A stretch of DNA of 64,000 nt from Platanthera guangdongensis (lineage: Eukaryota; Streptophyta; Magnoliopsida; Asparagales; Orchidaceae): positions 154,087,010 to 154,151,009 of the forward strand of contig CM077167.1 in the NCBI GenBank assembly GCA_039583875.1, in the 5' to 3' direction. The translations under genes were made by a program, and so were the position numbers. The notes beneath the pieces are model-generated. The model searched no databases and was not told the origin of the DNA. It saw only the letters and a program-made list of their open reading frames with translations. Below are positions 1 to 64,000 of this stretch, piece after piece. Within the stretch, counting starts at the first letter, position 1; the number at the start of each line of letters is the position of its first letter.

Positions 1-246
1 GAAGGACTGCAGGGGCCTTGCCTTTCCTTTGGCTCGCAGCGGGTTGCTGACCCGCGGTCTTCGCCACCTTCGGCGGAGGGGTGGGCTGTCTGCCACCCGG
101 CCTCTTCTTGGCCGGGACCGACGGGGGGTCGCGCTGAGCGGCATCCGTAGCCTGAGCTCGGGCGAGAACCCCGGGAGCGACCCGAGCGCTCTCATAGGGG
201 GGGTGAAGAGGGATGTCACGCTCTCCTGCCAAGGAAAAGGGATGAG

Positions 247-963
247 TTAACGAAAAAGGAGGGGGTAAGGCAGAACAGTGGCGAATGGAAAACCTCCCCC
301 TGGCGGGACGGCGGCGAGGTCGTCAAGGTGGCGGCGCAGGTATGCGACCTCGAAATTCTTCCCGGCGAAGAACCCGCACAAGTCGGCCTCATGGCCCCTT
401 AGGCTGGGCGGGCGGTAGCTCGCCTCGCTAAGCTGCACCGGCGAGAAGGGGACGTTGCCGAAATCCCCTTTGACGAACAGGAACTTTTTGAGCCAGTTAT
501 GACTCTTATTAACTGTCTCCCGCACCTTGAGGTGGGCACTCGAGAAGTAGACAGTCCCATCCCGGTTCGCTCGGAAGGAGAATAGTTTCCGGAAAACGGC
601 GAGGCTGAACTCGACTCGCTCCTCTCGCAGAAAGCAGGCGAACCCCACCATAACGGCTATGGAGTTCGGGGTCATCTGACCTAGGACGACCCCAAAATAC
701 TTCAGCACCTGGCGTACCTCGGGCCACAGGGGAAGTCGCAGACCCACCTCAAAATGAGCTAGGGGGATGGCGAGCTCGTCCCGGGATAAATCGTTGATCT
801 TTTCTCTATCCCCGGGCCGTCTCGCAGAAAAGCCCGGCGGAATGTGGTCGCCAAGAGCATCCAGATACTCGCGTTCCGAGATGACGGCGTGAGAAAAATC
901 ATGCTCTGAGAAGGTCCAGGCGCACTTACTTCGTCCGTACACGTCGCCGCCGCCTCCGCACAT
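247..963 (-). CDS. Antisense ORF with a gypsy-type transposon (Transposase_28-like) domain
   Basis: About 238 codons from an ATG at 963; reading from 969 would need a GTG start. The middle part (SRDELAIPLAHFEVGLRLPL, then about 20 residues on GQMTPNSIAVMVGFACFLRE and FSLAVFRKLFSF) looks like the plant family annotated as putative gypsy type transposon (Pfam Transposase_28), recalled from memory. No catalytic motif or membrane segment is seen, and the biochemical role of this family is unknown to me. The product ends with a normal stop at 247. A minus-strand TATA box lies about 125 bp upstream. It may be only the first exon, since related proteins often continue into a coiled coil. It lies antisense inside the 3' region of the host retrotransposon. 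Confidence 0.55.
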   Translation of the reverse strand: MCGGGGDVYGRSKCAWTFSEHDFSHAVISEREYLDALGDHIPPGFSARRPGDREKINDLSRDELAIPLAHFEVGLRLPLWPEVRQVLKYFGVVLGQMTPNSIAVMVGFACFLREERVEFSLAVFRKLFSFRANRDGTVYFSSAHLKVRETVNKSHNWLKKFLFVKGDFGNVPFSPVQLSEASYRPPSLRGHEADLCGFFAGKNFEVAYLRRHLDDLAAVPPGGGFPFATVLPYPLLFR

Positions 964-1086
964 TCCCACCGAATCGCCGTCGAACGTGCGAGACAGATCC
1001 AGAAGGCGAGCACGAGCCGTACTTCGCGGGGAACAGGAAGCGAGAGAGCGTTTTGAATCGGTGAGGGAATAAGGGCTGGCAAGGCC

Positions 1087-1096
1087 TATTTATAGG
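1087..1096 (-). promoter_or_regulatory. Minus-strand TATA box before the 963-247 ORF
   Basis: Reading the minus strand gives CCTATAAATAGG, a near-perfect plant TATA box, about 125 bp before the ATG at 963. It points away from the plus-strand LTR, supporting separate antisense transcription. Transcription has not been shown. Confidence 0.45.
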
Positions 1097-1539
1097 AAAA
1101 GAGAAAGGGCGGGAAACTTCCCGCCGAAATAGGGGGTGCAGATAGCAAAAATAAGCCTGACGTTTCGACTTCACGGCGCGCCGCCGCGCCGCTGAGGCCA
1201 GTCAGGCGTGGTTCTCGCCAGGCCGTGTCCGCGCAAAACTTGAGCGGGCGACTCTCGGCCCCCACCCGTCCGGGATTCCGCGCGAGGCGGGAGACACCCG
1301 GCTGGCGAGCCCCTCGGCTCGCCCCCACCCTGATCGGCAGGTCGGGCAGAACGAATCTCTCCCCTGTCCCGCCCCACAGAGAACAAAAGCAACAACGTGG
1401 TGATTTCAACATGCATCAGCGGCGAAAAACTAGGCCCATAGGCGGGCAGAAAAGAGTTGCGAATCGTTACAAATACAGGATAGCCTTGAAATGGTAGAAA
1501 CTCCGCGATATCCCGCAAGCGGGGGGAAAAAGGGCTCGA

Positions 1540-2512
1540 TCAGTACTCGAGCCACTGCCACCGGCCCCGCCGCTTCGTTCCCGTTCGCGGCGGCACGCGA
1601 GGATAGTGGTAATCGCGAACCGCCACCAGCTCCCTCTCAGCAAGGCCGAGTTGCTCTGTAGCGCTCCTGAGAAGCTCCTCGGCTCGCGTAATGTGCACGC
1701 CCGGTGAAGTGACATCGTCGTCTTCTGCTGCGCGCCGAGGTCCCTCCAAGGCCGCGAGCCGGGCCGCGGTGTCGGCTTTGTCTTGATCGACCCTCTTCAC
1801 GATCTCCTGAAGCAGCAGCGTGTGTTTCTGGAATAGCCGCGTCACCTGCCTCTTCATCCCCACCGCATCGGTCGGGTCGCCCAGGTAATCAGAAACGCTG
1901 TCCACGTCGGGCGGAGGCGAATACCCTTCGCTCGCCTCAGTTTCGGGGGAGACCATGTTGTAGCCTACAAAAGGACGATTCAGGAGGAGCGAGCGAGGAC
2001 AAAGCCAACAGTGAGTACTAGCTTACCAGGGGTTGGCACGTCGTCCGCGCCGATGGATGGGCGAGAGGAGCCCGGCCGACCCCGAAAGGCCTCTTCCCCG
2101 AGGGCCTAAAGAGATTTTGCCAGTCCGTGGGGAGCCGGCGGGCGAGGGGTTTCCGGAGGTGGGCGGTCCAGACATGGAGGACTAGCAACCCTCTCAGACG
2201 ACAAGGGAGGGGGGCGATCCTTTCCCCCGTTCCCCACCTCTTCACAAGGAATTGCCTGCAAAACAAAAGATCAGAGGTACATCGATAAGCCGAAGAAGGT
2301 CACGTACCCCCAGGGACGACCTCAACACCCGCCGCCGAGCTGGACCCCGGATAGTTACCCGTCGGAGACCGCCTAACAATCTTTCCCTTCGCCGGCCTAA
2401 GGAGGGGGCCGGGAGACCCGCGTGCTAGCCAAAGGGCGGCCTCGAGGGCTTCTTCCCGAGTCTTCTGACCCGCTGCCGCCAGGCGAGCTCGCACCTCCTC
2501 GCTGATCGGCAT
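1540..2512 (-). pseudogene. Candidate three-exon antisense gene, coiled-coil product, one in-frame stop
   Basis: Exon 1 starts at an ATG at 2512 (MPISEEVRARLAAAGQKTRE) and runs to about 2308, where a GTACGT donor follows. A TTTTGCAG acceptor lies at 2256-2258. A second donor GTAAGC (2026-2021) and acceptor TTTTGTAG (ending at 1965) bound a 62-bp intron. Exon 2 joins exon 3 in one frame across that intron, and exon 3 ends at 1540. Exon 3 (MVSPETEASEGYSPPPDVDS onward) has a charged helical stretch rich in Q, E, K and R, likely a coiled coil. Exon 2 contains one TAG in that frame, and the first intron would be only about 52 bp, so the exon 1 to exon 2 join is doubtful. Function unknown. Confidence 0.35.
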
Positions 2513-2576
2513 CGAGAAACTGAAGTTTGTTCAAGGAAAATGAGGGGATCTGGGGAGCCCCCCCTGGGCTCAGTGG

Positions 2577-2586
2577 TATATTTATA
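2577..2586 (-). promoter_or_regulatory. Minus-strand TATA box before the 2512 ORF
   Basis: The minus strand reads GGCTATAAATATAC, 65 bp before the ATG at 2512. This is the second antisense TATA box of this element and fits a promoter for the upstream antisense ORF. Confidence 0.45.
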
Positions 2587-3105
2587 GCCGGACAGTGGGG
2601 CCCCACCAGAAGATTCCCTGCCAGCTCAGCACAGCACTCGCCGAACACGCGGGTTGGATGATTCTTTCCGAGCTTGAATCAAGCTCAAAAAGAGCGGGGA
2701 TTGTGTACAACCCCTTGTCCGGCGAGCGGGTCCCGACAGGGAGGTCGAGCAGACCTAGCCCCGCGACCCACACCCAAGCGGCAAAACAGATATATAGCAG
2801 GAGGGCTGGCCCGCTCCCGCCCATTTCAGGCGAGTGAGCCGGGCGAGGCGAGCGAGCAGGTCGCGCAGAGAATCATTGGCCAAAGCGGATGAGTTTGGCG
2901 ACCCGCGACTAGCGAGCCGATCGGGGTCGCGGTGGCCGCCGGCCAGCCCCCACACGCGACCTGGCCGCCAGTCCTCCCCGGCAGAAGACGGGCAGGTCGC
3001 GACTGTCCGGCTCGCGCTCGCCCAGGGAGAATAGGCGAGCAACTGGAGCCAGGTCGTGCTCGCCTCCCGCGGAGGAGGATTGGAGGCGAGCTGACTCCCA
3101 AGGGG

Positions 3106-3550
3106 TGCGAATAGCCCCTCAGAATAGCGGAGCCACGATGTTGGCAGACCAGGTTGGACTGCGCATAGCTACTTAGAACAGCGGAGTTTGGCTGTTGGTA
3201 GACCTAACCAAGGGCTTTTTTGTATTTTCAGGTCAGTTCTTTCGGTTATTGGCAATTCAGATTCCAAAAAACTATAAATAAGACCCAAGGGGTACCTCAG
3301 AGGGGACGCTTTTAGTGCCTCCTTACTCTCGTTTTCAAGTGCTCTCTGAGGGTACCTTAGCTCGGCTTCTGGCTAAGGAGGGGAAGCGCTCAGAGATCTT
3401 CCGGGTTTGTGGTGGGACCTCCCTGCCGAGCCCTTGGGTCTGTTTCTTCTTGTCTTCTTCGATTGTTTGTCTTTCAGGAGCAAAGTAGGCGTGAGACCAC
3501 CCCTTCCCCAAGGGTCGAACTCCATAAGAGGCCGGATTCCGGTTTCAACA
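3106..3550 (+). repeat. 3' LTR of the Tat-like element
   Basis: Begins TGCGAATAGC and ends TTTCAACA, with AAGGGG directly before it. It is collinear with 53453-53833: both contain CTATAAATAAGACCCAAGGG (TATA at about 3270) followed by a shared leader with ATCTTCCGGG and a closing TTTCAACA. Immediately after 3550 the sequence becomes the copia reading frame QACPKESHLTAVKRI, so this element inserted into the pol of Sirevirus A. Five bases after the LTR are CTAGG; the matching duplication would be outside the window. Confidence 0.75.
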
Positions 3551-4133
3551 CTAGGTAGCAAGCATGCCCTAAAGAATCTCATCTGACTGCAGTAAAAAGG
3601 ATTTTGAGATATCTTAAGGGCACACCTTATCTAGGCCTTTGGTACCTTAGGAATGGAGATTTTCTACTGACAGGCTATTCAGATGCAGATTTTGCAGGTT
3701 GCAAGGAAGATAGAAAAAGTACTACAGGCACTTGTCAATTTCTAGGTGGAAGACTAGTGACTTGGAGCAGTAAGAAGCAGACGAGTGTGGCAATCTCCAC
3801 AGCTGAGTCTGAGTATGTGGCAGCAGGAAGTTGTTGTGCACAACTATTGTGGATTCAACACCAGCTAGAAGACTATGGTATTCAATTAAGTAGAACACCT
3901 TTGTTTTATGATTCTACAAGTGCAATTTCTATAGCTAATAATCCGGTTTCACATAGTAGGACTAAGCACATAGAAATTAAATACCATTTTTTAGAGAACA
4001 TATAGATAAAGAGGACATCTCTTTAGAATTTGTTAAAACTGATTATCAAATTGCAGACATGTTCACTAAGCCTCTGGATGAAACTAAATTCAATAAATTT
4101 AAAATTGAATTAGGCATGTTAAACATTGATTAG
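3551..4133 (+). pseudogene. Sirevirus A pol C-terminus (RNase H), truncated
   Basis: Ty1/copia RNase H end of pol. The frame is already open at 3559 (CPKESHLTAVKRILRYLKGT), then YSDADFAGCKEDRKSTTGTC and STAESEYVAAGSCCAQLLWI carry the usual copia RNase H acidic residues. An extra T in the run near 3990 shifts the frame. The C-terminus continues in the next frame with DYQIADMFTKPL and LGMLNID before a stop at 4131-4133. The 5' part is separated by the Tat insertion and lies off the left edge. The order pol, extra ORF, long LTR is Sirevirus-like. Confidence 0.85.
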
Positions 4134-4149
4134 TTTCACAAAATTTGGC

Positions 4150-4640
4150 TAAGTAAAATAGTGTCGACACAAAACGTTGTCTGTGTCGACACATAGAAAT
4201 GGTGTCGACATTCCAGGGAAATGATGTCAACACATCTATATAAGTAGTGTCGACACTTCAGGAAGTTGTGTCGACACATCCAGGATAGCTTTGTCGACAC
4301 TGGGAATAAGTGTCGACACATAAGTTCTGTCGACTAAATAGGTGTCGACACATCCAGAAGTTGTGTCGACACTTTGGTTCAATACAGATTCGTCGAGTGA
4401 AGTATCGACTATTCGTCGAACGCAGATGTACAAGTGTCGACACATCATAATTGGTGTTGACACATATAAGTCAACACTATTGTCGAGACTTAAGTAGTAA
4501 GTGTCGACACTTTTCAACAGTGTCGACACATTAGGAGGATTTTGACGCGCCTTTTCACCTTCATTTTTAGAAAGGTATAAATAGGTCTTCAACATTGTTT
4601 GTCGACACGCTCTCAATAGTTTCGAGACCAAAACTTTATG
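4150..4640 (+). repeat. GTGTCGACAC palindrome cluster ahead of ORF3
   Basis: More than a dozen copies or near copies of the 10-bp palindrome GTGTCGACAC, spaced about 15-40 bp, fill the gap between the pol stop and the post-pol ORF. The same motif fills the U3 of this element's LTR. It ends around a TATA box at 4576. Short ORFs read through it only because the repeat lacks stops in some frames. Confidence 0.85.
4576..4584 (+). promoter_or_regulatory. Internal TATA box ahead of Sirevirus A ORF3
   Basis: TATAAATAG lies 100 bp upstream of the ATG at 4684 and directly after the GTCGAC cluster. The LTR shows the same order (cluster, then TATATAAAG at 8760), so an internal promoter for ORF3 is plausible. 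This is inference from layout only. Confidence 0.45.
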
Positions 4641-4683
4641 TCGACATCTCTCTCATCTAAAATCAAGATTTCTCAAAACCCTA

Positions 4684-7398
4684 ATGGCGCCCAAACTTGA
4701 AGAGAACGTCAACGAAGGATATGAGCTAGTACGCAACGCATTTGACCATGCGGAACCCAAAATTAAGGGGGTTGTAACCCTAATTGTAGAGAATGTACTG
4801 GAAGTTCTTGTTTCAGAACCAACCAAGATTTGGAAGGAGGTACTAGAATTCTTTGGTGCAGCTATTCTAGATCAAACAGGACTCAAGATTAAATCCATAG
4901 TCCATGGAGTAAAAGTAAAACTCACCCAGAAGAGGTTAAGAAAAGTTCTTCACCTGCCTAGAACACAAGAGGAAGAAGATGTACCTGCATCAAAGCTAAG
5001 GGAGGCACTGCAATGGTGTGGACTAGATTCAACCATGAAGATTGGCTCGGTATTTAACAGGAAAGGCATGAATATGCAAGGAGAGTTCTTGTCTGAAGTG
5101 GTAGGCAAGGCGATTCTGTGCAAGCTAGGTGGGCATGATAGGATATCAGCTCATATGTTCATCTTAATGACAAGGATCATCTTTAAACTCAACACTGATT
5201 GGTTAGCAGTGATTTATGAAAAGATTAAGGAAAGTCTGAAGAAACCCAATTTGGGTAGAATTATGAGTCTGTACTTGGCTGGAATTATCCCAGAGGTAAT
5301 GGAACAAGCTGTTGGTTCTAAGATAAATCACATGAGGAGGATGGACATCAGGATAATCTCAAGATGGGATAGGGTGTTAACTAAGAACATGCCTACTCCA
5401 GAGAAAGAAGTTCCTCCACAAAAGAAGAAGAAGAAAGCCATAAGGGCCCCTAAATCTTCCAGTAGTTCAGAGGAGCAAGTAGTTTTCAGTTCTAATGAGG
5501 AAGAAGCTGATAATACTGGAAGGTCACCAGTAAGGAATGAAGATGCATAGAGGCAGGGGGAGCAACCATCTGCTATCCCCATCCACCTGGATCCACTCCA
5601 GGGGGAGCCTCAACATGTGGAAGAGCCAACTCACTTAGACAGTGAAATGGCAACTCAAATAATTCTTGAGGTAATACATGAAGTTAATCAATCAATTTTT
5701 CATATTGAGGATGAAGTATTTACTGAGTATTTGATTAATGTTGATTAGCCAACACAACTACATAGTCAAGCACTAGATGATATCATGAAAGATACATCTG
5801 TTACTACTGATATTCCTGAGATAAGAGAATCTACAGTCCCTACTCAACAGGAGTATACCCTAGAAGAGTTGTTCCCTGATTTGGTACAAACTGATTTTGA
5901 GGGGGAGAAAGCAGCTTTTAAGGGGGAGCCAGGTAACTTATAGGAGGACCAAGCTAATCTTGAGGGGGAGCATGTCAGGTCTCAGGGGGAGACTGCAAGA
6001 AATGAGGAAAAGCAAAGCAGAATGGAGAATGAGGAGCAAAGGACTCAGAAGGAGCTACCAAGGACTGAGAAGGAATTGCCTACAAGTCCAAAGGATACAG
6101 TTGAGATAACCAGTACCTCTGCATCTGAAGATGAAGAAGCTTCCAGAGCTAAGAAGAGAAAGCTTATGATCTTCAAGAGACGGAGTCAAAGCTACAAGAA
6201 GGCACTATAAATAGTTGCTCCACAGCCTGCCCCAACAGCTGATTACCGCTCATTGTTGGTGGCTTTGCAGATAAAAATAGATGAGCAAAGGAAGGCTCTA
6301 GAAACATATATGGATGAAGGTCATAAGTCACTTCAATTTGATTTGGCTCAAGATATAAAATCAATAAGATTTGAAGTGAATCAGAATAAGAAGGAAATGA
6401 CTGATTGTTTCCACAAGGGTGGAAATGCTGTGGTTTTCCTAGCAAAGCATCAAGAGACAATCAAGACTCAGGTTGATGACATAGCTGTCAAATAAGACTA
6501 TGTACTAGAAAATAAGATTAGGATGAATGATAATCTAACTGAATCCCATAATGTGATTGTTATTGAGATGAAAAATCTTGCTACTGCCCAAACTGATACA
6601 ATGACTAAGGCCAAGGCAGAATTTGATAAGCAACTACAGGAAGGACTAGCTGTTGTCAAAACAGCTATTCAGGACTCTCAAAAGACTATTTCTGGACAAC
6701 TCCTAAAATTAAAGACATTCTATAAAGATGGAGTCAATTTTATGGATGAACAAGTCAGATTTCAGAAGGATGATCTTAGAGATCATGTTGCCAGAGAAGT
6801 CATAAAGGGAGAGAGAGTATTAGTCAAAGCTGGATCTGACCATGCTAAATGGATTTCCAATAGCATCAGAGCCACACTTGGATATCCACCCCTTTGTGAT
6901 GATGACAATGTGGCTGAATCTGGAGTGCATCCTGCAGATTTTGGAGGAGAGCAAGCTGAAGTTGCTCAAGTTATCTACCCTCCAGCAGATTTTGAGATGA
7001 TACATCATGAAGTACAATCCATGTACAGCCCTCTTGAAGGTGCTCAAAATGTGATCATCGAGAAAGTAGACAAGCCTGTGTCAGAGGCATTTTTGAAAGA
7101 GCAAGAAGTTCTATTATCTAAGAAGTGATTCAGAGAACAGACAGAGTTAAGGCCTGATTTTGAACAGTGGAGCCCAACTTCAAGAAATATTATATTGACT
7201 GCTTGGAAAACAGTAAAGGACAATACTGTAGACAGGGACAAATGGTACTCTGAGCAAGAGTGGAGAAAGCATGAAGCCAGGCAATAGGTTATTGTACAGT
7301 ATAGAAGGAAGGCTAAACTTGGGAAGCTACCTCCTAATGCACAGGAGCCTAAAAATTATTCACAAAGCCTTATCATTATTTTGAAAGACAAAAGATAA
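4684..7398 (+). pseudogene. Sirevirus A post-pol ORF (ORF3, env-like position), broken by stops
   Basis: Starts MAPKLEENVNEGYELVRNAF and stays in one frame for about 900 codons, interrupted by TAG at 5548, 5746 and 5941, TAA at 6208 and 6493, TGA at 7126 and TAG at 7285. The first 250 residues form a compact domain (FFGAAILDQTGLKIKSIVHG; PNLGRIMSLYLAGIIPEVME) resembling what databases call putative plant transposon protein. A basic KKKKKAIR patch and Ser/Glu-rich tract follow. A low-complexity part has repeated (E/Q/K)GE(P/H/K), then long charged helices that look like coiled coil. I see no signal peptide or transmembrane segment, so calling it an envelope protein is not supported. Sirevirus B has a homologous ORF at 13661-15536. 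Function unknown. Confidence 0.7.
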
Positions 7399-7933
7399 GG
7401 GTTGAAGAACTTAAGAAGAAAGATCTAAAGGGCAAGAAGCCTGCAGATGATACAGATGCTCCAGTTTAAGCCAAGATTCAATCAGGCAAGGGCATTGTCA
7501 TCAAGGAGCCATAGCAGCCTTAGTTTAGATTTTCTTAAGTTTACAACTTTGTAATCATTTATGTTAAATACCATGTAAACTTTTGATTGAAGAAACTTTT
7601 GGTAGTTGAAATAAATCTTTTATGAATGCTCATTGTGTTAGCATTATAATTTTGTGATGAAATATTTTATATGTTTTGTTTCAGTAGTTATCCTATCATA
7701 TATTGCTGTTAAATATCATAATATGTATTTGTTATGAATGATGTATATCATTGACTAAGGGTTATGACTTCTCCAAATAGGGAGAGATTGTTGGGTATAT
7801 TGTAAAATGTGTACCAGATTTGAAGAAGCCTCACCCTACTCAATGATATGCATCAAGGTGTATTTGATGTGTTTTTGATTTTATATGTGCAGGTTATGTA
7901 AATGAAGGAATGCATGAAAAATTCTAAGTCCAT

Positions 7934-8625
7934 GTGTCGACACCTAGAGAAGCTATGTCAACACTTATGAAGGTCAGTGTCGACACTGGAGAAAAGCTGT
8001 GTCGACACTTGGAATTAATTGTGTCGACACTTGGAAAGACTGTGTCGACACCAGAATCAACTATGTCGACACCAGAAGGAATGTGTCGACATACAGTGAA
8101 GCTCAGTCGCCACACAGAGAAGCATTGTCGACATCAACTGTGTCGACACCCAGAGAAAGTGTCGACACACAAAGAAGTATAGTCGACATCAAATGTGTCG
8201 ACACATAGAGGCAGTGTCGACACACAGAAGTATTTATCAACATCAGTTGTGTCGACACACAGGACTTGTGTCGACACACATCAAAGCTTCAACAAAGTTA
8301 AAGAGAAGAAGTATTTGTGTCGACACACTGAGGTAGTGTCGAAACCTAGAAGATCTTGTCGATAATAAATGTGTCGACACTCAGGACTTGTGTCGACACA
8401 TGACAAGAATTTCAACAAAGTAAACTTGTATGAAGAACAGAAGTGACTGTGTTGACACCACAAAGGCATGTGTCGACACATTTAAACAGAAGGCCGTGTC
8501 GAGAAGTATTAACAATAACAAAGGAGTTGTGTCGACACCACCAAGACTTGTTTCAACACTTAGTCCACTTGTGTCGACACTTGGTCTACTTGTGTCGACA
8601 CATGTAGAAGATCAGTCTCGACACT
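7934..8625 (+). repeat. GTGTCGACAC cluster in the U3 of LTR A
   Basis: Roughly two dozen copies of GTGTCGACAC or one-step variants at irregular spacing of about 20-35 bp, with unrelated spacers. It begins about 145 bp into the LTR and ends about 135 bp before the TATA box, the position expected for an enhancer-like U3 array. Confidence 0.85.
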
Positions 8626-8759
8626 TTCAGACAGAGATAGTGATTTCAAGAAGTGACTGGATGACTTGACAGCTGCCATTTCTAACCAGTCAACTACTAC
8701 TGTCAGAGCTGTCAGAAGGTTGTTAGAAACCGGATCAGCCGGTTACCATGGAGGAAGAC

Positions 8760-8768
8760 TATATAAAG
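8760..8768 (+). promoter_or_regulatory. LTR A TATA box
   Basis: TATATAAAG in the context GACTATATAAAGGC. The reverse copy of this LTR keeps the same box near 33890. It separates the U3 repeat cluster from the transcribed hairpin array. Confidence 0.65.
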
Positions 8769-9140
8769 GCTTTCTCCTTCAATAGAAAGTGATGATCAAT
8801 CATTGAATAATAAAGATTCTGAGCAATATAGAGAGAAGTAGTAATACAGAAGACCTTGAAGAAGTTGGAGAGAGAGAGCTCCATCTAAGAAGAGCAGTTG
8901 CTGAACCGGGCTGCAAAGAAAGATTCAGATTGTGATCTGAATCTCAAGTTAGAAGCTGATTGAAGATCATCTTCTCAGGAGATTCAACCCTACTGAGTTC
9001 AGATTTAAGAAGATTTGAAGAAAGCTAAAGGAGGTTGATCTCTGCCATCAAGTTCTTCCAAGAACTGTTCAAGAAGACATCCATCTCTTCTCTCTCTATC
9101 TGGGTGGTGGTTAATTACTTTGTTTTATCAAATTTCTGTA

Positions 9141-9396
9141 AGATCTATTATAGATCTGAGCTGTAAGCCTACGCTATAAAGGCTGAGTGTAAGAGATTTA
9201 CATCTCTGAGTGTAGGTCTTGTTGAAGACTGAGTGGTAGGTATTTGTGCCTGAGTTGTAGGAGACTGTGTTCTCTGAGTGTAGGCCTTGGTGAAGGCTGA
9301 GGTAGGGCTGTTTGCCTGAGTTGTAGGAGTGGGGACACTCTGAGTTGTAGGAACCTTGTTGGGTTCTGAGCTGCTGTAAGATCAGAGGATCTGAGG
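9141..9396 (+). repeat. Array of about 11 mini-hairpins in LTR A
   Basis: Units of about 20-27 nt joined by CTGAG(n)TGTAGG-like linkers. Each unit pairs with itself: AGATCT/AGATCT, AGCCT/AGGCT, AGAGAT/ATCTCT, GTCTT/AAGAC, GCCTT/AAGGC, GAGTG/CACTC, GAACC/GGTTC and AGATC/GATCT, plus three weaker ones. Stems differ between units while complementarity is kept. The array lies downstream of the TATA box and upstream of the LTR end, so it would be in the RNA leader. Pairing was judged by eye. Confidence 0.75.
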
Positions 9397-10239
9397 TGAA
9401 GTGCAGAAGTTAGGCCGAATCTAGTACACTGCTAGATAGGCGAAGGGGGAAAGTGGATGTACCCAGACCTTGGGGAACCACTATAAAAATCTGTGTGCAA
9501 TCTGTATTGTGATATTTCGGTGAATGTTTCTGTGTTAGCTGTAGAGTTTGCAATTGCTGCTTAAATTAAAGAACAGATTTTCTGCCTTAAAAGTAAAAGA
9601 AAAAGTACACTTATTCACCACCCCTCTAGGTGGTTAGACACTAATTCTTTCACTGTACAAGTACCAGGTCTGACTTACCCTTGGACAGCTCTTCACCTGT
9701 ACCTGTAATGAAAAACAAAGCTCAATTGTTCTTGACCCAGGTTACCTTGGGTCCTTAATTTAGTTGAAAGGAAAAGCTGGAAATAACTGATAAGGTGGGT
9801 TGAGATTTATAACCTAAGGGGTGATATCTCCTAGGTGGGATAACCCAATCAGCTACTGGATTGAATGGTTTATTAGTTGGCTTAGAGTTTCTGTAAAATA
9901 AGTAATTTAAGTTTGGTCCTTCTGGGTTCGACGATTTTCTGTAAGTTCGTCGACCAGAGTTCGACGAATAGGGCTGAGATCGTTGATCTCTGCTCAGAGA
10001 ATGACAGTAGTCATTTTCTGCGCCCCAAGTTCATCGACCTCTGCTCGATGAACCATACAAAGTTCGTCGATCGCAGTTACACAAATTGTTATTACTAAAG
10101 TTTGCGTTCAGCGTTCGTCGATCTGGGTTCGACTAACTGGCCACATTTCATCGATCTGAGTTCGACGAATGCTGCTGAACCTTGTTTTTATTAACTGTTT
10201 TCTGATTTCTATTTCTCTTGTCTATGGGTTTTGGGTTGT

Positions 10240-11851
10240 TTTATGACATTGGTTTGTTTATTATATTTTCTTTTCCTTTAGCAGAAACAAATTTAATGGG
10301 GGTTGTAAGAATATTTTTCTTAATTATAGGGGGCAAAGTTGATGAAGCACCCAAACCCAGCTTGTCATTTAATCTGGCATTAACTTTGCTTGTTATGTCT
10401 ATCAGCTTGAGACTTCTCCCATTGAGAGATTGCTCAAGTTGTTTGGACTCACATAAATCAGATTTTAATTTGATTATCTATTCATTTGCTAGAGTTAGTT
10501 GATCTGTTAGTTTAATATTTTCTGAATTAACAGATTCAAGATTTCCTAGTCTTTCTTTAAGGGTTTTTATTTCCTTCTCTAAATTAATTAAGTCTAAGCA
10601 CATAGTTTTGAATTCAACTTTAAATAAATCAGAATTAAAATCAAAGCTTGAAAGAACCTGATCTGCCTCTGAGTCTGAGGCTGCTACATCTTCAGATTCT
10701 CCTTCTGATCCAGAATTGCTCCTGGAGGCATCAATTGCCATAAGGCAAACCTCCTTGGATCTTGCTTCTTCCTCTTCTTCACTTGAGCTGGAAGAGGATG
10801 ATTCTTCTTCTATATCACTCCATGTCTCAGCAACAAAACCCTTGTCGTTCTTTTTGTACTTGCTGGAGGAGGGTTTGTTGCTGTGCTTTCTCCTGGAGTC
10901 CCTTTCTCTATTTTTCTCCTTCTTTTGATTTTCTGGACATTCTGAGATGTAGTGTCCAGGCTTTCTGCATCCAAAGCACACAACCTCCTTGGTTGGTGTC
11001 TTGTCAAATCTGGGCTTATCATCCTGCCTGGATGATTTCCTTCTGAAATCCTTTCTAGCCATCTTATAGAATCTTTTTTCAAAGAGGCTCATCAATTATT
11101 CATTTGATGTTGAGGTCTCACTTTCCTCAGATGCTCTGAAGGCTATACTATGGTCTTTTCTCACTGGAGTTGTTGCCTTCTGTTCAGCTGCTTCTCTTGA
11201 TTTGATCAACTGCTCATAGGATTTTAATTTGCCTAGCAGAGATTTAGTTGATATCTCATTTAGGCTTCTGGCTTCTTTGATAGGCCAGATTCTTGAGTCC
11301 CAAGAGCTAGGGAAGCACATAAAAACTTTGTCATTCACCTCTATCAGGGTGATGACCTTATCCAAGGTTTTGAGCTTATTGATGATTGAGCTCAACCTGT
11401 TGTACATTTCAGCCACTGATTCAGCATCATCCTTCTTGAAATTCTCATACAGGGATATGAGATTGAATCTCCTATCTTTCCTTTCATCTGCTGAACCAGC
11501 TACCATTTGGTTGAGGGAATCCCAAATGGCCTTGGCTGAGGTGCACTCAGCCACCTTTTGGAATATGTCATCTGACATAGTCTGAGCTAAGATATTCATT
11601 GTCTTAGCATCTGCCATTTTGGCTTTCTTATAGGCATCATTATTCTCTGGAGGAGGTACTGCAGTCATGTTGGTAGAAGTGCTTGTAGAAGCTGCACGTG
11701 CTGGAGGTACTCCTGTCAAGATAGAAGAAAAAATATCCTCATCAATAGAATTCATATATAATCTGATTCTTGCCTTCCAGATGGCAAACTTGTTAAGATT
11801 GCATACTGGAGGTCTGATGCTTGCATAATCTTTGTTTTGGGCAATTTCTAT
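10240..11851 (-). pseudogene. gag: Sirevirus C gag (UBN2 type with CCHC knuckle)
   Basis: One frame from about 11851 to a TAA near 10240, interrupted only by stops at 11096-11098 and about 10475. The expected start codon reads ATA at 11851-11849, and an internal ATG at 11755 is the first usable one. The N-terminus has RPPVCNLNKFAIWKARIR, then the capsid-like UBN2 region (FQKVAECTSAKAIWDSLNQM; NRLSSIINKLKTLDKVI). A zinc knuckle CFGCRKPGHYISEC lies near 10960. A Ser/Glu-rich tract and a leucine-rich coiled coil follow. Gag would form the particle shell and bind the RNA; this copy is decayed. Confidence 0.85.
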
Positions 11852-11961
11852 GAAAAAATAAATCTAATAACAAAAACAAACAATCAGATCTCATAAGAGG
11901 GATCTTTATGGTTCAGGTGTTAGCATGTACAACCAATTAAGGTATGGTATTTTAACCAACC

Positions 11962-11980
11962 TGGCTCTGATACCAATTGA
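11962..11980 (-). other. Primer binding site of Sirevirus C
   Basis: Minus strand reads TTGGTATCAGAGCC directly after the LTR end (CACTTTCA), complementary to initiator Met-tRNA as in most plant copia elements. It fixes the minus orientation of C and the LTR boundary. Confidence 0.85.
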
Positions 11981-13660
11981 AAGTGCAAGGTGGATCTGAA
12001 ATACTCTAGAGGGGGGGGGGGGTGAATAGAGTATTGTGCTCTCTTTTTTTTAAAAAAATTTTTTTTACAACTTTTATTGTATTCCTAAGTGAACAGGTCA
12101 GTAAAGAAAACAATAAGCACAGCAACCTAACTAATCACATAGCACAGCCAAAACAAAACGAAGGGCAACCAAATGACACAAGAAGTTTATAGTGGTTCCC
12201 CAACCTGGGTACATCCGCTCTTCTACCACCCTGGTAGGAATCCACTCAGGTTTTTGATTAGGTGCCTGACACCAATGAGCTTTTGTTCAGGTTCTCAAAA
12301 ACCAAAACCTCAAGTCTTTTGGTAGGAGACTTGTAACCAGGAATAATTTTGAAGGGAATTAGAATCCTGTACATGAGTTGGAAGAGAGGTGATGGTGTCT
12401 TCTCTTTCTCAATAAAAACTGAGAAGACTTGTGGATTGATGTTAGCAGATTTGCTCCCCCTGAGATCAGGAAAACTGGAGCACTGCTTCACAGTGACAGG
12501 TCTTGAAAGCTTGAGTGCCTGGACCAGAGATTGCTTCAGGAACTTCTTTGATAGATAGAGTTTTGTTGTACTTTTGAAGTTATCCTGTAGAATTGAAGAT
12601 GTTCTCTGGCCTGGGCTGATTGCAGAAAAGAACTATTGATTATTGTAAGATTGTTGTTCTGTGCAATCTGTCTGTGTGTCTGAATTGCTGATTGTATCTC
12701 TTACTGATTAATCCTTTTCTTTTTGTATATCTTTCTGACTGAGGAACATTCGAAATTTGAATGTTGAGCAGTAATTGCAGTCGGCCTTGGAAAGAAGTGG
12801 CAATCAATGATTTACCTAACTGTCACATGGAAAAACGACATGTAATAGTCCATAGTCAATGCGCGTTCTAATGATAACATTCCGAGAAGATCTGGCATTA
12901 ATAACTCCGGAATCATCTCCAAGAAACGGGACGGGAAAACTGAAGAAGACCTAGTCTGGAATCGTCGAACGAAGAACAGGAATCATCGAGCTGAGTTCAC
13001 AGTTCGTCGAGCTGAGCTTGAGTTCGTAGAGCTGAGCTTGATGAGTTCGTCGAGCTGAGCTTGATGAGTTCGTCGACCAGACAATTTCATTTGTCTAACA
13101 GACAGTCTTCATTCATCGAGCTAAGATCCAAATACGTCGAGCTGAGAATGATTTTGGACTTAGAATCTGAAAAGTCTCTGACTGAGAAGGAATCAAATCG
13201 TAGACCACAAATCGTTGAGCAGAGTACTGAATTCGTCGACCTGAGAAGCTGTGAACTTGAGGTCCAAGTTCGTCGAGCTCAGATTCTAGTTCGTCGACCA
13301 AAGCCTGAAGTTGGACTTAGAAAAATTCTAAAGTTATCCTGACTTTATCTTGTTGAGGAAACTCAGTCTTCATCGATCAGAGAACAAGGATCGTCGAGCT
13401 CAGCACCAAGAAATGTCTCACGATCGTCGAGCACGGAACACCTTTCGTCGAGCTGAGTTCGATGAACGTCGAACTCACTTTACTCAGTCTTGAGATCTTC
13501 TAAGTATGGAGTTTCTGATGGTCTTGGTTATAGCTAGTCCATCTGAAGTTGACTCTAAGGACTTGGCCTATACTCTAGGACACAAACTTGACCCTGGCTA
13601 TACATGATGGGCCACATCCTAAGCTAGTGAACCTAGCCCAAATCAACTAGGGATCCAACA
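11981..13660 (-). repeat. 5' LTR of Sirevirus C
   Basis: On the minus strand it runs from TGTTGGATCCCTAG (13660) to CACTTTCA (11981), about 1.68 kb. A plus-strand relative at 19756-21339 confirms both ends. U3 carries a TTCGTCGAGCTGAG cluster (about 13470 down to 12960). A poly-G/C tract of about 12 lies near 12010 just inside the end, and the conserved stem AGTGG...CCACT is at about 12190-12222. To its right the sequence is immediately ORF3 of Sirevirus B, the insertion target (flank CATAT). Confidence 0.88.
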
Positions 13661-15536
13661 CATATATTGTAGGGAAAGCCCTTATTTGCAAACCTGGATC
13701 ACATGACACTATCTCCAAGTCCATGTTTGATGTCATGACCAGAATTATCCTGAATAGAAAGACCTCGTGGTCTTCTCTCATCTATCAGAGATCAGTAGAC
13801 TGTATAACCTCTCCAAACATGGGCAGAATTCTTTCCTTATATTTAGTGAACACCTATCCTGATACTTTCAAACAAAAACATAGGGTGAATATTCACTATC
13901 TAAAAAGAATGGACATAAAGACTTTGGACAGATTCACTAGGGTCCTACCAATGAGCCAATCTTCAGGAATAATGGACTTCTCTAAGGGTACAAGGAAGAA
14001 ACCTATTGGGGAAGAAAGAACTTCCGGCCCTAAACCAGAGCTTGGATCATCCTCTCTAGATGATATTGGTCTGTAGGTTGACTTATCACTCAGTAATCCT
14101 ATACAAACATTCAACTCCAGTACACGGTTGTGCATGTTGATAAAATCCATGCCAGCCCTAGGTCAGGTCAAGTGTCAAAGATTGGCAATGAGGAAGAAGT
14201 TGTTGCAGAAGATGAGGCAGATATGGCAGATACTGATGATATAGATGCAACTGATGATATGCCTACTACTAAAGATAACCATGAGCCTCCTGAAGCTTTA
14301 GATACTTATCTTGATAGGTCAAGCCCAGGGAAGGATGCTCAGTCTGAGGGGGAGCATGATCAGATGGATCTGACAAACTTGGATCAAGTTGTCAACAGAA
14401 TAGTTGAGTATACACCCACTACAGTTAATACCCATACCCTCTTAGTTAGTAGTATTAATACAGCTTTAGCTAATGAAATTTTTCCTTCTATAGGTATTAT
14501 AGTTAAGGGGGAGCCTTCTCAGATCCCTGCTCAGAATGTTGTACCTCCTCCTATGAGCCATACTTCATCTACCCCCATCTCCAATGAGGAATTTCTAAAC
14601 AAAATCAAATGACTCTTGGATGCTCAGACCAAAACCCTCAAGGAGTATGTTGATCAATCAGTTGCCAAACTGAGGGATGACTTGACAACCAAAGTCAATG
14701 AGAATAAAGAAAAAATCTCTCACTTAAACAAACAGGTTATAACCTGATTTGATAGGGCTGGAATGGCTCGCATCAAACTGACCACCCTCAAGAAATCCTT
14801 GGACACAAGTCAAAAACTCTCTACAGCTGACATGAGATATGTCAAGAATTATGTGAGTGCAACTGATGAGGTGATCAAGGGTGCAATAGATCATGTAAAT
14901 CAGCATGTCACCAATGTTGCCTTCCAATCTATGAAGGAGGCAATACTCCTGAAAGATGAGCTGCTTGCTGACAATGAGAGAATATTCAATTCTATATCAA
15001 GCAAGAATGAAGCCAACACCACCTTACTGAAAAATACCATCTCTGAAGAAGGCAGAAATGGGGAGAGCAGCCATGCTAAGGTAGCAGCACTCATTAAAGA
15101 TTAAGCCTTCAATGTAATTCAAGGCACCAGGGTGGCACTACACCTGCCCCTCCTGGATAGAAATAGGATAAAGGACCTAGACTTCCTAGCACAAGCTAGA
15201 ATTGCACATGATGCACAGCTTGCTACCAGAAGAAAGAGGGAAGGAACTCAAATGGCTGAAGAGTTCATGTCACAGTGGAGAGCTGAGAATAGAGATGATC
15301 CAAACTATGAATAGCTAAGTGATGCCTATGAATCCATCATTATCAATACGTGGGTAAGCCCTGGACAAATCTTAAAGAATATTGATAGTGTATATCCTTC
15401 CGAGGAATGGATAACGCATCTGGAAAGAAATTCCCTAACGGAAAGAGTATTCAAAGAAAATCTGGTAAGGAAGAGCAACCCCAAGAAAATGCCTCCCAGA
15501 TATATTCCAAAGCAATTCCTCTACTTCAAGTTGTAG
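13661..15536 (+). pseudogene. Sirevirus B ORF3, 5'-truncated by the Sirevirus C insertion
   Basis: Opens mid-protein with IVGKALICK, matching VVGKAILCK in Sirevirus A ORF3, then MTRIIL, PNMGRILSLYLV and LKRMDIKTLDRF align with the A copy. The frame shifts between 14076 and 14130. The rest is acidic, with GEH and GEP repeats, then charged helices interrupted by stops near 14610, 14745, 15102 and 15312, ending at 15534-15536. It shows the same order as A: N domain, acidic low-complexity region, coiled coil. Sequence identity to A is modest, so the two are different families sharing one type of ORF. Function unknown. Confidence 0.7.
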
Positions 15537-16124
15537 AATAACAAAGCTGAAAACTTGAAGAAGACTGTTGTAACCAAGGATGCTGGTGCAAGTTCACCAA
15601 AGAATAGCTGATAGAAGACTGCAAGACTTAAGCTTATTTAAAAATTATCTAATCTATGTTTGGTAATGAATATCAACAGTGTAAAATTTTCAAATCTCTA
15701 TCAAGGAAATGACTATGTTTTGGCCCTGACTACATTGATGTGACAAATATGCATGAAATTTACACTTACATGTAAGTGTTTGATAAATATGTTGTTCTTT
15801 CATAGAAATCATGTAATCACAAGTTTACTAATGTTGTTTGGCTAAGTTAATGTTTAGGTAGATCTTAATCAAATTGTGTACCTTGTAAAAAATTAATAAA
15901 GCTTTTATTGATTAATCGTACTATCACATTATCAATGATTGATAATTCACCTGTACCATTGATCTTTCAATCATAGTAGTAAGGCATCTCATCCAGGGGG
16001 AGTTATCCTGTACTAGGATGGCTAGTTGTCATGATAATGTTATCATTAGACCAACCATGATATTTCTTGTGTTGATGCAACTTAGCATGGATGGGTGTTC
16101 TGCCTTCTTCAAATATGGGGAGAT
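15537..16124 (+). other. Sirevirus B 3' untranslated region with polypurine tracts
   Basis: AT-rich, no ORF I would support. CAGGGGGAG at about 15995 and ATATGGGGAGAT right before the LTR (16114-16124) are purine tracts; the latter is the likely plus-strand primer. Confidence 0.65.
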
Positions 16125-16279
16125 TGTTGGGAACTGTGCCCTACAATGTTCCTCAGGATTTGAAGAGGCATCACCAATCATGCTAAGGAGTATAATGTAT
16201 TTGATGTGTGCTTTAGTTCATGCATGCAGGTAGTCCATGATTGGACAGGTGAAGAAAAACGAGTTTGGTGGTAAACTCA

Positions 16280-17010
16280 AAATTCGTCGAGCTCCGCTCG
16301 AAGTTCATCGAGCTCAGCTTGCTGGTCGTCGAGCTCTATTCAACATTCCTTGGGATAAGGATTCAAAGTTCGTCGAGCTCAGTTTGTAGTTCGCCGAGTT
16401 CAGCTTACAGATCGTCGAGCTCAGCTTAACACTTGTCGCGCTCAAGCCAGAAAAATTGAATAAGGCAAAAAGCGCTGAGACCGCTGAGAAGATCAGACTT
16501 CGTCGAGCTCAGCCCACAGATCATCGAACGCAGCTAAAGCCAGAAAAACTGACTAAGGAAAAAAGCGCTGAGACAACTGAGAAAGCTGAGAAGAATACGT
16601 TGAGACCATTGAGACAGTTGAGACAACTGAGAAGAATATGTCAGCTTAACCGCTAAGACAAAACTAACTGGATTTCTCTAAGTACAGAAGCGTTGAGTAA
16701 AGTAGGTTCACTCAATGCTTCTAATGAAGAAGGAAGCATTGAGATAGTTAAGAGGAAAACCGCTGAGACAAAAGATAGTCTCAGTTGTGAAGCAAAACTA
16801 TTAAGACCGTTTTGAAGATACCGCTGAGACAGAAACTTGTCTCAGCTGATAAGAAGAAAGCGTTGAGACAAAGGCCTGTCACAGCTGTTAAGAACAAACC
16901 GCTGAGACCGCTGAGACAGAACCGCTGAGATAAATCCAGAGAAAATTCACAAGTCCAGAAGCGCCGAGAGCCAAGACAGATGGCATTGAGTGACTTAACA
17001 TCACTCAACG
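16280..17010 (+). repeat. U3 repeat clusters of LTR B (TCGTCGAGCTCAG, then CGCTGAGAC)
   Basis: The first part repeats (A/T)TCGTCGAGCTCAG with loose spacing. From about 16470 a second motif, (C)CGCTGAGA(C), takes over, often doubled and interleaved with GAAAA spacers. Both lie upstream of the 17208 TATA box. Confidence 0.8.
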
Positions 17011-17207
17011 CTTCATGGATTTCTGGAATATTTTCTAAGTCCAGATGGCGATGACCATTGCTGACGTCATCAAAGTCAACTTACATATAGCCATTGCGGG
17101 AAAGCTGTAGTGGTGCCGAAATCTGCTTTGTCATTTTATGAAGAAGGTGGGGCTCACCAATCCTTGGCTGGGCCCACATACATTTGTGCCGTTGATTCAA
17201 ATCAAAG

Positions 17208-17218
17208 CATATAAAAAG
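17208..17218 (+). promoter_or_regulatory. LTR B TATA box
   Basis: CATATAAAAAGG follows the U3 repeat clusters and precedes the hairpin array by about 390 bp, matching the layout of LTR A. Confidence 0.5.
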
Positions 17219-17607
17219 GAAAAATAAAAAAGGATTAGGGCAACGAAAAAAATGGAGAACAAACAAAGAAAATACACAAAGAAAATTAGAGGCAGCTGGA
17301 CATCTTCTTCTCCATCATGCTTGAAAGCTCAAGTTTAGCAGAGATAGCCTGAAAGGCAAAGGAAGATAGCTGAAGCTCTTCAAGCTCAGCAAGATAGTTC
17401 TCTCTAGAACATAGAAGCTGATTCATCCATTCAGCAAGCTGGTAACTGCTCATCTGTGCAGTAAAAAAGTATTAGTTGTAGAAGAGGACTAATTCCTTCT
17501 ATAATAAGTGTGCTGGACTGATATCTGCTCAGTCTAGCAAGGTAGACTCAGAGACTTATCTCTGAGTCAATTGTTTTATTTCTCTTAAACATTCTAATTT
17601 ACTTCCT

Positions 17608-18145
17608 GTAGGATTCAGTATACCTGAATCTGATTGTAGGGCACTTTGTGGCTGAGGAAGGTGACTAATTAGTCACTAAGGTAGGTGCCCTGTTGGGGTA
17701 CTGAGGTAGGATCCAAGTGTGGATCTGAGCTATAGGGCTTAATTGCCTGAGGTAGGATCCAAGTGTGTATCTGAGGTAGGGCTGTCCTCCCAGCCTGAGT
17801 GTAGGGCCTTATGCTTAAGATAGGTGATTGGAGAGTCACTGAGCTGTAGGTGACATGTGTGTCACTGAGTTGTAGGCCTTGGAGGAGGCTGAGCTGTAGG
17901 TACCTGGATGGGTACTGAGTTGTAGGAGTGCTACAGTACTCTAACAGTAGGGCTATGTGCTTGAAGCTGTAGGGATGAAGAGCCTGAGTTGTAGGCCTTA
18001 GAAATAAGGCTGAAGTAGGTGATCAGTGGCTCACTGAGCTGTAGGAGATCTGTAGGGCTCTGAGGTAGGAACCATTGTGGATTTGAGTTTATATTATGTG
18101 AAGAATCTGTGTAATAGGCTGAGGGCCTGAGGTGTAAGCTCTGAG
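17608..18145 (+). repeat. Array of about 20 mini-hairpins in LTR B
   Basis: Linker (C/A)TGAG(n)TGTAGG alternates with self-complementary inserts: GATTCAG/CTGAATC, GTGACTAA/TTAGTCAC, GATCC/GGATC, GGCTG/CAGCC, GTGAC/GTCAC, GCCT/AGGC, GTACC/GGTAC, GAGT/ACTC, GCCTTA/TAAGGC and others. A few units have one mismatch or only three pairs. It is the longest of the Sirevirus hairpin arrays here. Confidence 0.75.
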
Positions 18146-18410
18146 GAGTATATTGGTGGAGTTTGTACCTAGTCCAACAAATTAGTTGGATAGGTGGGAG
18201 GGAAAGTGGATGTACCCAATTTGGGAACCACTATAAATCATTGTGTGTTTGTTGTTTGCTTGTTTTCTGATTTATTGCATGTGCTAAGGACAAGCTCTGG
18301 ATAGATCATCTTAAAAATCAGCAAAAGAACTAAGAAAACCTCAAACACCTATTCCCCCCCCCCCCCCCCCCCGCTACGTGATTAGATAACCTTTAGTTAA
18401 GCAACTTTCA

Positions 18411-18603
18411 GTTATATACTCTACTCTCGCCCTGAGTCAAGCGGTTGAACTAATTATCCATGGCAATCCACTGCGTCGAAGGCTGATGTTTTGCTAAGAA
18501 CAATCTCAAAAACTCATCCATCGAGATCTCAGATAGTCATCTAGCTGCAAAGTGGTGTAACTCCAACTCATCCCACCAAAGTCGAGCCTCTCTGATACCA
18601 AAT
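18411..18603 (-). mobile_element. Leader and primer site of chromovirus D'
   Basis: Minus-strand sequence just after the D' 5' LTR. ATTTGGTATCAGAGAGG (18603-18588) is a Met-tRNA primer site. The rest, up to the Sirevirus B boundary at 18410, is 5' leader with no ORF of its own. The remainder of D' is displaced beyond the left edge by the nested Sireviruses. Confidence 0.7.
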
Positions 18604-19755
18604 TGAAACACCTCCGTCCATCGTATAAAATATAACAGAAGGTCCAGTCGGGGCCCCACGCCGTATTCCACGAACAGTCAGCGGAGTTACAGGTTAATAT
18701 CAAAAAGATCAAATGTATCCTAACTCAGAGCATTCTAGCAGAAGCTTCATGGGTTAATTGAACTCAAGTAACACGAATATCCACTATATTAAACCACATA
18801 GGAATATTTACAAAATACACTAAAAGTTACGACCTTATAATTGTTCTTCAAAAAGGGTGGTTTACAAACATCGGCTCGCAGGCCGGCCACATATGAAAAC
18901 AATTAAAAACATCTTCGCTTGGCCTTCGAGGGCCGATATAGCATCAAAGGGATGCAACCCGCTATTTCCCGCTCCACACTCCAGCACCTATATAGGGACA
19001 ATCCACCAGCAAGGTGTCAAACAACGCAACGGTCAGCTTTAGCTGACTAATTTATAACATCCCTAACCCATTCCCGGGGTAGCGGTATTCCTTCCCTGCA
19101 AGCATAAAATTCACATATAGATATATCACACGAAGGTACAACTTAAGCCCCATTCAATATATCACAATCATTTGCATCAACTATCAAACGTTCTGTGTAC
19201 TCAGAGCACGTTATCGGTGTACTAAAAATGCCCGGCCCCACCACTATTCAGAGGTCTGAGACTTGACGGTCAACATTGAGCATTACAGCCGGGTACATAA
19301 CCGCATTATATCCACGACTCTCCTTAGATGCCAACGGTAAGTTCCACGTACTTTAGGTCTCTTTAACCGAACCACATAGAGCAGGTATATTTCAGCTATT
19401 TCCTGTTGCTCAAATCGCCATGCCATTGCTGAAAGTCAAAACCTTCTTAGACAATCTACATGATGCGGATAAACCTCCCCTTTCCTGTAATCCAAAACAT
19501 AACCAGTGTTATGTACAATGGCTCTCAAGGCCATCAAAGCGGGGCACCCAGGCTCATAGCTCAGCTGTTAGCCACATGGTCTCCACGAGACAGGCTTCAC
19601 AAGAATAATAGAACATTTGTTTCTGTCTCAATACTCAACCATAATTGGAACATATTTCCAGGAAAACATGTAGCTTCCTGCAGTGCCAAAAAATTGGACT
19701 TTCACACAATTTAGCTCTCAAAGAGCTATCGCCAGCGATATCCACTGTCACCCGG

Positions 19756-21339
19756 TGTTGGATCCCTAGTTTGATTTAGGCTAGGTTCACTATCTAGGAT
19801 AAATGACTCAACATGTATAGCTAGGGTCATGTATGTGTTCTAGAGTTTAGGTTAAGTCCTTAGAAACAACCACACATGGACCAGCCAATAGAAGATTGCA
19901 GAAGACTTAGACTTAGAAGAAGATCAAGTTAAGGAAAGTGAGTTCGACGTTCGTTGAACTCAGCTCGACGAAAGTCATGCTCCGCTCGACGAACTCAGAG
20001 AAAATTCTCTGAGTTGAGCTCGATGATATTCGAGCTCAGTTCGACGAATTCTGGGTGATCAACTTCAACACAATAAGTCCAGAATCCTTTCTCTGAACTC
20101 AGGTCAACAAAGTTTCATTATCCGCTCGACGAACTTAGAGCACAGAAATGGGAAGTTCTTCACAGAAAGCAGTTAGCTGATCTCAGGTCGACGAACTTAG
20201 TTCTCAGGTCGACGAACAAGGATTCCAAGGTCGACAAACAAGATTTCTAAGGTCGAAGAACTCTGTACTCAGTTCGACGAAATCTGTTCTCTGCTCGACG
20301 ATTGCTGTGCAGTTCCAGACTTGAAATTTTCCCTTCTTCTTGTCCTTATTCTATTGCAGTAATTCCTGAATAATCAATGCTTATATTCTCTGGAAATATC
20401 CGTTAGTGGTTGCATTGATTATGGTATTCATCAGGATTATTACATGCCGTTTTTTAATAGGACAGGTGGGGAAATCCATTAATGCAATATTCTCTCCAGC
20501 CGGATTTTCATTCTCCAGGCAGTCAGCATTCAATGCAGACAATTCAAATTCAAATGAGAAATTAGACAGAGATATAGAAAAAAGATTCTTCTCTTTTAGT
20601 CGAAAATACACAACAGACAACAAGGATAGCAGTGCACAAAGAAAGACATGCACCAGAAATTATTCAAGAAAAGGCTCTGTCTGTATTCATCAGGGGTTCT
20701 TCCTCCAGCAAGCTAAAAAGAGACAATCAACTTCTATCTGTCTACAGCTTTCTGGAGATCTTTTCAAGAAGACCTACTCACCCTGCAAAACTTCCACTCT
20801 TTCTGAACAAATCTTCATCTCAGGGGGAGCTTTGACAACATCAAGATCCACTAGTCTTCTCTGTTGTTTTGAGACAGAGAAGACACCATAACTCTCTCAC
20901 CCCCTCTCTATACAAAGGGTTCTTTAACTCCCTTCAAAAGTTATTCCTTGGTTGCAAGTCTCCTGATCAAAAGACTTGAGTTAGTTTTTGAGCACCTGAT
21001 CAAAAGCTCATTGGTGGCAGTCACCTGATCAAAACCCTGTAGTGGAATCCTACCAGGGTGGTAGAAGAGTGGATGTACCCAGGTTGGGAAACCATTATAA
21101 AAATTCTTGTGTTGTCTGGTTGCCCTTTTCTTTTTATTCTTGATGTGCCTGTGATAGATTAGGTTATATGTGCTGTGTTAGAATAACTTAACTTAGGATA
21201 ACATTTAGCTTACTGGTAATCTGATATCTCTCAAGTCATTTCTCTGATATCACTTCTTAAACAGTCAAAAGATTTTTTATTACTCTATTCACCCCCCCCC
21301 CCCCCCTCTAGAGTAAATTAGGTCTAACCCTCACTTTCT
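19756..21339 (+). repeat. Solo Sirevirus C-type LTR
   Basis: 1584 bp from TGTTGGATCCCTAG to CCTCACTTTCT, with no internal region or partner LTR. It is related to 11981-13660 in opposite orientation. Flanks CCCGG (19751-19755) and CCCGA (21340-21344) match at four of five positions, a likely target duplication. U3 has a CTCGACGAA(C/T)TCAG cluster at about 19940-20305. Two hairpins sharing the loop CCTGATCAAAA are at 20955-21015. The short ORFs in it have no recognisable product. Confidence 0.85.
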
Positions 21340-22007
21340 CCCGACGATGTCCAATGTTATCCAAAAACCATGGTATCTTCTACGTATTTTCCTGGAGCAC
21401 ATCCCCAATACTTCCTGCTACTGAATTCATTGGGACAACCCCTCGGACTCCATAAACTACCCATTTATACTCGAAGTCTTCTCCGACAAGCAAATTAAAA
21501 CATCACCAATCCAGACCAACCTGTCCGGATGGGCTTCACACAGCATGCCTATTCCGTATTGTGATTTTCGGATTCTATATGCAAAATCTACCCATGGATA
21601 TCACGTATCATCTCATTGGAATTCCCTCCTCCTTCCACCTTTTGGTGAGGGATTCCATGCATATGCAAAAGTAGAACTTCACTTATCCAAGAAGGATGAA
21701 CATTACCCTCGTAGAATGTTTTGGAGCCATGATCAAGTCTTTTATCTAGATGGAAAGCATCACCTCACTTTCCTCTTCATGGATCTTGCTTCAGCTCTTC
21801 ATTCCGACCACGGAATCTCCTTCTACAAGCTTGCAAAGCTTCAATGTTCAGTCCTTGTTCTTCCTTTCTTCCAAGAAGATGAAAAGGGAGGAGAGAGTGA
21901 GAGAAGAAAAATGAGTCTTCTATTTACCTCTTCTCTGCTTATGTGACTTCCGGAATAATCCCAGCCACAAGATCCTCTCTTCAAAAGGGATGAAGAGCCA
22001 CGATTTC

Positions 22008-23536
22008 TGTTGAATTTTCTCAAAGTGGTCAATGAGATAGTCTAACGCCAAATTAATATTCTCAGAGCTATCAAGATAACATCTTGATCAAGCGGAAAGC
22101 AGGCTCAAACACCAAATGCAAGTAGAAGGAACAAGCGGATCATATATTTATTTACTTCTTTACAAGGCGAGGTATACATGGCGAGACATGATTTCACTAG
22201 TACAAGGAAAAACAGAAAGAATCAAATCAATCCGAGCAGACAGAACTGGAGACCTCCGAGACCGCCCAGTCTGCCAAAGTCGTCAAGCCCGCCCAATCTG
22301 CTGCTGCTAGAAGACGAATAGAACACGGAGTCCGCCGAGACCGTGAGGTCGCACGGACACGCCGTTATTCGCTGACTGCTGCCAAACTGAAGAATAGAAC
22401 GCCTACCCGCCCGAGTCCGGCGGACAGGTTATTGAACTTGGAAAAACTGAAGCAGAGAAAACTGACAAGTCGCAGAAGCGACCTGCTGAGACCGCCGATT
22501 GTAACCGCAAACTTCACTGATCCTGACCGAAGTGAAAGCCAAACTACTGGCTCCATAGTGCTAGCCGTGCAACCTGTAAACATCAATCAATTATCTCTTC
22601 TCAACTCGCGCGGACAGGAAAACCCAAACCGCAACAATTAACCAAGACTCAACTTACTGTTCACTCAGTTACTGTAGACGTGCCGGGGGGGTCTATTTAT
22701 AGGCAGGGTGGGGAGTGTGGTCACCGCCCTAGTGAATAGAGTCACCACCCCAGTTCGCGGCTAACACAATCCAGCCCGCCAAGTCCTCAAGGACTTGGCC
22801 AGACTTCAAACAACTCACCAGGCGCCAGGTCAAAAACAGACATCCACCATGCGGACACTATGCCAGTCCGCATTGCACGCAAGCACAGCGCCAGTCCGCC
22901 ACTCAACATAGCATGCAGACACGGCCACAACCCATGCTGCATCAGTCCGCACACTATATGCGAACAAAGCGCGGTCCGCACAGCTCGACAACAACTCCAT
23001 AGTCTGCCACGAGTCCACGACCGACAGGCAGTCCGCCCGGTCAACAGAGGACTCTGCGGACACTGCGAACACCATGGACTTGTCACAGAAAATGACCAAG
23101 TCCAGCAGCTCATCAAGCAACTGGCACGAGCATGACAGACACAAAAGACCTAGACTGCCAATCATCAGGACAGTCCTCCACAAAGAATGTGGCCAACACC
23201 CACTGCATCACCGGAGATCTCGGCAAGGACCAAAGACGATCTCCAAAATCAGTCCGCTAAGGCGGACTTAACCAAGTCCGCTACAACTCCCGTAGATAAA
23301 CACCAATCCACCCGGTTACCACAAGAACTGGCTTAACTGCAGAACCATAGGTCGAGCAGAGAACCTCCACCAGACCGCCAAAGACAGGCCGCACAGGCCG
23401 CTCCATAAGAACAACCTAGCTGTCGTACAACAGGTGATACCCAGGCCGCAACATCAGTCCGCCCAGGCCGCGGACTCAAACCGCTCAGACCGCCCGCCCT
23501 GCTCCATCACCCACTTTCACTTCATAAATTTCAACA
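22008..23536 (-). repeat. 3' LTR of the Tork copia
   Basis: 1529 bp, minus-strand start TGTTGAAATT at 23536. Rich in short GACCGCC and AGTCCGC repeats. It differs from the 5' LTR by scattered substitutions and small indels, so the insertion is not recent. The short ORFs inside are not genes. Confidence 0.9.
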
Positions 23537-23559
23537 CTCCCCCTTGAAGTGAGAAGTGG

Positions 23560-26500
23560 TGATCAAGCCCAGAAAACCTCGTAACCATTGAAAAGGGCCC
23601 TTCAACAGTGGCTTCGTGAATATGTCAGCAAGATTGTCCTCACTCCGAACATGCCCGACCATAAGAGATCCCTCCAACACCTTCTCCCTTATGAAGTGAT
23701 GCTCGATCTAAATATGCTTGGTTCTTGCGTGATAAACTGGATTGTTCACCAGTTTGAGAGCACTCTTATTGTCACCTCGGAGCAAAGTATGACCTTGCAC
23801 TTCCTCATGAACATCCTCTACAAGCCTCCTCAACCAGATGGATTCTCGAGAAGCCAAGGCCGAAGCCTTGTATTCTGCTTCCGTAATAGACACGGACACT
23901 GAGACCTGCTTCTTGCTACACCACGAGATGCAAGCTGATCCAAAAGTGAAAACATAACACGAAGTTGATCTTCAATCATCCGAGTCACCACCATAATCAG
24001 TATCCATGTATCCAAGCAAAGAAAAGCCCACGTCCATTCTATAGAGGAGTCCCATATCAGAAGTGGCCTTGACATATTTCAAGATATTTTTGCCGCTACT
24101 AGATGAGACTTCCTTGGCTCAGCCATAAACCGACTTACTCGGCCAACAACGTAAATAATGTTTGGCCTTGTAATCATTAGGTAGATCAAGCTCCCCACTA
24201 GAGCTCTGAACACCAAGGTATCGGCAAGAATCCTTCCTTCATCTCGTCGAAGCTTCAGCCCCAGATCCAGAGGAGAAGAGCAACTCTTCCCTTCCTTCAT
24301 GTTGAATCGATTTACAATGCAATACTCATATCCTTTCTAGTAGATGAGTATCCTGCTCTCCTTCCTCTCCACTTCGAGACCAAGAAAGTGATGAAGCTCT
24401 CCCAAGTCTTTCATCTCAAAACGAATAGCTAGCTTAGCCCTGAGCCTAGCTACCTCCTCCTCTGAATTCTCTGTGATGATCATATCATCAACCTACAGCA
24501 GGACCAAGACATGAAGCACCCCCTTCTTCTTAATGAACAAGCTGGAATCCGAGTTGGAACAAAGATAACAATAAAATTGGAGGTACTCTGCTATCTTCCC
24601 ATACCATGCTCTTGGAGCCTGCTTCAACCCATAGAGAGCCTTCCTGAGCTTGCAGACATAGTCCGGATAAACTTCAGAGACAAATCCAAGTGGCTGATCC
24701 ATGAAGATGTCCTTATCACATAAAGAAAAGTGTTCTTCACATCAAGCTGCCACATCCTCCGTCCTTGGCAAGCAGCCAAAGTGATGACCACCTGAACCGA
24801 AGTCATCTTTGCAACTGGACTAAATGTCTCCTCATAGTCCTCTCCATACTGTTGTGAGAATCCTCAAGCAACAAGGCGAGCCTTGTGTCTATCAATGCTC
24901 CCATCAGCCTTCTTCTTCACCTTGTACACCCACTTGCAAGTCACTGGAGTAATGACATCAACCTTGGGCACAAGGTACCTGGTTTCATTCTTCTTGAGGG
25001 CAGAAATCTCCTTTTTTATATCATCTTCCCACTCCTTGACTCTAGTGGCCTCATTGAAGTTTGCAGGCTCTCGCTCATCCAGAGGACCTGCAAAGAAGCA
25101 GGAGACAAAACTCATTACATTCCCATCACAGTATTGAGCTGGTGGCTTGACAATCCTCTTTGATCTCCGAAGGGTCCGCTCCTTGCTCACCACCTACGTT
25201 GCTTCTTCAGGCTCAACTCCATTCCCGGGAACACTTTGAGCAATGCTCCCCCTGCTTCCTGAGTCAGAAGCCTCTGCCCTAGAGCTTGAAGCAATAGGAG
25301 CTGCTGGTAATACAACAAGCTCCTCTTCCGGAACCTCAGCAACCACCTTCTGCTCTTCATCAACTTTTCTCTCTGATAGCTCAACCGAGCCTCCTCCATA
25401 CGATGTCAGTTCATCAAAGACCACGTCTCTTGATACAACAAACTTATTCATCGTAGGGTCCATGCATTTCCATCCCTTCTTCCGCTCATCATATCCTGCA
25501 AAGATAAGATTCCTTGCCTTTGCATCAAGCTTTGTCCTTGAAGCATCTGGGACATGCACATAACAAGTTGATCCAAACACCTGAAGGTGTTCCATGCTTG
25601 GCTTCTCCTTCAGCAATATCTCAAAAGGAGACTTCATGTTGATTGGACTAAGCGTCATCCGATTGATGACATAAGAAGCACAAGACATCCCCTCTGCCCA
25701 GAAGGACCTAGGAATGTCTTTTGCATGAAGCCAACACTTGTAGGTTTCCGTCAGATGACAGATCTTCCGCTCCGCTACTCCATTTTATTGTGGAGTGTGA
25801 GCATAAGTAAGCTCTCGTTGGATCCCGTGCTTCCTATAGAAGTTAGAAAACTCGGAGGACACAAACTCACCACCGTTGTCTGATCTAAACTTCTTGATCT
25901 GCAAGTTAAGCTGGCCCTCCACTAGCTCCTTGAACTCGACAAACAACTGGAAAGCTTCTGACTTCTCCTTCAAGAAATATACCCAAGTGTATCTTGAGTA
26001 GTCATCAACCAGAATGAGCATGTATCTGCTCCCACCAAGGCTAGCAGTGACGGTTGGTCCCATCAAGTCACCATGGATACACTTCAATGGTCTCTTCTCC
26101 TCGTTTGTGACTTATCAAACGGAAGGCGATGAGCCTTATCGTACTGACATCCCGCGCAAACGTGACCATTGCCAAAGTAAGATAGCTTAGGCAAGCCTCT
26201 CATAAGGCTCTTGTTTACCATAGCTTTCATCTTATCCATTCCTACATGCCCCAGCCTCTCATGCCATATATCAGCGCTATCATTAGCCCTCATCCAATCA
26301 ACGTAAGAGTTTGTTGCAAGAACAAACAAGTTCTTAACTCTCCTATCAATGTGAGCAACATCAACCTTTACCGCTTATATGTTGCGAAGGAACTTCACTT
26401 CTGTTGACCCAAACAGAACATGATAACCTGTGTCTACCACATTGGTCACAGAGAAGAGGTTCTTCTTCATGTCTGGTACATGATACACACTCCTTAACGT

Positions 26501-27642
26501 GAGTGGCCCCTTATCACTACTCAAGGACACAACCCCCTCCTTCTCTACTACATAAACAGTATTATCAGCAGTAATGATAGCTTCGTTACCTGAGTAAGTT
26601 TGCAGCGAGGAGAACTTTGACTTGTCTCTGGTGAGGTGATGGCCACAGCCGGAGTCCATGATCCACTCGTCCTTGAAGTCGATAGCGGATAAGGCACGGA
26701 CACACGTGCCTGTCATGAATGCTCTACCCCATCCAGCTTCCTCAGTATTAGAGCAAGCTACCTCCTTGCCTGCAGCATGCCCAGGTTGCAGTTTGACCTT
26801 GCAGTCACGCTTGAAGTGTCCCTGCAGATGACACATGTAGCACTTCAAGTTCTTTTTCCTATCCTTTTTAGGAGCAGCGCTCCTCTCTGTCTGATAAGAG
26901 GTTGAAGGCTCATTTTTAGCAGCGGTGTTCTTCTTCTTCCCTTCCCTTCTCTTCTTCTTCTTGCCTGTGAACAGCGCTTCACTACCCTCTTCAGAGATAG
27001 TGATTTCAGCCATCTGTCTGGCCAAACTTTCCTGCGAAGCAAGCAGGTTCTCAAGCCCAGCAGAGATGGCTGAGTGGCCCAGCCTTGAATAGAGGTTACA
27101 AACGCAACATACTCCTTCTGCAAGCTGCGGATAATGTGCCTTTTCAACTTAGCCTCAGATATGGGCTCATCAGGATCAAGTGTTGATATCTCAACACACA
27201 GACTCTTCATTTTCAGAAAGAACTTAGAGATGGTCAGATCTCCTTGAGTCATCCTAGCCAACTCATTCTCCAGGAACTGTAGCCTCGCCACATTCTTCCT
27301 GTTGAACAACCCATCAATAGTTGTTCAAATATCAATAGCCAACTCACATCCAATGATGTGATCAAATAGCTCCAGTGAAATAGCCCTGTTGAGGGTAAAC
27401 TCAGCCTTTATATTAGTTTTCCTCCAGACTCTCACCTGCTCAGCAGTCCCAAACGCAGCTGTAACTTCCTGTCTATCGTCAGCACCGACGACCTCCCATA
27501 GCTCCTCGCCTAGAAGAAAACTCTTCATGCATGACTTCCACTTTTTAAAGTTTGTCGTGGTTAAGAGTTCAATACCCAGACCTTTTGCATAGCTCCCTTC
27601 CATTGCAGCAACCTTAGTTAAGCTTTCAGAAGCACAGAGCAC
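23560..27642 (-). pseudogene. gag-pol: Tork copia gag-pol, decayed
   Basis: From MEGSYAKGLGIELLTTTNFK, gag continues to a CCHC knuckle CYMCHLQGHFKRDC (about 26840). Protease has WIMDSGCGHHLT (about 26660). Integrase has an H-C zinc region (HERLGHVGMDKMK; CAGCQYDKAHRLP) and the core GDLMGP...KFRSDNGGEF, with catalytic D, D and E expected. RT includes CKLRKALYGLKQAPRAWYGK and VDDMIIT (about 24490). RNase H reads ITEAEYKASALASRESIWLR near the left end. Frames break at about 27325, 26845, 26375, 26084, 25785, 25194 and 24493, among others, and several in-frame stops are present, so no full polyprotein could be made. Confidence 0.9.
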
Positions 27643-27675
27643 AACACAAGTTGATCACAGCTCAAGCAACTGAAC

Positions 27676-27690
27676 CTTGCTCTGATACCA
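27676..27690 (-). other. Primer binding site of the Tork copia
   Basis: TGGTATCAGAGCAAG on the minus strand directly adjoins the LTR end TTCAACA, complementary to initiator Met-tRNA. Confidence 0.88.
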
Positions 27691-29246
27691 TGTTGAATTT
27701 TCTCAAAGCGGTCAACGAGATAGTCTAACACAAAATTAATATTCTCAGAGCTATCAAGATCACACCTTGATCAAGCGGAAACCAGGAAAGCAAGCTCAAA
27801 CACCAAATGCAAGTAGAAGGAACAAGCTGATCATATATTTATTTAGTTCTTTACAAGGCGAGGTATACATGACGAGACATGATTTCGCCAGTACAAGGAA
27901 AAACAGAAAGAATCAAATCAATCGGAGAGGACAGAACTAGAGACTGCCGAGACCTCCCAGTCCGCCAAAGTCGTCGAGCCCGCCCGAACTGCTGCTTCTA
28001 GAAGATGAATAGAACATGGAGTCCGCCGAGACCGCGAGGTCGCGCTAACACGCCATTATTCACTGACTATCGCCGAACTGAAGAACTGACCGCCTACTCG
28101 CCTGAGTCCGACGGACAGGTTATTGAACTTGGAAAAACTGAAGCAGAGAAAACTGACAAGCCGTAGCAGCGACCTGCTGAGACAGCCGATTGTAACCGCA
28201 AACTTCATTGATCCCGTCCGAAGTCAAAGCCAAACTCCTAGCTCTACAGTGCTAGCCGCGCAACCTACAAACAACAATCAGTTATCTCTTCTCAACCCGC
28301 GCGGACAGGAAAACCCAGAACGCAACAATTAACTAAGACTCAACATGTTGTTCACTCAGTTACTGTAGATGTGTCGGGGGGGTCTATTTATAGGCAGGGC
28401 GAGGAGTGTGGTCACCTCCCTAGTGAATAGAGTCACCACCCCAGTTCGCGGCTAACTCAATCCAGTCTACCGAGTCCGCAAGGACTTGGCCAGACTTCAA
28501 ATAACTCACCAGGCGCCCGGTAAAAAATAGACCGCCACCATGCGAACACTACGCCAGTTCGCACTACACGCAAGCACATCACCAGTCCGCCACTCAACAC
28601 AGCACACAGACACAGCCACAACCCATGCTGCATCAGTCTACACAATATACGAGGACAAAGCGGCAGTCCGCACAACTCGACAACAACTCCATAGTCTGCC
28701 ACGAGTCCACGACCGACAGGCAGTCCGCCCGGTCAACAGCGGACTCTGCGGACACTGTGAACACCATGGACTTGTCACAGAAAATGACCAAGTCCAGCAG
28801 CTCATCATGCAACTGGCACGACCATGGCGGACAGAAAAGACCCAGACCGCCAATCATCAGGACATTCCGCCACAAAAAATGTGGCCAACACCCACTGCAT
28901 CACCGGAGAGCTCGGCAAGGACCAAAGATGATCTCTAAAATCAGTCCGCTAAGGCAGACACTGCGGACTCAACCAAGTTCGCTACAACTCCCGCGGATAA
29001 CCACCAATCCGCCCAGTTACAACAAGAACCGGCTTAACTGCAGAACCACAGGTCGAGAAGAGCACCGCCACCAGACCGCCAAAGACTGGCCGCACAGGCC
29101 GCTCCACAAGAACTGCCAAGCCGCCGTCCAACATGCGACACCCAGGTCGCAATATCAGTCCGCCCAGGCCGCGGACTCAGACCACTCAGACCGCTCAAAT
29201 TGCCCGGCCTGCTCCATCACCCACTTTCACTTCATAAATTTCAACA
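27691..29246 (-). repeat. 5' LTR of the Tork copia
   Basis: 1556 bp. It shares the whole layout of 22008-23536, including the region around 28750-28860 that matches 23050-23160. CCGCC and GTCCGC microrepeats are frequent. The GGGGTCTATTTATAGGCAGG segment (about 28377, paired with 22686) reads CCTATAAATAGACC on the minus strand, a good TATA box. Confidence 0.9.
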
Positions 29247-29562
29247 ATTTCAGTTGACAAGTCAAACTCATCGCTATCGCTGGGCGATATCCGCTATCGC
29301 CTGAACGATATTGTCGGTAGCCGCTTTGACCCCAGTCAACACCGCTCTTTGGCTGCTTTCCTGCCATCTAACACATGTCCCGTTATCGCCGAGTGATATC
29401 CACTATCGTCACGCGATAGTCTACTCAATGATTCAGCGAGTGCGTTGAGTGCGTCGGGTGCATTGAGAGTGTTGAGTTCGTCAAGTGGTATCACCAGTGA
29501 TAGTCACTATCGCCTGACGATAGCTACCTTTAGTTCTGTTTTCTAATTTTTGGGGTGTTACT

Positions 29563-30307
29563 TCACGATCTCCAGGTCTGCCAAAATCAAATTTCATTTC
29601 CTCCAACCGTTCAATCAAGCGAGGCTCAAAGTCGAGGGAATGCGCATCGACCATGGTGGAGCACTACCCTTTGACACCTGCAAAAAGATGGGTGTTAGCC
29701 CAAAAACAAACAACCGGGAAAAATCCATGTAGAACCGCACTCTCAAATAGAGCATCTCGTACACACCCGCAAGACCCCGGGAAGAAACGTCACCGCAAGC
29801 GCCTCGGCGTCTGTCGGTGGGGCCGCCCGCACGCACCTGTGTAGACAATTGCACGCTCGAACGTGCCTGCATGCATGCACCTTGTCCACATGAACTCTAA
29901 GAAAGGACTCCAAGAACTCTGTGGTAGTGTATGAAAAAGTGCAAAGACCTTGTCCAATTTATAAACCTCACTGAAGGGCTTATCATGGAAGGCTTTGTGA
30001 ATACCAGAATATCTCATTTCAAATTCTCCTATCTCAAAAGGGGCAGCAGAGTAAATGGATATCCAGATCAATATCTCGTAGAAATGACAGAGAATATTTT
30101 CCACAATATGGCAAGAAATATCCAACTATTTTTTCATCCTAACTTTCGGCAAATGATTATTAACCACCAAAGTTGATGATCTCAAGCTAGGTTCTATGAC
30201 ATCCCAAGCTAATGTCAAAAAATTCTACGCACATCACTTCGCGGATCACGATTCACGAAAATTTGGTGGCATTTGATGGGGTTCCACATAAGTATTTCCG
30301 AGTTAGA
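29563..30307. other. Spacer between D' and chromovirus G, nothing recognised
   Basis: Mixed-composition sequence with no ORF that matches a family I know. Short ORFs at 29653-29844 and 29931-30176 have no recognisable motif. It is probably older, decayed repeat DNA. Confidence 0.4.
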
Positions 30308-30964
30308 TGTAACGCCCCTGAATTTTCTATAATTAAATTAATCGCTTAAATTCCATAACAGTGACGAAAGGGTGTTACGTTACTTCAAGAGTTGTGGTGC
30401 GTCGGCCCTTTCTTTCAAAGTATCTGCCTATGTGTGTATAAATAATAATGTAATAATAAATTTTATTTACTATTTAAAATCTTCCTCCGTAAGTAATTCA
30501 ACTCATAAAAATTAGGTTTTTCGAGACTTTTCTTTCTTTTCGCCGAACCAGATAGCGTGGGAGAGGGTAGAGAAGTCGTTCATTTTGAAAGGTTTCCGTC
30601 GGCCGCCGTCAGGGCACGGGCGCAGGAGATCGCCATCAAAGTAGAGATTTGGACTGCTCTCTCCGAGATATTTGTGTGTGCAGTGAGTTCTTTTGTTTTC
30701 GTGGAGTTTTGGTGTTGGAGGAGTAGCCCTAACCTTCGTTTTCTCCCCAAATATTTCAGAATTTACTTGTCGGGGGTTGCTCTTAGCTGATCCGTGGCGT
30801 GGTGTGCTAGAGATTTGAGGCAAGTGACGGTCTATCCCTCTTGTTTGTTTCTATAGTTCTTTTCCTTTTTTTTTTCTTTCTTGTAAAGATCCAAGGGGAA
30901 TGTGTTTTGTTTCCACAATGTTCGAAGTTTTGATTTGAAGATTATGTAAATTCTTTTATATGCC

Positions 30965-31365
30965 AATTCGTCGAGTGATCTCGTGAAGTTAAGCCGAATT
31001 CGTCAAGTGCTCTCATGAGGTCGAGCCAAATTCGTCGAGTGTCTAAGTAGAATTCGTCGAGTGTCCAAGTAGAATTTGTCGAGAGGTTAAGTGGAATTCG
31101 TTGAGAAGTCAAATGAATTTGTCGAGTGATCTCGTGAAGTCAAGCCGAATTCATCGAGTGTGCTAGTGAGGTCGAGCCGAATTTGTCGAGTGTCTATGTA
31201 GAATTCGTCGAATGTATAAGTAGAATTTGTCGAGAGGTTAAGTAGAATTCGTCGAGAGGTCAAGTGGAATTCGTCGAGTGATATCGTGAAGTTTAGCCGA
31301 ATTCGTCGAGTGATATCGTGAAGTCTAGTGGAATTCGTCGAGTGCTTAAATAAATTCGTCAAATG
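30965..31365 (+). repeat. TTCGTCGAGTG cluster in the 5' LTR of G
   Basis: About 16-18 copies of (A/G)AATTCGTCGAG(T/A)G at about 20-30 bp spacing, separated by related words such as TCTCGTGAAGT and TAAGTAGAATT. Its counterpart in the 3' LTR is at 40675-41050. Unlike the Sirevirus clusters, it lies about 530 bp downstream of the TATA box. Confidence 0.82.
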
Positions 31366-31716
31366 AAGTTGTTTGTACTTAAAAACTTTTGGATCTTTCT
31401 CCCTTGCGTCTTTGTGACAATCTGATGCTAAATCTTGGGCATTTTTGGTTTAGTATTGTATTTATATTATTATTTAGGACTTTTGGTTGATAGTGGATAA
31501 AGGACCACCACCTTAGTCCCTATTGTGAATCATTACGCCCGGTGAAATTATTATTTTGTCTTTTGGTGGGCAGTGGATAAAGGACCACCACCTTAGTGCA
31601 TATTTCTTTGGATGTGTTGGTCTGATGGTTTGTGTTGGAAAGATAGCCACCGCCCTAGTACCATTTTACATTTGACGTTGATGATTCACTTTTCAAGTTA
31701 ATGAATGCTACTACTA

Positions 31717-31721
<5 letters not shown>

Positions 31722-31779
<58 letters not shown>
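31722..31779. repeat. (TA)n microsatellite
   Basis: Nearly pure TA run of almost 60 bp. The same spot in the 3' LTR reads only ACTATATACTTTGG (about 41407), so the run expanded after insertion. Confidence 0.95.
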
Positions 31780-31781
<2 letters not shown>

Positions 31782-32719
31782 TTTGGACATCAATAAGAGT
31801 CATTTTCGCACTTAGTGCAAAGCTTTCTCCTTATATGTTCGATTTGTGTCAAACTAATCGTTCTCCTTACTCATATGTTACTGATTTCTATGGTTTTGCA
31901 GCATTTCCAGTCGGGTTGGTAACTCACTTATCTTATTAAACCTTTTGATTTATGTTTGAGCCGCCTTTGTGCTCTGTGCTGAGGAATTCTTTTCTTTTAA
32001 ATTCCACAGGTTCGGGTCAGTAGCAGGTAGTGCTGACCGAGCTTGTTTGGTCAGTCTTCTACAGTTGTTTCTTTCCCTCTCCCAGTTGAGTAGTGGTCGG
32101 TGTTTCTATTCTTACTTCGTACTTTTGTTGTTAATGTTATGGGTTCATGTCAATTTGTTGGCGCCCATAGCATAGTTTCTTGTGTATCAAACTGTTATGC
32201 TTATGTCTCCGCTACTACTATATTTTCACTATTGAAGTGTTTCTCTCTTTGGGAATGTATTATGTTAGGTTGCATGTTAGTTATTTTTGCAGCTAAACAA
32301 ATTTACATTTTAGCTTAGATTCATCACATCTCTTTAACTTAATATCAACCTACTTTAATGAATATAAAACTTTTTTCCTTTACTAATACTAAATTTAGAG
32401 ACTGCATATCATTAGCAAGTTCGTTTGGTTTTCACGTTCATGTAGGATAAATGAATGTAGTAAATTAAAAGTTTTCCATTGTGAACTATATTTTCCTATT
32501 TTGTGGACTAGTTGAGCAACTAAACTGAGGGACACAGTTTTGAAGTTTAAACTCAATTCACGTTTTCAATCATAAAGATATACATCTTTTATGAAAATGA
32601 TTAGAAGTTTATTCTTGCCTGAGCGTCTGCATTTGTCCCATGCACGGCGTGGCATCATGACACGTATTTTCTCTTACTCTGATAATGTTTTAAACATTGA
32701 GAAAATGCAGGTTGTGACA

Positions 32720-32735
32720 GTTGGTATCAGATGGA
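32720..32735 (+). other. Primer binding site of chromovirus G
   Basis: GTTGGTATCAGATGG directly after the LTR end TTGTGACA, complementary to Met-tRNA with late mismatches. Confidence 0.75.
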
Positions 32736-32948
32736 GGTTGGGTTTGTTTGGCAGGTTTGTCAAACAACCATTTTCTTTAAGTAAAAGTATTGGTTATTCT
32801 ATTTCATTCCATACACACATTAATGCATCATCAGTATGTCTTGCTAGAAGCATGCACGCTACATTCATATGCATGATAGAATTATACGTCACATATTATA
32901 TAATATGAGATGCATAATATGTGTTTGTATATGGATTCTCATAGACAC

Positions 32949-34798
32949 TGAAAGAATTAGTTCCTAAACACCTAGAGGGGGTGAATAGGTGTAATTCCTT
33001 TTTCGTTTTAAAGGCAGAATATCTATTCAGTTAATTACTCAGAAACAGTTAATTCTACAGCTAACACAGCACAGAATTCACAGAATCACACAATCACAGA
33101 TTGCACACAGTTTTTATAGTGGTTCCCCGAGAACTGGGTACATCCACTTTCCCCCTTCGTCTATCTAGCAGTGTGCTAGATTCAGCCTAACTTCTTCTCT
33201 TCACCTCAGATCCGTAGATCTTACAGCTCAGAACCCAAACTAGGCTCCTACAACTCAGAGTGAGTCCACACTCCTACAGCTCGGGCAATCTGCCCTACCT
33301 CAGCCTTCAACAAGGCCTACAACTCAGAGATCGCAATCTCCTACAACTCAGGCTCACAGCCCTACCACTCAGAGATCTAAATCTCCTACAACTTAGCCTT
33401 TATAAACACAGGCTTACAACTCAGATCTTATAAAGATCCTACAGAAAATTTATTTAAGTTTGTAATATACCACCACCCTAGTAGAGAGAGAAAGGATGGA
33501 TGGCTTCTTGATCAGTTCTTGGAAGAATCTGATGGCAGAGAACAACCACTCTTAGCTTTCTTCAAAGCTTCTTGAATCTGAACTCAGTAGGGTTGAACTC
33601 CTTTGAAGTTGATCTTTAATCAGCTTCTTTCTTACAATTCAGGTCTCAATCTGAATCCTTCTTGGCAGACTGGTTCAGGATCTGCACCTGAGGGACTTGT
33701 TGATTTAAGTCCCTTTCTTCACTTCTATAGATGGAGCTCTCTCTCTCCAACTTCTTCTTAGATCTTCTGATGAAAATCTTCTTCTCCTTTTTTTATGTAA
33801 TTGTATGTGTATATTCTTTTCTGTATATCAGTCACACTTCATGAATTTCTTTGTTTCAGTCATCTCTTTCTGTTGATGAAGAATGCTTTTATATAGACTT
33901 CCTCCATGGTAACCAGATGATCCGATTTCTAACAAACTTCTGACAGCTCTGACAGTTGCAGTAGAACGGTTGCTATTGGCAGCTGTTAAGTCATCCAGTC
34001 AATTCTTGAAACTTTGTCTCTGTCAGCAAAGTGTCGACACAACTGAACTCACTCATCATGTGCTGTGTCGACACACTTTATTGGACTCTAAGTATGTCGA
34101 CAAACTATGTAAGTGTCTACACAAGCCTTGATGGTGTCGACACAATTTCCTTGGTGTTGACACTACTTCTCGACACAACATCTGTAGAATGTGTCGACTC
34201 TAATTCTGTGTCGACACAATCACTTTTTCTCTTTAACATTATTGAAACTCTGCTGTATGTCGACACTAGTCCTGTGTGTCGACACTGCTTCTATGTGTCG
34301 ACTCAGTTGATGTCGACAAAGTCTTCTGTGTGTCGACACTGCCTCTGTGTGTCGACACAGTTGATGTCGACTAAGCTTCTCTTTGTGTCGACACTGCCTC
34401 TATATGTCGACACAGTTGATGTCGACTAAGTTTCTCTGTGTGTCGACACTGCCTCTGTATGTCGAAACGGTTGATGTCGACTAAGCTTCTCTGTGTGTCG
34501 ACACTGCCTCTGTATGTCGACATAGTTTCTTCAGGTGTCGACACAGCCTTTCCAAGTGTCGACACAATTAACTCCAAGTATTGACGCAGCTTTTCTGCAG
34601 TGTCGATACACGCCTTCATAAGTGTCGACACAGCTTCTTCTGGTGTCGACATATGGACTTAGAAATTTTTCCTGCATTCTTGTATTTACTTAACCTGCAC
34701 AAATAAACTCAAAATCACATCAAATACACCTTGATGCATATCATTGAGTAAGGTGAGGCTTCTTCAAATCTGGTACACATTTTCCAATGTACCCAACA
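32949..34798 (-). repeat. Solo LTR of Sirevirus A
   Basis: 1850 bp, the reverse-orientation relative of 7789-9652, flanked by the perfect duplication GACAC (32944-32948 and 34799-34803), so recombination removed the rest of the element. It includes the hairpin array (33205-33440), the TATA box near 33890 and the GTGTCGACAC cluster (34030-34660). Tandem ORFs such as MSTPEEAVSTLM arise only from the repeat. Confidence 0.95.
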
Positions 34799-34803
34799 GA
34801 CAC

Positions 34804-35264
34804 AACAACAAGTGACTATTAAGTTGAAATGGATGACTTAACATTATCGCATGGATGCATATCAGATTTTTTTCATTACATGCGATATTATGTAGAATGG
34901 AATGCATAACAGTTCATGTGTACGCCGCTCATAACATGGATTAAGGCCTTTATTAGAATGCATAGCATAACATGCATCACATAAGATAACATAAGCACAT
35001 GTGTCAATTTAAGATTTATATGATGACACTCGGATACACATGATTTGAAAAGAAGATTTAAGCATTTATGCATTCATATTATATGCATAAGAGTGAAGGA
35101 GATGATTGTGTATCATCCTAAGTTAAAGCATAACTGCATTCATAGAAAATCCTAGAGGAAGGTAGTAGCAAGAGCAGATGTTTGTGCATTTTGATCTGTT
35201 CTAAGTTGAGTAATTCTGGCATTTAGCTAAATCTTGATGACACGTTCATTTGTATTTATAGAAG
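34804..35264 (+). other. Leader of chromovirus G after the solo LTR
   Basis: AT-rich 5' untranslated sequence continuing to the gag ATG at 35265. No ORF or other element recognised. Confidence 0.5.
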
Positions 35265-36340
35265 ATGGGCTTGAAGAGTCATACACTAAGATCGGCTCCC
35301 CAATCTGAGGATGATTATTCAGGAGAGCATAGTGAAACGATGATAGAGGAGCTGCATCTGAGCAACGAGACTTGTTGAGATAGATGGTTGCGATGCATGC
35401 ATAGATGCAAGTGTTGTTGACTACCACCTTTAGGCGGCAGCTTGGTGCGCAGCCCCCTGCGGTGGATCAGGTTGCGCTTGTCCCTCCTGCTCCCTTAGTG
35501 CACTTGTTTTGTTGTTGCCTATGATGAATTTCATCTTCCATTTCCAGCGCTTAGGACCCACGACCTATAATGGGAGGGCTGATTTTACGGCGTTAGATTA
35601 CTGGATCGTATCTATTGAGGAGATGTTTTTATAATCGGGAATTTCTGAGGACCAAAAGGTTATGGTCGTTGCTTATCAATTGAAGGGCCTTTCTAAAGGT
35701 TAGTGGATTAGAGAAAAGGAAAACCTTGTAGATGGATGCTCGTGGGAAAGGTTTAAGGGGATGTTGTAGAAAAAGTTCTTGCTGACAGTGGAGCGAGATA
35801 GATTGATGAACAATTTTTGAATATGAGATCGAGTTCAGCAAGTTGAGTAGGTTTGCTCCAGATTTAGTAGCCACTGAGGAAGGCAGAGTTAAGAATTTTC
35901 TAGGTGGTCTTCGAAGCGACATCCAGCAATTAGCCATCGCTTACCGATCCGAGAGTAATACGGAAGCGGTGGAGGCCGCATTGAAGGTTGGCTATCGACA
36001 ATGCTAAGAATCATGGCTTGTTGTTGAGGAAAGAAATGAGCAAGGCTGGGGATAATAAAAGCTCTTGGGCATTTGGCCCTACTCCAAAGAAAGGAGGAAA
36101 GGAAATATGCAATTTTTGTGGTCGTTCGGGCCACCCTGTCGAGAAATGTTTCAAAAGATTATGTGATCAAAAGAAACCTCAGGTACTTGCGATTCAGAGC
36201 ACACCCAAGGTAGAGCTTACCTGCACCTTGTGTAAGCGGAAGGGGCATGATGTCATGTCCTTTTGGTTAAAGGACAAGACCTACTATCTGTGCGGATAGA
36301 AGAGACACATGAAGTCTATATGCCTGTTGTCCCAACCCGC
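35265..36340 (+). pseudogene. gag: Chromovirus G gag
   Basis: Starts MGLKSHTLRSAPQSEDDYSG. The retrotransposon gag core reads RADFTALDYWIVSIEEMF (about 35576) with stops and small frameshifts. Two zinc knuckles follow, CNFCGRSGHPVEKC (36111) and CTLCKRKGH (36220), then a third decayed cysteine cluster ending at 36299. The product would be the particle shell and RNA-binding protein; this copy cannot make it. Confidence 0.8.
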
Positions 36341-36399
36341 ATTGTAGTCATTTCCTCTTAAAGGTCTACTACCACTGCAACTACAATAATTGGATGTGG

Positions 36400-39300
36400 G
36401 AAAGGGCAAACTAAACGTGTCGACCAAGGAAGAAGCTCGGTCTTTAGCCCCAGTGATTTGAGGTTTGATTCCGACCTAGTTGCTTGCTAGTAATTGTAGA
36501 TTTTATGGCAGTTATATTAGTTATGTGTATGATTTTATAGGCGAGTTTAAGGTAATGAATTTTTGGGCGCGCATTCTTTTCGATTCGGGTGCTACTCATT
36601 TCTTCGTGGCTAGCAATTTTGTAGACTGACATTGTTTGTTTATCGATCAAGTTGGCGACACGCTTCATGTTAAGTTTCCATCCGGTGATTCGGTGGTGTC
36701 TAATCAGGGTATCTAGAATTGCCCTATTCTCTTAGGTGGAATTCTAGCATATGTTGATCTGAAGGTCTAGATTTGGATGATTTCGATGTGATTTTAGGTA
36801 TGGATTGGTTGTCCAGTTATGATGCAGTCATCCAATGAAAAGTTAAGCATTTGGATTTCATGATGGATAGCGGCTAACCCAAGAGTGTGTTTGGATTTCT
36901 ATGTCAGGGCTCCTCAATCATATCTGTAGTGCATGCTTAGAAACTTTTAGAATCTAGTTGTATTGCTTACCTTGTTTCAATTTTGGAAGCTGCTCGTGAT
37001 TCATAGCTTGTCGAGGATATTCCCGAGGTGCGAAAGTTTCACATTGTTTTTCCAGCCAGTCTTTCTAGTCTCCCTCCTATGAGAGATGTAGAATTTGTTA
37101 TAGACCTTAACCCCAGTAGTCGTCCTATTACGAGGGCGCCTTATCATATGGCTCCACATTAGTTGGAAGAGTTGCAAACCTAGTTGGACGATTTGTTACA
37201 GTGTGGTTTTATTAGGCCCGGTTCTTCGCCTTGGTGTGCTCTAGTTCTATTTATAAGGAAAAAGGATAGATCTATGAGAATGTGCATAAATTATAGAGCG
37301 CTGAATAAGGTAACTATCAAGAACAAATATCCTTTTTCTCGGATTGATGATTTGTTTGACCCGTTGCGTAGTAGTGTCGTGTTATCAAAAATTGACCTTC
37401 ATTTAGTCTACCATCAATTGAGAGTCTTTGAGTCGGACGTTCCTCAAACTGCCTTTCGTTCTCGGTATGGACATTTTGAGTTCTTGGTGATGTCTTTTGG
37501 ATTAACAAATGCACCCTCTACTTTTATGGACATGATGAATAAAGTATTTAAGGATTTTCTGGATCACTTCATGGTTGTTTTTTAGACGATGTTCTAGTAT
37601 ATTCTAGGAGTGCCGAGGAGCATGCCTTGCATTTACGCTTAGTGTTGTCCATGCTGAAGGAGCATAAGTTGTATTCGAAGTTAAGTAAATATGATTTTTG
37701 GCTGACTCAAGTTTCTTTACTGGGTCACGTGGTAAGTAAGGATGGAATTTCAGTTGACCCAGCAAAGATAAGCATAGTTTTGGACTGGAAGAGGCCTAAA
37801 ATGCCTAAGGAGATAAGGAGTTTCTTAGGGTTGACGGGCTATTATAGGAGATTCGTGCAAGGATTTTCAGTGTTGTCTATGCCCTTAATCAAACTGATGC
37901 GGAAGAGCACAAGTTTTGTTTGGAGCGATGAATATGAGGAAGCTTTTCAGGAATTGAAGAAGTGATTGTGTTCTACCCCAGTTTTGGCGTTTCCCACTGA
38001 GGGAGTGAAATTTGCCATTTATGTCGACGCTTTACGAGTTGGACTCGGTTGCGTTCTGATGCAAGAAGGAAAAGTGATCGCGTATGGATCAAGAAAATTG
38101 AAGGTACATGAAAGGAATTACCATACTCATGATTTGAAATTTGTTGCGGTCATCTAAGCCTTGAAGTTGTGGAGACATCTTTTGTATGGAGTGTCATGCA
38201 AGATCTATATGGATCATAAGAGTTTAAAATATGTCTTCACCCAGAAAGGGCTAAATTTGCGCCAACGTAGATGGATTGAGTATTTTGCGGACTATGAGGT
38301 CGATATCCTTTACCATCAGGGCAAAGCTAATGTGGTGGTCGATGCCTTGAGAAGAAAAGCTGCGCATATCTTCAACCTCTCTATGTAGTCCTTAGTGTAG
38401 GAGTTTTTATTAATCCACATTACTGTTAAGGATAGTAGTGTGTCGTATAGATTTGAAGTTGAAGAACCTTTATGGATAACACTTACAAGATTACATCAGA
38501 AGGATAATCCTGATTTGTAACACCTCCGGAGTAGAACTGAAAAAGGAGAATTACCGTATTTTTTTATTGACGAAGCCGGTACCTTGAGGTATTATGGTAG
38601 GTATTGTATCCCTGTCGTTGAGGATATTAAAGCAAAGATTTGTGACGAAGCGCATGGTTCAAGTGTTGCCTACCATCTTGGTTCTACAAAGATGTATCGA
38701 GATCTAAAGCAGATCGTTTGGTGATCAGATATGAAGAACAATATAGCTACATTTATATCTGAGTGTTACACTTTCTAGCGTGTTAATCCAAATAAAAAAG
38801 GCCTGGAGGTAATCTAAAGCCCTTGGATATTCCAAGCTGGAAGTGGGAGAGTGTCTCTATGGATTTCATTATGGGTTTGCCAAGGTCTCCCTGAGGGCAT
38901 GATGCTATGTGGGCCATTGTCGACAGATTAACAAAGTATGTTCACTGTGTGCCTTTTAAGATTGGCTATTCCTTAGAGCAGATAGCAGAGCTTTATTTAG
39001 ATGAGGTCATCAGGTTATATGGTCTGCTAATGAGTATTGTATAAGATGAAGATTCTAGATATATGTCCTGTTTAATGTGAAGCTTGCTGGGAGATTTGGA
39101 CATAAATCTTAAATATTCTACTGCTTATCATCCCCAGACAAATGGTTAGATGGAAAGAGTAAATCAGATTTTAAAAGATATGATTAGATGTTATATCCTA
39201 GACCATGGTGGGGCCTGAGACAAGCGTCTCAGACTTATGGAGTTTGCCTACAACAACAGTTAACAGGAGAGTTTGCAGATGGCGCCTTTTGAAGCCTTGT

Positions 39301-39840
39301 GTGGGAGGCGTCATTGAACTCCCTTGTTTTGTGCTGAAGCTGGTGAGAGGTCGTTGTTAGTTCCAGAGGCCTTGGAAGAGATGAGTGTTGTAGTAACGCA
39401 TATCTGTGAGAAGCTTCGTTTCGCTCAAGAGCATTATGAGAAGACTGCTAATTGGCATAGGGTTGATCTGGAGTTCACAGTTGGGGACGTGGTTTTCTTG
39501 AAGGTTTCTCCGATGCCAGGTGTTAAGAGATTTGGGAAGAACCATAAGTTAAATCCCAGGTATATGGTTTCTTTCAATATTGTTGAGCGCATCAGAGTGT
39601 CGACTTATAAGCTGAAGTTGTCTTCTAATTTCCCTGGTATTCTCGATGTGTTTCACATGAGCTAGTTGTGAAAGTATTCGCACAGTAAGCTTCATGTCCT
39701 TAACTCGGTGCACTAGTTGCAACCCAATCTTTCTTATGTTGAAGAACCGGTCCGTATCTTGTAGATGCAGGATCGATTGTTGAGGAGAAAGACAATTCCT
39801 ATGGTGAAAGTTCTTTGGCGAAATCAGGACGCTAGGGGTG
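36400..39840 (+). pseudogene. pol: Chromovirus G pol (protease, RT, RNase H, integrase, chromodomain)
   Basis: Protease keeps ILFDSGATHFFVASNFVD (about 36575) and DVILGMDWLSSYDAVI. RT runs 37080-37965: [38 protein letters not shown]; one base is lost just before the catalytic DDVLVYS (37580-37600). RNase H (37966-38388) has [20 protein letters not shown] and [14 protein letters not shown]. Integrase (38640-39680) keeps [24 protein letters not shown] and AYHPQTNG with stops, then FGKNHKLNPRYMVSFNIVER. The tail QPNLSYVEEPVRIL...VKVLWRNQDARGATW (to about 39835) is a chromodomain, the targeting module of this clade. Many stops and frameshifts show it is long dead. Confidence 0.87.
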
Positions 39841-40002
39841 CAACCTGAAATTGGAGTCTGCTATAAAAGAATCTCATCCTCATCTATTCTCCTAATTTCT
39901 CTGGTAAGAGTTTTTTTTCAGCAAGTTTGTTTTCTTTCTTTTTCTCGGAGGAACGAGTTGCGTTCTAAGTTTCCGAACGAAGCTCCTTTTAGGAGAGGTG
40001 AC

Positions 40003-42325
40003 TATAAAGCCCCGAGATTTTCAATAATTAATTTAATCACTTAGGTTGGATAACAGTGATGTAAGGGCGTTACGTTAGTTCAAGAGTTGTGGTGCGTCGG
40101 CCCTTTCTTCCAAAGTATCATGCTATGTGTGTATAAATAAGAATGTAATCATAAATTTTATTTAATATTTAAAATCTTCCTCTATATAAGCTATTCAACC
40201 CTTAGAAATTTTGTTTTCGGGACTTTTATTCCTTTTTGCCGAACCAGAGCGTGTGAGAGAGGGCATAGAAGTCGTTCGTTTTGAAAGCTTTCTGCCCCCT
40301 GCTGGAGCTCGGGCGCAGGAGATCGCCATCGGAGTAGAGATTTGGACTGCTCTCGCTGAGGTCTTCATGTGTGCGATGAGTTCTTTTGTTTTCGTGGAGT
40401 TTTGGAGTTGGAGCGAGTAGCCATACCCTTCGTTTTCGCCCCAAATCTTTCAGAGATTAATTGTTGGGGGTTCCTCTCGGCCGATCTGCGGCGTGGTGTG
40501 CTAAAGAGGCCAGAAACCTAGAGATTTGAGGCAAGTGGTGGTCTATCACTCTCGTTTTGTTGCTATTGTTCTTTCCCTTTTTTTTCTTTCTTGTTAAGAT
40601 CTAAGGGAATCCGTTTTGTCTCCACGGTGTTCAAAATTTTGATTTGGAGATTACGTAAAGTCATTCTTATGCCAATTCGCCGAGTGATCTCATGAAGTAA
40701 AGCTGAATTCGTCGAGTGTTCTAGTGAAGTCGAGCCGAATTCATCTAGTGTCTATGTAGAATTTGTCGGGTGTCTAAGTAGAATTCATCGAGAGGTTAAG
40801 TAGAATTCGTAGAGAAGTCAAGTGAATTAGTCGAGTGATCTCATGAAGTCAGATCGAATTCGTCGAGTGTTCTCGTGAGGTAGAGCCGAATTCGTCGAGT
40901 ATCTAAGTAGAATTCGTCGAGAGGTTAAGTAGAATTCGTCGAGAGGTCAAGTAGAATTCATCGAGTGTTCTCGTGAAGTTTTGCCGAATTCATCGAATGA
41001 TCTCATGAAGTCTAGTGGAATTCTTCGAGTGCTTAAGGAAATTCGTCGAGCGAAGTTGTTTGTACTTAGAAACTTCTGGATCTTTCTCCATTGCGTATTT
41101 GTGGCAACCCGATGCTAAGTTTTGGGCATTTTTGGTTTAGTATTGTGCTTATATTAGTATTTTGGACTTTTGTTTGGCAGTGGATAAAGGACCACCACCT
41201 TAGTCCCTGTTGTGAATCATTATGCCTTGTGACTTTATTATTTTGGACTTTTGGTGGGCAGTGGATAAAGGACCACCATCTCAGTGCCTATTTCTTTGGA
41301 TGTGTTGGTCTGATGGTTTGTGTTGGAAAGAAAACCACCGCCTCAGTACCATTTTACGTCTGGCGTTCATGATTCACTCTTCAAGTTAATAAATGCTACT
41401 ACTACAACTATATACTTTGGACATCAATAAGAGTTCTTTTCGCACTCTATGCAAATCTTTCTCCTTGTATTGTCGCTTTGTGCCAAACTAATTGTTCTCT
41501 TTACTCATATGTTATTGATTTATGTGATTTTGCAGCTTTTTCAGTTGGGCTGGTAGCCCACATATCTTATTAAATCTTTTAATTTATTTTTGAGCCGTCT
41601 TTGCGCTCTTTGTGCTAAGACATTCTTTTCTTTTGAATGGCTCAGGTTAGGGTCAGTAGCAGGTAGTGCCGACCGAGCATGTTTGGCCAGTCTTTTGCAG
41701 CTAATTCTTTCCCTCTCCTAGTTCAGACTTTTGTTGTTAATGTTATGGGTTCGTGTCAGTTTGTTGGCGCACATGACATAGTTTCTTGTGTATCAGATTG
41801 TTGTGCTTCTGTCTCCACAACTACTGTATTTTTACTATTGAAGTGTTTCTCTCTCTATGAATGTTTTATGTTAGGTTGCATGTTAGTTATTTTTACAACT
41901 AAACAAATCTGCATTTTACCTTAGATTCATTGTATCTCTTTCAATTTAATATCAACCTACTTTAACAAATATAAAACTCTTTTCTTTTACTTATATTAAA
42001 TTTAGAGACTCCATATCGTTAGCATATTCGTTTGGTTTTTGCCTTCATGTAGGATAAATGAATGTAGTAAATTAAATGTTTTCTATTGCGAACTATATTT
42101 TCCTATTTTGTGAACTAATTGAGCCACTAAACCGAGTGACACGATCTTGAACTGTAAACTAAATTCATGTTTTCAATAAGAAAGATAGACATCTTTTATG
42201 AAAATGATTAGAAGTTTGTTGTTGTCTGAGCGTTTGCAGTTGCACCATGCACGGTGTGGTATCGTGACACGTATTTTCTCTTCCTCTGATAATCTTTGAA
42301 CCTTGAGAAAATGCAGATTGTGACA
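40003..42325 (+). repeat. 3' LTR of chromovirus G
   Basis: 2323 bp, start decayed to TATAAAGCCCC and end ATTGTGACA. It is collinear with 30308-32719, including a TATA box (about 40132), the TTCGTCGAG cluster (40675-41050) and the AGTGGATAAAGGACCACCA repeats. AGGAGAGGTGAC before it is a weak purine tract. Confidence 0.88.
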
Positions 42326-43972
42326 TCAGGCCAAGGGGACCAAGCGACCGCGCGAGGAGGATCGCACACAAACATAACAGGCCCGAGCACAAGCGCATAC
42401 GTCGGAGCAGGCATGGCGAGTACCATATAGGCCCGCGCTCGTGGCGCAGGCCCATGGGCGAGAGTGCGCACACCGCCCTTCCCTTGGGCTCGCGCGCGTT
42501 AGCCGGCGAAGGCGGAGGCCGCCGCCGCCAGCCTCCGGCCACCGCGCCGCCCCCACCTCAGCCTTCATTTGTTGTCGCTGCTGCCGGGCACTCTGCCTGG
42601 ACCGCCCCAAGGGAATTTTCGTCATTTCACTAAAATTGATTATCTAGGTGACCGAAACAGAGTGACGTCATTTGCCAGCACAAATTACGCCCCAATGCAA
42701 TTACCAACATATCCCTGTAAAAAACTATAAATAGGCCCCCGGTCCTTCATTTGAAGACAAACAATATCAGAGGCTAGATAGAGCTCTAAGGTTTTTCGGT
42801 GTGTACGTGAGACTTAGAACGTTCCTCCTCTCGGGATTCGCTCCGCTCCTTCTGTAGCGCGAAGACATCTCAAGGCTTCAAGAACACGACATTCTAGTCC
42901 ACAGGAGCACTCTCAAAAAGGCTCCGGCTCAGCAGGAGCGCTCTATCGAGGCTCCGAGTACTTAACATTCTTCCCCATTGGAGTGCTCCTGCAAAGGCTC
43001 CATGGACTTTACTTATTTTCTGTTGTTTTCATATTCAGTACTTGCAATGGAGATATGTCATGTCACCCTCCGAGGAAATCTATCAACTTTTGTAAATTCA
43101 AACGAAATTGCGGATGTTGGCCTGACACAGATTCAGACATGTCATTTTTCACCCTTTCCGGGTTTTCCACGTCAAAAAAATATTTCGTCATTTGTTGATG
43201 TTTTTTCATTATCTGTTTGCGCGTCCGGTCCAATTCTGAGCTAAGGTGTTCCGATTTTGCAGACCAGGAAAAAACCCGGTGACTCGCAACAAATCTCTTC
43301 TTCATATGTTTTGAATCTCTTCTTGCACAGTTCTCCCTCCATCGTTCTATTTTCTTCACCTCCATAAAAATATAATCGACTGATTTGGCTTTGTTTGGCG
43401 CAGCTTATTTGCTCCGACGAATTTGGTCAAAATGCCATTATAAATAGAATGTATAGAATGTATGTGTGACAAGACAGAGGTTCTGACTACTACCTAGAAA
43501 ATAATCAAGTTTTGAGTATAAAATGTATGATTTTCTTTAGTTTAGGCGGGGCATTCACGAGCAACAATTCATGACCACCGTGTCCCCGACCCCCACGATA
43601 GTGCCAAACAAAGCCAAAGTCTTAAAGAAGGCATGGGAAATATAAAAGCAAGGATTTTGATTGCACCGTTAAAATGAGGTCACATGGTTTGCATTTAGAG
43701 CAAACGAGGCAAGGGATATATGAAAGCTCGAACGTGAGGGCGTCATTAAAGTGAGGTCACGTGGTTTGTTCCCGTTGTCATGAAATCTTCATTTAAGTTT
43801 GAGACGCACTTTTAAAAATATTATCATGTTTTTATGATTCAGTTGTCGAGTTCACCTTTACCATCATCTTTGATACAAATAGGTTGCTATTTTTTTTTCA
43901 AAAAACTTTAAAATCTTAAATCGGTAATTTCTCACTTTGGCATATAAATAGGAGGCCTAGATTATATATATA
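42326..43972. other. Spacer; possible old LTR fragment at 42326-43000
   Basis: The first 650 bp are GC-rich and carry a TGACGTCA palindrome (about 42662) and a strong TATA box AACTATAAATAGGCCCC (about 42725). A leader with repeated GGAGC(A/G)CTC and GGCTCC words follows. That layout resembles a Tat or Athila LTR, but no ends or partner copy are visible. From 43000 to 43972 I see nothing recognisable beyond two TGAGGTCAC(A/G)TGGTTTG copies (about 43675 and 43755). Confidence 0.35.
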
Positions 43973-44418
43973 CGGGCATCTTCGCGTGCTTAGCCCGTGC
44001 TCGATGCTCTACGTATCGACAGTACCACATCAACAACAGTACCTTTGCCTAAGCACGCTCTCAGACGCTCGGTCAATTGACAATGCACAGGGAGTCCTCG
44101 TGCCCCACGCAACAGTGCCCCTGTCTCGACAGTGTCCCGACGCGACGACGCTGCCGCTGCATACAAACCCCCGTGCCCGGTGTTCTCCCACGTCTTGATT
44201 TCGTTGTGTGCACGGGGGTTCACGAGCAGAGGGAGCTCCGTCGCGCTGTGACACAGTCGAGGCAGTGCCATTGTCGTGTGGGGCATGGGGCTCCGTGTGC
44301 ACTGTCAATTGACCAAGTGTCTGAGAGCGGGCGAGTTTGGGTGAAGGTACTGTCGTTGATGTGGTACTGTCGATGCAGAGAGCACCGTGCACGGGCGTAG
44401 CCCGTGCGAATATGCTCG
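43973..44418. repeat. Foldback (long inverted repeat) element
   Basis: Two arms of about 200 bp face each other. Left: CGGGCATCTTCGC, then ATCGACAGTACCACATCAAC and GGTCAATTGACA. Right, reverse-complemented: CGAGCATATTCGC, ATCGACAGTACCACATCAAC, GGTCAATTGACA. A central piece of a few tens of bases separates them. Flanks are TA on both sides within AT-rich DNA. No transposase is encoded. It resembles a non-autonomous DNA transposon or foldback MITE; the superfamily is unclear. Confidence 0.75.
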
Positions 44419-44583
44419 TACAATATAAATTGATTACCTATTTGATTTATATAAGATTATTTACTGGAACCTTCTCTCGAAGTTTGTGTAATTATAACCC
44501 GCACCCCTTTATGTTTCAAAATTACAATTACTTTCCCTCAAAGTACATTTTGTATCATTCATGGTCAAAAAGACATGTAGACA

Positions 44584-44684
44584 CACATGAGTGACATGCA
44601 CGGGGCGGGACACATGAGTGACATGCACGGGGCGGGACACATGAGTGACATGCACGCGGCGGGACACATGAGTGACATGCATGA
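44584..44684 (+). repeat. 27-bp tandem repeat, just under four copies
   Basis: Unit CACATGAGTGACATGCACGG plus GGCGGGA, copies starting at 44584, 44611, 44638 and 44665. It gives an artefactual repetitive ORF (MSDMHGAGH). The sequence after it (44690-44860) resembles the inner part of the foldback element and has its own hairpin CGCTCGCAA/TTTGCGAGCG. Confidence 0.9.
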
Positions 44685-44989
44685 GGCTCCACCCCTACGG
44701 CCAAACGCAACAGTACCTCCTTGTGACATTATCCCGACCACAACATTGTCCCGACATCACGGCACTCCTGCCGCTCGCAAGTCCCTGAGAGTTACACTTC
44801 GCTCGTCGCTCATTTTTGTGGTGTGCATGAGGTTTGCGAGCGACGGGAAGAACACATTTTTCATTATAGTTAGAGGATTGTATCTATATGATAGAATATT
44901 TTTTAAAATAAAAAAAACGCATATTTTTAAAAAAAATTGGAATTCTTTTAACAAAGAAGAAGGGTTTTAATAATGAAAATATATTGTTT

Positions 44990-44991
44990 AT

Positions 44992-45068
<77 letters not shown>
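44990..45068. repeat. (TA)n microsatellite beside Sirevirus F
   Basis: About 75 bp of nearly pure TA ending where LTR F begins. Confidence 0.95.
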
Positions 45069-45073
<5 letters not shown>

Positions 45074-46815
45074 GATATTGTATGCACAATAATCCAGATT
45101 TGAAGAAGAGCCCAGTTAAGCTAAGATGAACTGTGACTGTATTTGATGTTGCTTTTTAGTTATGTACTTCCAGGTTTACATTGCTAAGTACACACCAATA
45201 TCAGGCTATAGTGGATCAATAAACACAGAACTATACAATGTAATTCCTCATTGTGTAGGTCAAGGTGTTGACTCACGTGTAATCTCTCTATTAGGGTGTA
45301 CTTCTATCCCAAGTACAAAAGAAAGCTCGAGGAAGGTCAAGAGTTACACCCAGGAAAAATATGAATTTTACCTAAGTAAAATTTGGCGAGTATGGTTAAG
45401 CATACACGTCGAATTTGCCGAGTATCGTCCTTAATACATGCCGAATTCTTCGAGTATACTTACCAATACCCGTCGAATTCGTCGTATATACTTAGGTTAA
45501 ATTCATTGTAGTAGTGAAAAATTCACCAAGTAAAATTCGCCGAGTATCGTTGTGCATACTCGCCGAATTCGTCGAATGAATCTAATGATACTCGTCGAAT
45601 TCGTCGAATATGCTAAGTGATACACGGTGAATTCGTCGAGTCCAGTCGACACTACTTGTCTAGATTTTTCTAAGTTCAATTCGTCGAATATCATGACGTC
45701 AAGAGTGTTGAGTCATCTTGACGCTATTCGATGAATGCTACTCTAAGCATTGGGTGATCAATAAAGGCGTTGAGTGCGTCGAGTCTGTTGACCGATACTC
45801 GACGAATTCGTCGAGTATGCCTGGTGATACTCGACGAATTCGTCGAGTATGACTCCTCGTCATGGCGTTGAGTGACCAGCCAGCCTGGGATGGTTTGGCC
45901 AAGTCATATTCGTCGTATATGAAGATGTACTCGATGACGAGTATCAATATGATACTCGACGAATTTGACTTGTATCATTTTTCCGATATTTTCAAATCCA
46001 GCAACGGGTTCAGTCGGCCATGCACAGTAACTTTTAGGGTTTCGTTTTTGGAATTCCATTATAGCAGTTGCTTCGATTCTCTCTATACATATGTTAGGAT
46101 GGATTTCGAATTCAAGGATCTTACTAATCTTGCTAATTGCTATTTCGAATTCCAAAGTCTCTCAAAATCCACAAACCGACAGCTCGACACCACCATCGCG
46201 CAATTCCTCCCGTTCGGCCGACGGCGACCCGCATGGTTCATCGTCTTCGACTTTCACGACTGGATTGCTTCTTCTCTCAAGATCTGTACTCCTCTAGATC
46301 TAGTCGTTCAAAGACTGAAGGTTCACGATTCAAAGTCTTCAAACCTTCGACTTTCCGAGTTCTTCAAATCTAAAGATCTACTATTTCAAAGAACGTCGGA
46401 GTGAAGACTTGTGATTGTTATTGTTGTATTGTAATAATCATTTACTATTATAGGAGATTGTTTCTCTGAGTTTGTAGATCTGTTTGTGGATCGAGTTTCT
46501 AGATCCGGTTGTGGATCGATTTTGTTGATCCATGTGTGGATCGAGTTGTAGGAGAGTTCGTTCTCCGAGGTGTAGGAGCATTGCTACGAGTTGTAAGATT
46601 GTTGATAATCTGAGGAAAGGTGAATTAGCTGAATCTAACCCTTCGTGGTAGATAGGCGAGGCGGGATAGTGGATGTGCCCAATACGGGAACCACTATAGA
46701 TCTCTGTGTTTGCGTGCTTGCTTATTTTTGAGTAATTTTTTAATCTGCTAAAAGACACAAACATCACCTATTCACCCCCCCTCTAAGTGATTTAGGTAGA
46801 CGCTAGATACTTTCA
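45069..46815 (+). repeat. 5' LTR of Sirevirus F
   Basis: 1747 bp from TGTTGGATATTG to AGATACTTTCA, followed at once by the primer site. U3 has an AATTCGTCGAGTAT / ATACTCGACGAATT cluster (about 45395-45970). Downstream are a seven-unit hairpin array (46450-46615) and the conserved AGTGG...CCACT stem (about 46668-46695). The long ORF 45862-46404 overlaps this noncoding sequence and shows no family features. Confidence 0.88.
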
Positions 46816-46830
46816 ATTGGTATCAGAGGG
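46816..46830 (+). other. Primer binding site of Sirevirus F
   Basis: ATTGGTATCAGAGGG follows the LTR end directly, complementary to Met-tRNA. Confidence 0.85.
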
Positions 46831-46856
46831 ACGTTTTGTTTGATAAGGCTAACACC

Positions 46857-48572
46857 ATGAAGAAGATCCCTGATCTAACATTTAGAGATTCCGCATATTC
46901 ACCATGGACAGAGTAAGGACATGTCATCAATGAAGCTGCCTGTATGCACTACAGAATTTTCCCATGTGGAAAGAAAGTTAGGTTCTTCATGGAAGTTGTT
47001 GATTCAAGAATTTTTTAGATAGTGGAAGAAAGATCACATATTCTTACACAATCACCAGCTCTGAACCCAGCCATTCAGATTCCCAAGTGCAGTGGACGAC
47101 TCTATGCTCCAAAACTTATTCCACTGCAAGTCTGCCAAGGAGATGTGGGATTGCTTAGTAGTTCTGATGGAAGGGACTGAAGAAGTTCGAGACGATAAAA
47201 GATCTTTACTGAATCAAGAGTACGAAGCATTTAACCAAGGACCAAGTGACACTATTTCTGACAGCTTCAAAAATATTTTTCAAGATCGTCAACGGCCTCA
47301 GAAACTATGGTTGTGCATTCACTAATGGCGAGCTCAATGATAAATTTCTAAGATCCCTGACTAAGGACTGGGACACCAAAGTTGTTGTCATTAGGGAATT
47401 TGGGAAGCTGCCGGAAATCAACCCCCAGAAACTGTTTGGCAAATTACTCTCCTATGAAATCCAGATGAATACCAGGAAGAAGAATGAGCAAAATAACAGA
47501 ACTTCAAGCAGAGACAAGCCAGTGGCTTTGAAAGCTGAACGTTCGAGAAAGTCAAAGGTTCTGTCACCCGTAAGGACACGAGTTCCTGATACTCTAGAAG
47601 ACTCTGAACCAAGCACGTCAGGCTCCGAGTTATCAGATGGAGAATTTTCTCTTATCTCCAAACAGTTCAAGAAACTGCTGAGCAAGAGGAGACAAATGAA
47701 AAATCAGTCATCCTCTTGAGATTCCAGGAGATCACGTCAAGATAGTGATCGAACGAAGAAAAGCTACAATAAAGAGGACATGTATATGTCGAAACCAAAT
47801 AAACAATTTTTCTCTGATATTGTTTGCTACTGTTGTAATAAGACAGGACATGTGATTGTAGAGTGTCCCTATAAGAAGAAGGTTGGTTCCAAGAAGGAAG
47901 AAAAGAGATCCTTTAAGGGAAAATAAAGGAAGAAAAGAGCTTCACCACCAAGAAGTCAAAGACTCTCAACGACAGTGACTCGAGTGAGTCAAGCTTAGAA
48001 AATGAGGAAGCATACTTCAGGCTTATGGCACAATCAGACGAGGAAATGGGCGACTCTGAGTACCGCAGGAAGATAAATTCGCACACAATACTCTTGAGTC
48101 CGAAACATCCACTAATGGTCATGAAAACTATTCTTCTGATGAGGACGAATTAGAATTGATGGCTCAGCACGAGCACCTCTTAAAGGCTTTCGACAAATGC
48201 CGTAAGATAGTCTGAAAGCAGTCAAAAGAGAATGCCTCCCTCAAGGCATTGGAAACTAATATGAAGGAAGAAATTGCAAAATTACTTTCTCTTAGACATG
48301 AAGTCCACTCCTTGAAAAAGAAACTCAAGGGCTCCGCTGAGACACTAAGTCTGAAGGAAAAATATCTTGATAAGCTGGAAGAAAAGCTCGCGGTGGAGAG
48401 AAAACTCATTGAGAGTTTCTCCAAGCCGAAGACTATTCTCTCTTTCATCGACGAGTTTTCAGCTCATGAGAAGGGTAGTGGTCTTGGCCACGTAGCTAGA
48501 AAGGGTAAGGTTGTTAGGAAGGCTAGCGCCAAGGAAAAGGGGGAAGACACCCATGGGTCAACTCTCTTTTAG
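46857..48572 (+). pseudogene. gag: Sirevirus F gag
   Basis: ATG at 46857 (MKKIPDLTFRDSAYSPWTE, then a stop). UBN2-type core: LFHCKSAKEMWDCLVVLMEG (47107), NGLRNYGCAFTNGELNDKFL and ALKAERSRKSKVLS, with a frameshift near 47290. Zinc knuckle CYCCNKTGHVIVEC at about 47830. A glutamate/lysine-rich coiled coil (48249-48420) ends with FIDEFSAHEKGSGLGHV. The later part to the gap (48573-48939) is degenerate and shows no clear domain. Confidence 0.82.
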
Positions 48573-48939
48573 GAAGGTAATATTCCCGACGAATAAGTTT
48601 GACCTTAAGTCGTCTTATGATCATCATGTAGGAGGTATAATTATGTAGAGCCCAATAGAAAATAAAATGCAAAATAAAATTCCCCGTGCACTAAGGAAGT
48701 CAGATTGTTCAAATCACTTATGAAAGAAATTGAGATGAAACGTTTTACGGTTCGTAGGTATCCATGGTCATAATAATAAGAAGGCCCAAAAGCTAATCTG
48801 ATGTGCCTAAGGCTAGAGAGAGGGGAGCTCCTGTGTATGCTGCAACCAGAAGGCCTCCACCTCAAAGAATGCTGCCCTTACTAGACCTCATTTTCAAAAG
48901 GTAAGAAGAGTACAAAGGAGGTACAACAAGTTGAACAGT

Positions 48940-49439
48940 NNNNNNNNNNNNNNNNNNNNNNNNNNNNNNNNNNNNNNNNNNNNNNNNNNNNNNNNNNNNN
49001 NNNNNNNNNNNNNNNNNNNNNNNNNNNNNNNNNNNNNNNNNNNNNNNNNNNNNNNNNNNNNNNNNNNNNNNNNNNNNNNNNNNNNNNNNNNNNNNNNNNN
49101 NNNNNNNNNNNNNNNNNNNNNNNNNNNNNNNNNNNNNNNNNNNNNNNNNNNNNNNNNNNNNNNNNNNNNNNNNNNNNNNNNNNNNNNNNNNNNNNNNNNN
49201 NNNNNNNNNNNNNNNNNNNNNNNNNNNNNNNNNNNNNNNNNNNNNNNNNNNNNNNNNNNNNNNNNNNNNNNNNNNNNNNNNNNNNNNNNNNNNNNNNNNN
49301 NNNNNNNNNNNNNNNNNNNNNNNNNNNNNNNNNNNNNNNNNNNNNNNNNNNNNNNNNNNNNNNNNNNNNNNNNNNNNNNNNNNNNNNNNNNNNNNNNNNN
49401 NNNNNNNNNNNNNNNNNNNNNNNNNNNNNNNNNNNNNNN
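48940..49439. other. Assembly gap, 500 N
   Basis: Exactly 500 unknown bases, a conventional placeholder length. The joins on either side should not be read as continuous; the left side is Sirevirus F, the right side the tail of a minus-strand Tat element. Confidence 0.99.
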
Positions 49440-49502
49440 CAGTCTTCTGCAAGATATTCTCCTTCCGACGAACAAAAACCACCTACAGCCAATGTAAAGG
49501 TG

Positions 49503-50335
49503 CGAGAGACCATTAACAAGTGCCATCCAGCCCTGCCAGCTAGGTGAGATCCTGGTAGCGAGATCTGCTCGGGGCCAGGGTAGACACACGCGAGTGACAT
49601 CCAGCCCTGCCGGCTAGGTGAGAGCCTGGCAGCGGGATCTGCTCGGGGTCCGGTTTACACAGACGAGTGACATCCAGCCCTGCGAACTAGGTGAGAGCTT
49701 GGCAGCGGGATCTGCTCAGCATCCGAGTTGACAAACACGAGTGACATACAACCCTGCCAGCTAGGTGAGAGCCTGATAGTAGGATCTGCTTGGGGTCCGG
49801 GTAGACACACTCGAATGACATCCAGCCCTGCCAGCTAGGTGAGAGCCTGACATTAGGATCTACTCGGGGTCCGGGTAGACAAACACAAGTGACATCCAGC
49901 CCTGCCAGCTAGGTGAGAGTCTGACAGCGGGATCTGCTCGGGGTCTGGGTACACACACGCGAGTGACATCCAACCCTGCCAGCTAGGCGAGAACCTGACG
50001 ACGGGATCTGCTCGGGGTCCGGGTTGACACACACGAGTGACATCCAGCCCTGCCAGCTAGGTGAGAGCCTATTAGTGGGATCTGCTCGAGGTCCGGGTTG
50101 ACATACATGAGTGACATCCAGCCCTGCCACATAGGTGAGAGCCATGGCCAGCTAGGTGGATCTGCTCGGGGTCTGGGTAGACACACACGAGTGACATCCA
50201 GCCCTGCCAGCTAGGTGAGAGCCTGACAGCGGGATCTGCTCGGGGTCTGGGTAGACACACATGAGTGACATCCAGCCCTGTCAGTTAGGTGAGAGCCTGG
50301 CAGTAGGATCTGATCGGGGTCTGCTAGGTGAGAAC
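49503..50335. repeat. Tandem array of about 74-bp units downstream of Tat pol
   Basis: About 11 imperfect copies of a unit containing GAGTGACATCCAGCCCTGCC, AGCTAGGTGAGAGCCTG and GGGATCTGCTCGGGGTCCGG. Unit starts at 49591, 49664, 49738, 49812, 49886 and 49960 give spacings of 73-74. The last units carry a small insertion or truncation. The array lies 3' of the integrase end of the minus-strand Tat element, in its 3' untranslated region. Recurrent short peptides in all frames are artefacts. Confidence 0.92.
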
Positions 50336-50400
50336 TCCACCTACTCATGAATCATTGCAGGGGACTTGGCACATGAAGAAGCTTTATTAGAAGGAAGATG

Positions 50401-53127
50401 TTACATATCACACCGGTAAAAGCGCTTCAAGTCATCACCACTCCAGGTGAGACTCAGGGTCTCGCTCTCCACATTCCGGAGGCGATACCCTCCTGATTTT
50501 AATGCTTCTTTCATAATGTATGGACCCTCCCAGTTGGCGTTGAGCTTTCCTACAGCTGCTGATCTTCCCGCAACATCAACTTTCTTCAATACCAAGTCCC
50601 CCTCGACAAATTGTTTGACTCTGACATGCTTGTCAAAATACTTCATCATTCTCCTTTTCAATTCATCCTGTCGGATGGCGGAGAGGTCACACAGGTCCTC
50701 CACCATGTCTAGGGAGAGCCGCAGCTCCTCCTCATTTCCAGCCAACCAGTCCTCCCTGCCTTCTCGGGCCTCTGCCACCCGAGGTGTATGGACCTCCAAT
50801 TCTATGGGAAGTACTGCTTCACAGCCATGGGAGAGCTTGAAGGGGGTCTCTCTTGTAGCTGTGTTGGGGGTGGTCCTCAGGGCCCAGAGGACCGAGGGAA
50901 GCTTCTCCACCTAGCTCCCCTTCAGGTTTTCAACCTTCTTCTTTTTCAGGAGGTTCACAATGATCTTGTTCGCCGCCTCTACCTACCCATTGCTCCTGGG
51001 GAGCTGGAGCGAGGCGAATCTGAGGTCCATTCCGAGCTACTCGCAGAAGCTGATGAATTTTGTGCTGGCGAACTGAGGCCCATTATCTATGACGATGGCC
51101 TACGGCAACCCATGTCGACAGATGATCTCCCCCCAAACAAAGTTTCTGATGACCTGGGAGGTCACCTTGGGCAGCGCTTTCACCTCCAGCCACATAGAAA
51201 AATAATCTATCATCACTAACAGGATCCTCCTTTGCCCGCTGGCCTAGGAAAACGGCCCTACCAAATCCATCCCCCAGATGACGAAGGGTCATGGGGCAGT
51301 GATGCTCCTAAGATGTTAGGCTGATTGTATATGGAGGGGGCGAACAACTAGCATTTGTGGCACCTCCTTGTGAACTCCGCAACGTCATGGCCTAGGGTAG
51401 GCCAGAAGTACCCTTGTCTGACAATTCTCCCTTCCAGGGCTCGACTACAGGAGTGGCTTACACACTCCCCGGAGTGGACTTCTTCCAAGATCCTCTGCAC
51501 TTCCCTCTCAGCCACGCAACGGGCCAGCATCCCTAAGAGATTCTTCCGATACAACTACCTGTCCCGGAGGAGATAGTATGCTGATTTATATCTAAACTTT
51601 TTCTTATCCATCCCCTCCGGATTCTCTCCCGTGGAAAGGAAGGCCGTGAACGGGTCCATCTAGGAGGGGCGTTGATCCACCTCCATCAGCTCTCCCTCTT
51701 CAATGGAAGGACGAAATAGATCAGAGATGGTACCGCCCACATGGGGACCGTGCTTCGCCAGCTGATCGACCTGCTCGTTCTCCTCCCTGGGCACGTGTAA
51801 GATGGAGAAGGTCTGGAACATACCGATGACCCACTTCACCTTTGCTAAGTATAGTCAGAGGGTAGGCTCCCTTGCCTCGAACTCCCCGTTGATCTGGGAA
51901 GCCACCACCATGGCGTCAGTGAGGACCTCCATGACAAGCACCCCCCCCAGTTCCCTTTCTAGGCGTAGCCCTGCGATCACCGCTTCGTACTCGGCCTGAT
52001 TGTTTGTGATAAGAAAGTGCACCACCACCGTTTGCTCAATTCTCGTCCCTTGGGGGCTTTCCAAGATTACCCATACCCTCAAGGAATGTCTCCCTGAAGC
52101 GACGTCTACCTTCACCTTCCACGAATCCGGATGAGTGGGTTCTTCCTCGACCACCTCGACCACGTAGTCTGCTAGAAAGTCGGCCATTGCTTTGACCTTG
52201 ATTGAGAGGCGGGGGACAAAGGAGATGTCGAACTCGCTCAGTTCCACTGACCAATTAGCCAACCTGCCCGAATGATCCACCCCCTCGAAGATGTTGTGGA
52301 GGGGATGGTCAGTCACCACTCGTATGGAGTGTGCCTGGAAGTAGGGCCGCAACCTTCGAGCCGAGATAACCAGAGCGAAGACCAGCTTTTCCAAGATAGG
52401 ATATCAAAGCTCGTCCTTCCTCAGGACCCGACTCACATAATATATGGGGAGCTGCTTCTTCCCATATTCTCGAACCAGGATGGATCTCAAGGGCTTTGCT
52501 CCGACCCCGAGGTATAAAAATAGGTCCTCCCCCTCCTGCGGCCCTTGGAGCAGGGGAGCCTGAGCCAACTGCTTCTTCAGGGCCTGGAATGCCTCCTCGC
52601 ACTCTTTTGTCCACTCAAACTTTTGGCCTCCCCTCAATGTCTTGAAGAAAGGTGAACACTTCTCCCCAGCCTGGGAGAGAAACCTGCTTAATCCTGCCAG
52701 CTTCCCTATAAACCGCTGAACCTCTTTGGTATTCTGAGGTGACCCCAGCTCCATGATGGCTTTGACCTTGTTGGGATTTGGCTCGACCCCCACAGGGGAT
52801 GAGGAGGTGTCCCAGGAACTTCCCCATGCTGGACCTAAGACATATTTCAAGGGGTTCAGTCTCATCTTGTATTTGCGCAGTGTGGTGGAGGTTTCCTCCA
52901 GGTCCTGGAGGTGAGAATCCACGTCTCGACTCTTGATCATGAGATCATTTACATACACCTCCAGGTTCCTACCCTTCTGCTCCCGGAAGACCCGGTCCAT
53001 CATCTTCTGGTACGTCACCCCTACGTTCTTCAGCCCAAAGGGCATCATCTTATAGCAATAGAACCCATCCCCCGTGAAGAATGAGACATGTTTGATATCC
53101 GGGGGATGCATCCTAATCTGGTGATGT
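50401..53127 (-). pseudogene. pol: Tat-lineage pol (RT, two RNase H domains, integrase), 5'-truncated
   Basis: Opens inside RT at HQIRMHPPDIKHV (about 53120), with FGLKNVGVTYQKMMDRVF and YVNDLMIKS in place of the usual YVDD, so the catalytic motif is altered. RNase H 1: EEAFQALKKQLAQAPLL and SILVREYGKKQLPIYYVSRV. RNase H 2 (about 52170-51780): WKVKVDVASG, NNQAEYEAVIAGLRLERELG and EVLTDAMVVASQINGEFEAR. A second, archaeal-type RNase H is the Tat hallmark. Integrase zinc region near 51400 (GYFWPTLGHDVAEFTRRCHK) and C-terminal part 50910-50401 (LWALRTTPNTATRETPFKLS; NWEGPYIMKEALKSGGYRLR). Several stops and frameshifts. Confidence 0.87.
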
Positions 53128-53452
53128 AACGGCCTGACACGGTAAGTGGCACAGCGCCGCCGCCTACCAGCAGCCCGAGTTTAGAGCTCAGAGGCTATCG
53201 CACCCTATCATGGGCCGCATAGCGTGTCTCGCTCCATGGCGCTACGATAGTCAGCCTAAACATCAAGTCCTGCAGGCCCAATGCACCCCAACTAATCCCC
53301 GCGCCTGTTTCTCAACATCAGTAGGGTATTGCCACGGGGTTTTGAACCTGCAACCTTGATAAGACTCTCTTCCACCAGAGCTCATCTCCAGATCCTTGGA
53401 ACCTGCCCAGTAGGGTCCAGAGGTAGAATTACTTGGGTGCCCTTGCCATGGG
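53128..53452. other. Unassigned segment between truncated Tat pol and the solo LTR
   Basis: The RT frame stops abruptly at about 53127 where TGTAACGGCC begins, which could be the TG end of another LTR fragment. No partner end or ORF recognised. Confidence 0.3.
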
Positions 53453-53833
53453 TGCGAATAGCTTGTTAGAATAGCAGAGTTGCGCTGTTGGCAGACCCAG
53501 TTGGGGTGCACATAGCTGTTCAAACCAGCGGAGGTTGGCTATTTGCAGGCCGTCTTCAGAAAACTATAAATAAGACCCAAGGGGTACCTCAGAAGGCATG
53601 CTTACTAGTGTTCAAATCTTCTTGCGCTTTCTGAGGTAGCCTTAGCGCGGCCTTTGGCTAAGGCGGGGAAGCAATCTAAGATCTTCCGGGTGTGTGGTGG
53701 GACCTCCACGCCGAGCTCTTGGGTCAGTTCCCATTTCTTTTTTGCTATTTTGCTTGCAGGAGAGAAGTAGTTGTGCGATCACCCCCTTCCCCAAGGGTGA
53801 ACTCCACAAGAGACCGAGTTTTCAGTTTCAACA
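53453..53833 (+). repeat. LTR of the same Tat-like family as 3106-3550 (probably solo)
   Basis: 381 bp from TGCGAATAGC to TTTCAACA. It shares the TATA region, the GGTACCTCAGA leader and ATCTTCCGGG with the left-edge LTR. What follows (GGCATGTCACCC) is not a primer site, and there is no purine tract before it, so a solo LTR is the best reading. Flanks do not give a clean duplication. Confidence 0.7.
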
Positions 53834-54066
53834 GGCATGTCACCCATGATTCTCCAAACAAGTTGTAACCAAAATCAGATAGTGGAGTTCGACCGACAAA
53901 GATTCGGTCGCGTTGTTTTTTACCAGATTGATGGGTTTTTCCAAGTCAAAACAATGTGTTCATAATCACTCTCTCATTGACTATGTGTGCGCTCGACCAA
54001 TCCGTAGGCTATGATGGTCCTAGTTAATCCGATTTGCTCGGGGCGTCGAGTTTGACCGCAAAAGTT

Positions 54067-54078
54067 TGGCACCGACTG
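54067..54078 (+). other. Diverged primer site of plus-strand Tat-like element H
   Basis: TTTGGCACCGACTGTAAGAA resembles the TTGGCGCCGTCTGTGGGAA primer region I recall for Tat-type elements, with several transitions. It precedes the gag ATG at 54141. The 53834-54066 sequence would then be the end of H's own LTR. Confidence 0.4.
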
Positions 54079-54140
54079 TAAGAAATAGTTCTCAGCATCC
54101 TCTGAAGATTTAAAAGGCAGTACCCTCTGCATAGTGGTAC

Positions 54141-55363
54141 TTGAGACTAGCTCCCATGACAAGAAGGAGCACCCGAACCACCAACGGATCACTTCCGGGA
54201 GGGCGCGTTGAGCCAGATCCCTCCCACTCGCTCATCAATGTGACTCTTGGCGGAGTAGCCACTCCCCGGCCAAAGCCACTTTGGAAGGGTGCATTGAGCA
54301 AATTGAGGCGCATTAGGTCAACATTCTAACCCTCCTCCAGAATATCAGAGTTCCTATAGCTCCTTCTTCAGCCTCCCGCTCTGGTTAATCCCCCACCTTC
54401 GGCTCAGGAGCACGTTCTGCCACAGCAAGCCCCTTGGGGGAAAATGAATATAAAGAGTTTTCTAATGCCGCCAGTTCCACGCACCCCGCTCATTAGGGCG
54501 CTGGAGGCGTGCAACCACCATCTCATCTAGAAGTAGTTCATACGCCACCGGGTGAAATACTCACTCGTGAGGATATACGTGAGGTGATTGCCCAAGAATA
54601 CAGACATCTTGGATGACGTGACATCTTCACGAGCTGCCCTCTTCACCAGGGCTCTGCGCTCGCCCCCCATGTTTTAGCTTAGGGCTGAGCATATTATTCG
54701 AAACTCGAAAGTTGTTCAACATCGTTTGAAAATTGAACCAATCAGAATTGGTTAAAATTGATTCGACTTAATTTGAGTCGATTCAATTTGACTTGAATCT
54801 GATTTCGAGTCGATTTTGAGCCAGCCCTGAATCGCTCGAAATATGATTCGAATCAACACGAATTAATTTAAAAAATTATGTATTTATTAATATATTCTTA
54901 TTTTAAGATTAAAAATGATAAAATTTAAACCTAAATAAAAAGAATGAAGACTTTAAATGTTTCATTTGTTAAATTTATAGGTTGTCCAATTTAATTTTGA
55001 GCAAACTATGGAAAAACAAAAATTTGCTCAATTTCGAGCCGATTTGATCCGATTTCGAGCCAACTCCGTTCGATTTAGAGCCGACTCGATTCGATTTCGA
55101 GCTGACTCAGAATCGAGTCATTTCGAGTCGAGCTGTCTCAACTCGAAATCAATTTCGATTTCGAGTCGATTTCGAGCCGAGTTCGAGTCAAAAATTTTGA
55201 TTTCGAGCCAAGCCAAAATCGCTCGAACTCAACTCAATATCAGCCCTATTTTAGCTCATCCAGTCTTGCACGGCTTCAAGCTTCCTAACATCGAGACGTT
55301 TGACGGAACAGAGAATCTGGTCGAACACATCAACCATTTCTTCACTATAATGAGGATTTTTAA
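54141..55363 (+). pseudogene. gag: Tat-like gag fragment H, split by a hAT MITE and cut by chromovirus D
   Basis: Starts MTRRSTRTTNGSLPGGRVEP, then a proline-rich region with stops. After the MITE (54680-55248) the frame resumes as HGFKLPNIETFDGTENLVEH and INHFFTIMRIFN, the conserved start of the Ty3/gypsy gag core. It ends at 55363 where LTR D begins. The rest would lie beyond D, outside the window. Confidence 0.65.
54680..55248. mobile_element. hAT-type MITE
   Basis: 569 bp with ends TAGGGCTGAG and TATCAGCCCTA (inverted, 9-10 bp), flanked by the perfect 8-bp duplication TTTTAGCT (54672-54679 and 55249-55256). The 8-bp duplication and end sequence fit the hAT superfamily. Subterminal regions are dense in TTTCGAGTCGA and TTTCGAGCCGA words, the kind of place where hAT transposases bind. 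No transposase ORF; the 126-codon ORF across it is a repeat artefact. Confidence 0.93.
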
Positions 55364-56459
55364 TGTAACACCCCCATCCGTCGTATGACATATAATAGAA
55401 GGTGCAGCTGGAACCCGATGCCATATACCTCGGACAGTCAGAAGGGTTACATAAGAATATCGAAACCATTCAACTAAGACTACTCGCCCTACACAGAGCA
55501 TTCTAGCGGAAGCTTTTAAATAGTTGGAAAGAACCCATAATTGAATAAACAACCAACATGAATGTCCACAAACTACCACAGGAATGAAACAATGAATACA
55601 CTAAAAGTACTTGGCTTTATGACATTACAAGAGTTCACTTAATAAAATAATGTCTAACATACATCGGCTCGCAGGCCGGCCATACATGATAAAAATAAAA
55701 TACAACTTTTCGCTTTGGCCTTCGAGGGCCAGCTCAGCAACATGGGCTTCAGCCCGCTATTTGGGACTCGGCTCCGCAGCACCTACAAGCAACATTCCAC
55801 CGCATTGTGGCAAACAAAGTAACGGTCAGCCAAAGCTGACCAAATTATAACGACCCCGCCCCTTACTCGGGACGGCGGTGCTCCTTCCCTGCATTTGATT
55901 AGCCCAGCTAAATAATAACGTACAAACATACTACGCCACAGGTGTAGGCTCTCAAGGCCCAAACACCCCATGCACTCAGGGCACATTATCGGTGAATCTG
56001 GTCAATTTCGTGGCTTCACCACTATCTCCGGGATGACAACATCATGAGCATTTTTGAGTCTTTCTGACCACTGTCTAAGACTCCCGACTATGCCAATGGC
56101 CAGTCCCTCTTTGGGTCTCTCACACCGAACCACATAGCCCAGGTCTGATTCCACTTGCCCGTTGCTCACATCACGTAGTCACCTTAAGACGTACGCACGA
56201 GCCAAGCTTCTCTCGGATCCCACAAGAATCTAAACAACACATAACCCAATTATGTACAAGGTCGGCACCCAGGCCGCCAAGTTAGCAGAATTACGTTTCC
56301 GCTCAGTTTTCCGGGTGGGCCTTGGAGTTAATCCCCAAGGATTCCTGCTGCAATCTACCACATAGAAACCCGAAAACACAAAGCACAGAGTCTTCTCCGG
56401 CAAGTCATACAAAATGTAATATCACCGATCCAGACCAACACGTCCGGGTAGGCTTCACA

Positions 56460-59400
56460 TGTAATACCCCCCCTACCCGGATCCCAAAACACGGCACGAA
56501 GGGGGAGTCTTATGCCCGGAACAGCCGCCTTGCGGTAGCATTAGCACACGGGCTAACCTGTACCACAAGACGCCTATTTCGCCGGCTACAACAATATCAA
56601 TATAACATGCCAACCCAACCAAATAAATAAACAACCAGAAGTCAAATCCACACTAAGTTATAATGTCCAAAAACATCAATAAGGAGAAGCTAAAATATGC
56701 TTCTACCATATATCAGAGTACAACTAAACATTGCCCAAACGGGCTACATCAGAGTATCAAATACTAACATCAGTAACTGACGGTATCGACGGCACCGTCA
56801 TCTCAGGCCCTGTCATCCTGGCCTGGCTGTCCTGCTGCGTAGTCTGCGGCTGCTCCACCTGCGGCGTGACCTCCTAAAAAGGGAGACGTAGCAACCGTTA
56901 GTCGAAACGACTAAGTGGTTTCACATCCGCTCCCCCGGCGACTCCTCGGCACCGGGCGGAGAAAAGGAACAAGAGTATAGTATATAACAAGTATGCAAGT
57001 AAGGAAGTACAAGCAGGTGGCAGTAGTGTAAGAGTAACAGTATCATAATCAGCATTTATGTAAGAGCTACACTAAACTAGCAAGTATAAGTAACAGCAGG
57101 AAAGTAACTTAACTTATAAGAATGCCCATACAAACTTATAAGTTAAGGATCGGGTTACATAAAAGTAACTCATCGTATAAGAGTGCCCATACAAACTTAT
57201 ACGATGAAGATCTTGTTGTGCAATATTATGAAATGCTATGAATGCTATGCAATGACTCACCCATGCACACCCATGCAATTGCTATGTCGACACAGACTAT
57301 AGTTCCCACTTTTCGAGCAGGTAGCTAACCTCTCAGGCATCAGCCGCCGTGGCCAGGAGGTGACAGTAGAACGGGCACTTCTACTACTAGGCGGGTATCA
57401 CACTACTTCACCTAGGCCTCCGTACGCCTCAACGCTAAGAACACAACAGCGGAGCCCCTGCGTACTATGGCCCAGCGGGGTCTTGGGTAGATGTGTACCA
57501 AGAACACAGCCCGAACTGGCCTTGCGTGACCCGGAAGGGACCTCGGAAGAAGCACGAGGACACAGCCCAACCGTTCACATGGCCGGAGGGGCCTCGGGAC
57601 GTGAACACCGAGGACACAGCCCAAACCGACCAAGTCTAACTGCCAACTCCCGTCGGTGTGACGACTGGCGAGCCCGTAGACCTGCCACACTATCCTTAAC
57701 CCAGGATTACGACACCGCGTGTCGGCTCACACCACATGCAAATTCCACATCAACATATCATGGAAGGGGCCTCGGAGTGAGCACGAGTACACAGCCCCAC
57801 CATCCATCCACACCTTACCTCAACACGACCAAAACAAGTGGCGGTCAACACCGCACTTGCACCTTTACTATAAAATGCCAATAGGAGACGACACACTATT
57901 GTTGGACTCCTAAATTCAATCCGATATAAAACATATGCATGGCCATGGGTTACCCATCTATATATATCATCCCAAGTGATTTCAACATGATATAAACAAG
58001 ATTTGCTCTTACGACAACTTACCGAAGTATTATCAAATCAATCCAATTAAACATAAGGAAATCAACAGGCCTCAAGCTATCTTGCGATAATAAATTGATT
58101 TCTAAAACAGTAAATATTATCATCCATAACACTTTGGTGATTAACATAAAATTATTTCACCAAAATCTCGAATTAATTGCGACATTGGACCCACCAATTT
58201 CAAATCCACAATGTATGTAGAGACACAGAATTTCAGCGCAGGATTAGCACTGGACAGCAACTTCGACCGGAGTTTCCTGAAGTTACAGGAATCCGGTGGA
58301 GGCGTGTAACCCCTCGTTGGAAAGATCTTTTCATGATCTACAACTTTCATATTCAGGTCACAACCCAGATCTGACAATAACTTACTCGAAATCGGCTTCA
58401 AATTTCGCTGCGCACAGAACACGATTTCTGTGTACAGGAATTGCCGGACAGCAAACTCGATTAGGTTTTCCCGGGGCCACAGACATCACCTGAAGTCGTG
58501 CAACCACTCGTTGGAAAGATATTTCCAAGGGCTACAACTTTCGTGTTTAGCCAAAAGCCCAGATATGCCCATATACTACATGAAAATGGCCTAGAAGATC
58601 GCTGCGCGCAGAATACAGATTCTGCGCGCATCTTAAAGAAAAATGAACGGCATCGGTCCGTCTTCCTCCTCAAGCGATCCTTCCTAAATTTTCCAAAAAT
58701 GTCCTCCTCCCTTATTCAACCTCAAGGGCCAAAACTCCTCACGAAACCATTCACCCATCGTCGTATTGAAGAAAAGGGGAAGGGTTGAAGAGATCTAAAA
58801 TCTAGGATTCAAATCCTAGCATGGCCAAACCTAGAAATCTTCTCCTCTCCATCAAGCTCTCTTGAGCCGATGTCTCTCCTAAATATCTAAGATCTAGCAC
58901 CAAGGGAGAGGGTAGAAAACTCACATTGGCTCCAGCGGTATCACCATTTCCGGCCATGGATCGCGTAGTTCTCCTTGGCGGCATCTTCTCTTTCACGGCG
59001 ATGGCGGATCTCCTACGGTAGAACTTGCTCCTGCAGTTTTCCTCTCACCAGGAGTTCTCACAGGAATTAGGGGAAGAAATGGGAATGAAAACGGCTAGGG
59101 TTTTCTCTGCCCCTTATGTACAAAATGTGACACGGGTAGGGACACGACCGTGTCCGTACCCGTGTCCTGCTTCCGTGAAACGGCCGTGGCGGTTTCCATG
59201 TCGGTTCAATGTTTGACACAGGTAGGGACACGCCCGTGTCCCGACCCGTGTCCACATGACACGGCCGTGTGCCTTGACGTGTTATTGGCCGTGTACTTCT
59301 TGAGTTACATCTCGACACTTCTCGTCGAGCTCAACTCGACGCACACGGGTAGGGACACGCCCGTGTCACTACCCGTGTCACTTAGTGTCGACCCCACTCG

Positions 59401-59727
59401 ACGATCTCGACGCCTCTCGACGATCTCGACACTCCTCGTCGAGATCATCTCGACGCACACGGGTAGGGACACGGCCGTGTCACTACCCGTGTCACTTGGT
59501 GTCGACACAGCTCGCCAGTCTCGACACGGCTTGTCGAGTGGAACTCGAGGCACACGGGTAGTGACACGCCCGTGTCACTACCCGTGTCACCACCCGTGTC
59601 ACTCCGCACTGATTTCTCCACCTCTCCACAAGTGTAGCCCAATTCCCTGCACTTCTCAGGACTTGAGTCAACCCTCCTGACTCAAAAACACACACACTAG
59701 GGGCCTAGAGCGATTCGGGACGTTACA
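56460..59727 (-). repeat. Solo LTR E of a related gypsy family
   Basis: 3268 bp, ends TGTAATACCCC and GGGACGTTACA, perfect 5-bp duplication TCACA (56455-56459 and 59728-59732). The uninterrupted site exists in D' near 21533 (GGGCTTCACACAGCATGCC). The minus orientation is inferred from layout shared with LTR D: CCGTGTC palindromes near the start (59130-59600). Inside are two tandem-like copies of about 195 bp (58250 and 58446, each with CTCGTTGGAAAGAT) and GACACAGCCC repeats (57500-57830). No pol ORF. The 174-codon ORF at 57360 and the 176-codon ORF at 59150 lie in repeats and are not convincing genes. Confidence 0.88.
59130..59600. repeat. CACGGGTAGGGACACG(G/C)CCGTGTC palindromic repeats
   Basis: About seven blocks combine CACGGGTAGGGACACG, (G/C)CCGTGTC and ACCCGTGTC, so neighbours can pair into hairpins. 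Interleaved is a CTCGTCGAG / CTCGACG cluster (59310-59540). It sits within about 600 bp of the start of LTR E. Confidence 0.85.
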
Positions 59728-60606
59728 TCACACACAATGCCTATGTCCGTACTTCGATTCCGGACTCTATATGCAACACAAGGGGGACTATTCCCGTCAA
59801 CCCCAAGGAACACCGCACACTCACCGCACACTCGCGGTAGCGGGTTTCCTTATGCAAAAGAAGGAGAGTTTCACATGCTCAAGTAGAGAATCGTTACCCT
59901 TGTAGTACGCTTTTGCGCCATTGAAAAACTTTACGGATAGAAGGCTTCGCAATGAAATTTCCTCTGCAGATCTGCTCTCGGTTCTCAATTCGGTGCTCCG
60001 ATGCTCCACCGGCGGCCGGAAACCTCCCCTTTCTTCCTCCTTGCTCTCTCCTCTCTCAAACTTCTTAGAAAGAGAATGTTAAAGAGCAAATGAGGAATAT
60101 GACCTCCATTCCCGACATTAATCGAGCAGGAACGTATCTGAGCCGTCAGATCTTAATTAAAGAAAATGAACGGCTTAGATCCGCCCAAAAATCCTCAAAC
60201 CAGGGCCGAACACGGCCTCGCACACATCTGTGTCCCAGGCTGTGTGCCTCGATCCAGACACGATCGTCGAGCATAGAAAAGGACACGGTCGATACACGCC
60301 TGTGTCTCAACCTGACACGCCCGTGTCGGTACTGAAACGCCCGTGACCTAGGGCCGTGTCACAGAAAACCGCCATGCCAAATGACACGACTCTTGGGAAC
60401 ACGGGTGGTGACACGGGTATGCACATGCCCGTGCCAGTTAACACGCCCGTGTCACGCTGTCGTGTTTCCTGCCATGTCCTTCTCTGGCCAACACAAAGAA
60501 CCACACGTCCTTGGACACTCCCGTGTCCCAGGCCATGTATCCCTATACAGACACCAAAATTTCTCTTGGACACGACCAGTTCGATTACGATTTTCGGGGT
60601 GTTACA

Positions 60607-63600
60607 AATCTCCCCCACTTAAAGAATTTTGTCCCGAAATTATGTAAAGGTACAAAGAAATTTAAATGTTACCTAAGTGGAATAACTCGGGATATTCTTC
60701 CATCATAGTTTGATCTCGCTCCCAAGAAAGCTCCTCACATCCGCAGTTATCCCAACGGACTTTAACCATTTGGATTTCCTTGTTGCGGAGTCGTTTAACC
60801 TCAAAGTCTTCAATGCGTACTGGCTTGACCTTTGTCGTCAACCTGTATTCAACCAGCACTTGATCGACCGCAACGACCTATGAAGGCTCTTGCACCGCCT
60901 TCCGCAACACCGAAACGTGGAACACATCATGCAGCCCACTCAACTCCACTAACAGCTTCAATCGATACGTTGCTTCGCCAACACGCTCCAGGATTTCAAA
61001 CAGTCCAAGGTATCTCGGACTCAACTTCTTCAAGCGTCGAACCCGCGAGACACCCTTGAACGACTTGATTTTCAAATACACCCAGTCGCCAACACCGAAC
61101 TCCACGTTCCTATGCTTGGCATTATAGTATTTTACCTTCCTATCTTGAGCGATCTTCAACCATTACTGAACTGTACGTATCATTGAAGTGGCATCTTCCA
61201 CCGCTTGACATTTGTATAACTTTGTCTCGCCTGTCTCCAACTAAGACAACGGCGTGCGACACCTTCTCCCATACATGACCTCAAAAGGCACCATTCCAAT
61301 ACTCACCTGATAACTGTGGTTATATGCAAACTCCACCATGTACAGGTGATCTTCCCACTGCTTTCCGAAATCCAAGACGCACATACGAAGCATGTCCTCC
61401 ATCGTCTGGTTGACCCTCTCGGTCTGACCATCTGTCTGCGGATGAAAGACAGTGCTGAAACTCAGCTTAGTTCCCAACATACTATGCACCAGCCTCCAGT
61501 CCTTCGACTTGAAGTGTCCATCTCGGTCACTAACAATACGGTGGGGCACACCACGCAATCATACAATATTATCCACATAGAGTTTGGCTAACTTTTCCAC
61601 CGGATCTTCCTTCCTGTTCCGGATGAAATGCGATACCTTTGTCAATCTATCCACGACCACCCAGATGGCGTCGTTTCCCCTCTGCGACTTTGGCACACCA
61701 TGCACAAAATCCATAGAAATGTCGCCGAACTTCCACTACGGGATAGGAAGGGACTTAAAGAAACCTCTGGGTTTCTGGTACTCTGCCTTCACCAAGGAAC
61801 ACGTCTGGCACTTGGCCACATAAAGTGCTACATTCTTCTTTAGTCCTGGCCACCAGAATAACTTCTTCATGTCTTTATACATCTTCGTGCTCCCCAAGTG
61901 GATTGAGTACTTAGTATGATGAGCCTCGTACAACAACTCCTCCCAAAGATTATCAGCACTAGGAACGCATAGGCTACCGCCCTTCCACAGTAGTGCATCC
62001 TCAACAGCAAATTGGGAATTTGACACATCCAAAGATTCATCTAAGATCTTCTTCATGCTGCTATCCTGAACCAAAGCCCGCCAAACTCTATTAGCTAGGT
62101 CATACTGCACCTCTGTCCAATACAATTTCGCCTCGGCACTAGCCTGCTTGTCGACACAAGATAGCTCTAGCACCTCCAAATCACAGACCAAATTCTCATC
62201 ATGCACTGATAACCAGCTGGCTCGCGCAGGAACCCTGCGACTCAACGCATCCGCCATTGCATTTACTTTCCCAGACACATAATGTATCTCGAAGGTGTAG
62301 TCCCCTAGAAACTCCATCCACCTCTGCTGCCTCATGTTCAGGTCCTTCTGATCTAACAGGTACTTCAGGCTCTTATGATCAGTGTAGATATCGACCTTCA
62401 CACCGTACAAGTAGTGCCTCCACAGCTTTAGATCAAATATCACATCCGCTAACTCTAAGTCGTGAACTGGATAATTCCACCCGTGAACCTTCAACTGTCA
62501 TGAACCATAGGCTATCACACTCCCATGCTGTAGCAGAACACATTCCAAACCACTGCCCGAAGCATTGCTATAAATCTCGAACCCTTTGGTCCCACTCGGC
62601 GAACATAAAATAGGCGCCGTGGTCAACCGCCTCTTCAATTCTTCAAAAGCCTGCTCGCACTCCAGCGACCACACATACTTTTGATCCATCCTTGTCAACA
62701 TCGTGAGTGGTAGCGCTATCCGCGAGACGTTCTATATGAACTGCCTGTAGTAGCCAGCAAGCCCCAGAAAGCTCCAGACTTCCCCCACTGTAGTCAATGC
62801 AGGTCACTCCCGTATCACCACTATCTTCGCCGGATCCACCGCTATCCCTTCCCCACTAACAACATGACCAAGGAACGCTACCGAGGATAACCAGAACTCA
62901 CACTTGGAGAACTTAGCATACAACTGATTCCTTCTCAATGTCTCCAACACCATATACAGATGCTTGTAGTGATCCTCCTCATACTGCGAGTACACCAGGA
63001 TATCGTCGATAAATACTATCACGAAACGATCCAGGTACTCTCTGAACGTCCTGTTCATCAGATCCATAAACACGGATAGCACATTGGTCAACTCAAACGA
63101 TATGACCGTGAACTCGTAATGCCCAAATCGCGTGCTGAACGCTGTCTTTGGGATGTCGCTTTCCCTTATTCTCAATTGGTAGTAACCAGATTTCAGATCT
63201 AACTTTGAATATACTGTAGACCCAACCAACTGATCAAATAGGTCATCAATCCTTGGAATCAGATACTTATTCTTTTCCGTAAGCTTATTCAACTCCCGAT
63301 AGTCAATACAGAGTCGCAAGCTCTCATCTTTCTTCTTAACAAAGAGCACCGGTGTGCTCCAAGGCGACGAACTTGGACGCACATACCCTTGCTCCAACAA
63401 CTCTTGCAGTTGCACCCTCAACTCCGCCATCTCTCTTGGCTCTATACGATATGAAGAGCGTGACACCGGTTTGGCACCCGACACCAGCTCAATAGTAAAA
63501 TCAATCTCCCGCTGAGGAGGGGCTCTTGGGAGGTCATCTGGAAACATATCAGGATACTCGGACACAACTGGAATACTGCCCGAACTTGGCTTAGGCGTTG

Positions 63601-63634
63601 AAGCCTGCACTAATGTGACAAACAGCTCTGCCCC
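60607..63634 (-). pseudogene. pol: Chromovirus D pol (RT, RNase H, integrase, chromodomain)
   Basis: From the right: [22 protein letters not shown] with [40 protein letters not shown] and the intact catalytic FIDDILVYS (63000). RNase H (62701-62250): CEQAFEELKRRLTTAPIL and DHKSLKYLLDQKDLNMRQQR. Integrase zinc region HHTKYSIHLGSTKMYKDMKK (about 61900) and core DGHFKSKDWRLVHSMLGTKL...HPQTDGQTERVNQTMEDMLR (61530-61380). C-terminal part FKGVSRVRRLKKLSPRYLGL. Chromodomain at 60859-60662 (RLRNKEIQMVKVRWDNCGCE). Frame breaks near 62800, 62495, 61730, 61570 and 61160. It is less decayed than G. The protease side is cut by the copia at 63635. Confidence 0.9.
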
Positions 63635-63901
63635 TGTTAGAAAGTAGAGACAAGAAAGAGAGTATACAAACAATGTGGGACTAAACATTTACAGGCTGAG
63701 CGGCTAGAATAATGGAGACCGATCAGGCCGCGCGGTTAGACAGATGGGATAACCGCTCGGCAACTCCAGCAGGATAGAACAAGCCGTAGAGTGAGACCGC
63801 CAGACCGCCCGGTCTACAAACCGCTGGATCAGACCGCTAAGCCGCTCGGTCTACAAACCGATGGATCAGACCGCTAAGCCGCCCGGTCTAATACTCCAAC
63901 A
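63635..63901 (-). repeat. 3' LTR of a copia element (I)
   Basis: 267 bp, minus-strand TGTTGGAGTATTAG to TTTCTAACA, next to the purine tract AGGGGGAG. It carries two copies of a roughly 35-bp unit with GACCGCTAAGCCGC(T/C)CGGTCTA and several GACCGCC words. Inserted into chromovirus D; left flank CCCCT. The partner duplication lies off the right edge. Confidence 0.85.
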
Positions 63902-64000
63902 CTCCCCCTCAAGCTGGAGCATAGATATCAATCATGCCCAGCTTGTCACAAATGCGGAAGAAGGAAGTAGAAATCGGCTTGGTGAAGATATCTGCCAACT
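63902..64000 (-). pseudogene. pol: Copia I pol C-terminus, partial
   Basis: The minus strand reads LADIFTKPISTSFFRICDKL then GMIDIYAPA and a stop, the standard tail of copia RNase H, followed by the purine tract and LTR. The visible part has no breaks; the rest is outside the window. Confidence 0.85.

Follow-up and report, generated by a model that had tools for sequence, protein, structure and literature searches.

How can the units of a tandem array nearly all differ in sequence while each still pairs with itself? This question is raised by an LTR in the window, a stretch of 64,000 nucleotides of the Platanthera guangdongensis genome. The original prediction described about 20 mini-hairpins at 17608-18145, with constant linkers and changing stems, and attributed them to selection on structure or to inverted repeats arising by a templated process. 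The array (array B) was found there, its roughly 20 inserts are short, mutually different and mostly self-complementary, and all six stem examples that had been cited are present. The linker is CTGAG(N)TGTAGG and the inserts differ in 20/20 cases; a simple minisatellite was therefore ruled out.

Units of array B are about 22-26 nt long, and either side of each stem includes two constant letters of the linker (GG...CT), with a basal pair that is mostly G.U. Fourteen inserts were cut by the linker pattern and six more were split by hand at diverged linkers. The window copy is partly decayed, as several of its stem sites are mismatched where nearly all sister copies carry the pairing letter. The features of the four array-bearing LTRs of the window are listed in Table 1.

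Table 1. Positions in the window of the arrays and of the features around array B
Feature	Position	Strand	Remarks
LTR B, Sirevirus-type Ty1/copia, probably 3' LTR	16125..18373	+	start by PPT/attachment motif; end uncertain past the poly-C run
Upstream tandem array of TCGTCGAGCTCAGCTC-like units	16276..16444	+	TRF; before TATA, as are the repeated motifs known from Sireviruses
TATA box (TATAAAAAGG)	17210..17219	+	about 400 nt upstream of array B
Mini-hairpin array B	17611..18145	+	20 inserts taken; GG-stem-loop-stem-CT units with GAG(N)TGTA or GAGGTA spacers between them
Larger hairpin TCCAAC...GTTGGA	18172..18191	+	directly past array B; read from sequence
U5 motif GTGGATGTACCC-A(n)-GGGAACCACTATA	18206..18235	+	possible hairpin itself; after each of the four window arrays
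Poly-C stretch near LTR end, putative Sirevirus integrase signal	18347..18373	+	sequence, motif scan
Array A, in LTR A (3' LTR)	9135..9400	+	11 inserts taken
Array C, in LTR C	33195..33445	-	10 inserts taken
Array D, in LTR D (5' LTR)	46450..46620	+	7 inserts taken; LTR/PBS junction downstream at 46814-46829

Host elements and abundance of the arrays

The PPT/attachment motif, the LTR/PBS junction and the poly-C stretch are hallmarks of Sireviruses in the excerpted text of Bousios et al. (2010; PMC2829016). LTR A starts at AGGGAGAG-AT/TG (7779-7790), which has one mismatch to the PPT AGGGGGAG joined to AT/TG, and three exact extra copies of AGGGGGAG lie upstream at 5900-5995. The start of LTR B, ATGGGGAG-AT/TG at 16115-16126, also has one mismatch, with an extra AGGGGGAG at 14347. 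No PPT-AT/TG match was found by the motif scan at the starts of LTRs C and D. The 5' LTR/PBS junction, CA/ATTGG-TATCAGAGC, was matched at 15 of 16 letters past LTR D and at all 16 letters in family G (11964-11979, minus strand), while the scan gave no such junction after LTRs A, B or C. Past all four window arrays, GTGGATGTRCCC...GGGAACCACTATA is followed by a poly-C stretch; the poly-C signal near the LTR 3' end is present in B, C and D, and in A with two mismatches. Three copies of the U5 motif were found by pattern and the fourth, at 46669, is one letter off the pattern. These hallmarks suggest that the array-bearing LTRs belong to Sirevirus-type Ty1/copia elements.

LTR A holds GTGTCGACAC palindromes upstream of TATA (7932-8610), spaced by roughly 20 nt, and a second set of them lies at 4242-4301. 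Their core is TCGA, compared to the CGG-CCG core of the Sirevirus motifs. The palindromes at 4242-4301 precede an ORF without a Pfam match that was taken as env-like from its place alone, and visual inspection suggested an RNase H-like frame at 3559-4005.

The array was also predicted to lie downstream of the TATA box, in the RNA leader, and this placement is supported: in 42/50 loci, a TATA box precedes the array by 358-470 nt, and the PBS lies downstream in D. For the other eight loci, the scan misplaced the array start in six and did not find the TATA in two. Inspection by eye showed that eight of the nine arrays considered below (A, B, C, D, L098, L101, L104 and L105) are preceded by an A/U-rich stretch with a TGTAGG-like motif at its end. 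Such a stretch is reminiscent of plant poly(A) regions or splice acceptors. A leader intron was considered and rejected, since the array start is acceptor-like but a shared donor was not seen among the nine leaders. Between the array and the U5 motif sits a larger hairpin, which is TCCAAC/GTTGGA in B and ATCTAG/CTAGAT in A (9418-9438) and C, and thus also changes its letters while remaining paired.

A further 80 kb, fetched from three chromosomes at round coordinates without regard to the motif to avoid a bias toward near copies, contained five more arrays (L098, L100, L101, L104 and L105). One group of three linkers (L099) was excluded from the count. In total, there were nine arrays in 144 kb (the 64-kb window plus the 80 kb), or about one per 16 kb, with about 6-22 hairpins per array. 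Across the 4.25-Gb genome, there were 4689 first-look candidates with the array B query and 4325 with the array A query. The best 40 of the 4689 match at 82-100% identity and the best 40 of the 4325 at 94-100%, window copy included. Since candidates were scored best first, these family samples lean toward close relatives, and some loci are both LTRs of a single element.

The linker array is absent from two LTRs of another family in the window (G and H). Among viral contigs, the linker pattern gave 23 stretches, five of which had at least three linkers on one strand. Only one contig (L021) was rich: it had 29 linker-like matches, most of them spaced by multiples of 15 nt, and these repeats are perhaps repetitive coding sequence. 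A longer linker pattern matched four prokaryotic records, known by title alone, and the LTR pattern matched 0 viral contigs.

Pairing of the inserts and evolution of the stems

If the inserts paired only by chance, shuffled or re-dealt inserts should pair as well as the real ones. They paired worse in all three sets compared. In array B, counting contiguous Watson-Crick pairs from the outer end gave a sum of 58; shuffling each insert gave 6.8 (sd 3.0) and re-dealing the 3' halves among inserts gave 11.1 (sd 5.1) (0/5000 in both cases). By the same count, 2/20 inserts lack any outer Watson-Crick pair. The inserts of the four window LTRs, 34 cut by pattern and 14 by hand, are all distinct (48/48), and their stem sum is 149 versus 31.0 (sd 7.2) after re-dealing (0/5000). 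The signal of array D alone is weaker (21 versus 12.4, with 10/5000 equally high) because its stems resemble one another. A parse by pattern only, with no hand cuts and at least four linkers required, cut eight of the nine arrays (L100 as two blocks) and left out array D, which has fewer than four linkers. It yielded 76 inserts, of which 72 (8-18 nt) were retained and 68 were distinct. Their stem sum is 203 versus 37.4 (sd 8.4) after re-dealing, where the maximum of 2000 was 77.

The prediction had named covariation within the family, above the phylogenetic background, as one of two deciding observations. Two near-identical rows were dropped from a 40-row alignment of the B family, and changes at 133 stem pairs were mapped on a tree of the remaining 38 with a custom script. 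For each of 400 nulls, the substitutions of each branch were dropped on random columns. Internal branches were taken as the transposing lineage of this one family of this genome. On these branches, 61 stem changes were counted against 82.4 (sd 5.8) in the null, with 0/400 as low, and pairing was kept in 36/61 (59%) against 47.7% (sd 4.4), a level reached by 2/400. Changes on both sides that kept the pair numbered 2, compared to 0.29 in the null (17/400).

On terminal branches, pairing was kept in 152/408 changes (37.3%), like the null (38.2%). Stem changes there were somewhat fewer than in the null (408 versus 447.7, sd 15.2; 2/400 as low) and both-sided pair-keeping changes more numerous (11 versus 6.2; 23/400). 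These deviations are not predicted by plain neutrality after insertion, and they may be due to shared history that 38 copies do not resolve.

Comparisons between inserts gave a second view of compensation. From 91 distinct inserts, 24 entries of which were hand-read, we took the 22 comparisons of equal length in which the stems differ at exactly two sites and the loops at no more than one. These paired differences in the stem face each other in 17 of these 22 comparisons, which are not independent of one another, where 3.3 were expected. Ten of the facing cases join two Watson-Crick pairs, two join a Watson-Crick pair and a G.U, and five involve a mismatch; strict compensation is therefore 12/22. 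Examples with the same loop are GCTG-TCCTCC-CAGC versus GTTG-TCCTCC-CAAC and CCTT-GTTG-AAGG versus TCTT-GTTG-AAGA. In the control, 19 disjoint copy pairs of the B family, 13/79 were facing and 6.3 were expected. Selection on structure thus withstood both refuting conditions of the prediction: shuffled inserts pair less well, and pairing is kept above the tree null on internal branches of the one family with a tree. Between-array compensation likewise exceeds the control.

In the transposing lineage, stem letters vary with pairing kept, and the GAG(N)UGUA spacer recurs little changed in all arrays seen. We consider it highly probable that pairing of the stems is under selection. This is the first of the two origins that had been put forward; the second, templated copying, keeps a small share of the probability and is weighed below.

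Predicted folding and strand

With linkers fixed and inserts shuffled, as had been suggested for a check, array B folds better than 100/100 shuffles (z -4.2); when pairing was restricted to spans of 30 nt, it folds better than 200/200 (z -4.65). For array A, the corresponding values were z -1.75 globally (5/100 as good) and -4.2 locally (0/200); for array C, they were -2.8 (0/100) and -3.4 (0/200). Against dinucleotide shuffles of the whole sequence, array B gave z -2.66 in sense and -2.77 in antisense. The expectation of a string of small stem-loops in the leader was not confirmed for the whole array: most units pair individually, but the unrestricted folds of A, B, C and D swap many hairpins for pairings between units. 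A simple stem-loop string in the actual RNA is a prediction. As a general prediction, open spacers gave a mixed outcome across the nine arrays: predicted spacer openness exceeds insert-shuffled controls in five, with no difference in A, B, L105 and D. Local hairpin density is no signature by itself because, across the whole window, the arrays share the top ranks with other windows. An Rfam search of 16200-18600 gave two matches, with E 0.38 and 0.54, both under the family gathering score.

The array quite likely acts as sense-strand RNA, a reading favored because the array follows a TATA box and the basal pair is mostly G.U. This pair is G.U in 57/74 units and would be A.C if read on the other strand; 16 units have A-T or G-C, which is uninformative because the parse already permits A or C at this position. 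In 9/9 arrays, the sense strand has the stronger local folding. Relative to shuffles, antisense z-scores are more extreme than sense ones (A -4.6, B -6.3 and C -3.9 versus -1.75, -4.2 and -2.8), which may be because the G/U-rich linkers of the sense strand pair with much else. We dropped the comparison of G.U with A.C as a strand test. Distinct inserts of the pattern-only parse hold 13 G.U and 5 A.C, counts without a null for comparison. On internal branches, Watson-Crick pairs changed to G.U 17 times (null 29.5) and to A.C eight times (null 18.7), and since both counts lie under the null and their contrast is no larger than in it, the ratio tells little about the strand.

Possible roles of the array

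With moderate confidence, we read the array as an RNA element that acts in cis in Sirevirus-type retrotransposons, whose leader carries it between the TATA box and the PBS. Since the spacers are kept by sequence and the stems by pairing, the spacers would be what is read, and the hairpins would space or present them. The hairpins could thereby set out many similar single-stranded docking sites on the sense RNA. These sites may be read by the element's own Gag (its zinc-knuckle part), by the machinery of 3'-end formation or by an RNA-binding protein of the host. In the case of Gag, the spacers might serve to select, condense or dimerize the genomic RNA. Unlike stems could stop neighboring units from cross-pairing, although predicted folds still show such pairing.

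Retroviral packaging leaders carry stem-loops between the transcription start and gag that are recognized by Gag; these are few, and their loops are conserved. In our view, little has been established about the choice and packaging of RNA by plant retrotransposons. For BARE, packaged and translated RNA are reported as separate pools, and BARE2 is said to retain conserved dimerization and packaging signals, in the sections of PMC3735527 that were available. A role in Gag binding and packaging is placed first among the functions because retroviral leaders are analogous and the two BARE pools are distinct, and by this analogy it is a tentative suggestion. The likeness to retroviral and BARE leaders lies in the leader stem-loops, and the difference lies in the design, with about 6-22 tandem units, variable stems and loops, and constant spacers. 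The array might represent a new class of cis-acting RNA, in which like single-stranded docking spacers alternate with hairpins whose pairing, and perhaps whose mutual difference, is all that selection maintains. On the genomic RNA of these abundant elements, it would form a multivalent platform for Gag or a host RNA-binding protein; we hold this possibility with considerable doubt. The number of units (~6-22) could then act as a dial of the platform.

The literature under open licence yielded no description of such an array. The repeated motifs in the excerpted text of PMC2829016 share the element hallmarks and are tandem palindromic boxes in the LTR, but they lie upstream of TATA and repeat a single palindrome, whereas the array here lies downstream, with a constant spacer and a stem that differs in almost all units. 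That paper contains neither the word hairpin nor the word packaging. Palindrome-rich regions of maize Sirevirus LTRs attract small RNAs (Bousios et al. 2016, as cited in the available parts of PMC10760457 and PMC5311732). These regions are likewise structured LTR sequence, and the same parts describe them for the cis-regulatory region. By comparison with the short stems of the array, the LP-hairpins in the excerpts of PMC10760457 are much longer, pairing over 21 nt or more.

Other explanations of the array were weighed against the cis-acting RNA element. One arm of each stem could have been copied from the other during reverse transcription, by template switching as in quasi-palindromes, without selection on RNA. 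Such copying would act chiefly in the transposing lineage, which fits the contrast between internal and terminal branches, and the excess of both-sided pair-keeping changes, on internal branches and more mildly on terminal ones, agrees with it. However, it leaves the constant linkers unexplained, and copying past the stem should give A-U or G-C at the basal position, where G.U persists. This origin, which the original prediction had raised as its alternative, is therefore disfavored, and we think it unlikely. A DNA-level role, with the array as a second set of protein-binding palindromes, has a precedent in the palindromic repeated motifs known upstream of TATA in Sireviruses (PMC2829016, in its excerpted text). 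Those motifs repeat one sequence per element, whereas here nearly all stems differ and what is kept is complementarity and the spacer, making this explanation very improbable.

Two other explanations also concern the RNA. UGUA is an upstream polyadenylation motif, and spacers containing UGUA, or the splice-site-like UGUAG|G and GAG|GUAGG, could tune the choice of poly(A) site between LTRs or the splicing of the leader. The recurrence of UGUA about every 24 nt fits control of the 3' end, and so do the A/U-rich stretch before eight of the nine arrays and the T-rich surroundings of Sire poly(A) sites (PMC3601003, available part). The same part gives an R region of about 10 bp for Sire LTRs, in which case the poly(A) site would precede the array. 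Each leader has 0-3 donor-like matches upstream, with none seen shared, and neither form of the idea explains the paired inserts; this kind of control seems improbable. Another possible explanation is that the string of hairpins controls translation, by slowing scanning or by aiding shunting or internal entry before gag. The position of the array in a long leader ahead of the PBS and the internal region is consistent with this, but upstream ATGs are not uniformly lacking (in the first 260 nt, none in five arrays and 1, 2, 2 and 5 in the other four), and constant spacers would not be required. We regard translation control, too, as an unlikely explanation.

As a cis-acting RNA element, the array would be a covarying structure present about once per 16 kb of the sequence covered. 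Since each of two families has more than 4000 first-look candidates, it would offer many natural variants, both intact and decayed. These variants would allow testing which parts of the array matter. The findings also suggest that Sirevirus leaders, besides their promoters, are under structural constraint.

Several other repeats were noted in the window. LTRs H (20950-21070, plus strand) and G (12230-12340, minus strand) carry leader hairpins of another design, with variable stems and a similar loop, shortly before a like GTGGATGTACCC motif. In H the loop is CCTGATCAAA(A) and contains the self-complementary TGATCA, which we take to resemble a retroviral kissing-loop dimerization site; the loops in G vary more. 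Two tandem arrays, 32-nt and 151-nt, with GAATTCGTCGAG units were found at 30965-31365 and 40674-41050. They fall in the paired stretches 30310-32719 and 40005-42325, and like units occur upstream in LTR D (45380-45860). Finally, a strong 74-nt tandem array with 10.8 copies lies at 49519-50321, shortly past a stretch reading N/X.
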